From: Ereboglobus sp.
Lineage (GTDB): Bacteria; Verrucomicrobiota; Verrucomicrobiia; Opitutales; Opitutaceae
Length of the DNA: 64,000 nt
Direction of reading: 5' to 3'
Assembly: GCA_029974595.1 (NCBI GenBank)
Contig: JARKRC010000063.1
Span: 213,944-277,943, forward strand
The notes beneath the pieces are model-generated. The model saw nothing but the letters and a program-made list of their open reading frames with translations. It ran no database searches and was not told the DNA's origin. The position numbers were made by a program, and so were the translations under genes. Below are positions 1-64,000 of the stretch, piece by piece; the stretch's first letter is position 1; the number at the start of each line of letters is the position of its first letter.

Positions 1-477
1 TTCGTGAAAGGCTCGGATCATCGCGTCGTTGGCTCCGAGCGTGCGGTCGGAGGCGTAGAGGCGGTTGAGGAATGCGGTCAGGCCGATGCCGCCGGGGACC
101 GAGTCGAGTTCAGTAAGCGCAAAGCCCTCGTCGGTGAGAAGCAGGTCGGGGCGGAGGACGGCGGGGAATGCGCCGCGGTTTTTCGGGTCGCGGGCGTGAG
201 CGATGAGGCCGGCGGGTTTGCCGCGGTCGAGGTAATCGGCGACCCAGGGCGCGAGGAGGGGTTTGTTGCGGAGGAGGTTTTTGCCCGTGGCAGAGCGGAG
301 GTAGAGCGTCTCAAGCGCCTGATGGTATTCGAGGCAGGCGGCGCCGATGGCTTCGAGCTGGGCGAGCTGATCGGGCGTGAGCGGCCACGCGGATGGCGAG
401 AGCTGCCAGGTCTTGTCTTCGAAGAGCGGCTGGCCTTGGAGCGCGTCGCGAATGCTGTCGTAGGTGAGTGCGGACAT
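1..477 (-). CDS. Hypothetical protein, N-terminal part (runs off left edge)
   Basis: The ATG at 477 opens a frame that stays open for 159 codons to the window edge, so the C-terminus is missing. The visible part is soluble, with no signal peptide or membrane segment. It contains AVLRPDLLLTDEGFALTELD followed by a Gly-rich SVPGGIG stretch. This arrangement faintly recalls the region before the ATP-grasp domain of glutathionylspermidine-synthase-like proteins, but I do not recognise the family with confidence. It lies upstream of the oadA-like gene on the same strand in a tail-to-head arrangement, but the cassette between them carries a short repeat and nothing else. Confidence 0.6.
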   Translation of the reverse strand, partial: MSALTYDSIRDALQGQPLFEDKTWQLSPSAWPLTPDQLAQLEAIGAACLEYHQALETLYLRSATGKNLLRNKPLLAPWVADYLDRGKPAGLIAHARDPKNRGAFPAVLRPDLLLTDEGFALTELDSVPGGIGLTAFLNRLYASDRTLGANDAMIRAFHE

Positions 478-500
478 CGGTGTGTGCGTCAAAGGGTGTA

Positions 501-527
501 ACGCAAAGACGCAAAGACGCGAAGAGG
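501..527. repeat. Short tandem repeat ACGCAAAG family
   Basis: The 108 bp between the first two genes holds a direct repeat with an 8-bp unit (GCAAAGAC twice, then a degenerate GCGAAGAG). Words of this kind recur between genes in several Verrucomicrobiota and Planctomycetota as I remember them. Only this copy was noticed here. Confidence 0.45.
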
Positions 528-584
528 CAAACATTGCCTGCTTCGCGTCCTGTGTTTTTTTGAAACGCGGATTGCCGGTTGCGT

Positions 585-2078
585 TTAGTTGAGCTCCTCG
601 ACCGTGGTCTCGATGCGGCGGCCGCCGATGGTCATGACGTATTTGCGCGCGTTGCGGCTGACGGTCGTGGTTGCGACGGCGGCGGCGGGTTTCGCGGCGG
701 GCGTGCTGGCGACGACCGGAGCGGGCGCGGCGGCGGGCGCGGGCGGGTTGTAGAGCTCTTTGACCTGCTGCGGGAACATGGCGTAGATGACGCAGTGTTC
801 GTCGTCGGTGGGGAGCTTGTTTTGCGCGAGCTCGGCGCGAAGGGTTTCCATCTTCGGCTTGATGAGGTCGGCGGGACGGCAGGTGATCGGGTCTTTTTTC
901 GCGGTGGTGGCAGCGAGTTTCTGGATCTCGGGATCGACGGACGCGGGCGTGCGGCCAAAGTAGCCGAGGGCGATGTTCATGGCGCCGGGGATGAAGTTTT
1001 TCCAGCGGCCAAACTTGACGTTCATCACGGCTTGCGTGCCGACGATTTGCGAGGTGGGCGTGACGAGCGGAATCCAGCCGAGTTTTTCGCGGACGTAGGG
1101 AATTTCGGCGAAGACCTCGTTGAAGCGGTCGGTCATGTTGAGCTCCTTGAGCTGGGAGCGGAAGTTGCTGAGCATGCCGCCGGGGACCTCGTAGGTGATG
1201 GCATCGGTGTCCACGACTTCGTTGGCGTGGCTGGTGAATTTGGAGAGGCCGGCATAGACCGTTTTCATGTAGGCGGAGATTTCGCCGACTTTCTTGAGGT
1301 CGTAGGGGGCGGCTTTGCGCGGGGCGTTTTCGAGGAGCGCGGCCATGCGGAGGTGGTCGGGCTGCGCGGTGCCGTCGGCGAAGGGGCGGATGCCGACGTC
1401 AACGGTGTCCACCCCGGCCTCGATGGCGGCGAGGTAGGCGGAGGAGCCGAGGCCGGCGGTTTCGTGGGTGTGGAGGATGACGGGGATTTTGATTTGCTGC
1501 TTGAGGCCCTTGATGATGGCGGCGGCGACGTAGGGGGGGATCAGGCCGGCCATGTCCTTGATGCAAATGCTGTCGCAGCCCATTGCGGCGAGTTCGGCGC
1601 CCATTTTGACAAAGCCCTCGATGTTGTGGACGGGGGACTTGGTGTAGCAGATGGTGCCCTGCGCGTGCGCGCCGGCCTTCTTGGTGGCCTGGATGGCGGT
1701 CTGCATGTTGCGCGTGTCGTTGAGCGCGTCGAAAATGCGCAGGATGTTCATGCCGTGCGAAACGGATTTTTGCACGAAGGCGGTGACGACATCGTCGGGA
1801 TTTTGGTCGTAGGCGACGATGTTTTGTCCGCGCAGGAGCATCATGTGCGGGGTCTTGGTCTTGGCGCGGATGGCGTCGAGGCGCTTGAAGGGAAATTCCT
1901 TCAGGAAGCGCAGGCCGGAGTCGATGGTCGCGCCGCCCCAGGTTTCGAGCGCGTCGTAGCCGATGGAGTCGAGCGTCTCGAGTATCGGGAGCATTTGGGC
2001 CGTCGCCATGCGGGTGGCGGCGAGCGATTGGTGTCCGTCGCGGAGGATGGTGTTGTTGAAGGTGACTGGTTTGCTCAT
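585..2078 (-). CDS. oadA: Oxaloacetate decarboxylase alpha / pyruvate carboxylase B-type carboxyltransferase
   Basis: A 497-residue protein starting MSKPVTFNNT. Family members transfer carboxyl groups between oxaloacetate or pyruvate and biotin on a carrier. The carboxyltransferase TIM barrel starts with TILRDGHQSL. The metal-binding motif HTHETAG and the carbamylated-lysine motif CIKDMAG are both visible, followed by the conserved carboxylase domain. An Ala/Pro linker near the C-terminus leads into RKYVMTIGGRRIETTVEELN, which is the first strand of a biotinyl domain, and the protein then ends. The AMKM biotinylation motif is absent, so the carrier must be a separate protein. The frame is open upstream to 2249, but the MSKPV start matches family length. 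It is divergent from the deoxyhypusine-synthase-like gene. Decarboxylase versus carboxylase role is not resolvable here. Confidence 0.9.
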   Translation of the reverse strand: MSKPVTFNNTILRDGHQSLAATRMATAQMLPILETLDSIGYDALETWGGATIDSGLRFLKEFPFKRLDAIRAKTKTPHMMLLRGQNIVAYDQNPDDVVTAFVQKSVSHGMNILRIFDALNDTRNMQTAIQATKKAGAHAQGTICYTKSPVHNIEGFVKMGAELAAMGCDSICIKDMAGLIPPYVAAAIIKGLKQQIKIPVILHTHETAGLGSSAYLAAIEAGVDTVDVGIRPFADGTAQPDHLRMAALLENAPRKAAPYDLKKVGEISAYMKTVYAGLSKFTSHANEVVDTDAITYEVPGGMLSNFRSQLKELNMTDRFNEVFAEIPYVREKLGWIPLVTPTSQIVGTQAVMNVKFGRWKNFIPGAMNIALGYFGRTPASVDPEIQKLAATTAKKDPITCRPADLIKPKMETLRAELAQNKLPTDDEHCVIYAMFPQQVKELYNPPAPAAAPAPVVASTPAAKPAAAVATTTVSRNARKYVMTIGGRRIETTVEELN

Positions 2079-2268
2079 GTGGGAAATCGGTCGTTTTGTG
2101 ACGCAGCAAAATTGCCGGACGCGTCTTTGAAAACAGTTTTTTAACGCAAGGCGAGTGTGTCTTTGCGAAAATACGTTTTTTAATGGGAGGTATTCGGCGA
2201 ACTGTTTTTTTGTCGCGCTTGGCGTGGGGTGGACTTTAGTGGCGGGCAAAATCCTTTACTTTCATATC

Positions 2269-3312
2269 ATGAGCACAAAGCAGAAAAAATCAAAGATCCC
2301 GACCAACGCCGAGGTCGCCGCCAAGAAGGGGCCGATTTCGAAATTCATCGCGCATAATTACCGGCATTTCAACGCGGCGGCGCTTGTCGATGCGGCGCGC
2401 GGTTATGAGAACCACCTGGACAAGGGCGGCAGGATGGTCGTGACGCTCGGCGGCGCGATGTCCACGGCGGAACTCGGCATCACGCTCGCGGAGATGATTC
2501 GCAAGGACAAGATCCACGCGATCGTGTGCACGGGCGCGAACTTGGAGGAGGATATTTTCAACCTCGTCGCGCACGATTATTACGAGCGCGTGCCGCACTA
2601 TCGCGACCTCACGCCCGCCGACGAGCAGGCGCTTCTGGAACGCCACATGAACCGCGTGACCGACACGTGCATCCCCGAGATGGAGGCGATGCGCCGCATC
2701 GAAAATGTCGTGCTTGAGGAATGGGTGAGGGCGGACAAGGCGGGCGAGCGTTATTTCCCGCACGAGTTCATGTATAAAATCCTGCTCGGCGGGAAACTGA
2801 AGAAGTCATACCAGATCGATCCGAAAAATTCCTGGATGCTGGCGGCCGCGCAGAAAAACCTGCCGATCATCGTGCCGGGTTGGGAAGACGCGACGCTGGG
2901 CAACATGTTCGCGGGCCACGTGATCAGCGGCGACGTGAAAAACGTGCACACGGTTCGCACGGGGATCGAATACATGATGTGGCTGGCGGATTGGTATACG
3001 AAGACGGCAAAAACCCTTCGCGACGGCAACGGCTCGATCGGCTTCTTCCAGATCGGCGGCGGCATTTCCGGGGATTTCCCGATTTGCGTGGTGCCGATGC
3101 TGCACCAGGATTTGCAGCGTCCGGATGTGCCCCTCTGGGGATATTTCTGCCAGATCAGCGATTCGACGACGAGCTACGGCAGCTACTCCGGCGCGGTGCC
3201 GAACGAAAAAATCACCTGGGGCAAGCTCGGCGAAAAGACGCCGAAATTCATCGTCGAGAGCGACGCGACAATCGTCGCGCCGTTGATCTTCAACTGGGTG
3301 CTGGGGAAATAA
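2269..3312 (+). CDS. Deoxyhypusine synthase family protein
   Basis: A 347-residue cytoplasmic protein beginning MSTKQKKSKIPT. It has the NAD-dependent deoxyhypusine synthase fold signatures: VTLGGAMSTAELG, the VCTGANLEED motif, IVPGWEDATLGNMF and SDATIVAPLIFNW. These enzymes move an aminobutyl group from spermidine to a protein lysine, or in related enzymes to putrescine to give homospermidine. The segment corresponding to the catalytic-lysine loop reads QIGGGISGDFPICVVPM and shows no lysine where human DHS has Lys329. It is therefore safer to call it a family member than a true deoxyhypusine synthase. Start chosen at the ATG at 2269. A strong hairpin 15 bp after the stop ends the transcript. 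Confidence 0.88.
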   Translation: MSTKQKKSKIPTNAEVAAKKGPISKFIAHNYRHFNAAALVDAARGYENHLDKGGRMVVTLGGAMSTAELGITLAEMIRKDKIHAIVCTGANLEEDIFNLVAHDYYERVPHYRDLTPADEQALLERHMNRVTDTCIPEMEAMRRIENVVLEEWVRADKAGERYFPHEFMYKILLGGKLKKSYQIDPKNSWMLAAAQKNLPIIVPGWEDATLGNMFAGHVISGDVKNVHTVRTGIEYMMWLADWYTKTAKTLRDGNGSIGFFQIGGGISGDFPICVVPMLHQDLQRPDVPLWGYFCQISDSTTSYGSYSGAVPNEKITWGKLGEKTPKFIVESDATIVAPLIFNWVLGK

Positions 3313-3326
3313 GTTTAGCGCTTATG

Positions 3327-3362
3327 AGACTATGGAGGGAATCGGTTTCCTCCATAGTCTTT
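3327..3362 (+). terminator. Rho-independent terminator after the deoxyhypusine-synthase-like gene
   Basis: Perfect 12-bp inverted arms at 3327-3338 and 3349-3360 (AGACTATGGAGG and its complement), extendable inward by two A-T pairs around a small TCGG-type loop, followed by a short T tract. The position 15 bp after the stop codon at 3312 fits termination. The hairpin also argues that the next gene starts downstream of it. Confidence 0.75.
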
Positions 3363-3392
3363 CCATCAATATCGATCTGCACTTTACGCTTT

Positions 3393-4346
3393 GTGATATT
3401 TCGTGCGCAAACGACAGGAATAAAAATCGCGGCGATAGTCGGAGCGATCGTTGTTCTGGGATGCACTTCGGGGCATTCCGTGATGTTCGGGTGCGGGTTT
3501 GCGTTTTTTCTTTTGTTATTGGGATGTTTTTTTATCCGGGGAACCGTTCGTCGCATTACGCTTTGGGGTGATAGATTTGAGGTCGATTACTGGTTGTCGT
3601 GGTCGAAGACTTTTTATTGGGCCGATGTCAGCGAGGTCAGGATTGTGGCAATTCCGACTCTCCCGGCCAGAGGCGGTGTGCAAGGCGAGATGAGGGTGCT
3701 TGGAATTCAATTTTCCGGAAGTTGTCTCGAAGCAAAGAATCACAGAATGGAGCGGAATAATCGTCTTTTTGGTTATCACATCATACTGACTGAACAGTAT
3801 GACCGTGCGCTGTTGCACATGGAAAGAGAGTTTCGAAAGACATGGCGCAGCGCGAAAGGTGTTTTTGATGCGGATTCGCCGGAAAATGAGCAGGAGTTTT
3901 TTTCGGAGACTGAGGAGGATATCAAACGGCAAAATGAGGAAGAGTTCCACCGCTTGATTGCCAGGCATGGGCGCAATGAGGGAGCCGCCGCTGAGGCGGT
4001 GTTTTCAAATTGCGTTTTTGATTCCAGCGATGAGACCTGTCTTGCGCGCGTCGTTGTGTCGCTTGAACAAGCGGGCGTTGCGCATGTGGTTGACAAATCG
4101 GAAGACCCCAGCGGGTTGATTTTTTGGCGCGTCTCAGTGGCATGCGCCGACCAGCAGAAAGCTGCGGGTATTGTGGAGGAGGTTACACTACTGGTGAAGG
4201 AGGCGCGTTCGCCAATGCAGTGTGCCAATTGTGGCACGGGCATGATTACCAGCGAAGAGTCCGAAAAAGACGCGGATGGCGGTCTGCTCTATCTTGAATA
4301 CCGGTGCAGGAAGTGCGGTCGCGCGCAGATGGTCAGTTGCGAGTAA
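3393..4346 (+). CDS. Two-TM membrane protein with C-terminal zinc ribbon, function unknown
   Basis: About 317 residues if it starts at the GTG at 3393. An ATG at 3324 in frame would place the upstream terminator hairpin inside the gene, so I prefer a later start; ATG 3483 is another option. Two hydrophobic helices lie near the N-terminus (GIKIAAIVGAIVVLG and FGCGFAFFLLLLGCFF), followed by a strand-rich, PH-like segment (RRITLWGDRFEVDYW), a charged Glu-rich linker, a compact domain, and a C-terminal CANCGTGM...CRKCG four-cysteine zinc ribbon. I do not recognise the family. It is convergent with ispH, with only 9 bp between stops. Confidence 0.7.
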   Translation: MIFRAQTTGIKIAAIVGAIVVLGCTSGHSVMFGCGFAFFLLLLGCFFIRGTVRRITLWGDRFEVDYWLSWSKTFYWADVSEVRIVAIPTLPARGGVQGEMRVLGIQFSGSCLEAKNHRMERNNRLFGYHIILTEQYDRALLHMEREFRKTWRSAKGVFDADSPENEQEFFSETEEDIKRQNEEEFHRLIARHGRNEGAAAEAVFSNCVFDSSDETCLARVVVSLEQAGVAHVVDKSEDPSGLIFWRVSVACADQQKAAGIVEEVTLLVKEARSPMQCANCGTGMITSEESEKDADGGLLYLEYRCRKCGRAQMVSCE

Positions 4347-4355
4347 TCGAGATTT

Positions 4356-6185
4356 TCAGGCGTTGAGTTCGGCCAATATCGCTTCGATGGGGCGCAGGAT
4401 CGCAGGGGCATGGAATGAGTTTATGCGTGTGATCACTTGCTGGATGATGCCGTCGGGGCAGGATGCGCCGCCGGTGATGAGGATGCGGAGCGGCGCGCCC
4501 GGTATCGCGGGGCGGGGGAGGGATTTTAATTCGGTGCTGTCGCGGGGCGCGGCTGTGTCGCGGGGGCCGTGGGCCGGGAAGTGATAATGCTCGATGGCGT
4601 CGAGCGAACGGATGTTGTGCTCGCTCTGGATAAAGAAGGCGCGCGAACCGAGACGCTGTTCGCAGAGGCGGTAGAGCTGGTAGGTGTTGGAGGAATTTTT
4701 CCCGCCGATGACGATGGCGGCGTCGAGGGGCTCGGCGAGGGTGCGGGCGAGCGCGTCCTGATTGACTTGGGTGGCGTAGCAGAGGGTGTCGCGCTTGGCG
4801 TTTCCACCGACGCGGATGCCGGCTTCGGCGGCGCCGTATTTCGCGGCGTAGGCGTCGCGGAGGTGCTCGATGATGCCGAGGGTTTCGTTCATGAGGAGCG
4901 TCGTCTGGTTGACGACGGCGACGCGCTGGAGGTCGCGGGTGATGTCGAAGCGCGGAGTGTGTTTGCCGGCGAAGGTTTGGTCGAAGAGGGTTTGGGCTTC
5001 GGAAAGGGAGAGGGGAGCGGAGTCGGAGGGGGCGGCGGCTGTGCCGCTGTCGCACGGGCTGGAAGCCCGTGCCACCCGATCCGCCACGGGCTGGAAGCCC
5101 GTGCCACCCGATCCGCTGGTGTCACTCGATTCGCCCGTGCCATTTGTGCCGGCGGAGGCGATGATGCGGGTGAGGATGCGGGCTTCGGCGAGGTTGCGCA
5201 CGATGAGCGCGGGGGCGTGGCGGCGGGCGTTCGAGAAGGTGGCTTTGGTTTCCTCGTGCTCGTGCTTGCCGTGGATGATGATGGTGTAGCCTTCGCGTCC
5301 GAAGGCGCGCGCGGCTTTCCAGACTTTTTCGACGAGCATGCAGGTGGCGTCGTATTGGACGACGGGGAGGCCTTTGCGGACGAGGCGGCGTTTGTCGTCA
5401 TCGGTCGCGCCAAAGGCGGGGATGATGACGATGTCGTCGGGGGTGAGGGTGTCCCATAGCTGGCGTCCGTCGTCGGCGAGGATGGGTTTGCCCTTGTCGG
5501 TCTGGAGGTAGCGGAGGCCGCGCCGGAGGAGGTCTTCGTTGACGTAGGGGTTGTGGATGAGCTCGGAGAGCATGAAGACGCGGCGTCCGGGGTTTTCGGC
5601 GAGGGTTTCGTAGGCGCGTTCGATGGCGTTTTTCACGCCGAGGCAGAAGCCGAAGTGGCTGGGGATGAGGTAATGGACGGCGCCGAAGTCGAGCGGGACG
5701 GGAGCGGAGGCGGTGCGTTCGTTGGTGCGCGAGAGCGCCTTGATGGCGGCGCAGAGTTGCGACTGGTAGAGGGCGCGCGCGGTATCGTCGAGCTGGTAGA
5801 TGTGGGAGTTGCGTTCCTTGTCGGGGCGGAACTTGTAGATGAAATCGTTTTCGCCGAGGTGGAGGTAAGGGATTTCGATGATGTGGGGTTCCAGTTGCGC
5901 GAGGATGGGCGCGAGGTCGGAGGAGGCGAGGGAGTCGATGGAGGCGAAGTGGATTTCGCCGTCGGCAGGCTGTCCGGTGACTTGCGCGAGGTGGACGCGG
6001 GTTTCGAATCCGTCGCAATGCGTCGTGAAGCGCGGCTGCGGGGCGGTGTGCGTCTTGAAGCTGGATTCGAGGCGGGCGATGGCTTCGGGGAGGCCGGGCG
6101 CGGTGAAGGCGAGGGCGGTTTTCGCGCCGGCGCGCCGGACGGCGAGCTGGTTGCTGGCGTTAAAAGCGAGGATGGCGGTGCGCAC
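4356..6185 (-). CDS. ispH: 4-hydroxy-3-methylbut-2-enyl diphosphate reductase, extended form
   Basis: Final enzyme of the MEP isoprenoid pathway, an iron-sulfur reductase making IPP and DMAPP. Diagnostic motifs in order are GFCLGVKNAIERAYE (first cluster Cys), HNPYVNEDL, PAFGATDDDKRRL, YDATCMLV (second Cys), IIIHGKHEHEE, QTTLLMNET, IGGKNSSNTYQLY and ITGGASCPDG (third Cys). It is much longer than the usual ~310 residues. About 175 residues precede the first motif, and a Ser/Gly/Ala-rich insert near residues 335-390 carries a tandem palindromic repeat. The only in-frame ATG (6383) would overlap the upstream CNNM gene by 143 bp, so the GTG at 6185 is preferred, although no Shine-Dalgarno is visible. 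Confidence 0.88.
   Translation of the reverse strand: MRTAILAFNASNQLAVRRAGAKTALAFTAPGLPEAIARLESSFKTHTAPQPRFTTHCDGFETRVHLAQVTGQPADGEIHFASIDSLASSDLAPILAQLEPHIIEIPYLHLGENDFIYKFRPDKERNSHIYQLDDTARALYQSQLCAAIKALSRTNERTASAPVPLDFGAVHYLIPSHFGFCLGVKNAIERAYETLAENPGRRVFMLSELIHNPYVNEDLLRRGLRYLQTDKGKPILADDGRQLWDTLTPDDIVIIPAFGATDDDKRRLVRKGLPVVQYDATCMLVEKVWKAARAFGREGYTIIIHGKHEHEETKATFSNARRHAPALIVRNLAEARILTRIIASAGTNGTGESSDTSGSGGTGFQPVADRVARASSPCDSGTAAAPSDSAPLSLSEAQTLFDQTFAGKHTPRFDITRDLQRVAVVNQTTLLMNETLGIIEHLRDAYAAKYGAAEAGIRVGGNAKRDTLCYATQVNQDALARTLAEPLDAAIVIGGKNSSNTYQLYRLCEQRLGSRAFFIQSEHNIRSLDAIEHYHFPAHGPRDTAAPRDSTELKSLPRPAIPGAPLRILITGGASCPDGIIQQVITRINSFHAPAILRPIEAILAELNA
5053..5116. repeat. Two tandem 32-bp units with palindromic core, inside ispH
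   Basis: The 32-bp unit at 5053-5084 is repeated exactly at 5085-5116. Each unit starts with the near-perfect palindrome CACGGGCTGGAAGCCCGTG, which can form a hairpin. Because 32 is not a multiple of 3, the two copies are read in different frames on the minus strand, giving GTGFQPVADR and then VARASSP. Peptides of this kind recur in Verrucomicrobiota and Planctomycetota proteins, as expected for a dispersed REP-like element. Confidence 0.85.
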
Positions 6186-6240
6186 GGAAGAAAAGGGCTG
6201 AAGTGATGCGGAGCGGAGGAGCGCGGATGGTTTCAGGCGT

Positions 6241-7266
6241 TCAGTGTTTCGGCTTTTTGTTTTGCCGGCGGGCGAGTTCGCGCATGTCCACGGCGATGTC
6301 GTCCTTTTCGAAAATCTCACGGCCAAGGATGTGTTCAATGAGGTCTTCCATGGTGACGACGCCGGCGGTGTAGCCAAACTCATCGACGGCGACGAGGAGT
6401 TGCTGGTGGACCTTGAGGATGACCTGGAGGGCGTTGCTGGCGGTGGCGGTTTCGGGAATAAAATGGACTTCCAGCATGAGGCGTCCGACGAGTTCGCCGT
6501 CCTGGTCGTTGGCCTTGGCTTTGAGGAGGTCGCGACGGCGGACGAGGCCGACGATATCGTCTATGTTTTTGTCGTAAACGGGCATGCGTCCGAACGGGAT
6601 GTTGGGGTGGGCCTTGAAAACTTCGCCGACGGTGGCGTGGCGGGAGAGCGCGGTGACGACGGTGCGCGGGGTCATGATTTCGCTGACGCGGACATCATCG
6701 AGCGAGAGGGCGTTGGCGATGATGTCGGATTCGTGGTGGGTGATGGCGCCCTGTTGCGCGCCGCGTTCGGCGAGGAGGATGATTTCGTTGTCGGAGGTTC
6801 TGGCGGGAGCGGTGCCTTTGACAAAAATGCGGGCAACGCGATTGCAGAGATGCGTGACGGGGCGGAGGCCGCGGCAGAGGATCAGGAGGGGGTAGGCCAT
6901 CCTGGGCTGGAGTTTTACGCGGTGGGCGACGCCGGTGTTTTTCGGGATGACCTCGGAAAAAACGAGCATGGCGATGGTAAGGAGGACGGAGATGATGCCG
7001 ACGACGACGCTATTGAAAAGGCTCGCCGCGATGCCGCCGATGGTGAGCGAGCCGAGCGTGTTGGCGGTGGTCTTGAGGGTGACGATGGCCGAGATGGTTT
7101 CATCAATGCCGGCCTTGAGTTTTTCGATGATCGCGCCTGCGCGGGGATGGGCGCCTTTGAGGGATTCGATTTCGGTGACGGTGGTGCTGAGGATCATCGC
7201 TTCGAGCATGGAGCAGAAGAAGGAAAGTCCCATTGTGAGCACGATGGCGGTGATGAACCAGATCAT
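6241..7266 (-). CDS. CNNM/CorC-type membrane protein (DUF21 + CBS pair)
   Basis: A 341-residue inner-membrane protein starting MIWFITAIVLTMG. The N-terminal DUF21 transmembrane domain (about residues 1-170) has four hydrophobic segments, with the family-typical FSEVIPKNTG in the last. It is followed by a CBS pair containing VSEIMTPRTVVTALS, FGRMPVYDKNIDDIVGLVRR and DEFGYTAGVVTMEDLIEHI. Such proteins are linked to magnesium or divalent-cation efflux and were formerly called hemolysin-like. The C-terminal CorC_HlyC domain seems absent, since the protein ends shortly after the second CBS motif with a basic RRQNKKPKH tail. The start is clear because the frame upstream lacks homology. It lies 55 bp upstream of ispH and is likely co-transcribed with it. 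Confidence 0.85.
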   Translation of the reverse strand: MIWFITAIVLTMGLSFFCSMLEAMILSTTVTEIESLKGAHPRAGAIIEKLKAGIDETISAIVTLKTTANTLGSLTIGGIAASLFNSVVVGIISVLLTIAMLVFSEVIPKNTGVAHRVKLQPRMAYPLLILCRGLRPVTHLCNRVARIFVKGTAPARTSDNEIILLAERGAQQGAITHHESDIIANALSLDDVRVSEIMTPRTVVTALSRHATVGEVFKAHPNIPFGRMPVYDKNIDDIVGLVRRRDLLKAKANDQDGELVGRLMLEVHFIPETATASNALQVILKVHQQLLVAVDEFGYTAGVVTMEDLIEHILGREIFEKDDIAVDMRELARRQNKKPKH

Positions 7267-7458
7267 GATTATGTGTCTAAAGCGGCAATTAAGACGGGGC
7301 GGGCGGGAAGAGCCAAGATTACAGTTTGCGGTTTGCGGGCGGGAGCCGGGGCGGCTGTAGGAAGCGCAAACGGGCTGAAATTGGTGTAAATCCAAGGCAG
7401 GCGGCAGCGGCGGACGGAGGGGCTGTTTGACTTGCCCGGCGGATTGGCATTTTCTAGC

Positions 7459-8784
7459 ATGCAATCGATGAAATCTGCGATCAACGATGTTTCCGAAGGT
7501 GCTGTCGCGGCTCCGCTTTTTGCAAATGGCGCCGCGGCGTTGGGGCGTGCGGAAGGTGATTTTTTGCCGGGGCCGCTGGAGGGGGAGATTCGCAGGATCT
7601 ATGCGAGGAGTCCGCTGTATGCCCGGCGGTTTCCCTTGCATGCGGAGCCGTTGCAGTGGGACTGCTATCGCGAAATCCCGGCGCTCTCGAAGCGCGAGAT
7701 CGTGGAGCGCGGGCACGAGGCGTTTTTTGAGGATTATCGCGCGATCGAGCGGGGGTTGCAGGAGAAGAGGTTCGAGTATGAATCGACTTCGGGCACCACC
7801 GCCGGGCCGATGACGGTGATCATGGAAGACGGATGGTGGAATGAGCAGACACGGCGCGCCTACCGGGCGCATCCGCTGCTCGCGCCGTTTGCCGACAAGC
7901 CGCACCGGAAGTGCGTGCTGGCTCCGGTGGGATGCTCGTCGAATTTGTGCCCGTATGAGGATCATCCATTTCCGCACCGGTATTTCGACGGGACGGTTTA
8001 CCTGAACCTGTCGAGCGATCCCTTCGTGTTTCCAGAGGCGGAATGGGATCGGATCGTGACGGAATTGCAGGCGGTCAAGCCCGACATCATCGAAGGCGAG
8101 CCGGTGTATTTGTCGCTGCTCGCGCGCGCGGCGAAGCGGAGGCAGGTGAGCGTGCCGAGCGTGAAAGCGGTCATCCTGACTTACGGCAAGGCGAGTTTGC
8201 AGCACAGCAGGCGCATCGCGGAAGTGTTTCCGGCGCCGCAGGTGGATTTGTACGGCTCGACCGAGGCGGGTTACATTTTTATCGGCGAGGCGTTCAAGGA
8301 CGACTCGCGGGTGATCGATGAAAACGCATTTGTCGAACTGGCGCCCTATCGCGGAGTGGAAAACGTGTTCCAGATTTACGTGACCACGCGGGGCCGCGAG
8401 GCGATGCCGCTCCTGCGCTATCATACGGGCGACATTGTGCGGCGTTGCGAAAAAGGCCACCGGCTCCTCGGACGCGAGGGCGGGCTGTATTTCCGCGAGG
8501 ACGGCGGGGTGATTGTGTCGCCCACGGAGATCGACGCGGCGATTCCGGCCAGCTTCGAGTGCTGGCACTACAGCCTCGTGCAAACGGGCGAGGCGCGCTG
8601 GGATTTCCATTACGTCGCGGATGGCCACGCGCCGAAGGGGCTGGAGGCGGCGATTGCCGCGGCGCTGGGCGACGGGGCCCGTGTGAATGCCTTCAAGCGG
8701 CGCACGATTGCTCCGTCCGCAAGCGGGAAATTCGCGTTGCTCAAGCCCCTCGCAAAAGCAGAGGCGGACGCCCGGGCGGCTTGA
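7459..8784 (+). CDS. PaaK-like adenylate-forming enzyme (phenylacetate-CoA ligase family)
   Basis: A 441-residue cytoplasmic protein. The P-loop STSGTTAGPMTV, the adenine-binding LYGSTEAGYIF and LLRYHTGDIV motifs identify the ANL superfamily and resemble PaaK/F390-synthetase-type ligases, which activate a carboxylate with ATP. The acid substrate cannot be told from the sequence. Two nearby ATGs are possible (7459 and 7468), preceded by a TTG at 7432; I use 7459. No pathway partners are adjacent, since the gene sits between a divergent CNNM gene and ptsI. A closing SGKFALLKP motif resembles the conserved C-terminal lysine region of the superfamily. Confidence 0.8.
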   Translation: MQSMKSAINDVSEGAVAAPLFANGAAALGRAEGDFLPGPLEGEIRRIYARSPLYARRFPLHAEPLQWDCYREIPALSKREIVERGHEAFFEDYRAIERGLQEKRFEYESTSGTTAGPMTVIMEDGWWNEQTRRAYRAHPLLAPFADKPHRKCVLAPVGCSSNLCPYEDHPFPHRYFDGTVYLNLSSDPFVFPEAEWDRIVTELQAVKPDIIEGEPVYLSLLARAAKRRQVSVPSVKAVILTYGKASLQHSRRIAEVFPAPQVDLYGSTEAGYIFIGEAFKDDSRVIDENAFVELAPYRGVENVFQIYVTTRGREAMPLLRYHTGDIVRRCEKGHRLLGREGGLYFREDGGVIVSPTEIDAAIPASFECWHYSLVQTGEARWDFHYVADGHAPKGLEAAIAAALGDGARVNAFKRRTIAPSASGKFALLKPLAKAEADARAA

Positions 8785-8945
8785 GGCGCGGCGGACTTTT
8801 GGGGAAACCCACAGCACTCCGAAGTCACGCGCCCGCGTTTGCGTTTACTTCGACATTTTCCCAAAACGGGAGATTGACCGCCGGGGGCATGAGGTCGTTA
8901 TTCTCGCGCATCCCGGCTCTTTATTTGCAATGATTCCCAACTCAC

Positions 8946-10709
8946 ATGGATGCGCGCAACACACCTGAAATCGCAGTGCAAGGCATCGCCGCGTCCCCGG
9001 GCATCGCGCACGGACAAGTCCTCAGGCATATCCAGTGCGATCTGGAGCTGCCCGTGTATCAGGTGAAGCCGGAACAACGCGCGGCGGAGCAGGAGCGTTT
9101 CGATCGCGCGCTGCTCGCGACACGCCAGCAAATCCAGCGCATCAAGGCCGAGGTCGAAAAAAATCTCGGCGCGGATGAGGCGCGGATTTTCGACGCGCAT
9201 CTGCTCGTGCTCGAAGACCAGGCGCTGATCGGCGAGACGGAGCGCGAGTTTGAGACGGGCTCGATAAACATCGAGGCGTGCTTCGACAAAGTCGCGAAGC
9301 GCTACATCAAGGCGTTTTCGGAAATCGACGACGAATACCTGCGCGAACGCGCGGGCGACATTCGCGACGTGGCGCAGCGCGTTTTGCAAAACCTGCTGGG
9401 AAGGGTGGAGCAGACGCTGAGCAATTTCGAGGGCAACCGCGTCATCGTGGCCAATGACATCTCGCCGTCCGAGACGGTCGGCATGGATCGCAACAAGGTG
9501 CTGGCGGTCATCACCGACTCGGGCAGCCGCACGAGCCATGCGGTGATCGTGGCGCGGACGCTGCGCGTGCCCGCGGTCGTGGGCACGCGCGATTTGACGA
9601 AGCGCATCGTTGACGGCGACTGGGTGCTCGTCGATGGCTACGACGGGGCGGTGATTCTCAACCCGTCCGAGCAAACGCTTTTCCGCTACGGAAAAATCCA
9701 GGTGAAGCGGAGAAACATCGAGCAGCGCCTGCTTGAGGCGAGCAGGCTCCCCTCGGTCACGCTGGACGGCGCCGGCGTGATGCTGCGCGCCAATATCGAG
9801 CGCACCGACGAGATGGAGCAGGTGCGCTCCTACTCCGCAAAAGGCGTGGGGCTTTTCCGCACGGAGTTTTTATATTTGCAGGGCAACCGCATTCCGTCCG
9901 AGGAGGAGCAGTTTCAGATTTACAAGGCGGCGGCGGAATTTTTCGGCGATGAAAGCGTGACGATCCGCACGCTCGACCTGGGCGGCGACAAGCCCATGCC
10001 GGGCAATCCGGGAATGTTTTCGCACGAGGCGAATCCGTTCCTTGGGATGCGCGCGATCCGGTTTTGCCTGGAGCACGAGCACCTGTTCAGGGACCAGTTG
10101 CGCGCGATCCTCCGTGCGAGCGCATTCGGCAAGGTGCTGCTCATGTATCCGATGATCAGCGGGCCGGAAGAGCTGGACCGCGCAAACGAAATACTCGACG
10201 AGTGCCGCGTGGAATTGCGCGGAAGGGGCGTCGCGTTTGACGAGAAAATGCCCGTTGGAACGATGATCGAGATTCCGAGCGCCGCAATGTTGTCGGACAT
10301 CCTTGCCGCGAAAAGCGACTTTTTCAGCATCGGCACGAACGACTTGATTCAATACATGCTCGCGATTGATCGCGGCAACGAACGGATCGCGCATCTCTAC
10401 GAGCCGGCGCATCCGGCGGTGCTGCGCATGTTGCGGCACATCGTCGAACAGGCGCATCAGGCGGGGATCAAAGTGTGCGTGTGCGGCGAGATGGCCGGCG
10501 ATCCGCGTTATGTGCCGCTGTTGCTCGGGCTGGGCGTGGACGAATTGAGCATGGCGGGATCATTGATCCCGGCGGTGAAGTTCCTCATTCGCGCAATGAA
10601 CATGGCAGACGCAAAATCCTTGGTGGCCGAGGCGCTGAAGCAAAACAAGACCGCAAAAATCAAGGCATTGTGCAACGCGTTTTATACCGCGCGCATGACG
10701 GAAAAATAA
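8946..10709 (+). CDS. ptsI: PTS enzyme I (phosphoenolpyruvate-protein phosphotransferase)
   Basis: A 587-residue cytoplasmic protein of normal length. It moves phosphate from PEP to HPr at the head of the sugar phosphotransferase system. The N-terminal HPr-binding and swivelling domain carries the active histidine in GSRTSHAVIVAR. The C-terminal PEP-binding barrel has LFRTEFLYL, TLDLGGDKP, NPFLGMRAIRF, SIGTNDLIQYMLAIDRGN and the catalytic cysteine in VCVCGEMAGD. No HPr or EII gene is adjacent, so in this organism it may serve regulatory or single-permease roles (inference). It is convergent with mutY, with 41 bp between the stops. Confidence 0.95.
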   Translation: MDARNTPEIAVQGIAASPGIAHGQVLRHIQCDLELPVYQVKPEQRAAEQERFDRALLATRQQIQRIKAEVEKNLGADEARIFDAHLLVLEDQALIGETEREFETGSINIEACFDKVAKRYIKAFSEIDDEYLRERAGDIRDVAQRVLQNLLGRVEQTLSNFEGNRVIVANDISPSETVGMDRNKVLAVITDSGSRTSHAVIVARTLRVPAVVGTRDLTKRIVDGDWVLVDGYDGAVILNPSEQTLFRYGKIQVKRRNIEQRLLEASRLPSVTLDGAGVMLRANIERTDEMEQVRSYSAKGVGLFRTEFLYLQGNRIPSEEEQFQIYKAAAEFFGDESVTIRTLDLGGDKPMPGNPGMFSHEANPFLGMRAIRFCLEHEHLFRDQLRAILRASAFGKVLLMYPMISGPEELDRANEILDECRVELRGRGVAFDEKMPVGTMIEIPSAAMLSDILAAKSDFFSIGTNDLIQYMLAIDRGNERIAHLYEPAHPAVLRMLRHIVEQAHQAGIKVCVCGEMAGDPRYVPLLLGLGVDELSMAGSLIPAVKFLIRAMNMADAKSLVAEALKQNKTAKIKALCNAFYTARMTEK

Positions 10710-10710
10710 T

Positions 10711-10729
10711 GGCGGCGGCCCATGCCGCC
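10711..10729. terminator. Possible hairpin between convergent ptsI and mutY
   Basis: Arms GGCGGC (10711-10716) and GCCGCC (10724-10729) flank a 7-nt loop immediately after the ptsI stop. There is no T tract, so intrinsic termination is uncertain. Confidence 0.3.
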
Positions 10730-10750
10730 GGCGGGCGCGGGCTGGTGATA

Positions 10751-11842
10751 TTATATGCAGGGCCGGGCGTGTCGCGCGCCTGAAAAATGCGCATTCACGA
10801 TTCGCCGGTGCGGGCCGGAAAGCGTGGCGCGCGCCAGCGCGGACAGCGGCACCCAATGCAAGGTGTCGTTGGACGCGGCCACCCGGGCGTCTATGCGCTT
10901 GCGCAGCGCCGCATCCGGCGAGAGTTTGAAAAACGCCTCCGCAATCCGATAGCGGGTTATGCTGCGTTTTTGCTCGGCGGCTTTTTTTGCATTTTTCGCT
11001 GTGATATCTTTTTCACCGAGACCGAGATGCTCCGGCGCGGGCAGCTCAAAAATGCCCGCGAGCCTGCGCGCCGACGCCGCGGCGCGGTGGAGAAGCACGG
11101 CGTCGCGTTTCGCATCCAGCAGCCAGATGCGCGTGATTTTCTGCTCCTCTATTTTTTTTGCGGCCAGCCGGGGAAACGACTCCGGGGCAAGCGTGCGCGC
11201 GGCGTCGCAATGGGCGCGGACGGGGCAGATGACGCATGACGGGTTTTGCCGCGCGCAAACCGTCGCGCCGAGCTCCATCATGGCCTGGTTGTGGTCGCCG
11301 GGATGGGCCGTGTTGACGAGCGTATTGGCGAGCGGCGCGAAAAATTTTGCCGCGCTGGCGGAATCGCGGAACACCGTGTCGTTGGCCGTGAGCCGGGCGA
11401 GGATGCGCACGACATTGCCATCGACGCAGGCGACCGGGGCGCCGAATGAAATGCTCGTGATCGCCGCCGCCGTGTAGGGGCCGACTCCGGGCAGTTCGAG
11501 CCACGCCCCGGGCGTGCGCGGCGGCTCGGGGAGCGCGGCGATGGCGCGGGCGAGTTTGTGCAGGTTGCGGGCGCGGGTGTAGTAGCCGAGGCCTTCCCAG
11601 AGTTTTACCACGCGGGCCTCGGTCGCCGAGGCGAGCGCGGTGAAATCGGGCAGCTCGCGCATCCAGCGTTCGAAGTAGGGAAGGGCCGTTTTGATCTGCG
11701 TCTGCTGGAGCATGAACTCGGAGACGACGGTTTTGTAGAGCGAGGGCGCCGTGCGCCAGGGAAGCGGACGCGCGCCGGCTCGATACCATGCGAGCAAGTC
11801 GCGCTGAAATGCCTGCGGATTTGAGAGGGCGTTCACGCTCAA
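10751..11842 (-). CDS. mutY: A/G-specific adenine DNA glycosylase
   Basis: A 363-residue protein that removes adenine mispaired with 8-oxoguanine. The N-terminal HhH-GPD domain shows WRTAPSLYKTVVSEFMLQQT (catalytic Glu in SEFMLQQT), the helix-hairpin-helix LPGVGPYTAAAI and the catalytic Asp in VDGNV. The 4Fe-4S loop fits C-X6-C-X2-C-X5-C (CARQNPSCVICPVRAHC). A NUDIX-like 8-oxoG recognition domain follows and contains the odd stretch DITAKNAKKAAEQK, which may be repeat-derived. No ATG lies upstream of the conserved region. The start is the TTG at 11842, overlapping the stop of the upstream gene as TTGA, or the GTG two codons later. Translational coupling with the upstream gene is likely. Confidence 0.93.
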   Translation of the reverse strand: MSVNALSNPQAFQRDLLAWYRAGARPLPWRTAPSLYKTVVSEFMLQQTQIKTALPYFERWMRELPDFTALASATEARVVKLWEGLGYYTRARNLHKLARAIAALPEPPRTPGAWLELPGVGPYTAAAITSISFGAPVACVDGNVVRILARLTANDTVFRDSASAAKFFAPLANTLVNTAHPGDHNQAMMELGATVCARQNPSCVICPVRAHCDAARTLAPESFPRLAAKKIEEQKITRIWLLDAKRDAVLLHRAAASARRLAGIFELPAPEHLGLGEKDITAKNAKKAAEQKRSITRYRIAEAFFKLSPDAALRKRIDARVAASNDTLHWVPLSALARATLSGPHRRIVNAHFSGARHARPCI

Positions 11843-12576
11843 TGTCCGTGCCCGCTTTCGATGATGATGAACAAAATGCCGAGCGTGCAGAAAAGCACGC
11901 CGAGCAAGCCGGATTCCCAGCGCTCGATGCGCTTAAGGTTGGTGCGCTTCAACCCCACCAGCGTGAGCGAGGTGAACAGGAGCATGCCCGCGAGCGTGCC
12001 GAGGGCGAGGATCACGCTCAGGATGACAAAGCCGCGCCAGCCGAATTGCACGCCCGACAAATACACGGGCAAAAAAACCTCGCAGGGCGAAAGCGTGAGC
12101 ATCACGAACAGCCCGGCGATGGCGGCCCAGTCGCTTTTGCGTTTCGACGCGATTGCGCTTTGGGCCAGCTCGTCCTCCCAGTGGCTGTGGTCGCCCTCGC
12201 CTTCATGGCCGCAATGTTCGCTGGGCTTGTGCGCCGTTTCCGGCACATGGTGATGGCAGACGCCTTTGCCCCGAAATTGCCGCCACAGATAAAAAAGCCC
12301 GACCAGCATCAGGGCGCCGCCGATGATCCACGAAAAAGCATGGCCGAGATGCTCGTCGAGTTCGAAGCCGAGCCAGGCGATTGCGAGTCCGAGCAGGGTT
12401 GTGACGAGCACATGGCCGAGTCCGGCAAAAAGGGCGACGGAAAGGGTTTTTCCTGGCGACCAGCCGCGCGCGCGCGACACGAGCACAAAAGGCAGCCAGT
12501 GGGTCGGGATGGCCGCGTGGAAAAACGCGACGGTGAAGCCCGTGGCGGCGATTGTGGCAAGGACGGTTGAGTGCAT
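11839..12576 (-). CDS. Multi-pass membrane protein with His-rich loop, putative metal transporter
   Basis: 245 residues with about six hydrophobic helices. A long cytoplasmic or periplasmic loop in the middle is rich in His, Glu and Asp (CHHHVPETAHKPSEHCGHEG), and the protein ends in ESGHGH. Helix 1 carries HAAIPTHWLPF, and a later helix has TLSPCEVFLP. The pattern resembles NicO/RcnA or HupE-type nickel/cobalt transport proteins, but I cannot assign substrate or direction. The start at ATG 12576 gives a short N-terminus before the first helix. It overlaps the mutY start by 3 bp. Confidence 0.65.
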   Translation of the reverse strand: MHSTVLATIAATGFTVAFFHAAIPTHWLPFVLVSRARGWSPGKTLSVALFAGLGHVLVTTLLGLAIAWLGFELDEHLGHAFSWIIGGALMLVGLFYLWRQFRGKGVCHHHVPETAHKPSEHCGHEGEGDHSHWEDELAQSAIASKRKSDWAAIAGLFVMLTLSPCEVFLPVYLSGVQFGWRGFVILSVILALGTLAGMLLFTSLTLVGLKRTNLKRIERWESGLLGVLFCTLGILFIIIESGHGH

Positions 12577-12783
12577 CGGCGGTTGTGAAAGTCGCACTCT
12601 AGCAAAGTCGTCAAGTGGTCAGACGAACAAATTCGCACGGGATATTTTTGCGGGAAAGTCTTCGCCCTGCTGCGAAGCCCGGTTTTGCGGTGTGAATGGC
12701 ATGGGGTGGCAAAATCCCAAATTGCAAAATTCATTCTTGCTCTTCGCCCGCGCGCAGTTTTCGTAACGCAGCACCATTCTTCC

Positions 12784-12875
12784 GGAGAGATGGCTGAGTG
12801 GTCGAAAGCGGCGCTTTGCTAAAGCGTTGTAGGTGTAACAGCCTACCGGGGGTTCGAATCCCCCTCTCTCCGCCA
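12784..12875 (+). tRNA. tRNA-Ser (GCU)
   Basis: A complete tRNA with a long variable arm. The acceptor stem pairs GGAGAGA (12784-12790) with TCTCTCC (12865-12871), followed by discriminator G and an encoded CCA. The anticodon stem-loop GCGCT-TTGCTAA-AGCGT gives anticodon GCT, reading AGC/AGU serine codons. The T arm GGGGGTTCGAATCCCCC is intact. It marks the junction between housekeeping genes and the polysaccharide locus. Confidence 0.96.
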
Positions 12876-13082
12876 GTTTAACCGTTGGAAACCAAGTGGT
12901 GTATTTCGACGCCGGGTTTGGGGTGGGTGCGCCATTGGTTTGACAAGAATCGGCGGAAAACGCCCGAGGCGGGTTGGTCCCCTTGGCCTGCAAAGCCCTG
13001 TTCTGGGCGTTGTAGGGGGCCTGCAGGGCCCAGTGTCCGGGTAGGTGCCCAGCTTGCTTTTTTCTTGTCGATGCCCTTGGCC
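12876..13082. other. Gene-free stretch after tRNA-Ser
   Basis: About 200 bp between the tRNA and the transposase remnant. I see no convincing gene. It contains GC-rich imperfect repeats around GGCCTGCA (near 12983 and 13019). A duplicate of the tRNA 3' end, as expected for an attachment site, was not seen elsewhere by eye. Confidence 0.4.
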
Positions 13083-13577
13083 CGCGTGATAGGCCGGATT
13101 GGATACCGTTATTGCCCGCACGCTTGCCCCGTCGGCACGAGGCAACCGCACTTGTTTCCACTCCCCGGAGCTTTTCAAAAGCTCTTCGCGCCATGCCTCC
13201 ATCGACAGGGCTTTCACGCTCTTGTCGTTCACAATCGCGTGTTTCGCCGGACGTCCTTTTGTTTTCGGTTCTTTGAGCGCGGCTTGGGCGTTCAGCAACC
13301 AAGCCACCACGTTGCTTGGCACCTGCGCCACATAGGGTTCTTTGCGTTTTTCGACTTCTGCCAGAAGCGGCAGCACAACCCCGTATCCCGCGTCGATGAT
13401 GATTGCTTCATATTCCGGCAACTGCGATTTCATTACATCAAGCAGTTCAAGGGCTATGCGCCATTTTTCGCGAAAATGTCTTTGCTTCTCGAGAGCGTCC
13501 GCCCAGGCCATGCGCGCGCATCGCTTGCCCAAATCTCCACTCCACTTTTTCGAGGCAACCTCAAACAGGCTGTGCAC
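13083..13577 (-). pseudogene. Truncated IS701-like (DDE) transposase remnant
   Basis: Only a middle fragment of a transposase remains, about 165 residues. The order KWSGDLGKR, a FREKWRIALELLD segment, IIIDAGYG (a likely catalytic Asp), YVAQVPSN, GRPAKH and SNPAYHAGQG follows IS701/IS4-type DDE transposases. The N-terminal domain with the first Asp and the C-terminal Glu region are missing. The open frame continues leftward into unrelated sequence that reads through the tRNA. No terminal inverted repeats could be recognised. It is flanked by tRNA-Ser on one side and a sulfatase stop 58 bp away on the other. The family assignment is from motif memory, not a search. Confidence 0.65.
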
Positions 13578-13634
13578 GAGGCAAAGCGCCTACGCGCGGT
13601 CCCATCGCGCCCATTGAATAGTTCCGATGCATAT

Positions 13635-15230
13635 TCAAAATTTCAATGCTTTGCTGAGGCTATCGCCGGTGTATTGTTGCCACATGGCTATTTCCGCAGT
13701 GAGGCGCTTGACGGTATCGCGGTGAGAGGCACGGTAGTAGAGATTGTGCTGTTCGGTAGGGTCGTCACGGAGGTTGAATAGCTGACATTTGTCGATGTCG
13801 GAGAGTGTCAAACGCCAGCCGTCGGGCGTGATGACTGTACGCGAGGATTCATCGACGTATTTTGCGAGATGGGGGTAGTTCGCGGCATAAACATCTTTTT
13901 TGGTGCGGCGTTTTTTCCCGGGCTCGCCGTCGTCGTCGCGGTCGTTGGGACTCCACTCGGCGAAGACGGATGTGGGCGGGATGGATGCGCCTCGAATTTC
14001 GGCAGAGCGGTCGCGACCGGAAAGGTGCGGTGGAATTTTTTTGTCAGCGTCGAGCAAGCCGAGCAATGTGGGCACCATGTCGATATGCGACCAAGGTGCG
14101 TCGATGCGCGCGCCTCCACGCACGCCGGGGACGCGCATGAGAAGCGGCACACGGAGGGATTCCTGATACATGACTTCTTTATACCAGAGGCGGTGGGCGC
14201 TCATCTGGTCGCCGTGATCGGAGGTGAAGACGACGATGGTGTGGTCGGCGAGACCGAGACGTTCGAGTTCGCGCAGGATGGTGTCCACGCTGCGATCAAC
14301 GCACGATATGTTGCCGTAGTAGTGGCGAGTGATGTCGGCGAGTTGCGCAGGCGGTTTTGAAAAGGTTTTGCTGCGCGCGAAGCTCATCTGACGGAGCCGG
14401 ATGCGCCACGGGATGTCATCATCGGGGCTATCTTTGTAATAGCTCTTGCAGAGCGGGATGTCATCGTCGGCATAAAGATCGTGCAACGGCGATTGGTAGG
14501 GAGTATGCGGTTCGAGGTAACTGACTTGGAGGATGAAGGGTTCGTCGCGGTGGCGTTGGAGAAAATCGACCGCTCGGGCGGCCTGAAAGGCGGGTTTGCC
14601 GAGTGCGATGGGCGCGCGGACGGCAAATGTGCGCGAAAAGTAACCGTTTTTCTTGTCGGGCTTCTGGCCATGCCCGGCGAGAAACTGCCAGTAATCACTT
14701 TTGGCGTTTTTGTCGCGGCCGGCAGAGAAGAGCGCCTGGTATTCGTCTTCGGTGGCTATCCATTCATCGAAGCCGTGTTGGGCAAAAAGTTCGTCGCCGA
14801 GGTGCCATTTGCCAATGTAACCGGTGCGGTAGTCGGGATCGGCGAGGAGTTGGTTGTAGCAGCGGGTGGAGGAAGGGAGGGGTATATTGTTGGCGGTGAC
14901 TCCAGACTGGTGCGGCCAGAGTCCGCTCATGAGCGTGCCGCGCGAGGGCGTGCAAACAGGATGCGAGACAAAAGCGCGGTCGAACACGACGGATTGCGCT
15001 GCGAGAGCGTTAAGCGCGGGAGCATGAATGGTTCGGCTGCCATAGCAAGCAAGCGTGTCCCAGCGCTGCTGATCGGTGAGGATAAAAAGGAGATTGGGCT
15101 TGCGCGGAAGACGGGCGTCGCGCGAGGGCGCGACGTCCGTTGCGGATGAGGCAGCGCGGGTGAAGCGGTTGCCAACGGCAAACGCGGCGACGCCGGTAGT
15201 GGCAGCACGGAGGAAGCGGCGGCGGTTCAT
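13635..15230 (-). CDS. Sulfatase, Cys-type
   Basis: A 531-residue exported type-I sulfatase, cleaving sulfate esters, probably on a carbohydrate. The N-terminus MNRRRFLRAATTGVAAF has a twin-arginine signal. The metal-binding start is NLLFILTDQQRWD, and the formylglycine motif is CTPSR within HPVCTPSRGTLMSG. GYIGKWHLGD and VVFTSDHGDQM are the other conserved motifs. The Cys in the motif needs FGE or anSME maturation. It is probably the last gene of a four-gene minus-strand unit, 113 bp after the second sulfatase. The substrate is unknown. Confidence 0.93.
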   Translation of the reverse strand: MNRRRFLRAATTGVAAFAVGNRFTRAASSATDVAPSRDARLPRKPNLLFILTDQQRWDTLACYGSRTIHAPALNALAAQSVVFDRAFVSHPVCTPSRGTLMSGLWPHQSGVTANNIPLPSSTRCYNQLLADPDYRTGYIGKWHLGDELFAQHGFDEWIATEDEYQALFSAGRDKNAKSDYWQFLAGHGQKPDKKNGYFSRTFAVRAPIALGKPAFQAARAVDFLQRHRDEPFILQVSYLEPHTPYQSPLHDLYADDDIPLCKSYYKDSPDDDIPWRIRLRQMSFARSKTFSKPPAQLADITRHYYGNISCVDRSVDTILRELERLGLADHTIVVFTSDHGDQMSAHRLWYKEVMYQESLRVPLLMRVPGVRGGARIDAPWSHIDMVPTLLGLLDADKKIPPHLSGRDRSAEIRGASIPPTSVFAEWSPNDRDDDGEPGKKRRTKKDVYAANYPHLAKYVDESSRTVITPDGWRLTLSDIDKCQLFNLRDDPTEQHNLYYRASHRDTVKRLTAEIAMWQQYTGDSLSKALKF

Positions 15231-15343
15231 GCAAATGTGGAATGAGGATTGAGAGGGCGAGGCGGGGCGGTTTTGCTTTGATTATGATTGTAACTAAATG
15301 GATACAATGAATGGTGTTTGTGGTTCGCCGTGAGGCTGAGGGT

Positions 15344-16882
15344 TTACTTGGAGTAATCGGACTTCTTGGCGGAAGCGTCTTCGGGAAGGTGCCCCCGATA
15401 GCCGCGATAGGTGTTGACCGGATCCTCCATGGTAGCGCCACGATCGTTGGTGTCGCGCACCCAGTCGTCGACAAGCGCGCGAAGCTTTTTCAGCGTGTCG
15501 GCGTGAGCGGGATCGAAGGCGAGGTTGCGCACTTCGTGCGGATCGGCCTCGATGTCGTAGAGTTCCTCGATGGGTTTGCGTGGCGCAGCGAAGAGCGCTG
15601 CCTCAGGCGCGAGTGTACCTTCACGCGCCATCTGACCGACAAGATTCCACGTGGGATAGTTGGTTTCCTTATAGGCGTTGTATTGCATGTAGGGGCAGCC
15701 GGGTAGGTAGTTTTTGATGTATTTGAAACGCGCGGTGCGCACGGCGCGCATGCGGTCAACCGTCTCGTCCATGCGATCTCGCCCGGCGAACACATGATCG
15801 CGCGGTGGCTGCGCAGAGTCGAAGAGATCGCGTCCGTGCGTCGCACTCGGAGGGAGGACGATGCCGGCGAGCCCGAGCATAGTTGGAGCGAGATCGACGC
15901 CACTCACGAGGCGGTCGTCCACTGTGCCCGCGCCACGTCTATCGGGGAAACGGATGATGAGTGGAATACGAATACCATTGTCGTAGAGAAATTGTTTGCC
16001 GCGGAAGAGCGCGCCGTGGTCGCTGGAGAAGAAGATGATCGTGTTGTCCGCAAGGCCGTCTTTTTCCAGGCGCGCGAGGAGCTGACCGACGTAGCCATCG
16101 CCGAGATGAATCGCGTCCAGGTAGTTCGCGTATTCGTCGCGGGCGATTTTGTGGTCGGGGAAATACGGGGGGAGCTTGAGTTTGTTCGGGTTGACAAGCT
16201 CGTTTTTTGGCTGTTGGCGGGCCGTCACCCAGCCGGTGCCGGTGTGGGTTTCGATGATGGTGATGTGTGCGAAAAACGGCTGGCCGGGTACGCGTTCTGT
16301 CCAGTCGATGCCGTCAAAGGGATTTCCGGGTGTCGGGCCGGAGACGGAGAAATTGAGATCGAGTTTGCCGTTGCCGCGCGCGCCCCTAAGCGCCGCGCGT
16401 GGGAGGGATCGGTCTTTGCGTTCCGTCGGCGAGGGCTGAATATTGCAGGTGAAATAACCGGCTTCGCGAAACCAGTCACAGATGTGGCGCACGGGAGCGG
16501 GCAGTGTTTTTTTGTCCCAGGGCCAGGTCCGGTGGTTGTGGCAACCAGTGGCGATCTGGTAACAGCCGGTCATGATCGCGGAGCGGCTGGCCGACGACAC
16601 TGGTGCGGTGCAGAAAGTATTTGAAAATCTGATACCGGAGGCGGCGAAGGCGTCGATGCTTGGCGTACGCACGAGCGGCTCGCCATAGCACTCGAGCTGC
16701 GGTCCGATATCCTCAAGGATGATATAGAGAATGTTCGGACGCGACGGCATGGGCTTGATAAACGGTTTTGCAACCGGGGAGGCTGGTGGCGCCCCGGTAT
16801 TTTCTGCGAGCAAATTGCCGCCACCCCTTGCCGCCAATGCACCGGATGTGAGCCCGGTTTTAATGAAATCGCGTCGATTCAT
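15344..16882 (-). CDS. Sulfatase, Ser-type
   Basis: A 512-residue exported sulfatase. MNRRDFIKTGLTSGALAARG is a twin-arginine signal. The active-site motif is SSASR within APVSSASRSAIMTG, so the residue converted to formylglycine is Ser rather than Cys; this class is matured by the radical-SAM enzyme anSME. Other conserved parts are NILYIILEDIGPQLECYG, FFAHITIIETH and IIFFSSDHGALFRG. The C-terminal KPIEELYDIEADPHEVRNL is typical of sulfatases related to heparan N-sulfatase. The start ATG overlaps the stop of the upstream GH105 gene (ATGA), so translation is likely coupled and the two products may act on one substrate. Confidence 0.93.
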   Translation of the reverse strand: MNRRDFIKTGLTSGALAARGGGNLLAENTGAPPASPVAKPFIKPMPSRPNILYIILEDIGPQLECYGEPLVRTPSIDAFAASGIRFSNTFCTAPVSSASRSAIMTGCYQIATGCHNHRTWPWDKKTLPAPVRHICDWFREAGYFTCNIQPSPTERKDRSLPRAALRGARGNGKLDLNFSVSGPTPGNPFDGIDWTERVPGQPFFAHITIIETHTGTGWVTARQQPKNELVNPNKLKLPPYFPDHKIARDEYANYLDAIHLGDGYVGQLLARLEKDGLADNTIIFFSSDHGALFRGKQFLYDNGIRIPLIIRFPDRRGAGTVDDRLVSGVDLAPTMLGLAGIVLPPSATHGRDLFDSAQPPRDHVFAGRDRMDETVDRMRAVRTARFKYIKNYLPGCPYMQYNAYKETNYPTWNLVGQMAREGTLAPEAALFAAPRKPIEELYDIEADPHEVRNLAFDPAHADTLKKLRALVDDWVRDTNDRGATMEDPVNTYRGYRGHLPEDASAKKSDYSK

Positions 16883-18660
16883 GGTGAAAAACTTGTCTGC
16901 TGCCGGAAATATTTATCTATTTCGATGCACGCGAAGATAAATGGCAGCAGCCCGTGCGTATCACTTTTGATAAAGGAGATGCGCTCATAGTCCGCGGCCT
17001 CGGTACTGAAGTTAGTGCCGCCCTTAACGCCGTTAAAATCGTCATTGTCGTCGACGAAGGTGGCAAGCGCCCGCCATGCGCGTTCCAATGCAGGGCCGTA
17101 TTTTTTGCGCGAAAGCCAGCCGTTGTTGATGCCGCGTGCGATGCAGAGTGTAAAGATTGCAGCGCCGGACGACTCGCGCACGGATGCCGGCATATCAAGC
17201 ACGTTTCGCCAAAATCCTTCCGCGTCCTGCTGGCGCAGCAAACCGTCAACGTGGTCGCGGTATATTTTCATCAGCACGGCCCGGTTCTCGTGCGTTTCGG
17301 GCAATGCGTCGAGAACCTCCACCGCCGACCAGAGCGCCCAGCCGTTGCCGCGCGACCAGAACGGGACCTTCTCCTCGCGTTTCGATGGATAGCAGGCCTG
17401 CCGGTAGAGCCCCGGCAGCGGATCATATAGATAGGAATTGAATTTTATAATCTGCAATGATGCATCGTCCAGCAAAGCGATACGCTCAGCCGCATCATTT
17501 GTACATTTTGCCCAATACACGAGGTAGGGGATTCCCATATACATGTCGTCTGCCCAAATCGATGGATATTCCGTGTAAGAGCGCGCAAAAATGCCATCCA
17601 CGCGAAATTGTTTGTTTCGCAGATAATCAACAGTCAGCGCTGCCCGTTCGCGGTAGCGCTCCATGCCAGGGAAGTTTTTTTCCGCAGCGAGACGAGTGAC
17701 AAAAGGCATCGCCGGTGCCGACATATAATCAAGCATCGGCAGCCCGGCTTGTCCGAAATTCATTGAGCGAAACGCCAGCAGGTCTCGCATCTGGTGTTCT
17801 ACCATCGGGAATGTATCCAGCGCATACTCGCACCAACGCGCGGCGTAGTCGCTGTACCGCGCATCTCCCGTCGCGGCGCCAAGGCACTGCAGTGCCCAGT
17901 TGAAGCAGCCCACGTGATAATTCCACGCATAGAACTTGCCGCCGTCCTTGTTGTTTGTAAGTAGGTTGACACGTGGAATATTCCATGCGATGCGTTCTAT
18001 TGCGCCGTTGTAAACCTTATGAAATTCCAGGGTGGTCTCGGGCGGAAGCACGGTGTTGATATCTCCGGCAAAAGTTCCAAGCACCAGCCAATGGGCGAGC
18101 TGCGCGGCCTTGGGCGCGTATTCGTTCAGCGAGAAACGGATGCGTTTGCCCCGTTCGCCATAGCGTGTCATATTGATGGACTGGGTGACAAACAACCAAT
18201 CCTCTGTTGCATCCATTTTGTTGCGGGCGGATTTTATCAAGATTTTATGGCTTCCCTTGGCGAGGTGCACTGTGAATTGCTCGGGTAGCAGATAGCTTTT
18301 TTCATCATAGGTAATCGTAAAATCAGTCTTCGTCTGACGTTCGAAGACCAGTTTTTCATCAATCCATATTTTTACCGGCCAACGGGAGCCGAATTCGAAT
18401 GTCTGCTCCTGTGAGACGTCGCTTTGCAGGGTTGAGACCGCATAGGCAACTCCGGCCACGGGGGTGCAGCTTCGCCCGAAATCAACCGATTCCGCATCGC
18501 CATAAGGTTGTTGAACGGTGTATTCAAACGCGAACGAGCCGCAGGCGAGGACTTTGTCCGCGACCTTACGCGCGAGGGCGAGCGGTTCCTGCGCGCTGAC
18601 AGTGCCTGAGATCGCGAACAGCGTGGTTGATATGAAAAGCGTTTTATAAATCCGTTTCAT
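16879..18660 (-). CDS. GH105-family unsaturated rhamnogalacturonyl hydrolase with N-terminal extension
   Basis: A 593-residue secreted protein with signal MKRIYKTLFISTTLFAISGTVSA. The C-terminal two thirds is an (alpha/alpha)6 barrel with SIWADDMYMGIPYLVYW (likely catalytic Asp), FWSRGNGWALWSAVEVLDAL and ESSGAAIFTLCIARG, the usual GH105/GH88 signatures. These enzymes remove the unsaturated uronic acid left by pectin or rhamnogalacturonan lyases. About 220 residues of mainly beta-strand sequence (WPVKIWIDEKLVFERQ, FTVHLAKGSHKILIK) precede the barrel and resemble a PA14 or jelly-roll accessory domain. A normal GH105 is about 370 residues, so this is a two-domain form. It overlaps the following Ser-type sulfatase by 4 bp. 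Confidence 0.87.
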   Translation of the reverse strand: MKRIYKTLFISTTLFAISGTVSAQEPLALARKVADKVLACGSFAFEYTVQQPYGDAESVDFGRSCTPVAGVAYAVSTLQSDVSQEQTFEFGSRWPVKIWIDEKLVFERQTKTDFTITYDEKSYLLPEQFTVHLAKGSHKILIKSARNKMDATEDWLFVTQSINMTRYGERGKRIRFSLNEYAPKAAQLAHWLVLGTFAGDINTVLPPETTLEFHKVYNGAIERIAWNIPRVNLLTNNKDGGKFYAWNYHVGCFNWALQCLGAATGDARYSDYAARWCEYALDTFPMVEHQMRDLLAFRSMNFGQAGLPMLDYMSAPAMPFVTRLAAEKNFPGMERYRERAALTVDYLRNKQFRVDGIFARSYTEYPSIWADDMYMGIPYLVYWAKCTNDAAERIALLDDASLQIIKFNSYLYDPLPGLYRQACYPSKREEKVPFWSRGNGWALWSAVEVLDALPETHENRAVLMKIYRDHVDGLLRQQDAEGFWRNVLDMPASVRESSGAAIFTLCIARGINNGWLSRKKYGPALERAWRALATFVDDNDDFNGVKGGTNFSTEAADYERISFIKSDTHGLLPFIFACIEIDKYFRQQTSFSP

Positions 18661-18691
18661 TGTCGTGAATCATCCGGGCATGCCCGCAGGA

Positions 18692-20161
18692 TCAATAGTT
18701 CAGGATAGGGAAGCGATTATTATAGCCGACGGCGGAATGGCGGACATTTTCCGTATACATCGGGTCGGCATAGCGTTTTTTTATCTCGGGAGTGTCCGTG
18801 GCGCGGTGATCGGCCCAGATGCGCACCTTGCCGTCAGGTGTTGCCAACATGATATGCTCGCCGGGAATGTCCAAAATGTGTTTGACGATGACCATGTCGC
18901 CACCCGGTGCCTCGAATATTTTCTCGCCGCGCCGGTCGTAAAGTGCGCCTTCATAATAAACCTCATGCACCCCGTCCCCATTGAAATCAACCGGATACCC
19001 GGTCGGAGGAAATTTTTGACGGGGAAGCTCTTTTCCCGTTTTTGCGTCGTAGAATTGGCAGATCGCGTCCGACTTGCTCGGGTTTGACGATTTCACGATA
19101 TAGAGATCGGTTTTATCCTTGTCGCCTGGTATTGCGTAGCGTCCGGTCACGGCGATGCGCTCGCCTTTGGGTCCGAGATTGCCGACCCAACCGTAGTGGA
19201 AATGCCCCCACATATCGGGCACCTCCCAAAGGTGCCTGCCATCCTGCGCAAACATCACCGCACGCGATACCTTGCCGTCGTCGCCTTTTTCGCGGGCCGT
19301 CCAAAAATCCCATTGGCCGGTGTTGCGGTCATAGATGGGCAGCACCGTGTCGGAGTGATCATACCACACATGACGGTCGAGCACGAACAGCTCCCGTCCG
19401 TCGTCAAACGCGATGCAGCGTTCTCCCCACATGAACTGTCCACTGCGGTCCTTGTTCAAATCGAGAATAATGTTGGAGTGACTGGCACGCGGCCCGTCGT
19501 AATCGTCAGGATAATAAACTTCCCAGCGCTGTTTCATGTCGGCGGTAAACGCGCGCAAACGCATGTCTCGGTAAGTGCCGATTCCGGCGATGATAACCGG
19601 GTCGCCGTTTTTGGCGAAGCCGCCAATGATAGAGAAGCGCCATTTATAACTGCTTGCCTGGTTGTGCGTGGGTTGCGGCCAGTTCCACCGGCCCGTGACC
19701 TTCCCCGTGCGCGCATCGGCGCGCTCAAGCTTGTATTGTTTATAGACAAACGGCTTTGGGCCGATATTGTTCACATAATAGAGCTCGTCTGCACCATCCC
19801 TGTCCATGTCCATCGGCAAAAGTGGGATGAACCAGACGCCGGGAATGGAATACGTCAGTTCGCGACGCCATAGCTCCTTTCCTTTGAGATCGAAAACGGC
19901 CATGATGGGCTTGTGTTTTGGAAAGAAAAAACTGCCTTCGGCGGGGTCGACGTTGGGGTCTTCCGAAAATATCATGACAAAGCCTTTTTCGCCGTCGCCA
20001 AGATTGACCGGGGCGGCGCGCACCTGCTTTGACGGAATGCGCAAGTCAAACTCGGTCGCGACATATGGCGAGTAATCGTGTCGCGGCTCATAATGTGGCT
20101 GACCAGCCGCCAGATGCGCGGTGGTGAGCGCGGACAGGAGCAGGGATATTTGTATTTTCAT
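18692..20161 (-). CDS. Secreted beta-propeller protein, possible PL11-like rhamnogalacturonan lyase
   Basis: 489 residues with signal peptide MKIQISLLLSALTTAHLAAG; a longer frame opens at 20212 but the signal supports 20161. The sequence is beta-rich with repeated Asp-rich turns such as PMDMDRDGADELYYVN, VDFNGDGVHEVYY and LDLNKDRSGQ, as in calcium-binding propellers of rhamnogalacturonan lyases. The end YTENVRHSAVGYNNRF recalls the closing segment of PL11 enzymes (inference). Catalytic residues were not identified, and a catalytically inactive FG-GAP-type propeller is an alternative. It is the first gene of the minus-strand unit leading to the GH105 and two sulfatases, 31 bp upstream of the GH105. 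Confidence 0.6.
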   Translation of the reverse strand: MKIQISLLLSALTTAHLAAGQPHYEPRHDYSPYVATEFDLRIPSKQVRAAPVNLGDGEKGFVMIFSEDPNVDPAEGSFFFPKHKPIMAVFDLKGKELWRRELTYSIPGVWFIPLLPMDMDRDGADELYYVNNIGPKPFVYKQYKLERADARTGKVTGRWNWPQPTHNQASSYKWRFSIIGGFAKNGDPVIIAGIGTYRDMRLRAFTADMKQRWEVYYPDDYDGPRASHSNIILDLNKDRSGQFMWGERCIAFDDGRELFVLDRHVWYDHSDTVLPIYDRNTGQWDFWTAREKGDDGKVSRAVMFAQDGRHLWEVPDMWGHFHYGWVGNLGPKGERIAVTGRYAIPGDKDKTDLYIVKSSNPSKSDAICQFYDAKTGKELPRQKFPPTGYPVDFNGDGVHEVYYEGALYDRRGEKIFEAPGGDMVIVKHILDIPGEHIMLATPDGKVRIWADHRATDTPEIKKRYADPMYTENVRHSAVGYNNRFPILNY

Positions 20162-20436
20162 CGAATTTTGGCGGTATTGAGGAAAGTTGGATGCCTTGCG
20201 CTTAAAACGCATGCATACCTGAATACTGGATACAGTCAGCTAACAAAAAATAAAATTGTCTTTGGACGGAGATGGGCAGTTTTCAAGAAATTCGGACAAG
20301 AGTCCTTGAAAAGGCAAGCATTTTCTGCATCATTGGAATCTAATCTTTGGAAAAGCCGAAGCACGCGCACGTTTGACCGCCTCAAGCCCATCCCTATATG
20401 CACTCCCAGTCTTTCACAAAATGTCCTGAACTTGCC

Positions 20437-22035
20437 ATGACCCGTCGCGAATTTGGCGGGAATTTGTTGCGTGGCCTCGGCGGTGCCGCGTTCGCAACAG
20501 CGCTTCGTCCGTTAGGCGCGCTGACCTCTGGGGAGAGGTTGAGTGGCGCCGAATGCAAGCCGAACATCATATTGGTGCTCTCAGACCAGCATGCTTATAA
20601 ATATTGCGGCTTTATGGGGCATCCCGTCGTGCGCACGCCGAATCTTGATAAGATAGCCGCGAGCGGCGTGGTGTTTCGAAACACCTATTGCGGCAGTCCC
20701 GTCAGCGCGCCATCGCGGGCTGGGATGATTTCGGGCGTATATCCATCGGATTGCAATTCATTCTGCAATTCGACTGCATGGGACGGCAGTTTCCCGGCGT
20801 GGCCGATGCTCATGCGCGACGCGGGCTATCACACGTTTGGCACCGGGAAAATGGACGCCCATGATAATTTCGACCTTGGTTTCGATGAGTCGAAGGCCGT
20901 TATCAATTCCCATTGGAAGAAACCCGACATTACCTCACTTTTCCGGCGACCACTTTGCATCCGCCCCACGGCGCGCAACCAAGTGGACGGACGCTCGCGC
21001 ACAACACTGCACAGGGACATCCAAGTAGTAAAGGCGACCGAGGAATTTATACGCCGGCAACGCGCAGGTGGCAAACCTTGGATCGCGTATTGCGGTGTGC
21101 ACGCGCCACATGATCCGTTCACCGGTCTGGAAAAATATTATGATTATTATCTACCGCGCGTGGACATGCCCGAGGTCGCAAACGAGGAACTCGAGCGGCA
21201 GCATATTGTGTTCACGCAGATGCGCTATCACAAAAATCTCGGCACGCCCATCCCTGCTGAGCGTATCCGGCGCGCGCGTGCCGGATATTATGCGATGATA
21301 ACCGAGCTCGATGAACACATCGGTGGACTATGGACGGCGCTTGAGGAAACCGGGCAGCTTGAGAACACCATTTTCGTCTACACGTCCGACCACGGCGAGT
21401 CTCTGGGTGACCACGGGCTCTGGCTGAAAAACAATCTCTACGACGTGGCTGCGCGCATCCCGATGGTCGTGGCAGGCGCAAGTTTGCCGCGGGGCGTGAC
21501 GGTTGACACACCGGTCGCGCACGTCGATCTGATCCGCACTTTCCTCGAATGGGGCGGCGCTGTGACCCATGGCAGACTTCGCGGGCATTCGCTCGCAGCA
21601 CTGATGTACGGACGCACTGGCGATCATCCCGGCTGGGCGTATTCCGAAAGTCATTCAGAGGGGAACAGCACCGGTTCGTTCATGATACGGAAGGGCGATT
21701 GGAAATATATACATTTTACATGGTATGACGGATTATTGTATAATCTTGCCGAAGACCCCGGTGAGCTGAAAAATCGCATCGACGATCCCTCCGCGCGGGA
21801 TGTGCTAAAGGAGCTGCGGGAAATATTGCATACGGAAGTCGATCCCGTGGCGCTGACGGAAAAAGCATTCCGCCTGCAACGCGAACGCCTGGACGAGCTA
21901 GCATCAACCCGTACCGAGGAGCAGATGCTGGATCTGCTGCGCAGCCGACTCGGCGAAGGCCAGTCGGTGGCGTTGCTAAACGCCTATTACGGGCGTACAT
22001 TCACCTACAGACCGGAAGATCCGAAAAAACATTGA
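20437..22035 (+). CDS. Sulfatase, Ser-type
   Basis: A 532-residue exported sulfatase. The formylglycine motif is SAPSR within SPVSAPSRAGMISG, i.e. Ser-type and anSME-dependent. Other motifs are NIILVLSDQHAYKY, GTGKMDAHDNFD and FVYTSDHGESLGDHGLW. The ATG at 20437 begins the twin-arginine-like signal MTRREFGGNLLRGLGG; an upstream ATG at 20398 would put 13 extra residues before it and is less likely. It stands alone on the plus strand, divergent from the propeller gene across 275 bp of promoter region and convergent with the phosphatase remnant. Confidence 0.92.
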   Translation: MTRREFGGNLLRGLGGAAFATALRPLGALTSGERLSGAECKPNIILVLSDQHAYKYCGFMGHPVVRTPNLDKIAASGVVFRNTYCGSPVSAPSRAGMISGVYPSDCNSFCNSTAWDGSFPAWPMLMRDAGYHTFGTGKMDAHDNFDLGFDESKAVINSHWKKPDITSLFRRPLCIRPTARNQVDGRSRTTLHRDIQVVKATEEFIRRQRAGGKPWIAYCGVHAPHDPFTGLEKYYDYYLPRVDMPEVANEELERQHIVFTQMRYHKNLGTPIPAERIRRARAGYYAMITELDEHIGGLWTALEETGQLENTIFVYTSDHGESLGDHGLWLKNNLYDVAARIPMVVAGASLPRGVTVDTPVAHVDLIRTFLEWGGAVTHGRLRGHSLAALMYGRTGDHPGWAYSESHSEGNSTGSFMIRKGDWKYIHFTWYDGLLYNLAEDPGELKNRIDDPSARDVLKELREILHTEVDPVALTEKAFRLQRERLDELASTRTEEQMLDLLRSRLGEGQSVALLNAYYGRTFTYRPEDPKKH

Positions 22036-22075
22036 GTTTTCGAATCACAGGAGCGGCGATCCCCTGAATGGACGC

Positions 22076-22847
22076 TTATTTAGCTGCTTTGGCTTTGTTC
22101 TCAGGTTGGTCGTTTAGCATCCTCAGTGCAAAGGTTCCGTCCGGCAATTCCTCGACCATCCGGATGCCTGTGTTCACTACTGTTTTTTTCAGGCCTGCAA
22201 TTTTTCGGCAGAATCATCTGGAGCAGCGCGCGTCCGTTGGTGCCGTGGCCTGAGCGCAATATGGATTTCTCCGTGCCTCCGAACCTCTGCCGCAGCAGCG
22301 TGACGACGTTTTGCAACAATGCCTTGGTATCGGAGGCGCGCTGAGGGAGGTCTTCCTTGGGCGCGGCTTTGAGCAGGTGTTCTCCGCCGGGACGGAGGAT
22401 GAAAAACGGCTTCTCGTCATCAGGCAGCTCCACACGGTCGCCTCGGAGCAGATTTTTCCCCGGCGCCGGAAGTGTTTCGTTGAAAAACGACAGCACCACC
22501 TCTTCGTTGAACTCCGCCAACTCGGGCCAGATCTCTGCCGTCTGCCTCGTGTCGCACAAATACGGCAGAATGGTCTGGCGACAGCGGTAAACAGGGCTGC
22601 ACACGATGAAGTCGAACTTATAACTTTTAAGCTTCTCGGTGGCTGCCACGATTTGTTCTTTTCCTTTGGGAGTGACCGCATTGGAATCGCCCACGTATGA
22701 CGGCCAGTGTTCCTTGGAGACGTTTTCGTATTGCCTGCGGAGATTGTGGCCGAATTCGGCATGACGGATGTAATAAATCTTCAGTCCGGCCTCGCTTGGA
22801 ATGGTGGCAAGCAGGCAAATAAAAATACCAGCGGCAATCCGTGGCAT
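22076..22847 (-). pseudogene. Exported histidine phosphatase (phosphoglycerate mutase superfamily), frameshifted
   Basis: The signal MPRIAAGIFICLLATIPSEA is followed by KIYYIRHAEFGHN, a RHG-like phosphohistidine motif in which Glu replaces Gly, VCSPVYRCRQTI and the second histidine motif SGHGTNGR. Near the end the frame breaks. Up to MILPK it reads one frame, but the continuation IAGLKKTVVNTGIRMVEELP and FALRMLNDQPENKAKAAK lies in another frame ending at the TAA at 22076. One extra A in the A5 run (22201-22205) or near the A7 run (22183-22189) explains it. Read as is, the protein instead ends at 22101 with an unnatural tail. Catalysis might survive because only the last ~35 residues change. 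An ATG at 22892 is an alternative start. Confidence 0.7.
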
Positions 22848-22892
22848 GATTGATGAAATAATGATAGAAGATCTGACAATTTTGATGGGCAT

Positions 22893-23211
22893 GATAAATT
22901 ATTTCATGAAATTAATATAATGGTGAGAATCGCACTCTCGTTGGGCGGCATATTACCGCATTGTGAATTTGATTTAGAGCCGGCACCATGCGGTAAAATA
23001 TACAATGCGAAAACCGTAAATGCGTGGGAAAAATCGCCATCGATTTTTATAATGTATATAACATGTTTATTATAAATATCATATGAAATAATCGGACAGG
23101 TGTCATTTTTTCTATTGCCAGATGCCGAAACAAAACTATTTCATTTGAGACACTTTTAATCAACCCCGTCGAGTTTCCCTTTCTTCATCCAAAACTCATC
23201 GCGCAAAAATC
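22893..23211. promoter_or_regulatory. AT-rich divergent intergenic region with inverted repeats
   Basis: 319 bp without a gene between the phosphatase and the sulfatase that opens the six-gene plus-strand unit. It holds a perfect 12-bp palindrome ATTTCATGAAAT (22901-22912). It also holds a 9-bp inverted repeat, TTACCGCAT (22953-22961) and ATGCGGTAA (22988-22996), separated by 26 bp. The strongly AT-rich part at 23040-23100 probably includes promoters. Either repeat could be a regulator site, for example for the LacI-type protein encoded at the end of the unit. Confidence 0.4.
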
Positions 23212-24735
23212 ATGCAAGTCACACCCATACATCTGCCCGTAGCCTTGTCGGGCCTCGTGGTCGCCTCCGCTACCGCGTTGCTGCCCGGCTCCGTTCAAGC
23301 AGCCCTGCCATCGTCCGCCATTCCGGTGCGCCCCAACATCATTTTCATCCTCGCGGATGACGCCGGTTACGGTGATGTCGGCTTCACGGGCCAGGCGCGT
23401 TTCAATACGCCCAATATCGACAAGTTCGCCCGTGAGGGTATGATCATGACGCAGCACTACGCCGGCACCCCGGTTTGTGCACCTTCGCGTGCTACGCTTA
23501 TGACCGGCTTGCACACCGGCCATGTGAGCATCCGTGGCAACCACGGTTACCGTTGGGGCGCGACCACCACGAGCCGCGTGCCCATCTCCCGCAAGGAAAC
23601 CCTGCTCCCCGAATGCCTGAAGGATTTCGGCTACCAGACAGCCATGATTGGCAAGTGGGGTCTCGGCGAGGAGGACAGCTACAGCGCGCCTTGGCGTCGC
23701 GGTTGGGATTTTTTCTACGGGTTCGTCAATCAAGCGCAAGCGCACAACCAATATCCCGAGTTTCTCTACCGCAACGAAGTCAAGGAGCCGATCATCAAAA
23801 ACTACTCGCATGGGCGGAACTGTTTTGCCAACGACCGATTCACCGATGAGGCGCTTGATTATATAGACCGCATGGCAAGCAACAAAAAGCACCCGTTTTT
23901 CCTCTACATGGCCTATACCACGCCGCACGCGGACCTCGTCTGCCCGACGGACACGGTTGAACAGCTCAAAAAAGAGCAGGCATGGGCGCGCGAACTCGCC
24001 GAGAAGGATGCCGCCAACGCTCGCACCGTAGGCAGCAAGGGGAAGAAGGTTATCGACACTGACAAGCGAATCATGTTTGCCGCGATGATGATGCGCCTCG
24101 ACCGCGACATCGGTCGCATCATAGCGAAACTCAAGGAGCGCGGCATCGATGAAAACACGCTGGTTGTCTTCACCTCCGACAACGGTCCCCATGCCGAGGA
24201 CGGCAAGGACAATTCTTTCTTCAATTCCTCCGGTGGTTTGCGCGGCATCAAGCGTGACATGTATGAAGGCGGTATTCGCGAACCCTTCGCTGTCCGCTGG
24301 CCCGGACACATCAAGGCCGGTTCCACGAGCGACCATCAGGCCGCGTTCTGGGATTTCATGCCCACTGTGTTTGAAATCATCGGCGAAGCCGCGCCCGAGG
24401 GCATCGACGGCATCAGCTACGCGCCGACGATTCTCGGTCGCTTGGACGGCCAGAAGAAACACGACTACCTCTACTGGGAACTGCTTGTGAAGGACAAAGG
24501 CTGCCAAGCTATCCGTCAGGGCGACTGGAAGGCCGTGCGCAGAGGCTTGAACGCCAAGGTAGAGCTTTACGATCTCTCAAGCGATATCGCCGAGAAAAAC
24601 GATCTCTCCGGCAACAATCCTGACAAGGTCGCGCATTTCGAAAAACTCCTGGCTTCCGCGCGCACCCACAGCAGTGTTTTCCCGCTGGAGCTTCCCAAGG
24701 GGCAGAAGGGGGAGATCGATCCGTTCGACCCCTGA
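23212..24735 (+). CDS. Arylsulfatase-type sulfatase, Cys-type
   Basis: A 507-residue secreted sulfatase with a Sec-type signal (MQVTPIHLPVALSGLVVASA). The active-site motif is CAPSR within TPVCAPSRATLMTG, so Cys-type. NIIFILADDAGYGDVG, AMIGKWGLGE and VVFTSDNGPHAEDG match the arylsulfatase A-like group, and the C-terminal QAIRQGDWKAVRRG is typical. It is the first gene of the plus-strand unit sulfatase, GH28, unknown barrel, PL22-like, symporter, LacI regulator. This suggests that desulfation precedes or accompanies galacturonan cleavage. Confidence 0.94.
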   Translation: MQVTPIHLPVALSGLVVASATALLPGSVQAALPSSAIPVRPNIIFILADDAGYGDVGFTGQARFNTPNIDKFAREGMIMTQHYAGTPVCAPSRATLMTGLHTGHVSIRGNHGYRWGATTTSRVPISRKETLLPECLKDFGYQTAMIGKWGLGEEDSYSAPWRRGWDFFYGFVNQAQAHNQYPEFLYRNEVKEPIIKNYSHGRNCFANDRFTDEALDYIDRMASNKKHPFFLYMAYTTPHADLVCPTDTVEQLKKEQAWARELAEKDAANARTVGSKGKKVIDTDKRIMFAAMMMRLDRDIGRIIAKLKERGIDENTLVVFTSDNGPHAEDGKDNSFFNSSGGLRGIKRDMYEGGIREPFAVRWPGHIKAGSTSDHQAAFWDFMPTVFEIIGEAAPEGIDGISYAPTILGRLDGQKKHDYLYWELLVKDKGCQAIRQGDWKAVRRGLNAKVELYDLSSDIAEKNDLSGNNPDKVAHFEKLLASARTHSSVFPLELPKGQKGEIDPFDP

Positions 24736-24858
24736 TGTTTGCTCATATAGAAAGAATAAATATAGCGCAATTGAAAACTATGTAAACGCGACTCCGTTGG
24801 ATAGGCTGATTTGATGCCTCGCGCCTTCCTTCCATCTGGGGCCGTCCCTTTTGTTATC

Positions 24859-26295
24859 ATGAATTTTCACCGTCTCCTTCCTGCCGCCGCGCTGTTTTTA
24901 TCAGCATTTTTTCCCATCTCGGCCGTGCATTCCGCCGCTCTGGACGATCCTTGGACTGCTGTTCCCGGCATTCTCGCCCGCATAAAGGCTCCCGTGTTTC
25001 CCGATCGCGACTTCGTTATCACCGATGTGAAATTCGGTGCGAAACCGGGCGGCACGCACGACAATACCGCGGCTATCGCCAAGGCTATCGCCGCATGCCA
25101 CGCGGCCGGCGGCGGACGTGTCGTTGTCCCCGCCGGCATGTTCCTCACCGAGGCGATTCATTTGAAAAGCAACGTCAACCTCCATGTCAGCGAAGGCGCC
25201 ACACTTCTTTTTTCCGGAGATCCCGCGGCCTACCTTCCCGTCGTTCTCATGCGCTGGGAAGGCATTGAGTGCATGAATTATTCGCCGCTTATCTACGCCT
25301 TTGAACAGGAAAACATCGCCATTACCGGCAAGGGCACGCTCGATGGCGGCGCGTCGCTGGACAACTGGTGGGGCTGGACGAAACACGGTAACAGCAAACG
25401 CCCGCCCGGCACCCCGGCGCCGACCGGCGCGAGCAGCCGTCGCCTTGGCATAATGAGCGACAACAATACGCCCGTAGCCGAACGCGTTTTTGGCGATGGT
25501 TATCACTTGCGTCCGCCTTTTGTGCAGCCCAATCGCTGCAAAAATATTCTCATCGAGGGCGTGACCATCGTGCGTTCGCCTTTTTGGGAACTGAATCCCG
25601 TGCTCTGCGAAAACATTACGGTGCGAGGTGTGCAAATCAGCAGCCATGGTCCGAACAACGATGGCTGTGATCCCGATTCATGCCGTGATGTGTTGATAGA
25701 AGATTGTTTCTTCGACACTGGCGACGATTGCATCGCGATAAAATCCGGACGCAACGAGGACGGTCGCCGGGTCAACGCTCCTTCCGAGAATATCATCATC
25801 CGTAACTGCGTGATGAAGGACGGCCACGGCGGCGTGGTCATCGGTAGCGAGGTTGCTGCCGGCTGCCGTAACGTGTTTGTCGAGAACTGTGTCATGGACA
25901 GTCCGAACCTCAACCGCGCTCTCCGTTTCAAGTCCAACGCGCGCCGCGGCGGCGTGGTCGAAAACGTGCACATGCGCAATGTCACCATCGGCCAAGTTGA
26001 CGAGACGATTCTCAGCATCGACTTTACCTATCAGGAAGGCGCCAACGGTCCCTACGCGCCCGTGGTGCGCAACGTCTCACTTGAAAACGTGACCGGCAAG
26101 AAAAGCCCGCGAGTCCTGCGCATCATCGGATTCAAGGGCGCGATCGCGGATGACATCCGTTTCAAAAACTGCGTGTTCGAGGGCATTGACTCCAGCGAGC
26201 ATCTTGAGCACGCCGGACGCATTACCTTCGATAATGTGACCATAATTCCCGCCAAGAAGCCGCGTCCGCAAAAAGCCGGCGCAGCGTCGGAGTGA
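24859..26295 (+). CDS. GH28 polygalacturonase-like glycoside hydrolase
   Basis: A 478-residue secreted beta-helix enzyme with signal MNFHRLLPAAALFLSAFF. GH28 enzymes hydrolyse alpha-1,4-galacturonan or rhamnogalacturonan by inversion. Catalytic motifs are NNDGCDPDSCRDV (first Asp), DTGDDCIAIKSG (Asp pair), GHGGVVIGSE (His) and RALRFKSN (R-x-K substrate site). The N-terminal DVKFGAKPGGTHDNTAAI and AGGGRVVVPAGMF are the usual entry motifs of bacterial members. The signal peptide supports ATG 24859 over the in-frame TTG/ATG at 24811. It lies 123 bp after the sulfatase. Confidence 0.94.
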   Translation: MNFHRLLPAAALFLSAFFPISAVHSAALDDPWTAVPGILARIKAPVFPDRDFVITDVKFGAKPGGTHDNTAAIAKAIAACHAAGGGRVVVPAGMFLTEAIHLKSNVNLHVSEGATLLFSGDPAAYLPVVLMRWEGIECMNYSPLIYAFEQENIAITGKGTLDGGASLDNWWGWTKHGNSKRPPGTPAPTGASSRRLGIMSDNNTPVAERVFGDGYHLRPPFVQPNRCKNILIEGVTIVRSPFWELNPVLCENITVRGVQISSHGPNNDGCDPDSCRDVLIEDCFFDTGDDCIAIKSGRNEDGRRVNAPSENIIIRNCVMKDGHGGVVIGSEVAAGCRNVFVENCVMDSPNLNRALRFKSNARRGGVVENVHMRNVTIGQVDETILSIDFTYQEGANGPYAPVVRNVSLENVTGKKSPRVLRIIGFKGAIADDIRFKNCVFEGIDSSEHLEHAGRITFDNVTIIPAKKPRPQKAGAASE

Positions 26296-26323
26296 TGTTT
26301 CATCCGCCTCCCCGTCCCTCATC

Positions 26324-27433
26324 ATGCCCTTGCCCGACATTTCCCGCCGCCGTTTTCTCACCGCCGCCGTGACCGGGGGCATCCTTACCTCCACCACGCT
26401 CCACACGACTCCCGCCGCCGATGTCCCGCAATCGCCGTCATCAAAAATTGGATACAGCCGGCCGCGGACCGTCGGGGCGCTCTATTTTCGCGCGCAGCTT
26501 TATACCATCGTCCCCCGGCAGGTCCGTGAGGACATGGAATGGATGCGCGACGCCGGCATTAACACGCTCGTCATTGGCGTGCTGGAGCAGGATCTCGCCT
26601 CTGCCCGTGAAAACATCGACGTGCTTTGCAGCGAGGCCCGGCGTGCCGGGTTGAAAGTCTGGGCCATTCCGAGCCGTTGGGGAAACCTTGTGGCAGGAGC
26701 ACCAAAAGTGCCGTGCGTGTTTACCGGCAAAAAACCGGATTGCTGGGCGCTTCGTTCCAACGGCAAACCGTGGATGGGTCAATTTGGTCCCTATGCGAGC
26801 ATCCACCATGAAATCACACGGGAAAGTTTTTCCAAAATGCTCCGCCGCCTGCTCACACAATGGCTGGTCGAGGGAGTTGTCTGGGATGAACCGAAAGCCT
26901 ACAACGTCATTGATCACAGCCTCGCTGCGCAAAAGGCCTTTGGCGGCTCCGTTCCCACCGACGTGCACCCTCATCGCCGCGCTTTCGCGAATTTTTTTGG
27001 CGAACTCAACGCCATCGCGAAGGAAGCACGCCCCGGCTGCCATACCTCGATGTTCACCTATGCGACACTCGCGCAGGACGAAGTGGATAACCTCGTTGAC
27101 CAGTCCGGCCTCGACGCTTTCGGCTGCGACGGACGCCCTTGGGCGCTTGCCGACGGAGGCGCGGACGACAGCCGTCGCGACCGGCCCGCGCGCAAATGCC
27201 TCATCGACGACGGCCCGCGCTTCATCGCCGCCGCGCGCAAGCATGGCAAAAAATCGTTCGCACTCATCGAGAACCACGCGCTTCCCGACACCAGCAATCC
27301 CATCATGGATCGGCGGCTTCCGGACGTCGTCGCACAAGGATGGGATCACTTGATTTGCTACTACTATCCGCGATCCTGTGACGCCCCCGACACGAGCATG
27401 GCAATTTTGAAGAAACACCTGCTGCGGATTTAA
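26324..27433 (+). CDS. Tat-exported putative glycoside hydrolase, TIM-barrel-like, family not recognised
   Basis: 369 residues starting with a twin-arginine signal (ISRRRFLTAAVTGGILTS). The body reads like a beta/alpha barrel: MEWMRDAGINTLVIGVLEQD, ARRAGLKVWAIPSRWG, LVEGVVWDEPKAY, GLDAFGCDGRPW, FALIENHALPD and WDHLICYYYPRS. The acidic residues in VVWDEPK and FALIENH at strand ends are candidate catalytic carboxylates (inference). I cannot place it in a CAZy family. It sits 28 bp after the GH28 and 41 bp before the PL22-like gene, so it very likely works on the same substrate. Confidence 0.72.
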   Translation: MPLPDISRRRFLTAAVTGGILTSTTLHTTPAADVPQSPSSKIGYSRPRTVGALYFRAQLYTIVPRQVREDMEWMRDAGINTLVIGVLEQDLASARENIDVLCSEARRAGLKVWAIPSRWGNLVAGAPKVPCVFTGKKPDCWALRSNGKPWMGQFGPYASIHHEITRESFSKMLRRLLTQWLVEGVVWDEPKAYNVIDHSLAAQKAFGGSVPTDVHPHRRAFANFFGELNAIAKEARPGCHTSMFTYATLAQDEVDNLVDQSGLDAFGCDGRPWALADGGADDSRRDRPARKCLIDDGPRFIAAARKHGKKSFALIENHALPDTSNPIMDRRLPDVVAQGWDHLICYYYPRSCDAPDTSMAILKKHLLRI

Positions 27434-27474
27434 GGGCGCGCTGCACATGCAGATAACAATATGCCGGAGAACTT

Positions 27475-28803
27475 ATGAATCGTCGTGAATTTCTGAAAAC
27501 CAGCGCTGGGTTCATTGCGGCGGCCACAGGCGGAAACATGCTCGCGATTGGCTGCAAACCCGCGAAGAAACAGCAAATCAAATTCGAGCCGGTCAGTGGC
27601 AAAAACTTTCTCGCTCCCGTGCTGAAGCTCACGCCTGATGGCGGCCTTTATCAACAAACCTATTTCGATGTCACGCCCTACAGTCCGTCGGAACGTTATC
27701 TGGTGGTTTCAAAGTTTCCCTTCCAAGATCGCATGCCGGTCGTCGGTGACTTTGCGGAAGTCTGTATAATCGACACACACGAGCAGACCATACAGACGGT
27801 TTACAAAACAAAGAGCTGGGGATTGCAGACAGGCACCAACGCGCAATGGGGGGCGACCGATCGTTATGTTTACTGCAATGATATCATAGGCGGCACGGCG
27901 GTCTGCGTACGCGTGGACATCGACACTGGTGAAACAAGCGCATTTTGCGGTCCCATGTATTCGGTGGCGACCGATGATTCGTGCGTGGTTGGGTTTCCGC
28001 TCGAATTATTTGATGTCACCCAGCTCGGCTACGGCTGCCCGCCCGCTTCGCCCGGCGCGTTCCAATCCCTGCCGCCTGGCGCATCGGGGACGGAGGGCAT
28101 CTGGCGCACCGACCTGAAGACCAATAAAAAGACACTCATTGTAAGTCTTGCGGACGCAGCGGCGGTGCTGCCTCCCCCGCCTGGGCGGGATTGCACTTAT
28201 TATTTTTGGCATAGCAAATTCAATCGGCAGGGCACGCGAGTTTATAATGTTGTGCGTTGCATACCGGCCGAAAATCCCGGCGTGCACAATCCCGCCAACA
28301 TCACATTCAAGCCCGATGGCACGGAATTATATTATGCGACACCCGGCCGCCTGCCGTGGGGGACGGGCGGCGGGCACCCAAACTGGCATCCCGACGGGGA
28401 GCATTTGATACGGCATTTGAAATTTGAGGATGAGAAAAACTATTTTGTAAAATTCAAATACGACGGCTCCACATTCGAAAAACTCTCCGGGCAGATACTT
28501 GGCGGAGGTCATCCGAGTGTGGAAAAGAACGGGCGCTACCTGATTACTGATGCATTCAAAACCGACGGCGGACGGAAAACAGTCTTGCTGCGCTTGGCGG
28601 ACTTGACGGCGGACGAGGCAAAGATCGTCTGCACGTTGCCCTCAATCAAATGGGAAGGCCGACTGCCGGACGCTGTTTTCCGCCTCGACGGGCATCCATG
28701 TTGGAGTCGTGATTACAAAAAAGTGACCATCCAGGCCGCGAATGAGCGCGGCGAGCGGCATCTTTATCTGGTGGATTTGTCAGCCATTTTGTCCTCGCAA
28801 TGA
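27475..28803 (+). CDS. PL22-like oligogalacturonide lyase-type propeller
   Basis: 442 residues. The N-terminus MNRREFLKTSAGFIAAATGG is a twin-arginine signal, and LAIGCKP just after it could be a lipobox. The remainder is a seven-bladed propeller of the oligogalacturonate lyase type. It has PYSPSERYLVVSKFPFQDR, an Ala/Trp-rich blade LQTGTNAQWGATDRYVYCND, GGGHPNWHPDG with a histidine that fits the metal/substrate site, and a second one in DGHPCWSRDYKKV. PL22 enzymes split unsaturated di- and trigalacturonides to 5-keto-4-deoxyuronate. Classical PL22 enzymes are cytoplasmic, so an exported one is unusual. Two diverged relatives lie at 48.3-51.0 kb. Confidence 0.72.
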   Translation: MNRREFLKTSAGFIAAATGGNMLAIGCKPAKKQQIKFEPVSGKNFLAPVLKLTPDGGLYQQTYFDVTPYSPSERYLVVSKFPFQDRMPVVGDFAEVCIIDTHEQTIQTVYKTKSWGLQTGTNAQWGATDRYVYCNDIIGGTAVCVRVDIDTGETSAFCGPMYSVATDDSCVVGFPLELFDVTQLGYGCPPASPGAFQSLPPGASGTEGIWRTDLKTNKKTLIVSLADAAAVLPPPPGRDCTYYFWHSKFNRQGTRVYNVVRCIPAENPGVHNPANITFKPDGTELYYATPGRLPWGTGGGHPNWHPDGEHLIRHLKFEDEKNYFVKFKYDGSTFEKLSGQILGGGHPSVEKNGRYLITDAFKTDGGRKTVLLRLADLTADEAKIVCTLPSIKWEGRLPDAVFRLDGHPCWSRDYKKVTIQAANERGERHLYLVDLSAILSSQ

Positions 28804-28894
28804 CAGTCTGGGGGAGAACAAAATCCTAATTTGCTCATTTTTAATTTCGCTAATTTCATTTGCAACTTATTACTAATGGAGAGGATCGCAATGA

Positions 28895-30505
28895 ATGGCC
28901 GGAATCCCATGCCCCTCAATGAACAGCACGCTTCACTGGATTGATTACTCAATTGTAATTATCACGGTCGTCTCCACGATTGGGTTTGGGGCGTGGTTTG
29001 CGCGGCACCAGGATTCTTCGGACAAATTTTTCGCCGGCGGCAAAAGCATTCCTCCGTGGGTTATCGGCATGTCCATTTTCGCCACATTGATAAGCAGCGT
29101 GACCTTCCTCGCGTATCCTGCGGCCTCATATAATGGGAACTGGATACTTCTTGTCCAAGGGCTCATGGTTCCGGTTGTGCTGGCCGGGATGATTTGGGTG
29201 ATTGTTCCGCTGTTCAGGAAAGTTATCCGGCTGAGCACGTATGAATACTTCGAGCGACGCTTCGGGTTCTTTGCGCGCATATACAGCTCAGTGGCGTTCA
29301 GTTTCACCCATTTCACGAAAATGGGCACGGTGATGTATCTCTTGGCACTGGCACTGAATTCTGTTGCAGGGTTCAGCGTGCCCGCGACCATTCTCGTGCT
29401 GGGCACGGCCATCATCCTCCTTACGCTGCTCGGCGGGATGGAGGCGGTCATCTGGATGGATCTTGCCCAAGGCTTGCTGATGATTGGAGGAGGGCTCATC
29501 TGCCTGGGCGTTCTTTTGTTTTCCACGGATGGGGGGCCGGTGGTGGCCATCGGAAGGGCGTTGGAGTGGAAAAAAATCGGATTCGGGCCGTATGACTGGA
29601 ATTTCACTCACCTCACCTTTATCGTGATGGCCATCAACGGCCTGTTCTATGGTGTGCAGAAATACGGCACCGACCAGACGATCGTGCAGCGCTATCTGAC
29701 GGCCAAGGATGACACGGGGGCGAAAAAAGCCGCCTATATCGGAGTATTCCTGAGCGTGCCGATGTGGATGCTCTTCATGTTTGTGGGCACCGCGCTGTAT
29801 GTGTATTACAAGACCAATAGCGGGCTGCCGCTACCCGAGGGCATCAAGGCCGACGGAGTGTTTCCCTATTTCATAAAAACGCAACTCCCGGTCGGTGTAA
29901 TCGGGCTGGTGCTGGCCGCGCTCATATCGGCGGCGGTGTCCAGCCTCGACGCCGACATGAACAGCATCGCGGCGGTCGGCGTGCAAGATTACTATCAGCG
30001 TTTCCGTCCGAATTGCACCGACCGAAAGCGTCTAAACATGGGACGTATTCTGGTAGCGCTTTCAGGCATCGGGTGCATCGTGGTGGCATTACTTTATCAT
30101 GCGTGGGGAGGGGAGGGGGTTCTCGGCGTGGTCTTTGAATTATATGCGATCTTCTCGGCCGGCATCGTGGGCATATTTTTGCTGGGGTTGTTCAGTAGGC
30201 GGGCGAACAAGCAGGGGCTCTACACCGGGCTCGTAGTATGCGTGCTCTTTACCGCATACGCCGTACTCACCACCACCCAAATCGGCGCCGGCGATACGCG
30301 GAGGCGGCTGCTCGATCTCGGGAGGTATAATTTTCCGCATCACAAGATGATGCTCGGTGTTTACAGCCATTTCATCGTGCTGGTGGTAGGCTATCTAGCG
30401 AGCTTCCTATTCGAGCCGAAGGGAAGACCGGTCGAAAGCCTGACCATATACGATTATTTCAAGCAAGCGGTGAACAAGAAGACGTCAGCCGGGCGGCGGG
30501 AGTGA
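28895..30505 (+). CDS. Sodium/solute symporter (SSS family)
   Basis: 536 residues, about thirteen transmembrane helices. LHWIDYSIVIITVVSTIGFG, FFAGGKSIPPWVIGMSIFAT, LISSVTFLAYPAASY, GGMEAVIWMDLAQ, YGTDQTIVQRYLTAKD and ISAAVSSLDADMNSIA are typical of SSS carriers that import sugars, sialic acid or uronates with sodium. Linked to a PL22-like lyase and a LacI regulator, it is the likely uptake route for uronides from this locus (inference). A GGAGAGG box at 28878-28884 lies 10 nt before ATG 28895 and supports this start; ATG 28919 (MNSTLHW) is the alternative. Confidence 0.92.
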   Translation: MAGIPCPSMNSTLHWIDYSIVIITVVSTIGFGAWFARHQDSSDKFFAGGKSIPPWVIGMSIFATLISSVTFLAYPAASYNGNWILLVQGLMVPVVLAGMIWVIVPLFRKVIRLSTYEYFERRFGFFARIYSSVAFSFTHFTKMGTVMYLLALALNSVAGFSVPATILVLGTAIILLTLLGGMEAVIWMDLAQGLLMIGGGLICLGVLLFSTDGGPVVAIGRALEWKKIGFGPYDWNFTHLTFIVMAINGLFYGVQKYGTDQTIVQRYLTAKDDTGAKKAAYIGVFLSVPMWMLFMFVGTALYVYYKTNSGLPLPEGIKADGVFPYFIKTQLPVGVIGLVLAALISAAVSSLDADMNSIAAVGVQDYYQRFRPNCTDRKRLNMGRILVALSGIGCIVVALLYHAWGGEGVLGVVFELYAIFSAGIVGIFLLGLFSRRANKQGLYTGLVVCVLFTAYAVLTTTQIGAGDTRRRLLDLGRYNFPHHKMMLGVYSHFIVLVVGYLASFLFEPKGRPVESLTIYDYFKQAVNKKTSAGRRE

Positions 30506-30561
30506 GGTTTTCCGGACTGTCAACCGAATTACGATGGCGAAGGCGGGTTTACTCCGTTGAC

Positions 30562-30586
30562 TTCACGGAGCCGTGAAACTGTTTTT
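30562..30586 (+). terminator. Hairpin plus T tract, terminator or LacI operator
   Basis: TTCACGG and CCGTGAA (30562-30577) surround a 2-bp centre, then ACTG and a run of six T. As RNA it folds to a six-pair stem with a GAGC loop, a reasonable terminator for the symporter, 56 bp after its stop. As DNA it is a palindrome 62 bp before the LacI-type gene and could be an autoregulatory operator, though the central dinucleotide is not CG. Confidence 0.45.
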
Positions 30587-30638
30587 TGTCTTTCCCTGTC
30601 TGTCATGGGAACACTTATTTCTTTTTTATTTCATCACA

Positions 30639-31727
30639 ATGAATAAACAATCAACAATTTCCGACGTGGCCAAGAAGGCGGGTGTGGCGCTCGGCACGGT
30701 CTCCCGGGTGCTCAACGACATTCCCGGAGTGAATGACGGTATCCGTGAAAAAGTGCTCTGTGCCGCAAGGGCATTGAACTACACGCGGCTGCGCCGCCGC
30801 AAGGTCGCGCGCATGGGAGGCGGCAGGCGCGGCGACGAGCCGAAAAACGTGGGTCTGGTTTGTTTTGGCATGGAGAACTCGCTGGTGCAGCTTCCGGTGG
30901 TGAGCGCGGCGCTGCAAAGCATCGAGAGCACCGTCGCAGGGTTGGGTGGCTCGCTGCTGCTTTCCATCAACCCGAAGGGGGACCGGGTGCCGGCGTTTCT
31001 GTCGGACGGTCGCGTGGCTGGTTTGATTTTGAAAGGACCGAATCAAGGCGAGCTGCCATCGCCGTCGGACAACCGGTTTTTACAGCAACTCTACCGATTG
31101 CCCTACGTGTGGCTGATGGGGCGATTGCCCGGCGCGCCGGGCGACCACTGCAACTTCGACACAGAGGATGCAGGACGCATCGCGGCGGCGCATCTTTATG
31201 AGAAAGGGCATCGACACGTGGCGTTTCTCAACCCGAAGCCCGGCCAGTCGCAATTCGAGTGTCTAAAACATTCGTTTCTCGAACACGCGCGATGGCTCGG
31301 TTGCGAGGTGGACCTTTTCGAGTCGCCGCCGCCTGGTCGGCGCGTGTGGCCGCTGCCGGCCATCACCTCGCCGGAAAACGTGGGCGAACTCGTGGCGCGC
31401 TGGCTGTCGCGTCCGGTGAAAAAACGTGCGACGGCGTTTTTCGTTCCGGCGGACCGCACATCAATCCAACTTTATGCCGCATTGGAAACGAAGGGCGTTC
31501 GTCCCGGTCGCGATGTGGGCATCATCTCGTGCAACAACGAGCAGTCCATCATCGCCGGCTTGAATCCGCCGCTCACGACCATCGACGTGCGCGCGACGGC
31601 GATTGGCGAGCGCGCTGTGCATCAGTTATTCTGGCGCATCGCGCATCCCGACGATCGGTCGTCGTCGCAGGTCATGATACAGCCCGTGCTGGTCGAGCGT
31701 GATTCGGTGCCGGAGCGAAAGGCTTGA
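30639..31727 (+). CDS. LacI/GalR-family transcriptional regulator
   Basis: A 362-residue DNA-binding regulator. The N-terminal helix-turn-helix TISDVAKKAGVALGTVSRV and hinge helix are canonical. The periplasmic-binding-protein-like sensor domain contains NVGLVCFGME, HLYEKGHRHVAFLNPK, FFVPADRTSIQLYAAL and GIISCNNEQSIIAGLNPPLTTI (split here by blades of the fold, not by a frame change). It likely senses a sugar or uronide and represses the unit it ends or the neighbouring operons. The ATG at 30639 begins directly before the HTH; the longer frame from 30573 lacks homology. Confidence 0.93.
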   Translation: MNKQSTISDVAKKAGVALGTVSRVLNDIPGVNDGIREKVLCAARALNYTRLRRRKVARMGGGRRGDEPKNVGLVCFGMENSLVQLPVVSAALQSIESTVAGLGGSLLLSINPKGDRVPAFLSDGRVAGLILKGPNQGELPSPSDNRFLQQLYRLPYVWLMGRLPGAPGDHCNFDTEDAGRIAAAHLYEKGHRHVAFLNPKPGQSQFECLKHSFLEHARWLGCEVDLFESPPPGRRVWPLPAITSPENVGELVARWLSRPVKKRATAFFVPADRTSIQLYAALETKGVRPGRDVGIISCNNEQSIIAGLNPPLTTIDVRATAIGERAVHQLFWRIAHPDDRSSSQVMIQPVLVERDSVPERKA

Positions 31728-31739
31728 GGGCGGCCTCCG

Positions 31740-33455
31740 TCAGTTATTTGGCAGAATGATATAATCGGCGCCGACATCCTTCGGCGCGGCGGGACCTGTC
31801 AGATAGCTGCGCATGACGGCGAGAGCCTTGGGCGTGCGGACGCTCCACCCGGGCGGAGCATCAAGCCGGCCCCATACATGCACCTCGTTTTCACTGGCGG
31901 ATTTCACGACGCGCCACTGGTCGAGCATGTCATCCTCCGTGCCGAATATGATGCGCACCGGGCGTGCGCAATACTCATAGTCGCGCGTGGTCGCGCGCAC
32001 GGGTTTTGCCACTGTAAAAACCGTCACAAAACGCGCGGCATCATAACGCACGGCGGTGATTTCATTGATCACGCCGTCGTTGCGGAAAAGCGCATTTTCG
32101 CCGCCTTCCGGCATTGGAATCGCGTCGCGGGAAACGAACCCGGAGGCATCGGCGATGAGATTGCGCGAAAAGAGGGGTGAGAGCCCGTCGCCTTTCTCCG
32201 GGATGTTTTTGAGGATGCTGCCGGTGAAATACGATGGCGATTTGTTTCGCTGGATTTCGGTGACGCTCCAGTTTGCCTGCCAGAATGTGTTGCGCACGGC
32301 GGTGATGAGAGCGCGGTCAAACAAGATGATGCCGCCAGTATTTTCCGCGACGACGTTGTGGGCGAGGTGCGCGGATACCGTGTGAATTACAAGAGCGAGG
32401 AGCGAATTGCCGGCAATGATATTGCGATCGATCCTAACAATTTCGGACTTGGTGGCATCGCCTTTGATCGCGGGGCAGCCATAAATCAGCATCGCGCCCG
32501 TCATGGATTCGCAGGCGACGATGATGTTGCCCGTGATAGTCGGGGTGGAGGTGATGACGCGGATGCCGCCATCAACAGGGGAGCTCGTATCCGTGCAATT
32601 TGCGATAACGATGTTGCCGGTGATTTCTCCCCGGCAGCCATCGGAATACGATATCACCGCACCTGCCGCATGAAGTCCTTTGGAGGCGGGAATCGACCGG
32701 TTGTTAAAAAAAACATTGCTTTTCAATCGGGGAGAGGCGCCGCCGCATGCGAGAAACGCGCTCGCGGTTCCGGTCTCGGTGCTGCTGTCGAAGATGATAT
32801 TATGCACGATGTAGGGAGCCGCCCCATTGATGCAGGCGATGGTGCCGCCATGGATTCCGGTCGGGCGTGGGCTTCCTGCCACACGGTTGCCAACGAACAC
32901 GCAGCCACTAATGGACGGGGAGGTGCCGTCGCACAAGATTGCCGCGCCCGCATCGTGCGCGAAGCCGTTTTCGAAACGCAGCCCGTCGAGTTTGGCCTCA
33001 TTCGCTCCCATTGCGATGCGGCGCTCGCCGCCACCATCAAGGATTGTGGGCGTGTTCCAGCAATCACGTGTGAGTTCGCCGGTGTCCTCGGGACCGAAGG
33101 CGGTGTAGCCACCGGAGAGGTTCACGCGAGGTTTCAGCACGAGCGTCGGCTCGGCATAACGTCCTTGCGAAATGAGGATGATCACCGGCTTGGTTCCGAT
33201 GGGCGGAGATTCGACCGATGCAAGCGCATTCGTGATGGACGCCCAGGGACGCGTTCGGCTGCCATTGCCGTTTGCATCGTCGCCATGGACCTGGTCCACG
33301 AAATAATATTTGCCGGAGGCGGAAGGTTTGGCGGTTTTCGCCTGTGCGGGCGGCCCGGCAGTGACGGCCGCCGCGCGGATGCGGGATGGCGCGAGAGCGA
33401 CGAATGAGATGATGGTGAAAAACAGAAGCGATGCGATGCGATGTGAGACTCTCAT
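31740..33455 (-). CDS. Secreted right-handed parallel beta-helix protein
   Basis: 571 residues with signal MRVSHRIASLLFFTIISFVA. After a linker, YYFVDQVHGDDANGNGSRTRPWASI is the common opening of beta-helix proteins of the DUF1565/PL-like type. Short repeated strands with Asn ladders follow (ISGCVFVGNRV, IVHNIIFDSS, LKSNVFFNNRS, ITGNIVIANC, ITGNIIVACES, IDRNIIAGNS, LAHNVVAENT). This fold is shared by pectate lyases and GH28, but I see no family-specific catalytic motif, so binding or lyase function is open. The frame is open to 33599; the signal peptide favours 33455. It follows the BNR/MORN gene on the same strand by 106 bp. Confidence 0.75.
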   Translation of the reverse strand: MRVSHRIASLLFFTIISFVALAPSRIRAAAVTAGPPAQAKTAKPSASGKYYFVDQVHGDDANGNGSRTRPWASITNALASVESPPIGTKPVIILISQGRYAEPTLVLKPRVNLSGGYTAFGPEDTGELTRDCWNTPTILDGGGERRIAMGANEAKLDGLRFENGFAHDAGAAILCDGTSPSISGCVFVGNRVAGSPRPTGIHGGTIACINGAAPYIVHNIIFDSSTETGTASAFLACGGASPRLKSNVFFNNRSIPASKGLHAAGAVISYSDGCRGEITGNIVIANCTDTSSPVDGGIRVITSTPTITGNIIVACESMTGAMLIYGCPAIKGDATKSEIVRIDRNIIAGNSLLALVIHTVSAHLAHNVVAENTGGIILFDRALITAVRNTFWQANWSVTEIQRNKSPSYFTGSILKNIPEKGDGLSPLFSRNLIADASGFVSRDAIPMPEGGENALFRNDGVINEITAVRYDAARFVTVFTVAKPVRATTRDYEYCARPVRIIFGTEDDMLDQWRVVKSASENEVHVWGRLDAPPGWSVRTPKALAVMRSYLTGPAAPKDVGADYIILPNN

Positions 33456-33561
33456 AAGGACGGAAGCAGACAGGGGCGCGGATGGGATGGTGGCGACAAT
33501 GTCGGACGCCGCTCTTGATTCAAGGATATGCATGGAGGGGGGTAGATGGCATATGCCGGGC

Positions 33562-34833
33562 TCAGTTCTCCCCCGGGTCGCCTTTGAGCGAACGGACAAC
33601 GCCGTCTTGCATGTTGATGCTGAACACCTCCGTTCCCGTCATGCGGTCAAACAGCACGGCCTTTCCTTCGCCGTGGAGGTCACGCCAGGTCGAGCGGGTG
33701 CGGATGCCGCCATCAGGCCAGTAGGTTGTCCATTCAAAGAGAGCCGGTGTCTTGTATTCACGTTTCCATGACAGAGTGCCGGATGGTCTGTAATGGGTTT
33801 CGGTGCCTTTAAGTTGCCCGAGATGATAGGTCGCGTCGTGCAGCACCTCGCCGTCGGGGCCGAGCCAGCGAAGGGGGCCGTGAAACAGGAAACGCCCGTC
33901 ATCGGCGATTCCGCCGGAGTAATGGACAGTGCCGCCGGGGACTTTTTCGATATATTCGCGGATGCCGGCCACCCGCGCCGCATTATTGCGCATGAGCGCC
34001 TCTTCAGAGGCGTTGTCGATTTCATCGGAGCCGCTGAGAATCCATTCCTCGTTGAATTCATAGTGAAGGCACGGCTCGGTCATGGTGGCGATGAGGTGAA
34101 TCACGCCGTTGGGTGTCTGACGTGCGACGGAGTAGCCGATGGTATCGCCGCCCATGTCGGCAGCGTGTTTTGGGAGCTCGTGGCGCTGCGTGCCCGGGAG
34201 CTTGCGGATTTTCCATGTCCCGCCATCATTGTCGGAGATGGCCACCCATACACCCTTGTCCTTGATGTCGGGAGGCGTGAAGCCCTTGTCGGTTTGGAGA
34301 TCGCCGGCAAAGAAGAGGCGTCCGCTGGCGAGGCGGATGAGCGAGGGACGCTGGTTGCCGCCGAGCATGCAGAAGGGGGTTCGGGAGATTTTCCATGTTT
34401 TGCCGCCGTCGTCGGAGACGGAGCGGGGCATGTGGCCTTCAATGTCAGAGCTTTTTCCGCCAAAGCCGAGGAGGCGTCCATCGCGCATCTCGACAAAAAC
34501 GGTGTGGCGTCCGCCAGTGCGTCCGCCGGTGTCGAACCAAGTGGCTCCATTGTCGGTGCTTTTCCATAGGACGGATTCGGGGCCGATGGCGTCGCTGGCG
34601 ATGAGAATATTGCCGGCGCGGTCGCGAAAGGCGCTGGTGATGGGTTGCGCGGAGTAGCCGCCGACCGGTTCGGGGAAATGCGGAAATTTAACCGGGCTCC
34701 AAGTGGCGCCGTTGTCGTCGGAAGTTATGTATTGGAAAGGATAACCGGCGTTGAATTTGTTCATGCCCCAGACGAACCAGATACGTCCGTGGTCGTTCCA
34801 GAGGAGAGGGGCATGATCATCGATATCGGGCAT
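33562..34833 (-). CDS. BNR propeller + MORN-like domain, 3' half of a frameshifted fusion gene (copy 1)
   Basis: 423 residues that align along their length with the C-terminal two thirds of the intact protein at 44281-46779. A sialidase-like propeller shows Asp boxes SDDNGATW, STDNGATW, SDDGGKTW and SDNDGGTW and the motif GGRTGGRHTVFVEMRDGRL. At the end, MORN_2-like repeats (YHLGQLKGTETHYRPSG, WTTYWPDGGIRTRSTWRD) follow. It has no signal peptide of its own. Translation from the internal ATG at 34833 would give an unexported protein, so this half is probably not functional alone. The break from the upstream half is one extra base in the A5 run at 34841-34845. Confidence 0.75.
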   Translation of the reverse strand: MPDIDDHAPLLWNDHGRIWFVWGMNKFNAGYPFQYITSDDNGATWSPVKFPHFPEPVGGYSAQPITSAFRDRAGNILIASDAIGPESVLWKSTDNGATWFDTGGRTGGRHTVFVEMRDGRLLGFGGKSSDIEGHMPRSVSDDGGKTWKISRTPFCMLGGNQRPSLIRLASGRLFFAGDLQTDKGFTPPDIKDKGVWVAISDNDGGTWKIRKLPGTQRHELPKHAADMGGDTIGYSVARQTPNGVIHLIATMTEPCLHYEFNEEWILSGSDEIDNASEEALMRNNAARVAGIREYIEKVPGGTVHYSGGIADDGRFLFHGPLRWLGPDGEVLHDATYHLGQLKGTETHYRPSGTLSWKREYKTPALFEWTTYWPDGGIRTRSTWRDLHGEGKAVLFDRMTGTEVFSINMQDGVVRSLKGDPGEN

Positions 34834-34834
34834 A

Positions 34835-36115
34835 TCAAGGAAAAAGGTCGGGCATGTCCCATTGGTCTGCGCCGTGGCGCAAGCGGGTGCTCATCATGGC
34901 GACATCGGGCGTGGTCTCGCCAACGGCGGTGAACATAACGACGATGAGGTCTCCGTTGTCGCAGGCGACGAGGCCGGGACAGTGGTTGTGCCTGAGCATG
35001 CCGCGGTGGAAACCTAGAGCGCGGAGGGCGGCGAGCTTGCTGGGCGCGGTGTTTTCCGGCGGGGTGGGGAGGAGAAGGCGTTTGCAGAAATGCGGTTTGT
35101 TGGCGGGTGGACCGTGCTTCGCGAGTTTGCGTGTGGTGGAGTTTGTCGGTAGCACGCCGAGCGCGGTAAAAGGAAGGTGGGGATCGCCGGGTTTGGTGGC
35201 AGGTGGCGGGGCCGCGACGATGCGGAATCCGATCGTGCTGTTGCCTTGGTTGTTCGGGACGTCGCGAATGAAGTTTTTGTAGCCCATCTCGCTTTTGTAA
35301 TTGCCGGATTTGGCCTGCCCGGCGCCGGACGGGGCATTCGCGGAGGCCTTGAATTTTTGCGAGACGACCTGTAATTCTTCCAACGGCACCGGCGGAAAAT
35401 TCGGTGGCAAGCCGGCGCGGTTCGCGGAGCGCGCGTAATAGGGCAGATCGTTTTCAAGCCCGCCGCCGCGGATCACGCGCGCAATGCCAGAGGATGGTCC
35501 GACCGGGTCGGTCTGCGGCTCGAATGGATATTCGCCGTGCCAGTCGAAACACCATTCGCGAACTCCAGTATGCATGTTCATAAAACCCCAAGCATTCGGC
35601 TCACCGATGCCGGGCGGCGCCTCGCCCGGAGAGGAGAACCACGTGGTTGTGCCGGCGCGGCAGACGTATTCCCATTCCGCCTCGGTGGGCAGGCGGTAGG
35701 TCATGCCCTCCTTTTCGCTGAGCCAGCGGCAGAACGCCGTCGCGTCTTCCCAACTAATGCCGGCTGCATATGGAGCGGTTGCCGGATCGCCGCGATATGC
35801 GGCGCGGAATTGCTGGAATTGACCGACTGTCACCTCGGCCTCGGCCATGTAAAACGGCTGGCTGATGGTGACTTCGTGAACGGGATGCTCGTCCCAGTCG
35901 CCACGTTTCAGGTAGATAGGTTGCTTGATGAAGGCAGCGCGTGGCGTCTCGTTGGTTTCGCCCATCATGAATTTTCCTGACGCGACGGGCAGCATTCGCA
36001 TGCCGAGGGAGTTTGTAAAAGGCTGGTCAAGCTCCGATGCGGCGGCGCGGGAGAGAAGGGCTCCGGTTGCGATAAAGGCCGAGACTAAGAGAACAAGCGT
36101 GGGAGAGTAACGCAC
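34835..36115 (-). CDS. SUMF1-fold domain protein, 5' half of a frameshifted fusion gene (copy 1)
   Basis: 426 residues from a GTG start with signal peptide MRYSPTLVLLVSAFIATGAL. The main part (about residues 30-300) is a formylglycine-generating-enzyme-type fold: NSLGMRMLPVASGKFMMGE, HPVHEVTISQPFYMAEAEVT, RLPTEAEWEYVCRAGT, and RVIRGGGLENDLPYYARSAN. The cysteine pair needed for FGE catalysis is not in that last motif, so it is unlikely to mature sulfatases. The C-terminal GLVACDNGDLIVVMFTAVGE is already the first blade of the BNR propeller and ends at DMPDLFP. Deleting one A/T base at 34841-34845 restores a full-length protein like the one at 44281-46779. Confidence 0.78.
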   Translation of the reverse strand: MRYSPTLVLLVSAFIATGALLSRAAASELDQPFTNSLGMRMLPVASGKFMMGETNETPRAAFIKQPIYLKRGDWDEHPVHEVTISQPFYMAEAEVTVGQFQQFRAAYRGDPATAPYAAGISWEDATAFCRWLSEKEGMTYRLPTEAEWEYVCRAGTTTWFSSPGEAPPGIGEPNAWGFMNMHTGVREWCFDWHGEYPFEPQTDPVGPSSGIARVIRGGGLENDLPYYARSANRAGLPPNFPPVPLEELQVVSQKFKASANAPSGAGQAKSGNYKSEMGYKNFIRDVPNNQGNSTIGFRIVAAPPPATKPGDPHLPFTALGVLPTNSTTRKLAKHGPPANKPHFCKRLLLPTPPENTAPSKLAALRALGFHRGMLRHNHCPGLVACDNGDLIVVMFTAVGETTPDVAMMSTRLRHGADQWDMPDLFP

Positions 36116-36408
36116 AATGTGATTATTCCGCTAATGTGGAAAATGAATGGCAAGCAAAATGAATTATTATTTCATGCTAATTCATCATTGCGTTTCTTAG
36201 GTCAATACTTTCAACGTGATTATCTAAATTTTACAGAGTTAAATGCCCTTTGCGTGATTCCTGATCGCAAGATAGTTTGTTTTTTTCATGAAAAATACAA
36301 TATATCATTTCAATTTCATTGAAATTATATCTAACTTAAGTATCGCCAGCGTCTTTTGTTTGAAGCTGGGATGACATCATTTCCGTTTCACACAGCCAGG
36401 CAAACACC
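36116..36408. promoter_or_regulatory. AT-rich divergent promoter region with palindrome
   Basis: 293 bp between the divergent SUMF1-fold and BNR genes, much richer in A+T than its surroundings. It carries ATTTCAAT-TTC-ATTGAAAT (36307-36325), a perfect 8-bp inverted repeat and plausible operator. No gene of convincing character is seen. Confidence 0.4.
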
Positions 36409-37701
36409 ATGAAAACACACTCACTCGTTTTGCGACACCCCAACCTTCTCCTTGCGTTTTTTTGCGCAGTCGCGCTCGTGCCTGTCCCATCCCGTTCCGC
36501 CTCTCTGGAGCCGGCCGAGAGCACTGCGATAATCATCAAGGGTTTGAAGGAATGGCCCTCGAAAAATCCGTCCGACAAACTGCCAGCGGTCAGCGGCATG
36601 GAGACATCCACGGTACTGCGGGCGGACAAAGAGCATCCCGAACTTGGCGACGGACGTGGTTGGACGTTTCATCACCATCCCGACATGGCTGTGTGGCGCG
36701 GCCGTCTTTATGTGGCATGGAGCTCATGCGTAAAGGATGAGGACACATGGCCCAATCGCGAGCTTTACAGCACGTCCGCCGACGGCCACGCGTGGTCGAA
36801 GCCGCTGGAGATGTTTCCCGAGGGTGTGTCCACGCCATTCCGCATGTATTTTTATCGTTCGCCCGATGATGTGATGCTCATGTTCGCCGGCGTGCGGCTG
36901 AGTCGTGACAGGCTTTCGGAAAAGAAAAAAGACGGGATGGTGGTGCGCCGCGTCATGCCCGATCATACACTCGGCCCGGTGTATATGTTGCGCATGCCGA
37001 GGGCGTGGGACGGGGACGAAAAACCAGATGATCTTTCGGGTGCATCTCTGGAGATGTATTCAGCTTCCAATGACAGGGATTTTATCGTGGCCTGTGAAAA
37101 ACTCCTCGCTGATTCCGTTGTGCTCAACCAGCAGGACTACGGTCGCATGCTCGACAGGAAAAATCGGATGCCATGGGTAAATGCCACCGAATGGGCGACT
37201 GCCGCCGGTTATTCGGAATCCTTGGCACCTTCCTTTGGTAAAGCCATGTCGTTCTATCACCGCAAGGACGGCGCAATTGTCGGCATCGGTAAGAGTCGCT
37301 GGGTGACTGTCTCGGACAATGGAGGCAAAACTTGGTCGCGGCCCGTCCGCTCGACGCAGCTTGTTACCGGCACAGCCAAAGTATGGGGGCAGCGCACTAC
37401 CGACGGACGCTACGCGCTCGTATATAATCCGCACGCCAAAAACCGATTCCCTCTCGTCGTCGTGTCGGGCGAGGACGGTGTTACCTTCCGAGACATGTGC
37501 ATGGTCAACCCCGGTGACCAATCGCAACGCTACGAGGGAAAGAATAAAAATACCGGTGCGCAATACGTTCGCGGCATTGCCGAATGGGCGACAGACGGCA
37601 CCTTCGCGGGAGAGAAAAACAACCTCTGGATCGTGTATAGTATCAATAAGGAGGATATTGTCGTGAGCCGCATTCCGCTCCCGGTGCATCCCGCGAAATA
37701 A
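36409..37701 (+). CDS. Secreted BNR-repeat (sialidase-like) protein
   Basis: 430 residues with signal peptide MKTHSLVLRHPNLLLAFFCA. A six-bladed propeller is indicated by RGWTFHHHPDMAVWRGRLYV, Asp boxes STSADGHAWSKP and VSDNGGKTWSR, and RTTDGRYALVYNPHAK. The arginine triad expected of true sialidases is not obvious, so it may cleave or bind another sugar. In Bacteroides, BNR proteins often precede an iron-ADH, DapA-like, PdxA-like and DUF1537 set, and the same order occurs here, with all four partners broken. Confidence 0.8.
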   Translation: MKTHSLVLRHPNLLLAFFCAVALVPVPSRSASLEPAESTAIIIKGLKEWPSKNPSDKLPAVSGMETSTVLRADKEHPELGDGRGWTFHHHPDMAVWRGRLYVAWSSCVKDEDTWPNRELYSTSADGHAWSKPLEMFPEGVSTPFRMYFYRSPDDVMLMFAGVRLSRDRLSEKKKDGMVVRRVMPDHTLGPVYMLRMPRAWDGDEKPDDLSGASLEMYSASNDRDFIVACEKLLADSVVLNQQDYGRMLDRKNRMPWVNATEWATAAGYSESLAPSFGKAMSFYHRKDGAIVGIGKSRWVTVSDNGGKTWSRPVRSTQLVTGTAKVWGQRTTDGRYALVYNPHAKNRFPLVVVSGEDGVTFRDMCMVNPGDQSQRYEGKNKNTGAQYVRGIAEWATDGTFAGEKNNLWIVYSINKEDIVVSRIPLPVHPAK

Positions 37702-37754
37702 ACCGACCGGCGGTAGCCATTCTCCATGGCGGTGCGCAATCCGGCCAGACTCCT

Positions 37755-38057
37755 TTGCATGGACATCGTTATTCTCCTCGCCTCCTCTTCGGCTGCGGCA
37801 GCGCGCAATCCATCTCCGGCGAACTTGCTGCCGCCGGCCTCCACAGTGTTCGCCACTGCGGCCGTCGGCTTGGAGCGGCTCGTGGCGCTCTCTCGTGCCT
37901 GCGGCATTCCTCAGCGTCTTCGCGACGTCGGCGTTCCCGAGTCAGACCTGCCCCGTTTCGCTCAAGAGGCGATGAAGGTTACGCGCCTTTTGAAAAACAA
38001 CCCCCGTGAGCTCACCGCCACCGACGCGCTTGAGATCTACCGTGCCGCGTATTGGAA
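37755..38057 (+). pseudogene. Iron-containing alcohol dehydrogenase remnant
   Basis: Only the two ends of an iron-ADH are left. The N-terminal strand and helix (PRLLFGCGSAQSISGELAAA) is read in one frame from 37755 to about 37848. It joins directly in another frame to the C-terminal part GLERLVALSRACGIPQRL, GVPESDLPRFAQEAMKV and ATDALEIYRAAY. Roughly 250-300 residues of a normal ~380-residue enzyme, including the nucleotide and metal sites, have been deleted. The remnant is too short for activity. It lies between the BNR gene and the DapA-like pseudogene. Confidence 0.72.
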
Positions 38058-38087
38058 TTTAACTATAAAACAAGGTTCTACCACCGC

Positions 38088-39043
38088 ATGCCCGCGGCAT
38101 CCATGGCTATTTTTGAAAAAGGCAGCATCCGCGCCGCCCTGCGCGGCCATGTCATCGTGCCGATGATAAGCCCGCTTACGCTCTCCGGCGAACTCGACCT
38201 GATGGCGACATTTCGCCTCGCCGATCACATCATCGACGGTGGCTGCCAGGGGCTCCTGGTCGGAGGCACCAACAGTGAAGGCCCCTCGCTCGCACTCGCG
38301 CGCCGCATTGCCCAAATCGAGGCCGTCGTGGAACACACCGCAGGACATGGCATGGTTTAGCCGGCATCGGGGTCACAGCATTTGGCGATGCGGTGGAGCT
38401 TGGCCGCGCAAGCCTGCGCGCCGGTGCGGTTGCGGTGGCCGCTCACCCGCCGCCGTGCTTCATCATAAATCCGGCCGAAATTGAGGCGTATTATCTAAAA
38501 CTCATCGATGCGATCGGCGGTCCGTTTTTCATTTACAACATGCCGCTGACCACAGGCATCTCGATTCCGCTCGATGTGATTGGGCGGCTCAGCACGCATC
38601 CGCTCGTGATGGGAATCAAGGACTCCGAAGGTGATGCGGAGCGACAGACACTACTTGCCGACATGCATAAGGACCGTACGGATTTCACCGTGTTCTGCGG
38701 CGCAATGGCGCACTCCGCGCGTTCGCTTGCAGCCGGGGCCGACGGCAATGTGCCCAGTGCCGGCAACCTCGATCCCGCCGTGTGTCGCCGACTTGTGGAC
38801 CTTTCTCTCTCGTCCGCTGTCGCGCCATCCGCGCTTGCCGTCGCGCAGGATCGTGTGGCCGCCGTCAGCAAAGTCTATCAGGAAGGACGCAAGCTTCCCG
38901 CACAAATTTCCGCGCTCAAAGGCTGCGTCAGTCTGCTCGGGCTCTGCGCGCCCGACATGCTTCCGCCGCTCCTCACCACGACTGACACGGAACGCTTCAA
39001 GCTTCGCCAGCGCCTTGTCAGGCTCCATCTTCTGGTTTCATGA
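38088..39043 (+). pseudogene. DapA/NAL-family aldolase, frameshifted
   Basis: Class I aldolases of this superfamily use a Schiff-base lysine to split or join pyruvate-derived substrates. The first part (MAIFEKGSIRAAL, VIVPMISPL, GLLVGGTNSEGPSL) ends at a TAG at 38358-38360. The rest (AGIGVTAFGDAVELGRASL, FFIYNMPLTTGISIPLDV, and the lysine in LVMGIKDSEGD) is in a different frame. One missing base in the GTTTAG at 38355-38360 explains the break. Start ATG at 38088 or 38103. The stop overlaps the ATG of the PdxA-like gene as ATGA. Confidence 0.8.
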
Positions 39044-40064
39044 CACGCTCCGCCAAACCCATTCTCGCGGTCACTATGGGCGACCCAGCCGGTACTGGTC
39101 CGGAACTTATCATCAAGGCGCTAGCCCGCCCCGAATTGCGCGCTGTCTGCCGTCCCGTTATGGTGGGCGATGCGCGCATGCTTGTCGAGGCTGCCGCCAT
39201 TGTCTGCCTTAACCCCGAGATCAGGAAAATCTCCTCTCCGTCCGCCGTGTCCGACGATCCTGGCGTGATACCGGTCATCGACCTCGACAATGTCCCGCAT
39301 CGCGGCTTTGAACGTCGCAAAGCCAGTCCCGCCGGCGGGCATGCGACTTATGAATACATCTGTCGCGCCGTCGAGTTTGCCAAGTCCGGCAACATGCAGG
39401 CTATCGTGACCTCGGCCATCAACAAAGCCGCGCTCCATGCCGCCGGGCACCACTACGATGGACACACTGAGCTGCTTGCCGCGCTTTGCGGAACCCCGAA
39501 AATCACCATGATGCTTGCCGCCGGAAAACTTCGCGTGTGCCACGTGAGCACGCATGTCTCGCTCGCAGAGGCCATCAAGCGTGTTCGGGCGGATCGGATT
39601 GTCTCCGTAATACAACTCGCGCGTGACGGCATGCGCGAGTTGGGCGTCGAGGCCCCGCGCATCGCCGTCGCCGGCCTTAACCCACACGCGGGCGAAGGAG
39701 GGCTGTTCGGAGATGAGGAAATCAGGCAGCCATCGAGCAAGCGCGCTCGCTCGGCATCCATGTGAGTGGGCCGTATGCGGGTGACACGGTGTTTTTCCGC
39801 ACATTGCAAGGCCAGTTTGATTGCGCCATCGCGATGTATCACGACCAAGACCACGTTGCCGCGAAGATGCTCGGTATCTGGCAGGGTGTGAATATCACGC
39901 TCGGTCTGCCCATCATCCGCACGTCGGTCGAGGACGGCACCGATTTTGAAAACGCGGGCAAGGGCATCGGCGATCCACGCAGCCTGCTTTGTGCGCTCAA
40001 CCTCGCGGCGACAATGGCCGCCAATCGCCTTGCTGTCACCGGCTCCGCCATTCAGACCGTGTAA
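39040..40064 (+). pseudogene. PdxA-family 4-phosphate dehydrogenase, frameshifted
   Basis: The PdxA family contains 4-hydroxythreonine-4-P dehydrogenase and PdxA2-type enzymes that act on four-carbon acid sugar phosphates. Conserved parts are ILAVTMGDPAGTGPELI, VTSAINKAALHAAG, GHTELLA and NPHAGEGGLFGDEEI. After EEIR the frame shifts at about 39726. The natural continuation AIEQARSLGIHVSGPYAGDT is in another frame and continues as MYHDQDHVAAKM to a stop at 40064. Comparison with the family suggests loss of roughly ten bases rather than a single one. The metal-binding histidines are on both sides of the break, so the gene is likely inactive. Confidence 0.8.
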
Positions 40065-40131
40065 ACAGATGCCACGCGCACGATTTCTCCTTCGCAAAAA
40101 TTCCGCTGCCGCCATCTCCTGTCCTGCATCC

Positions 40132-41335
40132 ATGTCTCACACGATTCTTGCCGATGACCTTAGCGGTGCGATGGAAACCGCCGCGACCTTCATGCGCCAC
40201 GGTTGGAGTCCCTCCATTCCGCTTGGCGAATCCGCTGCCGCCCCGGCGGGCGCGCCGGTGGTGATTTCCACCGAGACGCGCAACCCTCCCTCCCGCCACT
40301 GCGCTCTCGGTGCTGGCGGCGCGGACCGACGAAATTCGACGGACCGGCGCGAATCTTGTTTTCAAAAAAATCGATTCCACCATGCGCGGTCCTGTCGGCG
40401 CGGAACTTGCCGCCGTGCGTGAGGCGTGGCCGGATCGCCCGGTGTTCATCACGCCCGCCAATCCGCTCCTCGGGCGCGTGGTAGTAGATGGAGTTCTGCG
40501 TGTTAACGGGATACGTGTCACGCAGACTCCGTTTCGTCACGACCCAGGCTCGCCTGTCATGCACGACGAGTTGATACGCCTGCTCACCGCGAGCGGCGGT
40601 CCGGGCGATACTGTCACGCTACCGCTCTCCGTGATTCGCGGGCGGATGCGCGTGCGATGGCTGCGTGAGAAAATAGCCGCGGCGCGCATGGTGTTTGCGT
40701 GCGACACGGAGACAATTGACGACCTCCGCGCAATTGTCTCCGCCGCGCTCGAGGCGCACGACGTCCCCCTGTTCATCGGCTCCAGCGCGCTCGCCGCAGT
40801 TGTCGCGGGGCTTGTGCGTCCTGCCGCGAACGCATCAATGGTTGGAAACAAAAACGCCTCGCCGCCCATGTGCGGCGGCACGCTTTTCGTGTGCGGCAGC
40901 AAACACCCGGCGAGCCACCATCAGATGCGCACGCTCGGTCTGCCCTTGCGCATGTTGACGCCAAAATCGTTCGGACTTGCAAATGAGCTGGCCGCCGACC
41001 TCGTGGCCCGAGGCCGGGCCGCCGTGCTATGCGCGGATTATCCAGGGCTGCCGGAGCATGCCCTGGCCGCGATGGGGGACATCGTGGAGACCGTCGTACG
41101 CATTGCTTTGGTCCGCACGATTTTCGTTACTGGAGGCGAGACCACCCGCGCGCTTTGTCGCCGCCTCGGCGGCACGGCGCTGGAGCTTCACGCGGAAATC
41201 GAGCCTGGCGTGATTGCGGCTCGGATGCCCTGTCCTGAAGGTACACGCCTCGTCATCACGAAACCCGGCGGCTACGGCGACGCCCAATGCCTCGTGCGCG
41301 TATGTGAATGGATTGACGAGGCATCGGCTTCATGA
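40132..41335 (+). pseudogene. DUF1537 four-carbon acid sugar kinase, frameshifted
   Basis: The DUF1537 family phosphorylates D-threonate, L-threonate, D-erythronate or 3-oxo acids. HTILADDLSGAMETAATF and VVISTETRN form the N-terminal start. Then the frame changes: one extra C in the CCC at 40284-40286 turns what should read NLPPATALSVLAARTDEI into NPPSRHC. The remainder (LVFKKIDSTMRGPVGAEL, VFITPANPLLGRVVVDG, FVCGSKHPASHHQM, FVTGGETTRAL, VITKPGGYGD) is intact to the stop at 41335. It is the last of four successive broken genes. Confidence 0.82.
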
Positions 41336-41398
41336 GCGAGGATTGATCAAATCATTATGATTTTGGTTCCAGATAATAGAAATCCGGCGAAGTTCTAT

Positions 41399-41415
41399 CC
41401 ATGGGAAACCCATGG
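41399..41415. terminator. Hairpin between convergent DUF1537 and GH28 genes
   Basis: CCATGGG and CCCATGG arms with an AAA loop, lying between two converging genes (stops at 41335 and 41421). There is no long T tract, so it is only a candidate bidirectional terminator. Confidence 0.4.
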
Positions 41416-41420
41416 TGTTA

Positions 41421-42839
41421 TTACTGCCGGCTGATGACCTCTGCACTTGGTGTGGAGGTGCCTCCGTGGATGAACTCGAGGACGGGTTTTTCCACGTTGT
41501 CGAAATAGAGCAGGCTGCGGGTGGGCGCATTTTCGACGGAAGGCCAGACGACGTTCAAGTTCGCGATGCGCAGGCCCTTAACATTCTTGAAAATGAAGGC
41601 CGAAGGGATGACACCGAAGGATTTATTTGTCACCGGCGATGGGCCGCGTGCTTCATTGAATGTTTCGAAGCCGCCAATGCGGTAGGAAATGTTGGAGAAA
41701 GAGATATCCTCCAGTACGAGGCCGTCGATGGCGTGCACCATCACGCGGCCATTGGTCTCGATAGTAATGTCGCTGAAGGCTATGTTGCGCACGATGCCAT
41801 CGGGCGAGGATTTGCCGCGTTTGCTCAGCTCGATGATAATGGGGATCTCGTAGCCCTTGCCCCATTTGCGCTTGGTGAGAAGGGTGATATTAGCGAAGCG
41901 CACGTTCTCCATCGTGCCGCCGTCTTTGCAGATGAGGCCCAGGCCGGTGCGGGCGGAATGAATCACACAGTTCGAGAAAAGCACACGGCGATAGTCGCCG
42001 TAGCTTTCGGTGCCGAGCTTGAGCGCGGTGGCGGAGCTTTGCAGCACGCAGTTGGTCACGACGACATTCTCCACCGGCGGGGTGATGTCACCCATTTTGG
42101 TTGTCTTTAACACAATACAGTCGTCGCCTGCCTCAATATGGCAGTCGGAGATGATGACGTTGCGCGAGGAATCGACGTCGATGCCGTCACTGTTGATGGC
42201 GCGCAGGTTATTTATGATTGAGATGCCCCGTATATAAACACCGTCGCAGTTTTTTGGATGCAGTGTCCAGCCGGGCGCGTTGCGGATGGCAACATCAGTG
42301 ATGCGGATGTTGCGGCAGTTTATCAATTCAATCAAGGGGGTGGGGCGGGCGTGGGCGATAGTGATGTCATTATTGAAGAACGAGTCGCCGTTGCCATCAA
42401 TGAAACCACGCCCCTCGATGCCGATGTTTTCCGCACCGCAAGCGTAGATGAAATGACGCATCGGATAGCCTTTTTGGTTTTTCCCGTCGATATCGATGAT
42501 GCCTTCCAAGTAGAGGCTTTCCTGCGGGGGGTAATCCGCGATGTCCCTGCTGCCGAGCAGTGTCGAGCCTGGCGAAAGGTGGAGCGTCACGTTGCTTTTC
42601 AGATGGATGGTGCCGGAGAGAAATTTCCCTGTTGGAAAATAAACCGTGCCGCCGCCCGCGGCGTGGCAGGCATCGATGGTTTTCTGGATGGCGGCGGTGT
42701 CCAGGGTTTTCCCGTCGCCGACGGCACCGTGTTGCGTGACATTATGATTCCGCGCGTCGGCGGAGATCGGCAAGGTGAGAATCGCGCAGAGCGAAAGGCA
42801 GAACAGGGTGGCGGATATTTTTTTCAGGTATGAATGCAT
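41421..42839 (-). CDS. GH28-family glycoside hydrolase
   Basis: 472 residues, secreted (signal MHSYLKKISATLFCLSLCAI). The beta-helix has the entry motif VTQHGAVGDGKTLDTAAI and AGGGTVYFPTGKFLSG. The catalytic aspartates are in NSDGIDVDSSRNV and AGDDCIVLKT. The usual GHG histidine loop is replaced by LGTESYGDYRRVLF, and the R-x-K motif is not obvious. This variation is common among rhamnogalacturonan- and xylogalacturonan-type GH28 enzymes, so strict polygalacturonase activity should not be assumed. It is the last gene of the long minus-strand run that begins beyond the right edge. Confidence 0.9.
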   Translation of the reverse strand: MHSYLKKISATLFCLSLCAILTLPISADARNHNVTQHGAVGDGKTLDTAAIQKTIDACHAAGGGTVYFPTGKFLSGTIHLKSNVTLHLSPGSTLLGSRDIADYPPQESLYLEGIIDIDGKNQKGYPMRHFIYACGAENIGIEGRGFIDGNGDSFFNNDITIAHARPTPLIELINCRNIRITDVAIRNAPGWTLHPKNCDGVYIRGISIINNLRAINSDGIDVDSSRNVIISDCHIEAGDDCIVLKTTKMGDITPPVENVVVTNCVLQSSATALKLGTESYGDYRRVLFSNCVIHSARTGLGLICKDGGTMENVRFANITLLTKRKWGKGYEIPIIIELSKRGKSSPDGIVRNIAFSDITIETNGRVMVHAIDGLVLEDISFSNISYRIGGFETFNEARGPSPVTNKSFGVIPSAFIFKNVKGLRIANLNVVWPSVENAPTRSLLYFDNVEKPVLEFIHGGTSTPSAEVISRQ

Positions 42840-42849
42840 GATGGTGATG

Positions 42850-44265
42850 TTACTTTTTCGTGTTGCTTGAAAGAACGGCGGCTGCCTTGGGGCTGACGGT
42901 CATTTCCTGCGCGGCAATATCGTGTCGCCACTGGGCGAGCCTCGCGCGCAATTTCAAGACCAGGGCGGGGCTTTCGGCGGCGATGTCGCGTTCTTGTCCC
43001 TCGTCGGTGGACAAATCGAAAAGGCTCGTCGCCGGACCGATGCCGAGCAGCGCGCCCTCGTGCCATTCGATGAGCATGTGGTTTCCGTCGCGGATGGCGG
43101 AGGCGGGATGATATTCTCCGAGGCTGTGGTAGTGTGGAAAATGCCAGAATAGCGGGCGCGTCGCGAGCGGTATGCCGGAGCGGAGTTGCGCGAGCAGGCT
43201 CATGCCGTCGGCCGGCACATCGGAGGTGTCGCACCCGGCGGCCTCGGTGAGCGTGAAGAACAGATCCTGCGTGATGACGGGGGTGTCGAAACGCGCGCCG
43301 GCAGGGATGACGCCGGCCCAGCTCACGCAGGCCGGAACGCGCAGGCCGCCCTGCCACACGGTGGCCTTGCCGCCGCGAAACGGTGTCTGGCTTTGCAGGG
43401 ACATGACATTGCCATTGTCGGATGCAAAGACGATGAGGGTGCGTCGCGTCAAATCGAGTTTATCGAGCTCGTCGAGGATTCGGCCGATGTGCGCGTCCAT
43501 GCGCTCAATCATCGCGGCCATGACCGGATGATTTTCAGGGCGGACCGCACCGGATTTGTTGGCGTATTTAGCGACAAGCGCGGGTTGCTCGGTCAGAGGC
43601 GTGTGAACGACGTTGTGTGCGATGTAGCAGAAAAACGGACGGTCCTTGTTTTCCCTCACGAATTCCAGTGCATGGTCGGTGATGGCGGCGACATTGTGCG
43701 CATCGGGTTTGTCGGCATTTTTCGCACTGGGCTTTCGGGTATGAAACACGACATCGAATCCCTGCGACTCGGGATCCATTGGCCGGCCGGGTTTGTAATC
43801 ATAATCCGGAGCGAGGTGCCACTTGCCAAACAATCCGGTGATGTAGCCCCGGTCGCGCAACCGCTCGGCGATGGTGACTTCGGTGAGCGGGAGGCCTTGT
43901 TGCATCTCGGGCGTGACGAGCGGGCGACCTTTGCCGGAACTGCCGGGGATGAAGTTGGTGAGATGCAGGCGCGCAGGCCATTTGCCGGTCATGAGGGCCG
44001 CTCGGGTTGGAGAGCAGATGGGCGCGGCGGCATACGCCTGCGTATAAACCGCGCCGCTGCGCGCGAGGCGGTCGAGGTTGGGCGTCTCATACCACGTGGA
44101 GCCGTTGAAGCCGGTCTGGTTCCAGCCCATGTCATCAGCGAGGATGATGACAATGTTGGGTGGTGGCTCCGCGGGTTGCGCGGTGGCGAATGGAAGCGTC
44201 AGTGCGACAGATGACGTAGCGACGAGCGAGGCACGACGGAACGGGAATATGGATGTTATTTTCAT
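42850..44265 (-). CDS. Sulfatase, Cys-type
   Basis: 471 residues, secreted (MKITSIFPFRRASLVATSSV). The active-site motif is CSPTR within APICSPTRAALMTG. NIVIILADDMGWNQTGFNG, GLFGKWHLAPDYDYKPG, FFCYIAHNVVHTPL and IVFASDNGNV identify it as an arylsulfatase A-like enzyme (SulfAtlas S1-type, exact subfamily not determinable here). Only 10 bp separate it from the downstream GH28 and 15 bp from the upstream SUMF1/BNR gene, so these are co-transcribed. Confidence 0.93.
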   Translation of the reverse strand: MKITSIFPFRRASLVATSSVALTLPFATAQPAEPPPNIVIILADDMGWNQTGFNGSTWYETPNLDRLARSGAVYTQAYAAAPICSPTRAALMTGKWPARLHLTNFIPGSSGKGRPLVTPEMQQGLPLTEVTIAERLRDRGYITGLFGKWHLAPDYDYKPGRPMDPESQGFDVVFHTRKPSAKNADKPDAHNVAAITDHALEFVRENKDRPFFCYIAHNVVHTPLTEQPALVAKYANKSGAVRPENHPVMAAMIERMDAHIGRILDELDKLDLTRRTLIVFASDNGNVMSLQSQTPFRGGKATVWQGGLRVPACVSWAGVIPAGARFDTPVITQDLFFTLTEAAGCDTSDVPADGMSLLAQLRSGIPLATRPLFWHFPHYHSLGEYHPASAIRDGNHMLIEWHEGALLGIGPATSLFDLSTDEGQERDIAAESPALVLKLRARLAQWRHDIAAQEMTVSPKAAAVLSSNTKK

Positions 44266-44280
44266 GTGCGGGGCGCCGGC

Positions 44281-46779
44281 TTAGCTTTCTCCGGGACTTC
44301 CTTTCTTCGACTTCACTCGACCGCGCTCGAATTCCACGCGGTAGATTTCTTGTTTCGTGACGCGATCGTACAAAACCGCCGGACCGTCAGCCGCGAGATC
44401 GCGCCAAGTCGAGCGAGTGCGGATGGAGCCATCGGGCCAGTAGTTCGTCCACTCCATGGATCCATCCGGTTTGTATTCACGAGTCCATGACAGAATGCCG
44501 CCGGGCAGACCCAGGGATTGACGCCCAGAGAGGGCTCCAAGCGCGTAGTTAGCCTCGAATTCGGGTGTGCCGTCGGCGTAGAAGGATTGGAATTTCCCAT
44601 GCAGGAGGAAGCGTCCGTCATCGGCGATGCCGCCTGAGTAGTGCAGGCGCACGCGGCCGACCTCGTCGGTCTCGGTGTATTCCTTCACCACCGGAACGTA
44701 CGACGCTGTCGAACGCAGCAACTCCGCATCGGAAACGGGCGCGGTGACGTCGTATTGCAGGACCCATGCTTCGTTGAACTCAAAGTGCAGACACGGTTGG
44801 TTCATCGAAGTGATAAGGTGTATCATGCCGTTCGGCGCTTGGCGCGCAACGGAGTAGCCAAGTGTGCCGCCTCCCATCGCCGTCGCACGTTCTGGCCTCT
44901 CATGCAATTGCACACCAGGGAGAACGCGGGTCGCCCATGTTTCGCCCTCGTCGTCGGAGAGCGCGACGAGCGCGCCTCGCTTCTCGATGGAGGCAGGCGC
45001 CTTGCCCTTGTCGCTCTGCAGGTCGCAGGCGAAGAGGAGTCGGCCGCTGGCGAGGCGGATGAGCGAAGGGCGCTGGTTGCTGCCGAGCGCGGGGAAGGGT
45101 GTTTTGGAGACGGTCCATGTTTTTCCCCCATCGGAAGAAATCGATCGCGGCATATAGCCCTCGATGTTGGAGCTCTTGCCACCCATGCCGAGGATTCGTC
45201 CGTCGCGCAGTTCGACAAACGCGGTGTGCCGCCCGCCGGTGCGGCCGCCGGGGTCGGCCCAGGTGACACCGTTGTCGGCGCTGCGCCAGAGCAACGACAC
45301 AGATCCACGGCCATCGCAGGCGACATTGATGACGCCGTGGCGATCGTGGAAAGTGTTGGTGACAGGTTGCGCAGAATGCGGGCCGACCGGATCGGGAAGG
45401 CCCGGAAAGTTGATCGTGCCCCACGTTGCGCCGTGGTCGTCAGACACCATCCATTGGAAGGGAAACCCAACAGCGTAGTTGTTGAAGCCCCAGAAAAACC
45501 AGAGACGCCCCGTGTCGTTCCAAAGCATCGGCGCGTGGTCGTTTACGTCGGAGATATCGAGAAACAGGTCCGGGGGATCCCATTGATCAGCGCCGAAGCG
45601 CAGACGCAGCCCCATGAGCGCGACTTCCGGATCGTGCTCGGCGGAGGCGCTGAAAAACACGGCGAGCAAATCACCGTTGTCGCACGCGATAAGTGCAGGG
45701 CTATGCTGGTGGCGGAGAAATGCCCGCGGCCAGCCGAGCGCGCGGAAAGTGACAAGTTCGGAAGGGCGGACGTTTTCCGGCGGGGTGGGGAGCAGGAGGC
45801 GTTTTCTAAAATACGGGCGTGCTGGGTCTGGCGCGATGGTGGCATTTGCGCTGGATTGCACGACGGCGCTCGAGGTGAGCGGCGTAACTGCAGGCGTTGG
45901 CGCAGATTCCGGCGGGGGCGCAAGCACGATGCGAAAGCCGGTGCGGCCCTGACCGTGGCGGTTGGGTGTTTTGCGGAATGCATGACGCTCGGGATCATCC
46001 CCGGAGTTTGCGGGGCGTTTTCCGGCATTGGCTGCGCGGCTGACGATTTGCAATTCCTCAAGCGGGCAGGGCGGAAAATCCGGGGGCAAGCCGGCACGGT
46101 TGGCAGAGCGTGCGTAGAATGTGGTCTCGCGGTCGAGCCCGCCGCCACGAATCACGCGGGCGACTCCGGAGGCCGGGCCGACTGGATCGGTCTGCGCGTC
46201 GAACGAATATTCGCCGTGCCAGTCGAGGCACCATTCGCCCACCCCAGTATGCATGTTCTTCACGCCCCAAGCGTTCGCGGTTTCCGACGAAGGTGGTTCG
46301 CTGCCTGACGAAAACAACGTGGTTGTACCGGCGCGACAGGCATATTCCCACTCAGCCTCGGTGGGGAGGCGGTAGGGTTTGCCTTCGCGCTTCGTGAGCC
46401 AGTGGCAGAAGGCGGCGGCATCGTGCCAGCTCACGCCGGAGGCATAAGGCTGTGTGTCGGGATTGCCTATATAGGTGCTGCGGAATTGTTTGAATTGCTC
46501 CGTTGTGACCTCGACCTCGCTAATATAAAAGGGATGAGAAATTGTCACCCGATGCGCAGGATGCTCGTCCCAATCGCCGCGCTTAAGATGCGTGCCCTGC
46601 GCGAATGCCTCAGCCGGTGTATCGTTTGTTTCGCCCATGATAAACGAGCCCGCCGGGATGGGCAGCATTTTCATGCCGAGCGAGTTTATGAACGTGTTGT
46701 CGGCGGGTTCGCATGAACACAACAGAGGCAACCCGCCCGCGAGAAGCGCGACTTTAATATATGGAGCGAAGCAATGCAT
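44281..46779 (-). CDS. Lipoprotein with SUMF1-fold, BNR propeller and MORN-like domains (copy 2, intact)
   Basis: An 832-residue protein. The lipoprotein signal MHCFAPYIKVALLAGGLPLL ends at the lipobox LCSC. Residues about 25-285 form a formylglycine-generating-enzyme-type fold (SLGMKMLPIPAGSFIMGET, RLPTEAEWEYACRAGTTT, GGGLDRETTFYARSAN). Residues about 330-690 form a sialidase-like propeller with Asp boxes SDDHGATW, SADNGVTW, SSDGGKTW and SDDEGETW. The last ~130 residues carry MORN_2-like repeats (SFYADGTPEFEANYALG, WTNYWPDGSIRTRSTWRD). The FGE catalytic cysteines are missing. The combination is one I do not know from characterised proteins. It belongs to the long minus-strand run, between a GH105 and a sulfatase. 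Confidence 0.82.
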   Translation of the reverse strand: MHCFAPYIKVALLAGGLPLLCSCEPADNTFINSLGMKMLPIPAGSFIMGETNDTPAEAFAQGTHLKRGDWDEHPAHRVTISHPFYISEVEVTTEQFKQFRSTYIGNPDTQPYASGVSWHDAAAFCHWLTKREGKPYRLPTEAEWEYACRAGTTTLFSSGSEPPSSETANAWGVKNMHTGVGEWCLDWHGEYSFDAQTDPVGPASGVARVIRGGGLDRETTFYARSANRAGLPPDFPPCPLEELQIVSRAANAGKRPANSGDDPERHAFRKTPNRHGQGRTGFRIVLAPPPESAPTPAVTPLTSSAVVQSSANATIAPDPARPYFRKRLLLPTPPENVRPSELVTFRALGWPRAFLRHQHSPALIACDNGDLLAVFFSASAEHDPEVALMGLRLRFGADQWDPPDLFLDISDVNDHAPMLWNDTGRLWFFWGFNNYAVGFPFQWMVSDDHGATWGTINFPGLPDPVGPHSAQPVTNTFHDRHGVINVACDGRGSVSLLWRSADNGVTWADPGGRTGGRHTAFVELRDGRILGMGGKSSNIEGYMPRSISSDGGKTWTVSKTPFPALGSNQRPSLIRLASGRLLFACDLQSDKGKAPASIEKRGALVALSDDEGETWATRVLPGVQLHERPERATAMGGGTLGYSVARQAPNGMIHLITSMNQPCLHFEFNEAWVLQYDVTAPVSDAELLRSTASYVPVVKEYTETDEVGRVRLHYSGGIADDGRFLLHGKFQSFYADGTPEFEANYALGALSGRQSLGLPGGILSWTREYKPDGSMEWTNYWPDGSIRTRSTWRDLAADGPAVLYDRVTKQEIYRVEFERGRVKSKKGSPGES

Positions 46780-46866
46780 GGGGCGGAAATAACAAGATAC
46801 AGCGCCAAGCAAGGACTCCGCTTGCAAAGCCCCTGCTTGACGGAAATAATGAGCTGGTTTTTTGGA

Positions 46867-48273
46867 TTATTTCTTTTTCGGCACGTAATGGTAGGTGCGA
46901 GTTTTGTATTGGATGTCGATGGCTGGGTTTTCCATCGCCCTTATCATTTCCGACCCGGCAAGGAGAAACGCGCCGTAGGCGTGGGTGGCGTAAGGACTGC
47001 GAGGGCGATTGTAATAATATACATTGTCGCTGGCGAAGGTCGTGCCCACGCAGGTGTCCTCAAGCTGGCCGCGGCGGTTTACCTTCTGGCTCAGGCCAAT
47101 CCAGCCGGCCTGCGCGACCGAGCCGTAGGTCACGGGGCTGATCCAGCCTTTGTTTATCGCGCGGTAAATGCTGTATACAAACATCGCGGTGCCGGAGGTT
47201 TCCTCGAAGGTCTCGGCCTTGTCGAGCATCTGGTGCCACATGCCAGTGCCGGACTGAAGCGTGGCGATCGCATGGATGTGTTTGCGCAGGTAGTCGAGAA
47301 TGGCATCGCGTTGCGGATGGGTTTCGGGCAGCACGTCGAGCAGCTCGATGGTCGCCATCATGACCCATCCGTTGGCTCGACTCCAGTAGAAGCAGGGATT
47401 ATCGGGCTGATTGGAATTCCAGCCGTGGGCATAGAGGCCGGTCTTCTCGTTGAAGAGGCGCCGGGACATCTGCACGACTTGTTTCGCCGCGTCGTCATAC
47501 CAGGACTTGTCACCAGTCATGCGGCCCATTTGCGCGAGGGCGGGAATGCTCATGTAGAAATCGTCGCTCCAGAGCGACTCGGGCTGCGGGCGCTTGCGCG
47601 CAAGAGTGCCGTCCTTGAGACGCATTTGCTCCTTGCTGATGTAGTGGCTCCAGCGGTCGATTACCTCCTTCAAGTCGGAATCGACACCAGCCATGCGGGC
47701 CTTGATAACCGCGGCGCACATCGCCCCGCACGAGTCGAGCGAATCGGGTTCGATGATATTGCGGAATCCGTTTTGTTTGATGAGTACGGACTTCCCAAAT
47801 TTGTCGTGCTGTGCCTTGAAGTAGGGCAGCCAGTCGTGGATGAAGGCCATGTGGCGCTCGGTGAAGTCGCGGAATTTTTTGTCCCCGGTGACCTCGGCGC
47901 ACTGGAGCATGCCGGAATGGGTGACGCCCATGGTGTAATCAAACACGCTGTGCGAGCCAGCCTCGCCACGCTCCATGACGGCGGTTTTGATGATGGTGTT
48001 CTTATCAAGAATCTGGTTGCCGGTCCTGCTATCGATTACGCGGGTGACGCAGGCCTGATCGAGATAATCACGGACGCGAACGAGCAGCTCGATGATTTCG
48101 ACCTTTTTCGGCATTTGATAAGGAATGGGATAGCCACCTTCGGAAATATCGTAGAGCGCAGGATTATCGCGATTGCGAAACGGACCGTCGGCGAGCAGCG
48201 CGGTCACGGATGAGGCTGCGAGCGCGAGCATAGCAGCGAATTTTATACGGTTTGATGGGGTGGTATTTTTCAT
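46867..48273 (-). CDS. GH105-family unsaturated uronyl hydrolase
   Basis: 468 residues with signal (IKFAAMLALAASSVTALLA). The (alpha/alpha)6 barrel has SLWSDDFYMSIPALAQMG (candidate catalytic Asp pair), YWSRANGWVMMATIELLDVL, TGMWHQMLDKAETFEETSG and MFVYSIYRAINKGWIS. It is distinct from the GH105 at 16.9-18.7 kb, being a single-domain protein without the N-terminal jelly-roll part. Expected reaction: removal of delta-4,5-unsaturated galacturonate from oligosaccharides made by the neighbouring lyases. It lies 40 bp after the PL22-like pair and 87 bp before the SUMF1/BNR gene. Confidence 0.9.
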   Translation of the reverse strand: MKNTTPSNRIKFAAMLALAASSVTALLADGPFRNRDNPALYDISEGGYPIPYQMPKKVEIIELLVRVRDYLDQACVTRVIDSRTGNQILDKNTIIKTAVMERGEAGSHSVFDYTMGVTHSGMLQCAEVTGDKKFRDFTERHMAFIHDWLPYFKAQHDKFGKSVLIKQNGFRNIIEPDSLDSCGAMCAAVIKARMAGVDSDLKEVIDRWSHYISKEQMRLKDGTLARKRPQPESLWSDDFYMSIPALAQMGRMTGDKSWYDDAAKQVVQMSRRLFNEKTGLYAHGWNSNQPDNPCFYWSRANGWVMMATIELLDVLPETHPQRDAILDYLRKHIHAIATLQSGTGMWHQMLDKAETFEETSGTAMFVYSIYRAINKGWISPVTYGSVAQAGWIGLSQKVNRRGQLEDTCVGTTFASDNVYYYNRPRSPYATHAYGAFLLAGSEMIRAMENPAIDIQYKTRTYHYVPKKK

Positions 48274-48313
48274 GATGGGAAAGAGGTGATTGTGTTTGAT
48301 TATATAATATGAA

Positions 48314-49627
48314 TCAGTCCGGCAGGCTGATGAGAAACATCTGTCGGGTGCCGTCCTCCGCTATGCCGGGGACGACGACGGCATTGCCCTCCCGATTCCA
48401 TGCGGGCGAGGCGTCGAGGCGGAGCGCACCGGCTTTGCCGGTGGACCAGACGGAAAGCCAGATGCCGGGAGACTTGAAGCTACGGCCGGTTTTGCGATCC
48501 AGGAACATATAATGATTGTATTCACCGATGCGCGAACCGTTCACAAGCCAGCGTCCGTCAGGCGAGACTGCGGTGTCGCCGCCGGGTGAAATGAACAGCT
48601 CGGGCCCGCCGAGTTCGGCGACGACTTTGCGGGCGCGTACGTCATAGCGGATGAGGCTGTCCTTGATGGCGCCAATCATGCAGCCGTCCATGTCCCAATC
48701 AGGATGACCTCCGATGTAGGATTCATGCAGTATGAGCTCGCTGCCGTCGGGACGCATGGAGAAGGGGGCGTTGATGCGCGAACCAGGTTTCTCAGTTTCG
48801 AAATCGGCGCGGCAGTAAAAATAAACAAGGTCATTGTTGCGGTTGTTGAGGGTGTGGTTGATGAACAGGTGGCGCGAGTCGATGCGCTCCGGGTCGAGCG
48901 GGCGGAGTTTTTCGCGGAGTTGGGCAAAGGAAACGAGAAGTATGCGCTCGCCGGTCGCGATATCGACGCGGTAAATGCCATCATCCTCGGGCGCGGCGAC
49001 ACCGTCCGTCCAGTCGTGCGCGCCGTTATAGCCGGTGACGGGGCGAAGGCGGGCCATGCGGGCGTAGTTGATGGCGAGGAAGTAACCACCGTTTTGCGCG
49101 ATGCCGCCGTTGGCCACGGCGCAGTGGTCGAAACGGTATTCGCGGATGCGGCCGCCTTTGCCGTCGGGCCCGGCAGTGATGTCATAGAGCACGGTGAAGA
49201 TTTTGCCGGTCTTCACATCGCGGTCGTTGAAGAAAAACTGCGTCTCGGGATGCTCGGGGTTCCAATAAAACATCGTGCCCTGCTGCGGATTCCAGCCGCG
49301 AGTCGCATCTAGAACTCGAATACTATAGTCGCGCGTATCGATGAGGCAAACGCCGGCGGCGTCACTGGCGTCGGGGAGGCGGTTCTGGAATTGTGTTTCG
49401 AGGCAGAGGATGTAGCGACCGGTATCGTTCCACGGGATGGTGCGGCACTGGCCGATATAGCCGAAATAGTGATTGGCGGGCCCTTGGGTTATCTGGCGGA
49501 CCGCCACGTCGGGATCTGCTGAGCGCAGGGCGGCGCCTTTGAGCGGTTTGTTGGAGAAGCCCTGCGCGTGGGAGGCGATGGAGAAAAACGCGGAGAGAAT
49601 GAGTGTGTATAATGAGAAATGCTTCAT
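48314..49627 (-). CDS. PL22-like oligogalacturonide lyase (tandem copy A)
   Basis: 437 residues with signal MKHFSLYTLILSAFFSIASHA; an ATG three codons upstream is the alternative start. The propeller has GRYILCLETQFQNRLP, WNPQQGTMFYWNPEHPE, FFFNDRDVKTGKIFT, YFLAINYARMARLRPVTGY, FINHTLNNRNNDLVYF, and IGGHPDWDMDG with a histidine where PL22 enzymes bind their metal. It closes with GIAEDGTRQMFLISLPD. It is a tandem paralogue of the gene at 49705-51045, sharing a 128-bp identical DNA block. Role: cleavage of short unsaturated galacturonides; the exported location is unusual for the family. Confidence 0.78.
   Translation of the reverse strand: MKHFSLYTLILSAFFSIASHAQGFSNKPLKGAALRSADPDVAVRQITQGPANHYFGYIGQCRTIPWNDTGRYILCLETQFQNRLPDASDAAGVCLIDTRDYSIRVLDATRGWNPQQGTMFYWNPEHPETQFFFNDRDVKTGKIFTVLYDITAGPDGKGGRIREYRFDHCAVANGGIAQNGGYFLAINYARMARLRPVTGYNGAHDWTDGVAAPEDDGIYRVDIATGERILLVSFAQLREKLRPLDPERIDSRHLFINHTLNNRNNDLVYFYCRADFETEKPGSRINAPFSMRPDGSELILHESYIGGHPDWDMDGCMIGAIKDSLIRYDVRARKVVAELGGPELFISPGGDTAVSPDGRWLVNGSRIGEYNHYMFLDRKTGRSFKSPGIWLSVWSTGKAGALRLDASPAWNREGNAVVVPGIAEDGTRQMFLISLPD
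49176..49303. repeat. 128-bp block identical to 50561-50688 (PL22 copy A)
   Basis: By eye the 128 bases match the block in the second PL22-like gene without mismatch, while the 3' halves of the two genes have diverged. A second, almost identical block lies upstream within each gene (around 49388-49475 and 50768-50855). Confidence 0.85.
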
Positions 49628-49704
49628 GAGATACATGGTTGTGGCGGTCTCGGAGCGATCGACCCGGCCGGGGATTTTTCCAAATGTTATATAAAATATC
49701 AGGT

Positions 49705-51045
49705 TCAGTCGGGCAGGGAAATCATGAACATCTGTCGGGTGCCGTCCTCGGCGATGCCGGGGACGACAATGGCGTTGCTCTCACGATTCCATGCGGGCGC
49801 GGGGTCAAGGCGAAGCGCACCCCATTTGATGGTCCAGTCGGCCATATAAACGCCGGGGGACTTGAGAGTGCGACCGGTCTTGCGGTCGAGGAATATATAA
49901 TAATTATATTTTCCAATGCGGTCGCCGTTGACGAACCAGCGGCCGTTGGGCGAGACGGATATGTCACCCTCGGTGTCGGTGTAGAGCTCGTTGCCGCCGA
50001 GGTTGCCGGCGATTTTCTTCGTGGAGGTGTCGTAGATGACCTGTTTGTCGCTGTTCGAGCCGATCATGCAGGCGCCGGAATCCCAGTCGGGATGACCGCC
50101 GATGAAAATGCTGTGGGCGGTGAGGTCCGTGCCGTCCTGCCGCACGGTGAAGGGAACGTTGATTCGCGTCTGCGGCTCAGTCTCGAAGTCGGCGCGACAG
50201 AAGAAGTAGATGAGGTCGTTGTTGCGGTTGGCCAAGGTGTGGTTGATAAAGAGGTGACGCGTGTCGATGCGCTTCGGGTCCATGGGGCGAATGGCCTCGC
50301 GGAGTCGGGCGAAGGAAACGATGAGCTTGCGTTCGCCGGTGCTGATATCGACACGATGGATGCCGTCGTCCTCGGGCGCGGCGACGCCGTCCGTCCAGTC
50401 GGTCGCGCCCTTGTAACCGGTGACGGGGCGGAGGCGGGCCATGCGGGCGTAGTTGATGGCGAAAAAATATCGGCCGTTTTGTGCGACGCCGCCATTGGCC
50501 ACGGGACAATCGTCGAAACGGTATTCGCGGATGCGGCCGCCTTTGCCGCCGGGCCCGGCGGTGATGTCATAGAGCACGGTGAAGATTTTGCCGGTCTTCA
50601 CATCGCGGTCGTTGAAGAAAAACTGCGTCTCGGGATGCTCGGGGTTCCAATAAAACATCGTGCCCTGCTGCGGATTCCAGCCGCGAGTTTGGTCAACGAC
50701 GCGCAGTTGGCCGGTGGTGGTGTCATAAAGGCAGACACCGGCGGGGCCGCTGGCCTCGGGAAGACGGTCTTGGAATTGTGTTTCGAGGCAGAGGATGTAG
50801 CGACCGGTATCGTTCCACGGGATGGTGCGGCACTGGCCGATGTAGCCGAAATAGTGATTGCGCGGACCGCCGGTAAGCTGCCTTACGGTGACGCCAGGAT
50901 CGGGCGTGCGGCGTCCGGCTGGTGTGGTGGCCTCCTCATGGCCTTCGCCGGCGCCGATGTTGGCCTGGGCGTAGAGAGCTGTCGAGGCGATGGTCGATGC
51001 GAGGATGCAGAAAAATGCGCCGGGGAGGTATCTGGATTTTGTCAT
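49705..51045 (-). CDS. PL22-like oligogalacturonide lyase (tandem copy B)
   Basis: 446 residues with signal MTKSRYLPGAFFCILASTIA. It has the same blade order as copy A, with ETQFQDRLPEASGPAGVCLY, FFFNDRDVKTGKIFT, ARMARLRPVTGYKGATDW, FINHTLANRNNDLIYFFC and IGGHPDWDSGACMIG. It ends in GIAEDGTRQMFMISLPD, as copy A does. Copy A lies 77 bp downstream on the same strand. Sequence identity is highest in the middle part, which points to recent duplication or gene conversion. It is preceded by the LRR gene 51 bp upstream. Confidence 0.78.
   Translation of the reverse strand: MTKSRYLPGAFFCILASTIASTALYAQANIGAGEGHEEATTPAGRRTPDPGVTVRQLTGGPRNHYFGYIGQCRTIPWNDTGRYILCLETQFQDRLPEASGPAGVCLYDTTTGQLRVVDQTRGWNPQQGTMFYWNPEHPETQFFFNDRDVKTGKIFTVLYDITAGPGGKGGRIREYRFDDCPVANGGVAQNGRYFFAINYARMARLRPVTGYKGATDWTDGVAAPEDDGIHRVDISTGERKLIVSFARLREAIRPMDPKRIDTRHLFINHTLANRNNDLIYFFCRADFETEPQTRINVPFTVRQDGTDLTAHSIFIGGHPDWDSGACMIGSNSDKQVIYDTSTKKIAGNLGGNELYTDTEGDISVSPNGRWFVNGDRIGKYNYYIFLDRKTGRTLKSPGVYMADWTIKWGALRLDPAPAWNRESNAIVVPGIAEDGTRQMFMISLPD
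50561..50688. repeat. 128-bp block identical to 49176-49303 (PL22 copy B)
   Basis: Counterpart of the block in copy A. It covers the sequence encoding the motif around WNPQQGTMFYWNPEHPE and FFFNDRDVKTGKIFT. Confidence 0.85.
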
Positions 51046-51096
51046 GATTATGGAGATGTGGCGGTTGGTCTGGTTGAAGAATCGGCGAACAATATA

Positions 51097-52026
51097 TTAT
51101 TTATCCCTTGCCGTTTTCTTCGTTTCGCCGCGCTCAGCCAGAGCCTTGGCATAGGCACCCGGCGGACGTGTGGCCTCGGTGCGGGCACGGATTTCCGGCG
51201 GGAGAGAGGCGGGATCGATACCGGTGTCCTTGATGCCGATGGCGGCGGTCATTGAGGCAAATCCTTTCCCATAAGGCAGGGTGCGCAGTTTTTTATTGCC
51301 GCGAAGACGCAGTTCATAACGAATCGAAACCTCGGCGAAAGACTGCGGAATCTCAGCAAGGTCGTTGTCGGAAAAATCAACCACACGCAGTTCTTTCAGA
51401 TTGCCGATGGAGTCGGGCAGGAAGGTGAGCTTGTTCTTGTCCAAGCGGAAATGAATCAGCTTGGTGAGATTGCCGATTTCCCGGGGAAGTACGGAAAGTT
51501 GGTTTCCGGCGATTTCGAGTTTACGGAGCCCAGCAAGGGTGAATACCTGGGGCGGAATTTCAGTGATTTTATTATCGGTGAAATACATTCCTTGGATTGA
51601 TTTCATTTCGGCGATGGCGGGCGGGATATGCGTCAGTTTGTTTTCCTTGAAATATATGAAGATGACATTCTCCAGCCGTCCGATTTCCGGGGGAATATCG
51701 CGGAGGTCGTTTTTATTGCAAAAAAGTTGGAGCCGAGGGACAGCAGTGACAGGGACGGTTTTCCCGTTGAACTCGACTTTGAGCGTGCTGATGCCGTTTA
51801 GATCGGTGAGTTTCCTGCCGGAGAGTGGCAGAATATTATCGCCTTCTTTGAAATTATTCAGCTGGTCGGATTTTAGCAGAGGAATGCCGGTCGCGTCGAA
51901 TTTCTGCCGAACGGTGTATATTTTGAGCGGCAGGTTTTCCCTCGCATAATCAGCCAGCGGCATGGCGTGCCCGGCAGCGAGAGCGCCGATGCATGTTAGC
52001 AAGAAGAAGACAGCGTGTTTTTTCAT
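51097..52026 (-). CDS. Secreted leucine-rich-repeat protein
   Basis: 309 residues with signal MKKHAVFFLLTCIGALAAGH. Eight or so bacterial-type LRRs follow, e.g. LFCNKNDLRDIPPEIGRLEN, YFKENKLTHIPPAIAEM, EIAGNQLSVLPREIGNLT and FSDNDLAEIPQSFAEV. The repeats form a curved solenoid used for protein or glycan binding; no enzymatic domain is present. The start ATG overlaps the stop of the upstream GH2 gene (ATGA), so the two are probably translated together. An LRR protein inside a polysaccharide-degradation operon is unusual; a surface-binding role is a guess. Confidence 0.85.
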   Translation of the reverse strand: MKKHAVFFLLTCIGALAAGHAMPLADYARENLPLKIYTVRQKFDATGIPLLKSDQLNNFKEGDNILPLSGRKLTDLNGISTLKVEFNGKTVPVTAVPRLQLFCNKNDLRDIPPEIGRLENVIFIYFKENKLTHIPPAIAEMKSIQGMYFTDNKITEIPPQVFTLAGLRKLEIAGNQLSVLPREIGNLTKLIHFRLDKNKLTFLPDSIGNLKELRVVDFSDNDLAEIPQSFAEVSIRYELRLRGNKKLRTLPYGKGFASMTAAIGIKDTGIDPASLPPEIRARTEATRPPGAYAKALAERGETKKTARDK

Positions 52027-55000
52027 GGTAGAGGGATGAGTTCGAAGGAGCCGCTGATGGGTTTGCCTTGGGTGGCATCGATGAGATACGCGGGGGGCTC
52101 CGGAGGGCCGGCCTTCGTCCATGCTCCCGTGATGCGCGTGAGTATGCGAAAAGCGTAGCCGTCGCCGCCAGGGGCGCGCTCAAGGCGCACGGCGGCGGCT
52201 CCGTCCACACGCAGGGCCGCGCCGCCGGTGTAATCGAGCCGCGCCCAGTCGATGAGCGATTTGGTACCGCGTGCGATGGGGGCGGATGCCGGGGCCGTCC
52301 ACCAGCCGAAACGGGTTGCAGCGATTTTGTTGGGGAGGGAATCCAACGGGCCCGGGCCGAGCCAGCCAAAGTGTTCGACGGTGGAATCTACGGCGAATTC
52401 GAGTCCGGTTTCCGGCAGCAGCGCGACTTGGAAACCGGGCTGCGGCTCGATGGCGAGCGTGCCGGAGGATGTGATAACATACGTGGTGTCGGCGATGACG
52501 GCGTTGTTCTCATCGGCCCGGTATTCGGCGCGCACGGCAAGCGTGACGCCGCCGGTTTTTTCGATAATATCAAGTTTGAGGAGCCGGGCCGGGAGTCCCT
52601 GCATGAATGAATTCCAGTCGGACTGGAGCGAGAGACGTCCGGTGCGTTGCAGTTGAAAATACTCGCAGAAAGTGGGGGCGCGCCAGACCACGGGAGTGGC
52701 GCGCCCGACAAGGCGTTTGTCGTTGAGCGAAATAGCGGCAATCTCACCGGTGGCAGTATCGAACTCGTAGCGCGCAGGGCCGACGGTGATGATAATGGCG
52801 TCCGCGCTCCGGGTCACAACGGGCGGGACGGCGCCGGTTGCGGCAGGGCCGCGCGGTGGAGGCTGAGTTTCGAGGCCGAGACGCACGCTGCCGCGCGTCA
52901 TTTCGCTTCCATCGGGACGAAGGATGACGACTTCGACATGATAGGTGTGGAGCGAGGAGGCAGGTGCGCCCGCCGCGTCAGCGGCGATGTTTTTTAGGGG
53001 GATTTCGAGTTGGGTGATGGTGTGCGGCGGAGCGGCGAGCGTGGTTTCTCCAGCGTCCACGACATCGGCATCGCGAAACAGTTTCCACGAGAACCTGGAG
53101 GCGGAGAGATCGAGAAAATCATAATCGTTGCGCACGGGGATGCTCACGGTCTGTGCGTCCCGCGCCAGCGGCAGGCGTCCGACCAGCAGCCTCACGGGGG
53201 CGTAAACAGCGCGTGTCTCCCAATAATCGCGCTGGGGGCTGCGGTCGGCATTGACAATGCCGTCGGCGCCGCGGTGGCCGTGCGAATCGTAGATGTGATC
53301 AGCTCCGGCGTCTCCCTCCCCACGAATGAGTTCGGAGCCGTTAGCGCGGTATCTGGCGATGTCGCGCACCGAATCGAAGACACGGCGTCCGTCCACACGG
53401 CGAATCAGCGACTGGTCGGCCCAGTCCGAAATCATGCCGCCGACGCCAGAGGCGTGCCGGGTAAGCGCGTCCCAACGATCTTGCAGTCCGCCGAAATCGG
53501 CCGTGCCCATTGCGTGTGTGTATTCGGTTGTGATGATCGGGCGGGGTGAGACTGCGGCGAGAGTGTCGTAATAATCGCGGGTTTTATAATGCGGCGCGAG
53601 GATGTCGATTTCAGGCGGGAGGGATGCCTCGGTGCGATAGGGCATGAGAATGGGGCGCGTGGGGTCGAGCCCCTTGAGCGCGCGCAGGCAGGCGAGATGC
53701 GCGGAGGTGATCGGATCCTCGTTGCCGAGATCCCAGATGATCACGCAGGGGCGGTTGCGGTCACGCGCGACCGTCTCGTGCAGGCGGAGAAGCGCGGCGC
53801 CGGCAAACGCAGGGTCAAGCATATCGTCGCCGCCGAAGCCGAGTGGAATTTCGTTCAGGACATAGAAACCGAGTTCGTCGCAAAGACGGAGGAAGCCCTC
53901 GGCAGGCGGGTAATGCGAGCAACGGATGGCATTGATGTTCGCCTCCTTCATGAGCTTGAGATCCTGCAGCCAGTGCTCGCTCGTAGTGGCTCGCCCCACG
54001 GCGGGATGTTCGTCGTGGCGGCAAACGCCGCGCAGTTTCACGGGACGTCCGTTGACCCGGAGGATGCCGCCGGTTGTAGTGACCTCGCGGATGCCGATGC
54101 GGTCGGCCCACGTATGGATGATTTTCCCGCCGGAGAGAATGTCGATCCGGAGGTCGTAGAGTGCCGGGGTTTCCGCCGTCCATGCGTCGGGCTGGCGGAC
54201 GCGAAGCGCGAGGGGGGCGTCGAGGCCGTTGCGTGTGCCAGCGATGGTTGCGGCGGCGAAGGTGTCGCTCGCGACCACGCCACCGTCGCGCGAGAGTGTG
54301 GCGCGGACATCGAAGGGCGGGGAAACCTTGGCGCCGAGGGCACTGCCGCCGGCAATGTTGCGCCCGACAAACACACGGACGCCCACGGTGGCGTCGCGCC
54401 AGTTGGCGTCGAATTTTACGCGCACGTCCACGCTCTCGATAAAAAACTCGCGCGGCATTGTTTCGAGCCAGGCGTCGCGGAATATACCGGGCAGGGCCCA
54501 ATCGTCGTTGGTATCAAGGCGATATTGCGGGACGCGCTGACGGACGCGCACGGCGAGGCGATTGGGCGCGCCGGGTTTGAGGAGTTTGCCAGTGTCGAAG
54601 GCGAAAGCGGTGAAGCCGCTGTCGTGGCGACCAAGCAGTTGTCCGTTCAGCCAGACTTCCGCGGACGCCCACACGCCGCCAAAATGCAGCAGCGCCCGCC
54701 GGTCCTCGGCGGCGGAGGCGGGCGTTTCGAAGGTGTGCAGGTAAAATCCCTCGGCGGTCGTGCCGGTGGCATAGGACGGTTCCTCGAAGCCATGCAACAC
54801 CCAGTTCGAGGGCACGGGAATCGGTTTGAACGCAGAGGAGTCAAAGCCGTCCTTGTGAAAGCCGCCGAAGCGGGTGTCGGCTTTTTCAGCATCGGGCGCC
54901 AGTGCAAAAAGCCAGTCGCCGTTGAGCGAGTGGCGCATGGAGGGGGCGGCGATTCCGATGGCTGCGCGACCGGTCACAAGCGGGTGCAAAACCTGCATCA

Positions 55001-55052
55001 GAAGAAATGCGGGAAGAAAATGCACTGGAACAGAGCGAAGGCGGAATGGCAT
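52023..55052 (-). CDS. GH2 beta-galactosidase-type glycoside hydrolase
   Basis: 1009 residues with a signal-like N-terminus (MPFRLRSVPVHFLPAFLLMQ). The architecture is that of LacZ-type GH2: sugar-binding jelly roll (SLNGDWLFALAPDAEKADTR, PVPSNWVLHGFEEPSYATG, GVWASAEVWLNGQLLGRHDS), immunoglobulin-like domains, and a TIM barrel with the acid/base Glu in IIWDLGNEDP and the nucleophile in TTEYTHAMG. A C-terminal beta-sandwich resembling the small-chain domain of beta-galactosidase follows (RSADAIIITVGPARYEFD). It probably removes beta-linked galactose, for example from galactan or arabinogalactan side chains of rhamnogalacturonan I. It overlaps the LRR gene by 4 bp. Confidence 0.92.
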   Translation of the reverse strand: MPFRLRSVPVHFLPAFLLMQVLHPLVTGRAAIGIAAPSMRHSLNGDWLFALAPDAEKADTRFGGFHKDGFDSSAFKPIPVPSNWVLHGFEEPSYATGTTAEGFYLHTFETPASAAEDRRALLHFGGVWASAEVWLNGQLLGRHDSGFTAFAFDTGKLLKPGAPNRLAVRVRQRVPQYRLDTNDDWALPGIFRDAWLETMPREFFIESVDVRVKFDANWRDATVGVRVFVGRNIAGGSALGAKVSPPFDVRATLSRDGGVVASDTFAAATIAGTRNGLDAPLALRVRQPDAWTAETPALYDLRIDILSGGKIIHTWADRIGIREVTTTGGILRVNGRPVKLRGVCRHDEHPAVGRATTSEHWLQDLKLMKEANINAIRCSHYPPAEGFLRLCDELGFYVLNEIPLGFGGDDMLDPAFAGAALLRLHETVARDRNRPCVIIWDLGNEDPITSAHLACLRALKGLDPTRPILMPYRTEASLPPEIDILAPHYKTRDYYDTLAAVSPRPIITTEYTHAMGTADFGGLQDRWDALTRHASGVGGMISDWADQSLIRRVDGRRVFDSVRDIARYRANGSELIRGEGDAGADHIYDSHGHRGADGIVNADRSPQRDYWETRAVYAPVRLLVGRLPLARDAQTVSIPVRNDYDFLDLSASRFSWKLFRDADVVDAGETTLAAPPHTITQLEIPLKNIAADAAGAPASSLHTYHVEVVILRPDGSEMTRGSVRLGLETQPPPRGPAATGAVPPVVTRSADAIIITVGPARYEFDTATGEIAAISLNDKRLVGRATPVVWRAPTFCEYFQLQRTGRLSLQSDWNSFMQGLPARLLKLDIIEKTGGVTLAVRAEYRADENNAVIADTTYVITSSGTLAIEPQPGFQVALLPETGLEFAVDSTVEHFGWLGPGPLDSLPNKIAATRFGWWTAPASAPIARGTKSLIDWARLDYTGGAALRVDGAAAVRLERAPGGDGYAFRILTRITGAWTKAGPPEPPAYLIDATQGKPISGSFELIPLP

Positions 55053-55239
55053 GAGGCTTATACTTATATTATCTGAAGAAGGGGGCCATCGGGCAGGGGC
55101 TTGGGCGGCGGCATATTCGAAAAGGGAGGTGTTTTTGGAGGACCTTGTCGATGTTGGGAAACTGTCGAGAAATACTATTCCCTGCGGGTTGCGGAAGTTT
55201 TGGGAAGATATCCCTGCCGGGAAATGATAATGGTGCGGA

Positions 55240-56409
55240 TCAGGGAGCGAGGCCGTGTTTTTTGAGCCATGCGGGATATTCCTTCTCCATCACTTTGGCA
55301 GGCCAGTAGCCATACCAATGGTAGCCGACGCGGCGATCGAGTTCGAGTTCGGCGAGGGAGTCCTTGCGCGTGCCATCGCGGTTGGCGAAGACAGGGTTGC
55401 CGGTGTTGATGTCGTAGATGCGAGCCCAGATCGCGGGGGCGGCGGGATCGTTGACGACGCGACGGTCGAAATCGCCTTTGTGGCGGACGGTCTCGTAGTA
55501 GGGAATCTTGAACTCCTCGACGCGAATGCCGGTGATTTTGGCCGCATCGAGCCAGGCGGCGGCGGCACGCACGGCGGCGATGATTCGCGGGCCGGGGCTC
55601 TCGATTTCCATGAGATATTGCATGACCTCCGGCGTGTCTTCACCACTGGTGCCTGGATACTCGAATTTGCGGGCTTGCGCAGGTTTGAGGGTGTGTTCGT
55701 TGTATTGCTGCGCCCAGCCGGTGAGCCTGCCGTCAGGCGTGCGTATTTGAGCGTCGAGCAGGCAACCCTCACCTTTTTCATAGGCCTTTCGGGCTTGCTC
55801 GCGGAGCGAGTCGTCAACCCAGAGAAAACCGCCGGTGCGGTTTGCAATGTGGCGGAGGACGCGAAGGTTTCCCACCATTACACCGTCATTAAGCGTGAGG
55901 CGCGGAGCATAACTCTTGGGGTCGGGCCAGCTTTGGGGCCAGCCACCGATCGGATATTGCGCTCTGAGTATATAGCTAATTCCGCGCAGACAGGCATCAC
56001 GGAGGGCGGTGTCACCGGTGAGGCAGTAGGCCTTGGCGAGATAGGTGACTTGGGTGTGCGTGGAGTTATTGTCGAAGGTGCTGGACTTGCTGTCGCGGCG
56101 GGCAAGGACGGCAGCGCGTTGTTCAGGCGTGAGGATGGCCAGCATGTCGTAGTCCTTCGGCCAGCCGCCATTGGCATGTTGATAGACGAGAATGTTGCCC
56201 GCGATCTCACGGATTTGTTCCGAAGAATAATGTTTCTGGTCGGGGAGCATCTGGATGGCGCGCTCAGGCTGGATGACTTCGCGGAAATGCTGTGCGCTGT
56301 CCTCGAAGTTTGAGACGTCAATGATGTCGGCAGCGCGGATGCTGAGGCCAGTGCAGAATGAAGAATGAAGAATGCAGAAGGTCAGGGAGAACTTAATTGA
56401 GCGGTGCAT
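55240..56409 (-). CDS. PL10 pectate lyase (array member 1)
   Basis: 389 residues with signal MHRSIKFSLTFCILHSSFCT. PL10 enzymes cleave homogalacturonan by beta-elimination in an (alpha/alpha)3-type barrel. Shared array motifs are QHANGGWPKDYDMLA, TFDNNSTHTQVTYLAKAY, LRAQYPIGGWPQSWPDP, GWAQQYNEHTLKPAQARKFE and YHWYGYWPAKVMEKEYPAWL. It differs from its neighbours at the motif WARIYDINTGNPVF, which reads WARMYELETNRPIF in others, so substrate or activity may differ. It is the last of seven co-oriented paralogues, upstream of the GH2 by 187 bp. Confidence 0.9.
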   Translation of the reverse strand: MHRSIKFSLTFCILHSSFCTGLSIRAADIIDVSNFEDSAQHFREVIQPERAIQMLPDQKHYSSEQIREIAGNILVYQHANGGWPKDYDMLAILTPEQRAAVLARRDSKSSTFDNNSTHTQVTYLAKAYCLTGDTALRDACLRGISYILRAQYPIGGWPQSWPDPKSYAPRLTLNDGVMVGNLRVLRHIANRTGGFLWVDDSLREQARKAYEKGEGCLLDAQIRTPDGRLTGWAQQYNEHTLKPAQARKFEYPGTSGEDTPEVMQYLMEIESPGPRIIAAVRAAAAWLDAAKITGIRVEEFKIPYYETVRHKGDFDRRVVNDPAAPAIWARIYDINTGNPVFANRDGTRKDSLAELELDRRVGYHWYGYWPAKVMEKEYPAWLKKHGLAP

Positions 56410-56480
56410 GTGAAAGCGAGGAGGTGATTGTTTTTCGTGAGGCCGTGCAGAGAGGCATCGGAGAGAGGCTCCTATCGTGA

Positions 56481-57662
56481 TTATTTTGAAGTATCGATTT
56501 TTACATTATTCTTTTTCAACCATTGGGGATAAGATTTGGCGAGGATGCCGGCGGGTTTTTTGGAATGCCAGGCGTAGCCGCGGCGGCGTTCCTGATCGAC
56601 CTCGGCGAAAGTGTATACAACTTCGCTTTTGAGGGTGGCATACATGGGGCGGTCGGTTTCGAGTTCGTAGAAACGTGTCCACAGAGGGCCGGATACGGGG
56701 GCTGGCACCTCTCGTTTGTCGGTGACCAGCCTGCCTGTTTTCGAGTCGGTGGTTTTGAAACTCTCGACCTTGACGCCCGTGATTTTCACTTTGTCGAGCC
56801 ACGCGGCGCCGGCCTGCACGGCGCGGATGACACGGGCGTCGGGGCTATCAAATCCCATGAGGTATTGTATAATCTCGGCGGTGTCCACGGAGCAGAGGCT
56901 GGGGAGTTCGTATTTGCGGGCTTTGGCGGGTTTCATATCCTTCGGGTCATGTTGCTGGCCCCAGCCTTGGAGGACGCCCTGCTTGTTTGTATATTGCGTG
57001 GCGAGCAGGCATTCGACGCCTTTGGCCACGGCAGCGCGCGCCTTCTCCCGGCGTTCGGGTGAAAACCATTCAAAGCCGGCACGGGCGCCGGCGCAGTCGC
57101 GCAGCATTTTCAACATGCCGATGGTGACACCGTCGTTGTAGGTGATAAAGGCGTGGAATCCCTTCGGGTTGGGCCAGATTTGCGGAAAACCGCCGCAGGG
57201 AAGTTGGGCAGTGAGGATGAAATCAAAACCCCGCTCGCAGGCAACGCGGTATTTCTCGTCGCCAAGAATGCCGTAGACCTTGGCAAGATAAACAATCTGC
57301 GAATGGGTGTTGTGGTTGTCGATGGTGGTGTCCACGGCAGAGCGGGTGGCGATGACGGCCTTGCGCTGCTCCGGCGTGAGAATGGCCTGCATGTCGTAGT
57401 TTTTAGGCCAGGCACCGTTGTCCCGCTGAAAGAGGAGGATGTTGTCGGCGATTTCGCGGATCTGGGTATCTTTATATTTCGGCTGGCCGGGCAGAGCACG
57501 GATGACGCGGTCGGCGCTGTCGGTGTTTACATTATACCAATGCTGCGCACTGTCATGGAAGTCGCCGGTGTCGATGGAGGGCGCACCCGGCGCAGCTTGG
57601 CTGCTGCTTGGGAATGCGGAATGAAAGAGGCAGAATATTATTAAAAGATAGCGAGGATTCAT
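56481..57662 (-). CDS. PL10 pectate lyase (array member 2)
   Basis: 393 residues with signal MNPRYLLIIFCLFHSAFPSS. Motifs: LLFQRDNGAWPKNYDMQAIL, TIDNHNTHSQIVYLAKVYG, LTAQLPCGGFPQIWPNPKGF, GWGQQHDPKDMKPAKARKYE and PLWTRFYELETDRPMYATLK. The conserved WAR is WTR and the NRPIF segment is DRPMY here. At DNA level it is nearest to member 3 (blocks 56950-57011 and 57350-57411 match 58752-58813 and 59152-59213 with one mismatch each). It has no extra domain. Confidence 0.93.
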   Translation of the reverse strand: MNPRYLLIIFCLFHSAFPSSSQAAPGAPSIDTGDFHDSAQHWYNVNTDSADRVIRALPGQPKYKDTQIREIADNILLFQRDNGAWPKNYDMQAILTPEQRKAVIATRSAVDTTIDNHNTHSQIVYLAKVYGILGDEKYRVACERGFDFILTAQLPCGGFPQIWPNPKGFHAFITYNDGVTIGMLKMLRDCAGARAGFEWFSPERREKARAAVAKGVECLLATQYTNKQGVLQGWGQQHDPKDMKPAKARKYELPSLCSVDTAEIIQYLMGFDSPDARVIRAVQAGAAWLDKVKITGVKVESFKTTDSKTGRLVTDKREVPAPVSGPLWTRFYELETDRPMYATLKSEVVYTFAEVDQERRRGYAWHSKKPAGILAKSYPQWLKKNNVKIDTSK

Positions 57663-57709
57663 GGCGGGGGAGTATGATTGTGGGAAGAAAAGGATGCGGG
57701 CGGGTCTGC

Positions 57710-59449
57710 TCAGTTTTTGGTGACGCGGAAATTTTCAATTTTGATTTTGGACTTCACCGTGCGAAAACCGAACCAGCCCTCGGCAAGCGGCTGTGGATCA
57801 CGGTAGGAGAAGATGGTCTCGCCGTTGCGGATGTATGTGGTGGTGCCGTCGGCGGTCACGGTGATCGTGATGGCGTAGGTGCGGCCGGGCTGGAGAAGGT
57901 GCGCGGGATCGGTGAGCTCGTGCTCCGGGAGGAGCGGGCGGTCCCCGGTGCCGTCATAGCGGCGGAAGCGGGTGGTGGTGTTATTGTTGCCACCGTAGCC
58001 CACATAGTAGGTGCGGAGGCTGTCATAGGTGAAGAATCTTCCGTTGCGCTGGTGCGCGGAATGAAAGAGATCGGCGGGGTTCACGGGGTCGGAGGCCATC
58101 CAAAAACAGTTGAGATCGGAAACGCGGGCGCCGGAGTCCATGGTGGCATCATAGCGGATGGTGAGCGGCGCAGTGACTTTCTGGCGAAACCAGACAGTGC
58201 AACCTTTGATATCGGTGATGGTGAGCACGCCATCGGCGGCGGTGACAGTGCCGCCGGGCATCTGTTCGACGGCCCATTGGTCCAGGCCGTGGCGAAAATC
58301 GTCGGATACGATGGAGGCGGAGATTTTTTTGAGCCAGTCTGGATATTGTTTCGTAAGAACATCCAGCGTCCAGTGCCCATACCAGTCATAGCCATTGCGG
58401 CGGTTGTGATCGATTTCAGCGATATCGTAATGCTTTACGCCGTCGCGCCCGGCGAAGATGGGGCGGTTGGTTTCGAGTTCGTAGAGACGCGCCCACATGG
58501 GCGGCGCGGACGGGTCGTTGACGACGGTGCGGTCGGCGACTTTCCCGCCGGATGCGTCGTGTGTGATAAATTTTTTGCCGGTGATTTTGACTGCGTCGAG
58601 CCAAGCCACGGCAGCCTTCACGGAGCGAATGATTTCGGTGGAAGGGTTTTCGACCTCCATGAGAAAGGCCGCGATCTCGGCAGTGTCCTGCCCGCTGAGC
58701 GAGGGGAGTTCGTATTTGCGTGCGAGGGCGGGCTGCATGTCTTTCGGGTCGTGTTGCTGGCCCCAGCCTTGGAGGACGCCCTGCTTGTTTTTATATTGCG
58801 TGGCGAGCAGGCAGGTGATGCCGCGATCGAGCGCGGCGCGGGCCTGTTCGCGACGGGCCTTGTCCATCCATGAAAAACCATTGCGGCCTCCGGCCATGTC
58901 GCGCAGGAGGCCGAACAATCCGATGGATACGCCATCGTTGTAGGTGATGAAGGCGTGGTAGCCCTCTGGATTCGGCCAGATTTGCGGAAAGCCGCCGCAG
59001 TCGAGCTGCGCGTCGAGGATGAAGTCAAAGCCGCGCAGGCAGGCGTAGCGATAGGAGGGAATGCCGAGGAGTTCATAGGCCCTGGCGAGATAGACGATCT
59101 GCGTGTGCGTGGTGCGGTTATCGAGTGTGGTATCGTTGTGGTCGTGCGACTCGATGACGGCCTTGCGCTGCTCCGGCGTGAGAATGACCTGCATGTCGTA
59201 GTTTTTAGGCCAGCCTCCGTTGGCACGCTGGAAGAGGAGAATGTTGTCGGCGATGTCCCTGATCTGGGTCGGGGCGTATTGTTTCTGACCGGGCACGCAC
59301 TCCATCACCCGGCGCGGGTTTTTATAATCATACCAATGCTGCGCGCTGTCGGCGAAACCGCTGAGGTCGATGGTGGCGGGGATGTCAGCGGAGCGGCCGA
59401 CGAGCAGGGAGGTAAAAAAGGCGAGGGTGGGGAGAATTGTTTTTTTCAT
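57710..59449 (-). CDS. PL10 pectate lyase with C-terminal beta domain (array member 3)
   Basis: 579 residues, about 190 longer than its neighbours. The PL10 domain (residues ~25-375) has signal MKKTILPTLAFFTSLLVG, NGGWPKNYDMQVILTPEQR, DNRTTHTQIVYLARAYELL, GGFPQIWPNPEGYHAFITYN and MWARLYELETNRPIFAGRDG. The C-terminal ~190 residues (DDFRHGLDQWAVEQMPGGTV, GCTVWFRQKVTAPLTIRY, TTYIRNGETIFSYRDP, GWFGFRTVKSKIKIENFRV) look like a jelly-roll carbohydrate-binding domain of the DUF6250 type. This suggests anchoring to or targeting of the substrate. Only member 3 has this extension. Confidence 0.92.
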   Translation of the reverse strand: MKKTILPTLAFFTSLLVGRSADIPATIDLSGFADSAQHWYDYKNPRRVMECVPGQKQYAPTQIRDIADNILLFQRANGGWPKNYDMQVILTPEQRKAVIESHDHNDTTLDNRTTHTQIVYLARAYELLGIPSYRYACLRGFDFILDAQLDCGGFPQIWPNPEGYHAFITYNDGVSIGLFGLLRDMAGGRNGFSWMDKARREQARAALDRGITCLLATQYKNKQGVLQGWGQQHDPKDMQPALARKYELPSLSGQDTAEIAAFLMEVENPSTEIIRSVKAAVAWLDAVKITGKKFITHDASGGKVADRTVVNDPSAPPMWARLYELETNRPIFAGRDGVKHYDIAEIDHNRRNGYDWYGHWTLDVLTKQYPDWLKKISASIVSDDFRHGLDQWAVEQMPGGTVTAADGVLTITDIKGCTVWFRQKVTAPLTIRYDATMDSGARVSDLNCFWMASDPVNPADLFHSAHQRNGRFFTYDSLRTYYVGYGGNNNTTTRFRRYDGTGDRPLLPEHELTDPAHLLQPGRTYAITITVTADGTTTYIRNGETIFSYRDPQPLAEGWFGFRTVKSKIKIENFRVTKN

Positions 59450-59467
59450 GCGACCGAAAAAGATACT

Positions 59468-60631
59468 TCATTCGGAGAGGTTGTTTTTCTTGAGCCAAGA
59501 GGGATATTGTTTTTCGAGAATCGCGAGCGGCCAGGATCCATACCAGCCGTAACCGGTGCGGCGCTCGCGGTCGATTTCGGCGAGGCTGTATTTTCGCACG
59601 CCGTCCCGGCTGGCGAAAATGGGACGATTGGTCTCCAATTCAACCATGCGCGCCCAGAGCGGCGGGGCCGACGGATCCTCGACGACACGACGGTCGGAGC
59701 CGGTTTTATGGCGATTGAACTCGACGTAGTCGGCCTTGACGCTTTCGACTCGGATACCGGTTAGTCTCGTGGTGTCAAGCCATGCTACGGCGGCTTTAAT
59801 CGTCCGAATGACAGCGTCGCCGGGGTGCTCGATTTTCATGAGGAAGGTTAGAATTTTGCAGGTATCCTGCGGACTAAGGCAGGCGAATTCAAAGGTGCGC
59901 GCCTGTGCGGGAAAAAGGGTTTTCGGGTTGTGCTGCTGGCCCCAGCCCTGAAGGACGCCTTGCTTGTTTTTATATTGCATGGCGAGAATGCAGACGAGTC
60001 CCCGGTCGGAGGCGGCACGGGCTTTTTTCGCGGTGGCACCGTCAATCCATTCGAAACCGTTGCGTTTGCGAGCGACATCTTCGAGCAGATTCATGATGCC
60101 GACCATGACGCCGTCGTTGAAGGTGATGAGGCCGGCGATGCTCTTGTGGTTGGGATGACGCTGAGGAAATCCGCCATTGGGATATTGCGCATCGAAAATG
60201 AAGGCGAGGCCGCGCAGGCAGGCATCGCGCCACGATTCCTCCTTGAGCTGCTTGTAGGCGTTGGCGAGGTAGGCGACCTGGGTGTGGGTGGTGTGATTGT
60301 CAAAGGTGGTGTCGTCACGTTTATACGAGTCACGGAGGGCTTGTATCTGGTTGTCGTTGAGAATGGCGCACATGTCATAATCCTTGGGCCAGCCGCCGTT
60401 GGCGCGCTGGAAAAGGAGGATGTTGGCGCAAATCTCGCGAACTTGCTCCGGTTTATAGGACGGTTGGCCGGGGACGGGTTGCATGACGCGCTCGGGCTCG
60501 TTGATATGCCGCCAGTGCGAGGCGCTGTCCTTGAAGCCGGAGATGTCGATGACGGTGGCGGCGCGGACGCCGCCGCCAATGAATAATGCGGAATAACAAA
60601 TGCAGAATAATAATATGGGGTGCCGGAGCAT
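59468..60631 (-). CDS. PL10 pectate lyase (array member 4)
   Basis: 387 residues with signal MLRHPILLFCICYSALFIGG. Motifs: FQRANGGWPKDYDMCAIL, TFDNHTTHTQVAYLANAYK, FDAQYPNGGFPQRHPNHKS, GWGQQHNPKTLFPAQARTFE and PLWARMVELETNRPIFASRDG. Where most members have Tyr before ELETNRP, this one has Val. It is tightly packed, 18 bp before member 3 and 12 bp after member 5, so it is clearly part of one transcript. Confidence 0.93.
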   Translation of the reverse strand: MLRHPILLFCICYSALFIGGGVRAATVIDISGFKDSASHWRHINEPERVMQPVPGQPSYKPEQVREICANILLFQRANGGWPKDYDMCAILNDNQIQALRDSYKRDDTTFDNHTTHTQVAYLANAYKQLKEESWRDACLRGLAFIFDAQYPNGGFPQRHPNHKSIAGLITFNDGVMVGIMNLLEDVARKRNGFEWIDGATAKKARAASDRGLVCILAMQYKNKQGVLQGWGQQHNPKTLFPAQARTFEFACLSPQDTCKILTFLMKIEHPGDAVIRTIKAAVAWLDTTRLTGIRVESVKADYVEFNRHKTGSDRRVVEDPSAPPLWARMVELETNRPIFASRDGVRKYSLAEIDRERRTGYGWYGSWPLAILEKQYPSWLKKNNLSE

Positions 60632-60643
60632 GATGCGTGTTTA

Positions 60644-61813
60644 TTATTTAATATTATTCTTTTCCAGCCACGCAGGGTACGCGCGCTCGATGATCTTCTG
60701 CGGACCAGTGACGAACCAGTTGGAGCCGGAGCGACGCTCGCGGTCGATTTCGGCAAGCGAATATTTGACAGCCCCGGAACGGTCGGAATAGAGCACGCGG
60801 TCGGTTTCGAGCTCATACATGCGTCCCCAGAGCGGCCCAGTGGCGGACAGATCCTGCACGACGATGGTGTCGGTCCTGGATGTTTTACGGTTGGAAACAT
60901 TTTCCTCGGCTGCGACCTTTTCGACGCGAATGCCGGTGAGTTTGACCTTGTCGAGCCAGGCGACGGCGCTTTTCACGGCGGCAACTATCTCAGGCGTGGG
61001 GCTTTCGATGCTCATAAGGATGTCAAGGACATCGCAGGTCTCGCCAGGCGCGTTGCAGGGGTGCTCGAAAGGACGTCCGAGGGCGGGCTTGAGCGTGTCT
61101 TGGTTATATTGCTGGCCCCAGCCTTGCAGCACCCCCTGCCTGTTGCGGTTTTGCATGACGAGGAGGCAGGCGACGCCTTTGTCGAAGGCATCGCGGCATT
61201 TTTCGCGGCGCTTGTTGTCGAGCCAGGAGAATCCGCCCTGGCCGCGCGCGGCGTCGCGATACACGCTGAGCACGCCGCTCATGACGCCGTCATTGAGCGT
61301 GACGAGGACGCCGATGGCGTTCTTGCTTGGATACCGCTGCGGGATGCCGCCGTTTTTATATTGGGCGGAGAGAATGAAGTCGATGCCGCGCTCACTGGCC
61401 TTGCGATAAACATCCTCCCTCGTGGCTTCATACACTTTTGCGAGATAGACAATCTGCGGATGCGTGCCGTGGTTGTCGAAGGAAGTGTCGGTTTTGCTGC
61501 GGGTGGCGGCGACTTTTTCGGCTTGATCGCGGGTCAGGACGGCGCACATGTCGTAGTCCTTAGGCCAGCCGCCATTGGCACGTTGGAAAAGAAGGATGTT
61601 GGCGGCGATTTCGCGGACCTGTTTTTTGTCGTGACGCGGCTGGTCCTTCGAGGTTGCCTGGATGAAATAACCGTCGTTTTTGATGTTGCGCCAGTGGTTC
61701 GAACTGTCGCGGAAACCGGAAATGTCGATGGGTTCGATGTCGGCCGCGATTGCCGCGGAAAGACTGGCATCGGCGAGCGCGAGGATGACAAGGATGAGAT
61801 GGGAAATTTTCAT
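60644..61813 (-). CDS. PL10 pectate lyase (array member 5)
   Basis: 389 residues with signal MKISHLILVILALADASLSA. Motifs: FQRANGGWPKDYDMCAVL, SFDNHGTHPQIVYLAKVYE, LSAQYKNGGIPQRYPSKNAI, GWGQQYNQDTLKPALGRPFE and PLWGRMYELETDRVLYSDRSG. It departs from the others at WGR (not WAR) and DRVLY (not NRPIF). The KNGGIPQRYP segment has Ile where others have Phe or Trp. The C-terminus WFVTGPQKIIERAYPAWLEK differs from the usual WYGYWPADVL, which suggests altered substrate binding. Confidence 0.92.
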   Translation of the reverse strand: MKISHLILVILALADASLSAAIAADIEPIDISGFRDSSNHWRNIKNDGYFIQATSKDQPRHDKKQVREIAANILLFQRANGGWPKDYDMCAVLTRDQAEKVAATRSKTDTSFDNHGTHPQIVYLAKVYEATREDVYRKASERGIDFILSAQYKNGGIPQRYPSKNAIGVLVTLNDGVMSGVLSVYRDAARGQGGFSWLDNKRREKCRDAFDKGVACLLVMQNRNRQGVLQGWGQQYNQDTLKPALGRPFEHPCNAPGETCDVLDILMSIESPTPEIVAAVKSAVAWLDKVKLTGIRVEKVAAEENVSNRKTSRTDTIVVQDLSATGPLWGRMYELETDRVLYSDRSGAVKYSLAEIDRERRSGSNWFVTGPQKIIERAYPAWLEKNNIK

Positions 61814-61945
61814 ATTATTGTGAATATCGAGAGTTACGGGATCTGTTCATCGTTTCCGTTTTATTACGCCTCCTTATTCTTTCCTTTAATCCATTCGAAA
61901 GAAAATGGGAGCGGACGGTATGAATATGGAATGAGGTTGATTGCT

Positions 61946-63142
61946 TTATTTGCCGCTACGAATGTCCTTCTGATTGTTTTTTTTCAGCCAGGCGGGATAG
62001 TCTTTGGCGAGGACATCGGCGGGCCAGAAACCATACCAATTGTAGCCGGTGCGACGGTCGCGGTCGACCTCGGCGAAGGTTTTCACCTTCACGCCGTTGC
62101 GACCGCAGAAGGTGGGCAGGTTTGTATCCAGATCATACATCCGGGCCCAGATGACGGGCGCGGTAGGGTCGGGGACGACACGGCGATCCAGGCTGGTTTT
62201 ATGGCGGGAAAACTCCGCGGGAGTCGATTCGAACTCCTCGTAGCGGAGGCCCTCGATCTTGACGTCCTCGAGCCACTTTATGCCGGCCTGGATGGAGCGG
62301 ATAATTTCGGGAGAGGGATTTTCGATGCGCATGAGATAGGTGCAAATCTCGGCGGTGTCCTGCGAGCAGAGACTAGGGAGCTCGTAGGCGCGACCCTTGG
62401 CGGGCTTGAGGGTTTTTTCGTCATGCTGCTGACCCCATGCGCGAAGCGTGCCGTCGTCGGCGGTGAACTGGCAGGCGAGGATGCAGTCCTCTCCGCGCTC
62501 GACGGAAGCCCGGGCCTTGGCGGCATGTTCGTCGTCGAGCCACTGGAAACCGTTGGTGCGATTGGCGGCGTCGCGCAGAACGGTGAGGAGGCCGGTGGTG
62601 ACGCGGTCATTGAAGGTGATTTGGGCGAAGTAGCCCTTGGCGTTGGGGTAAAACTGAGGCCAGCCGCCGCTGGGGTTTTGCGCGACGATCATATAATCGA
62701 GTCCGCGCAGACAGGCGTTGCGGCAGGCAGGGTCCATGATCTGGTTATAAGCCTTGGCGAGGTAGGCGACCTGCGGGTGAGTGGTTTCGTTGTCGAAGGT
62801 GGCGTCGGCGCGATTGCGGGTGGCGGCTACGGCGGCCTTTTCCTCGTCGGTGAGGATGGCGAGCATGTCATAGTTTTTCGGCCAGCCGCCGCTGTTGCGC
62901 TGGTAGAGAAGAATGTTGGCGACGATTTCGCGCACCTGCTCCGCCTTGTAGGCGGGATGATCGGGGCGGGGCATCACAATTTTGCCGGGACCACCGACAT
63001 CGCGCCAGTGGTGGGCGGCATCCCAAAAGGCATCAACGCTGATGGGTTCGGGGTTCCCCGGCTTGGAGCAGCCGGCGAAGGTGACGGTTGCGGCGAATAC
63101 GGCGGATACGATCAGTCCTGGGATGGGCGAGTTTTTTTTCAT
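61946..63142 (-). CDS. PL10 pectate lyase, lipoprotein (array member 6)
   Basis: 398 residues. The N-terminus MKKNSPIPGLIVSAVFAATV ends in the lipobox FAGCSKPG, so the enzyme is probably anchored to a membrane, unlike members 2-5 with plain signal peptides. Motifs: YQRNSGGWPKNYDMLAIL, TFDNETTHPQVAYLAKAYN, NPSGGWPQFYPNAKGYFAQI, AWGQQHDEKTLKPAKGRAYE and VIWARMYDLDTNLPTFCGRNG. In the latter Leu replaces the Arg of NRP. The upstream gap to member 7 is 145 bp. It starts with an A8 run right after ATG. Confidence 0.93.
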   Translation of the reverse strand: MKKNSPIPGLIVSAVFAATVTFAGCSKPGNPEPISVDAFWDAAHHWRDVGGPGKIVMPRPDHPAYKAEQVREIVANILLYQRNSGGWPKNYDMLAILTDEEKAAVAATRNRADATFDNETTHPQVAYLAKAYNQIMDPACRNACLRGLDYMIVAQNPSGGWPQFYPNAKGYFAQITFNDRVTTGLLTVLRDAANRTNGFQWLDDEHAAKARASVERGEDCILACQFTADDGTLRAWGQQHDEKTLKPAKGRAYELPSLCSQDTAEICTYLMRIENPSPEIIRSIQAGIKWLEDVKIEGLRYEEFESTPAEFSRHKTSLDRRVVPDPTAPVIWARMYDLDTNLPTFCGRNGVKVKTFAEVDRDRRTGYNWYGFWPADVLAKDYPAWLKKNNQKDIRSGK

Positions 63143-63287
63143 AATATAAATGCAGGAAGGCTGGATTATATAAAATTATTATTTTATGGCCGCGAGGAGG
63201 CGAAAAAGAAACGGAGAGGCATCGGCTTCGTGTCCTTGGGTTATATACAGGCAGAAATGAAGACGGTGAGTCATTGGAAAGGTTATA

Positions 63288-63998
63288 TTATTTTTTCGAG
63301 AGGTTGTGTTTTTTCAGCCAAGCGGGATAGTCCTTGGTGAGGACGTCGGCGGGCCAGTAGCCGTACCAGTCGTAACCGGTGCGGCGGTCGCGATCCACCT
63401 CGGGAAAAGTATATATTTTTTTCTGGTCACGACCGCAGAACATGGGGCGGTTGGTTTTCATTTCATACATACGCGCCCAGATGGGTGGGGCGGACGGATC
63501 GTTAACGACGCGACGGTCGATGTCGGTGTCGTGGAAGCGAAATTTGACCGGCGTGGACTTGAACTCCTCGACGCGGATGCCGGTGATTTTTGATTTTTCG
63601 AGCCACGCGGCGCCGGCTTGGATGGCGGCGATGATTTCGGGCGATGGGTTTTCAAAGCCCATCAGGTAGCGGATGATTTCCGCGGTGTCCTGCGCGCAGA
63701 GGCTGGGGAGCTCGAAGCCGCGGCCTTTGGCGGGAAGGAGGTTTTTGGGATCGTGCTGCTGACCCCAGGCGACGAGTTCTTCCTTGGCATTGCGATATTG
63801 GCAGGCGAGGATGCAGGCTGTGCCGCGTTCCTGGGCAGCATGGCACTTTTCACGGCGGGCGGCGTCGAGCCAGGCGAAGCCATTGACGCCGTTGCCGGCG
63901 TCGCGCAGAGCAGTGAGGATGCCGACCATCACCCGATCATTGAAGGTGATATAAGCGTGGTAGCCTTCGGGGTACGGCCAGCGCTGCGGAAAGCCGCC
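63288..63998 (-). CDS. PL10 pectate lyase, C-terminal part (array member 7, runs off right edge)
   Basis: The last 236 residues of a PL10 enzyme; the frame is open at the window edge, so the N-terminus is outside. Visible motifs are GGFPQRWPYPEGYHAYITF, AWGQQHDPKNLLPAKGRGFE, LCAQDTAEIIRYLMGFENP, PIWARMYEMKTNRPMFCGRDQ and YGYWPADVLTKDYPAWLKKH. It closely resembles member 6 in the second half. More array members may follow upstream of it. Confidence 0.92.
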   Translation of the reverse strand, partial: GGFPQRWPYPEGYHAYITFNDRVMVGILTALRDAGNGVNGFAWLDAARREKCHAAQERGTACILACQYRNAKEELVAWGQQHDPKNLLPAKGRGFELPSLCAQDTAEIIRYLMGFENPSPEIIAAIQAGAAWLEKSKITGIRVEEFKSTPVKFRFHDTDIDRRVVNDPSAPPIWARMYEMKTNRPMFCGRDQKKIYTFPEVDRDRRTGYDWYGYWPADVLTKDYPAWLKKHNLSKK

Positions 63999-64000
63999 GC

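Follow-up and report, generated by a model that had tools for sequence, protein, structure and literature searches.

The window, by which we mean the whole 64,000-nt stretch of Ereboglobus sp. DNA analyzed here (contig JARKRC010000063.1; all coordinates are positions in it), carries a plus-strand operon that opens with an intact BNR gene for a BT_1020-like β-propeller glycosidase (36409-37701; PF24067, 2.4e-33; residues 44-408 of BT_1020 (5mqr), 2e-48). It is followed by the remnant of an iron-containing alcohol dehydrogenase gene (Fe-ADH, 37726-38055) and by three frameshifted genes, namely a DapA/NAL-superfamily aldolase-like gene (38088-39043), a PdxA2-like dehydrogenase gene (39040-40064), and a DUF1537 (four-carbon acid sugar) kinase gene (40132-41335). 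Before the operon lie two intact plus-strand genes, one encoding an SSF sodium:solute symporter that is likely the importer of the module (28895-30505; PF00474, 7.5e-40) and the other a LacI-family regulator (30573-31727; PF00356/PF13377), together with a divergently oriented minus-strand gene encoding a protein with an FGE-sulfatase domain and BNR (33562-36115). All of these genes belong to a block shared with G236, the genome of another genus of the same family; it occupies the window from 13565 to 64000 and goes on to about 91626 (window numbering) on the same contig. A scan for promoters and terminators returned nothing above chance.

When the kinase piece was searched in 252 genomes of the family, 82 of them gave matches (the genome of origin included), and the sole close relative was the G236 copy, with 86% protein identity and an open frame. 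G236 was used as the reference for all lesion calls, by pairwise alignment. There, undamaged genes for Fe-ADH (394 aa), the DapA-like protein (318 aa), PdxA, and DUF1537 (400 aa) follow one another in the same order as in the window, behind an intact BNR gene, which answers the question of whether a close relative retains the operon. The first-pass annotation had described four adjacent genes broken at particular places behind an intact BNR gene, and a frame-by-frame reading and the alignment bear this out. At 430 aa, the BNR protein is complete, like its G236 counterpart. The middle of the Fe-ADH gene was indeed lost, through an 845-bp deletion at 37842/37843 with two-base identity at the joint; the DapA-like gene lacks the single base expected (at ~38359); the loss of about ten bases from the PdxA gene proves to be one of exactly 10 bp (at ~39728); and the one base said to have been gained by the DUF1537 gene is an extra bp at ~40286, so that its reading frame is no longer continuous. 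Three further changes had been overlooked: an additional 10-bp deletion in the Fe-ADH gene (37777/37778), the substitution of its stop codon, and one base inserted into a short run of A (34841), which splits the FGE/BNR gene, whose G236 counterpart encodes an intact protein of 850 aa. We also considered a repeat-mediated origin of the large Fe-ADH deletion, given that the BLAST pieces overlap by 16 bases and a 15-base near-repeat lies nearby, but dropped it because the exact joint has two shared bases only.

Each neighbor had been said to retain family motifs on both sides of its lesion. This holds for the DapA-like pieces (DHDPS, 8e-9 and 8e-21) and for the PdxA pieces (1e-54 for profile positions 2-189 and 2e-35 for 193-286). 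It also holds for the DUF1537 gene, where both SBD_N (3.6e-5 and 9e-30) and NBD_C (1e-12) are present, in two pieces, with the N-terminal SBD_N match slightly below the curated cut-off. In the Fe-ADH gene, the C-terminus matches ADH_Fe_C (4e-10) and a Pfam search with the N-terminal stub gave no match. All four genes thus show the signs of pseudogenes, i.e. family homology flanking a frame-breaking lesion and an intact orthologue, the N-terminal side of Fe-ADH being recognized by the G236 alignment only.

In order to place these lesions in the context of the shared block, we used a curated list of 41 genes (4 from the operon and 37 others), which left out overlapping ORFs on the opposite strand and the region at 61.8-64.5 kb, where the choice of frame is ambiguous. 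All four operon genes are clearly broken, versus 3 of the 37 others (Fisher p = 3.5e-4); counting two genes with altered C-termini raises the latter to 5 of 37 (p ~1.2e-3, by hand). These p values are descriptive, because the operon had been pointed out beforehand by the first-pass annotation. Outside the operon, 1-bp changes break the FGE/BNR gene and, near 80148, a gene of 563 aa, and a 191-bp gap interrupts a gene of 2305 aa near 72297; the two genes that differ from G236 at the C-terminus only are located near 22177 and at 85961-88010. The remaining indels of the 78-kb block are mostly intergenic.

The annotation had also called the decay recent, for which we find moderate support. Compared with G236, the dN/dS values of ADH (0.209), the DapA-like gene (0.182), and PdxA (0.196) are close to the background of other block genes (median 0.158, IQR 0.12-0.22), whereas that of DUF1537 (0.432) is the highest of all 41 genes. 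Pooled, the operon reaches 0.254 vs 0.170 for the background (Fisher test on changes, p = 0.050). None of 1168 aligned operon codons has turned into a stop; because only ~2.4 stops are expected for genes neutral throughout (P 0.09), this is weak evidence of recency, and we rejected it as proof of recent loss. Both observations fit a loss late in the divergence of the two genomes. The high value of DUF1537 may indicate an older decay of that gene, which would then have been the first lost, or simply fast evolution.

The block (13565 to ~91626, 78 kb) matches G236 collinearly, with 88-94% identity, and its dS is 0.21 overall, compared with 0.477 for rpoB and 0.925 for the housekeeping pdxA of the two genomes. 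Genes flanking the block show 68-85% identity to G236 and 70-88% to same-genus genomes. We searched the same-genus genomes G001, G002, and G003, one of which is 65% complete, and found in them neither the block, nor DUF1537, nor a BT_1020-like gene. As is typical of a genomic island, identity to another genus is therefore far above that of core genes and the three genomes of its own genus are without the block. Judging from its gene content, which includes five Pec_lyase genes, two GH28, two GH88, sulfatases, the SSF symporter, the LacI regulator, and FGE/BNR proteins, the block is a pectin-type island devoted to pectin degradation. Its left edge lies 690 bp past a tRNA-Ser gene (12784-12875), beside what by eye is a transposase-like remnant. 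The block was probably acquired horizontally, and the operon module decayed afterwards.

Two rival accounts need to be weighed here. If the lesions were artefacts of assembly or sequencing, some of the four genes would be intact in the living organism. The assembly is a draft of 77 contigs, and single-base lesions occur twice in the operon (DapA-like and DUF1537) and twice outside it (34841 and ~80148), the outside ones in short homopolymers. The 1-bp lesions of the DapA-like and DUF1537 genes could be sequencing errors. However, the 845-bp and 10-bp deletions in Fe-ADH and the 10-bp deletion in PdxA are clean, which excludes base-calling error for these, and frames are kept in 32 to 34 of the 37 other block genes over 78 kb; we consider an artefact very unlikely. 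It is equally improbable that the block was inherited vertically, with no horizontal transfer, and has since disappeared from the rest of the genus. The comparison within the genus does comprise just three genomes, one of them incomplete, and no integrase or attachment site was recognized at the block ends, where the right-end ORFs were inspected by eye; nevertheless, the dS of the block is well under that of both core genes from the same genome pair, and the flanking genes reach only 68-85% identity to G236. We therefore favor the reading that the four genes have truly, and fairly recently, become pseudogenes as a catabolic module shared by lateral transfer decayed, with a probability of about 0.8, a figure that excludes the nature of the substrate. 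The long deletions and the disabling of one linked four-enzyme set likewise support the earlier suggestion that one pathway was really lost. That pathway is not vitamin B6 synthesis, a candidate that we rejected: a separate, intact housekeeping pdxA is present elsewhere in the Ereboglobus genome, in which no second DUF1537 gene was found, and therefore a catabolic side route was lost and B6 synthesis was not.

The intact G236 copies were used to examine the identity of the enzymes. The nearest structures to PdxA are 4jqp (2e-88), 2hi1 (1e-83), and 6e85 (5e-80), vs 1e-58 for 1ps6; since 4jqp and 2hi1 represent PdxA2 and 1ps6 biosynthetic PdxA, the protein is nearer to the PdxA2/D-threonate-4-phosphate dehydrogenase structures than to biosynthetic PdxA. 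The model PRK03371 (cut-off 583 bits) was scanned with the two window PdxA pieces only, yielding 198 and 93 bits, and other PdxA models scored higher. For the kinase, D-threonate kinase is the best NCBIfam model (156.5 bits, vs 100 for 3-oxo-tetronate kinase), although the DtnK equivalog cut-off of 450 bits is not reached. The best solved relatives of Fe-ADH are lactaldehyde reductase structures (263.3 bits with the NCBIfam model, cut-off 523), and those of the DapA-like protein are dihydrodipicolinate synthase, N-acetylneuraminate lyase, and ketodeoxy-acid aldolases, including ketodeoxy-galactonate aldolase.

The N-terminal domain of BT_1020 from Bacteroides thetaiotaomicron is reportedly the GH143 Dha hydrolase of rhamnogalacturonan II (RG-II) breakdown. 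A protein from another locus with the same gene cluster matches BT_1020 residues 28-606 at 9e-120. Among the polar positions that are near-invariant in 26 such cluster-type proteins, the window BNR protein keeps 29 and has changed 17, and it is without the C-terminal Sialidase-like_CBM domain found in 5 of 5 cluster-type proteins tested. By these comparisons it is a divergent BT_1020 relative, and Dha hydrolysis is only predicted for it. GH143 is found together with other RG-II families (PMC7922503), and within plants Dha is confined to RG-II (PMC12168206).

In a set of 80 named loci, Fe-ADH, DapA-like, PdxA, and DUF1537 genes are repeatedly grouped, both in Opitutales and in Bacteroidota, and in L024, L028, L034, and L090 a BT_1020-like gene lies near the four. 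A survey of the 252 genomes of the family gave strong BT_1020-like matches at 60 places, spread over 47 genomes (hand count), and all 60 were examined. Clusters of all five genes, on the same strand and in the same order, occupy 21 of the 60 places (one has a symporter interposed); at two further places, each at the end of a contig, PdxA is a direct neighbor, and 37 lie away from the module, 11 of them scoring equally high. Relatives of the SSF symporter are found beside 17 of the 21 clusters and relatives of the LacI regulator at 8. A DUF1537 match is present in 34 of the 47 genomes with a strong BT_1020-like match vs 48 of the 205 without (p = 5e-10 from hand counts, relatedness ignored). 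In the window the gene order is ADH, DapA, PdxA, DUF1537, whereas in the 21 clusters DUF1537 precedes PdxA (ADH, DapA, DUF1537, PdxA); in view of this order and of the divergent BNR protein, the acid released in this island may differ.

We propose that the glycosidase would free a 3-deoxy-2-keto sugar acid, for which Dha of RG-II is the foremost candidate, with about an even chance of being right, and that the SSF symporter would import it. The DapA-like aldolase could then split Dha by a retro-aldol reaction into pyruvate and a four-carbon semialdehyde acid of threo form, which the FucO-like Fe-ADH would reduce to D-threonate. The DUF1537 kinase would convert the latter to D-threonate 4-phosphate, and the PdxA2-like enzyme would oxidize it with loss of CO2 to dihydroxyacetone phosphate (DHAP). 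In such a scheme each enzyme would have a role and nothing outside the set would be required except general carbon metabolism. The stereochemistry would be consistent by reasoning, given that the two centres retained of the lyxo acid match D-threonate. No Dha catabolic route was found in the open-access PubMed Central literature searched, including PMC7954711, PMC6353982, PMC7263609, PMC7922503, and PMC12168206.

The annotation had called the operon one of four-carbon-acid-sugar type. We refine that label in that a ketodeoxy sugar acid, and not free C4 acids, was probably the input of the gene set. Were it a four-carbon acid sugar operon proper, free D-threonate or D-erythronate would have been used and the operon lost with its substrate, the aldolase and ADH being unrelated passengers. 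Indeed, the DUF1537-PdxA pair occurs without ADH and DapA-like genes in other loci (e.g. L043, L045, L061, L068, and L171-L173), and DUF1537 kinases act on four-carbon acid sugars (PMC7954711). Yet ADH and DapA-like genes stand directly beside the pair in the 21 family loci that include a BT_1020-like gene, and also in Bacteroidota (for example at L034 and L090), so that all four look like one pathway, and the passenger explanation appears doubtful. It is possible, if on the unlikely side, that the ketodeoxy acid is Kdo or another 2-keto-3-deoxy acid instead of Dha: the matches of the DapA-like protein span dihydrodipicolinate synthase, N-acetylneuraminate lyase, and ketodeoxy-galactonate aldolase, and the BNR protein of the window is divergent. 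By reasoning, however, a C4 acid suited to the kinase and PdxA2 needs a carboxylate at the far end, whereas Kdo would yield the pentose D-arabinose.

Returning to Dha, we give even odds to the broader proposal that Fe-ADH, the DapA-like aldolase, DUF1537, PdxA2, a GH143-type glycosidase, and an SSF symporter, often with LacI, form a complete Dha route, so far undescribed in the open-access literature searched; the window would then document how one lineage, after the route had spread laterally, recently lost it. If true, this gene set would explain the bacterial use of one of the rarest plant-wall sugars. Everything from ADH onward is dead, and therefore the acid would no longer be usable by the proposed route, though the hydrolase, symporter, and regulator genes were left behind. 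The pair of intact and broken copies also illustrates, in nature, how a degradation block shared by lateral transfer can lose the intracellular half first.

The closest known system is the D-threonate pathway, reportedly described by Zhang et al. in 2016 and composed of a DUF1537 kinase (DtnK) and PdxA2. The same two enzyme families are adjacent here, but a DapA-like aldolase and Fe-ADH are added, a BT_1020-like glycosidase and an SSF symporter are frequent companions, and the window copies of the four enzyme genes are all disrupted. As in aldolases of the DapA/N-acetylneuraminate lyase superfamily, the DHDPS family is recognized on both halves of the window gene, with no NCBIfam equivalog cut-off reached. 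The iron-dependent alcohol dehydrogenase FucO is the nearest solved relative of the module Fe-ADH, which scores below the cut-off and presumably reduces a hydroxy-acid aldehyde. Finally, the window BNR protein shares the PF24067 propeller with BT_1020 and is shorter.

Besides the four broken enzyme genes of the operon, its divergent, adjoining FGE-sulfatase/BNR gene (33562-36115) is also frameshifted, by 1 bp in a short A-run, unlike the paralogue at 44281-46827, whose frame is intact. Two further genes of the block shared with G236, a genome of another genus in the same family that carries the operon intact, differ from it in frame. Both are in loci L137/L138, beyond the window (coordinates continued in window numbering): a 2305-aa ORF (69607-76312) with a 191-bp gap, and a 563-aa ORF (78666-80356) with a 1-bp change within a T-run.

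A tRNA-Ser gene followed by a transposase-like remnant (12784-13577) lies at the left edge of the shared block, and part of this stretch is found again at several places in G236, with ~75% identity. The short stretch at 5000-5120, which has many matches in every one of the five genomes searched, is a dispersed repeat.

Five Pec_lyase-family genes are arranged in tandem on the minus strand (55240-61813). The ~3.3-kb segment at 51965-55238, containing a 1009-aa ORF (52023-55052) that by eye resembles a GH2-type glycosidase, has no counterpart within the collinear G236 block, reflecting either a gain in the Ereboglobus sp. lineage or a loss in G236.

Follow-up and report, generated by a model that had tools for sequence, protein, structure and literature searches.

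Few plant glycans match RG-II in complexity. Dha (3-deoxy-D-lyxo-hept-2-ulosaric acid) is one of its signature sugars, Kdo and Dha being carried by its side chains C and D (PMC12282258). A Dha-freeing enzyme is known (GH143): BT_1020 is a two-site enzyme, with Dha cleavage in the propeller and beta-L-arabinofuranosidase activity at the other site (PMC6811678; PMC7263609). Yet a literature search produced no description of the later bacterial metabolism of Dha and nothing specific on its catabolism in bacteria. The closest described route for a related acid sugar is that of D-threonate, which is reportedly taken to DHAP by a DUF1537 kinase and PdxA2. The locus considered here belongs to a stretch of 64,000 nucleotides from Ereboglobus sp. 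(the window), and its central gene encodes a protein with an FGE-like domain, a BNR propeller and a MORN_2-type tail (FGE-BNR-MORN). The gene neighbourhoods of this protein and its relatives predict each step of Dha utilization with ordinary, assayable enzymes plus a second, architecturally unusual hydrolase. This brings a question on how pectin is digested, in the environment as well as in animal guts, within reach of direct tests.

Domain architecture, distribution and conserved residues

The original prediction, made from the sequence, described the protein as a lipoprotein with the three domains in the above order and four Asp boxes in its propeller, a combination not known from any characterised protein. 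The architecture was borne out by Pfam (BNR_2 at 2.8e-18), by the tails of the family and by AlphaFold modeling of the whole protein with 35 sequences as input (pLDDT 88.4, pTM 0.90). The MORN_2 match in the target alone was at 4e-4, with the tail reaching 27.6 bits against a cut-off of 29.6, while all 35 family tails matched at E<=0.1 (best 9e-17) and the tail was predicted to be all-beta with pLDDT mostly >90. The last residues of the four Asp boxes (SxDxGxTW type) are W453, W507, W555 and W615. In the structure comparison, the modeled propeller matched solved sialidases with Z ~32 over ~310 residues (rmsd 2.7-3.3); the match list was filled by sialidases and scarcely covered matches outside the propeller. 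The FGE part matched PvdO (5hha) and, by profile, also FGE structures; the profile search hit GldK/PorK and a Treponema variable protein as well. An alternative TTG start would extend the ORF to 44281..46827 (-).

One scan of bacterial genomes for relatives of the target returned 40 loci, and all three domains were present in ~35 relatives from Opitutaceae, other Verrucomicrobia, Acidobacteria, Bacteroidetes, Planctomycetes, KSB1, Hydrogenedentota and Lachnospiraceae/Clostridia, besides a shorter class lacking the MORN tail. With relatives in so many phyla, a unique architecture is ruled out: the protein represents a widespread family and not a local oddity. The literature search for the architecture found no characterised protein with this order, so that this part of the prediction stood, although the architecture itself is common. 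Inserts of ~170 aa, PA14-like by eye, were present inside the FGE domain of seven relatives (L013, L024, L026, L028, L029, L030, L037), and a Phycisphaerae contig (L041:1234-8340) carried three FGE-BNR genes in tandem.

As judged by eye, most of the relatives, mainly the Gram-negative ones, carried a plain signal peptide, and those from Clostridia had none; most were without a lipobox. The N-terminus of the target (...LLCSC) is not a canonical lipobox either, which leaves its lipoprotein status only plausible, with no conservation of this trait in the family. The GH143-like propellers followed the same pattern, being mostly equipped with a signal peptide in Gram-negatives and devoid of it in Lachnospiraceae, and both types of propeller are thus predicted to be cytosolic in Clostridia.

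The active-site residues of the target were placed by sequence alignment, partly extended by hand, and not by geometry. Compared to the Micromonospora sialidase, H359 aligned with Arg68 of the triad and K535 with Arg276, while the hand-extended part placed E381 at the acid/base Asp92, approximately H518 at Glu260 and Y642 at the nucleophile Tyr370; the Arg342 position was without a conserved residue in the family. Since the Arg triad for the substrate carboxylate is not kept in the family, the target is not a classical sialidase, though its conserved residues form a complete and charged set. Invariant in 35 of 35 relatives were H359, E381, Q471, D489, R517, H518, K535, R570, D586, Y642, Q647, H654, N669, E670 and W672. 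In the FGE domain, none of the 35 rows had two Cys at the active-site segment; because this catalytic pair is absent, the protein is not a formylglycine-generating enzyme, and sulfatase activation by this domain is ruled out. Similarity to GH143 in hhalign was weak and partial (85% probability over 65 columns only), and Pfam gave no match to PF24067 in the target. The H-x-P...22...E pattern was dropped as a proof of kinship with GH143, since the same spacing occurs in other BNR proteins.

The locus and its history

Table 1. Annotated features in the window around the FGE-BNR-MORN gene
Feature	Coordinates	Strand	Evidence or remark
SSF sodium:solute symporter, type recurrent in these operons	28895..30505	+	
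LacI-family regulator	30573..31727	+	
Paralogue of FGE-BNR-MORN protein, broken into two frames	33562..36115	-	intact copy in G046
GH143-like propeller (BT_1020 N-terminal)	36409..37701	+	5mqr 2e-48; Pfam Beta-prop_BT_1020 2e-33
Fe-dependent alcohol dehydrogenase (Fe-ADH) remnant, C-terminal part only	37717..38163	+	
DHDPS-family aldolase, two frames, broken	38151..39040	+	
PdxA, PdxA2-type, two frames, broken	39040..40061	+	Pfam PdxA 1e-54
DUF1537 (SBD_N/NBD_C) acid-sugar kinase, two frames, broken	40132..41335	+	Pfam 2.5e-28
GH28, polygalacturonase/rhamnogalacturonidase-like	41421..42839	-	
Sulfatase	42850..44265	-	
FGE-BNR-MORN protein (target), 832 aa, exported, possible lipoprotein	44281..46779	-	ATG start, ORF intact
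MORN_2-type beta-hairpin tail of target, C-terminal, residues 693-832	44284..44703	-	MORN_2 in 35/35 relatives
Six-bladed sialidase-fold BNR propeller of target, residues 318-692, four Asp boxes	44704..45828	-	structure match, alignments
FGE/SUMF1/PvdO-like domain of target, residues 25-300, w/o catalytic Cys pair	45880..46707	-	Pfam FGE-sulfatase 6e-27
GH88/GH105 unsaturated uronyl hydrolase	46867..48273	-	

The original prediction saw a likely role for the protein, encoded between a sulfatase and a GH105, in the handling of sulfated or uronic polysaccharides. Its observations were confirmed and its interpretation was partly supported: the uronic polysaccharides were in the right area, while a sulfatase-linked role found no support in a family without the Cys pair. 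The informative neighbours, namely the acid-sugar pathway genes and the GH143-like propeller at 36.4-41.3 kb, were absent from it. The remnants of Fe-ADH, DHDPS, PdxA and DUF1537 genes (37717-41335) lie between the two paralogues of the window in truncated or frameshifted form, and all four are readable in the corresponding copy of G046, a genome of another genus. The acid-sugar genes of the window are probably decaying, or carry assembly errors, beside an intact target gene.

The diverged and frameshifted paralogue, also recognized originally, is indeed present, with 57-59% identity to the target in both frames. Its break consists of a single surplus T within a run of T, and programmed +1 frameshifting at CCT-TGA is ruled out, since the intact G046 copy is merely one T shorter. 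The target itself shares 94% of its amino acids with the G046 ortholog at a dN/dS of 0.26, the propeller having the lowest value of the three domains (0.17).

The part of the window from 24470 to 64000 had 91-94% DNA identity to G046, while the same-genus genomes in the sample were without an FGE-BNR gene and a housekeeping protein at 8.9-10.7 kb was 76-85% identical to its own genus and 69% to G046. Taken together, this suggests that the pectin locus has probably been exchanged horizontally, and recently. Misbinning of the contig is not favoured, as this housekeeping gene, ~14 kb ahead of the block syntenic with G046, has its closest counterpart in its own genus. The synteny with G046 is broken at 51965-55238 by a segment with a GH2 (LacZ-type) gene, and a tandem run of related genes at 55240-64000 includes at least two pectate lyases (Pec_lyase, PL10-type), one with DUF6250.

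Genes for Fe-ADH, DHDPS, DUF1537 and PdxA2 were found beside the FGE-BNR-MORN gene in Clostridia (L012, L016, L017, L019, L020, L027), in L011 (Verrucomicrobia) and in the family of the window (L078, L079, L082, G046). In Clostridia, the gene follows the DUF1537 kinase and PdxA, usually together with Fe-ADH and the DHDPS-family aldolase; across the phyla, the neighbouring aldolase is of either DHDPS or HpaI type. The order SSF-FeADH-DHDPS-DUF1537-PdxA-[BT_1020 propeller] recurred, with variations, in ~12 related genomes, mostly without an FGE-BNR gene, while in L011 (FeADH-DHDPS-DUF1537-PdxA-[FGE-BNR-MORN]-SSF) the FGE-BNR-MORN gene takes the place of that propeller. Five Acidobacteria had the arrangement SSF-HpaI aldolase-GH142-like barrel-FGE-BNR, the barrel showing homology to the half of BT_1020 outside the propeller (5mqr 611-1101, 1e-95). 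No GH143 propeller was detected in L011 or in the acidobacterial loci within the stretch examined; four loci (L016, L018, G046 and the window) contained both propeller types. Several relatives from Planctomycetes, KSB1 and marine Bacteroidetes had no pathway genes within 6 kb, and DUF1537 was absent genome-wide in 8 of the 18 genomes, incomplete MAGs, that had a relative but no DUF1537 in the local stretch.

Among 150 genomes of the bacterial family of the window, DUF1537 was present in 14/14 genomes with an FGE-BNR gene vs 48/136 without (p=1.6e-6), and the BT_1020 propeller in 11/14 vs 22/136 (p=3e-6), while GH28, a control for general pectin degradation, showed no such association (11/14 vs 96/136, p=0.39). 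As genomes of one genus are not independent, hand estimates at the genus level are p ~0.003 for DUF1537 and ~0.01 for the propeller. DUF1537 and the BT_1020 propeller co-occurred in 29/33 cases (p=6e-10).

The conserved neighbours of the FGE-BNR-MORN genes are thus acid-sugar genes and not sulfatases. A sulfatase is present in several such loci (L078, window), which raises the possibility that the substrate is a sulfated Dha glycan or one from algae. Two further kinds of protein were observed near the acid-sugar genes. In Lachnospiraceae, they are accompanied by the gene for a protein of ~1030 aa, the second half of which contains an extracellular solute-binding domain (L040:1244-4342, L021:416-3511), and its cluster also occurs in L016, L017, L019, L023, L027 and L038. 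Proteins of ~820 aa with LamG domains are encoded between the PdxA and DUF1537 genes (L078:5195-7645, L082:13019-17915), the one in L078 having no PDB match.

A predicted route for Dha and competing readings

The FGE-BNR-MORN protein is proposed as a second type of Dha hydrolase because of its position upstream, where GH143 acts. That it is a putative sialidase-fold (BNR_2 type) exo-glycosidase with the role of GH143, freeing Dha, is a reading to which we give an even chance. The analysis shows the domain structure, the fold, the invariant residues, the conserved neighbours and the absence of both the FGE Cys pair and the sialidase Arg triad, with substrate, pathway direction and catalysis all predicted. 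Somewhat below even stands the larger proposition, according to which it would found a new GH family releasing Dha and the adjoining genes would encode an undescribed and complete pathway that turns Dha, by way of threuronate and D-threonate, into pyruvate and DHAP; Verrucomicrobia and Clostridia would have this pathway and Acidobacteria a part of it.

Dha would be freed from RG-II side chain D or from another Dha-bearing glycan by a retaining mechanism with Y642 as the Tyr nucleophile and E381 as the acid/base, in a pocket made strongly basic by H359, R517, H518, K535 and R570, which would suit a dicarboxylate, while the FGE-like and MORN parts may act as non-catalytic support or binding modules. 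In Gram-negatives, free Dha would be imported by the SSF symporter; in Clostridia, the oligosaccharide would be taken up by an ABC importer and the propellers would act in the cytosol. The DHDPS/HpaI-type aldolase may then cut the C7 Dha between C3 and C4 into pyruvate and a four-carbon aldehydo-acid, threuronate, which Fe-ADH would convert to D-threonate, the reduced aldol product expected on stereochemical grounds from the D-lyxo configuration of Dha. Phosphorylation of D-threonate by the DUF1537 kinase and oxidative decarboxylation of the product by PdxA2 would finally yield DHAP. The neighbouring PdxA is nearest to D-threonate-4-phosphate dehydrogenase (6e85, 1.5e-68, vs 2e-47 for PdxA 1ps7), and a DUF1537 kinase with PdxA2 reportedly carries D-threonate to DHAP; the set of four genes therefore suits Dha, while for Kdo it would be unnecessary.

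The coexistence with GH143-like propellers in four loci leaves room for another linkage or step, and the protein could be a hydrolase or lyase for a different linkage of the same substrate (Ara-Dha, the Kdo side chain C or else a 3-deoxy-ulosonate of related kind), with GH143 active alongside and not replaced. The basic residues (His, Lys, Arg, Tyr) would suit a lyase as well, but the pathway genes point to D-threonate, for which Kdo, giving arabinose, has no need, and the loci of Acidobacteria and L011 are without a GH143 propeller in the stretch examined; we regard this reading as unlikely. Hardly different in weight is the view of a non-catalytic carbohydrate-binding or scaffold protein capturing an acid sugar or a pectin fragment: FGE-like folds are also employed for binding or as structural parts, as in GldK/PorK and the Treponema variable protein, MORN tails are structural and the sialidase Arg triad is lost. 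What speaks against it is the invariance of ~15 mostly polar propeller residues, including the Tyr nucleophile position, in all 35 relatives across phyla, and the predicted cytosolic location in Clostridia, where surface capture would be pointless.

Propeller mutarotases exist, and the protein might condition free Dha, as a mutarotase, as a lactonase or otherwise, in a role like that of NanM for sialic acid; this would agree with its place ahead of both uptake and the aldolase in either compartment. With sialidases as the fold match and no other propeller hydrolase in the acidobacterial stretch examined, such a function seems quite improbable. A formylglycine-generating enzyme with extra domains appended might be expected from the FGE-sulfatase match and the adjoining sulfatase, but the missing Cys pair and the acid-sugar nature of the conserved neighbours make it scarcely credible.

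Comparison with described systems

The hydrolase proposed here shares with GH143 (BT_1020 N-terminal propeller, PDB 5MQR) a sialidase-related beta-propeller, the location beside SSF, Fe-ADH, DHDPS, DUF1537 and PdxA in related genomes and, at comparable places, the H-x-P...E spacing seen also in other BNR proteins, a conserved Lys and a Tyr. In contrast to GH143, reported as five-bladed, the target matches six-bladed sialidases and carries FGE and MORN domains; the Tyr-Glu pair which GH143 is reported to keep (PMC6811678) seems altered in the target, with approximately a His at the position of the Glu partner. The six-bladed fold, the Asp boxes and, in the hand-extended alignment, the Tyr nucleophile position are common to the target and the GH33 sialidases (Micromonospora 1EUR), from which the target differs, at ~22% identity, in the replacement of R68 by His, D92 by Glu, E260 by approximately His and R276 by Lys, and in the unconserved R342. 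The N-terminal fold with its RLPTEAEWEYA-type motif resembles the FGE / PvdO / SUMF2 family but is devoid of the Cys pair and fused to the propeller and the MORN tail. Finally, the neighbouring kinase and dehydrogenase are of the kind found in the D-threonate pathway, although here they come with genes for an aldolase, Fe-ADH and sialidase-like propellers, a combination suggesting that the D-threonate originates from Dha.
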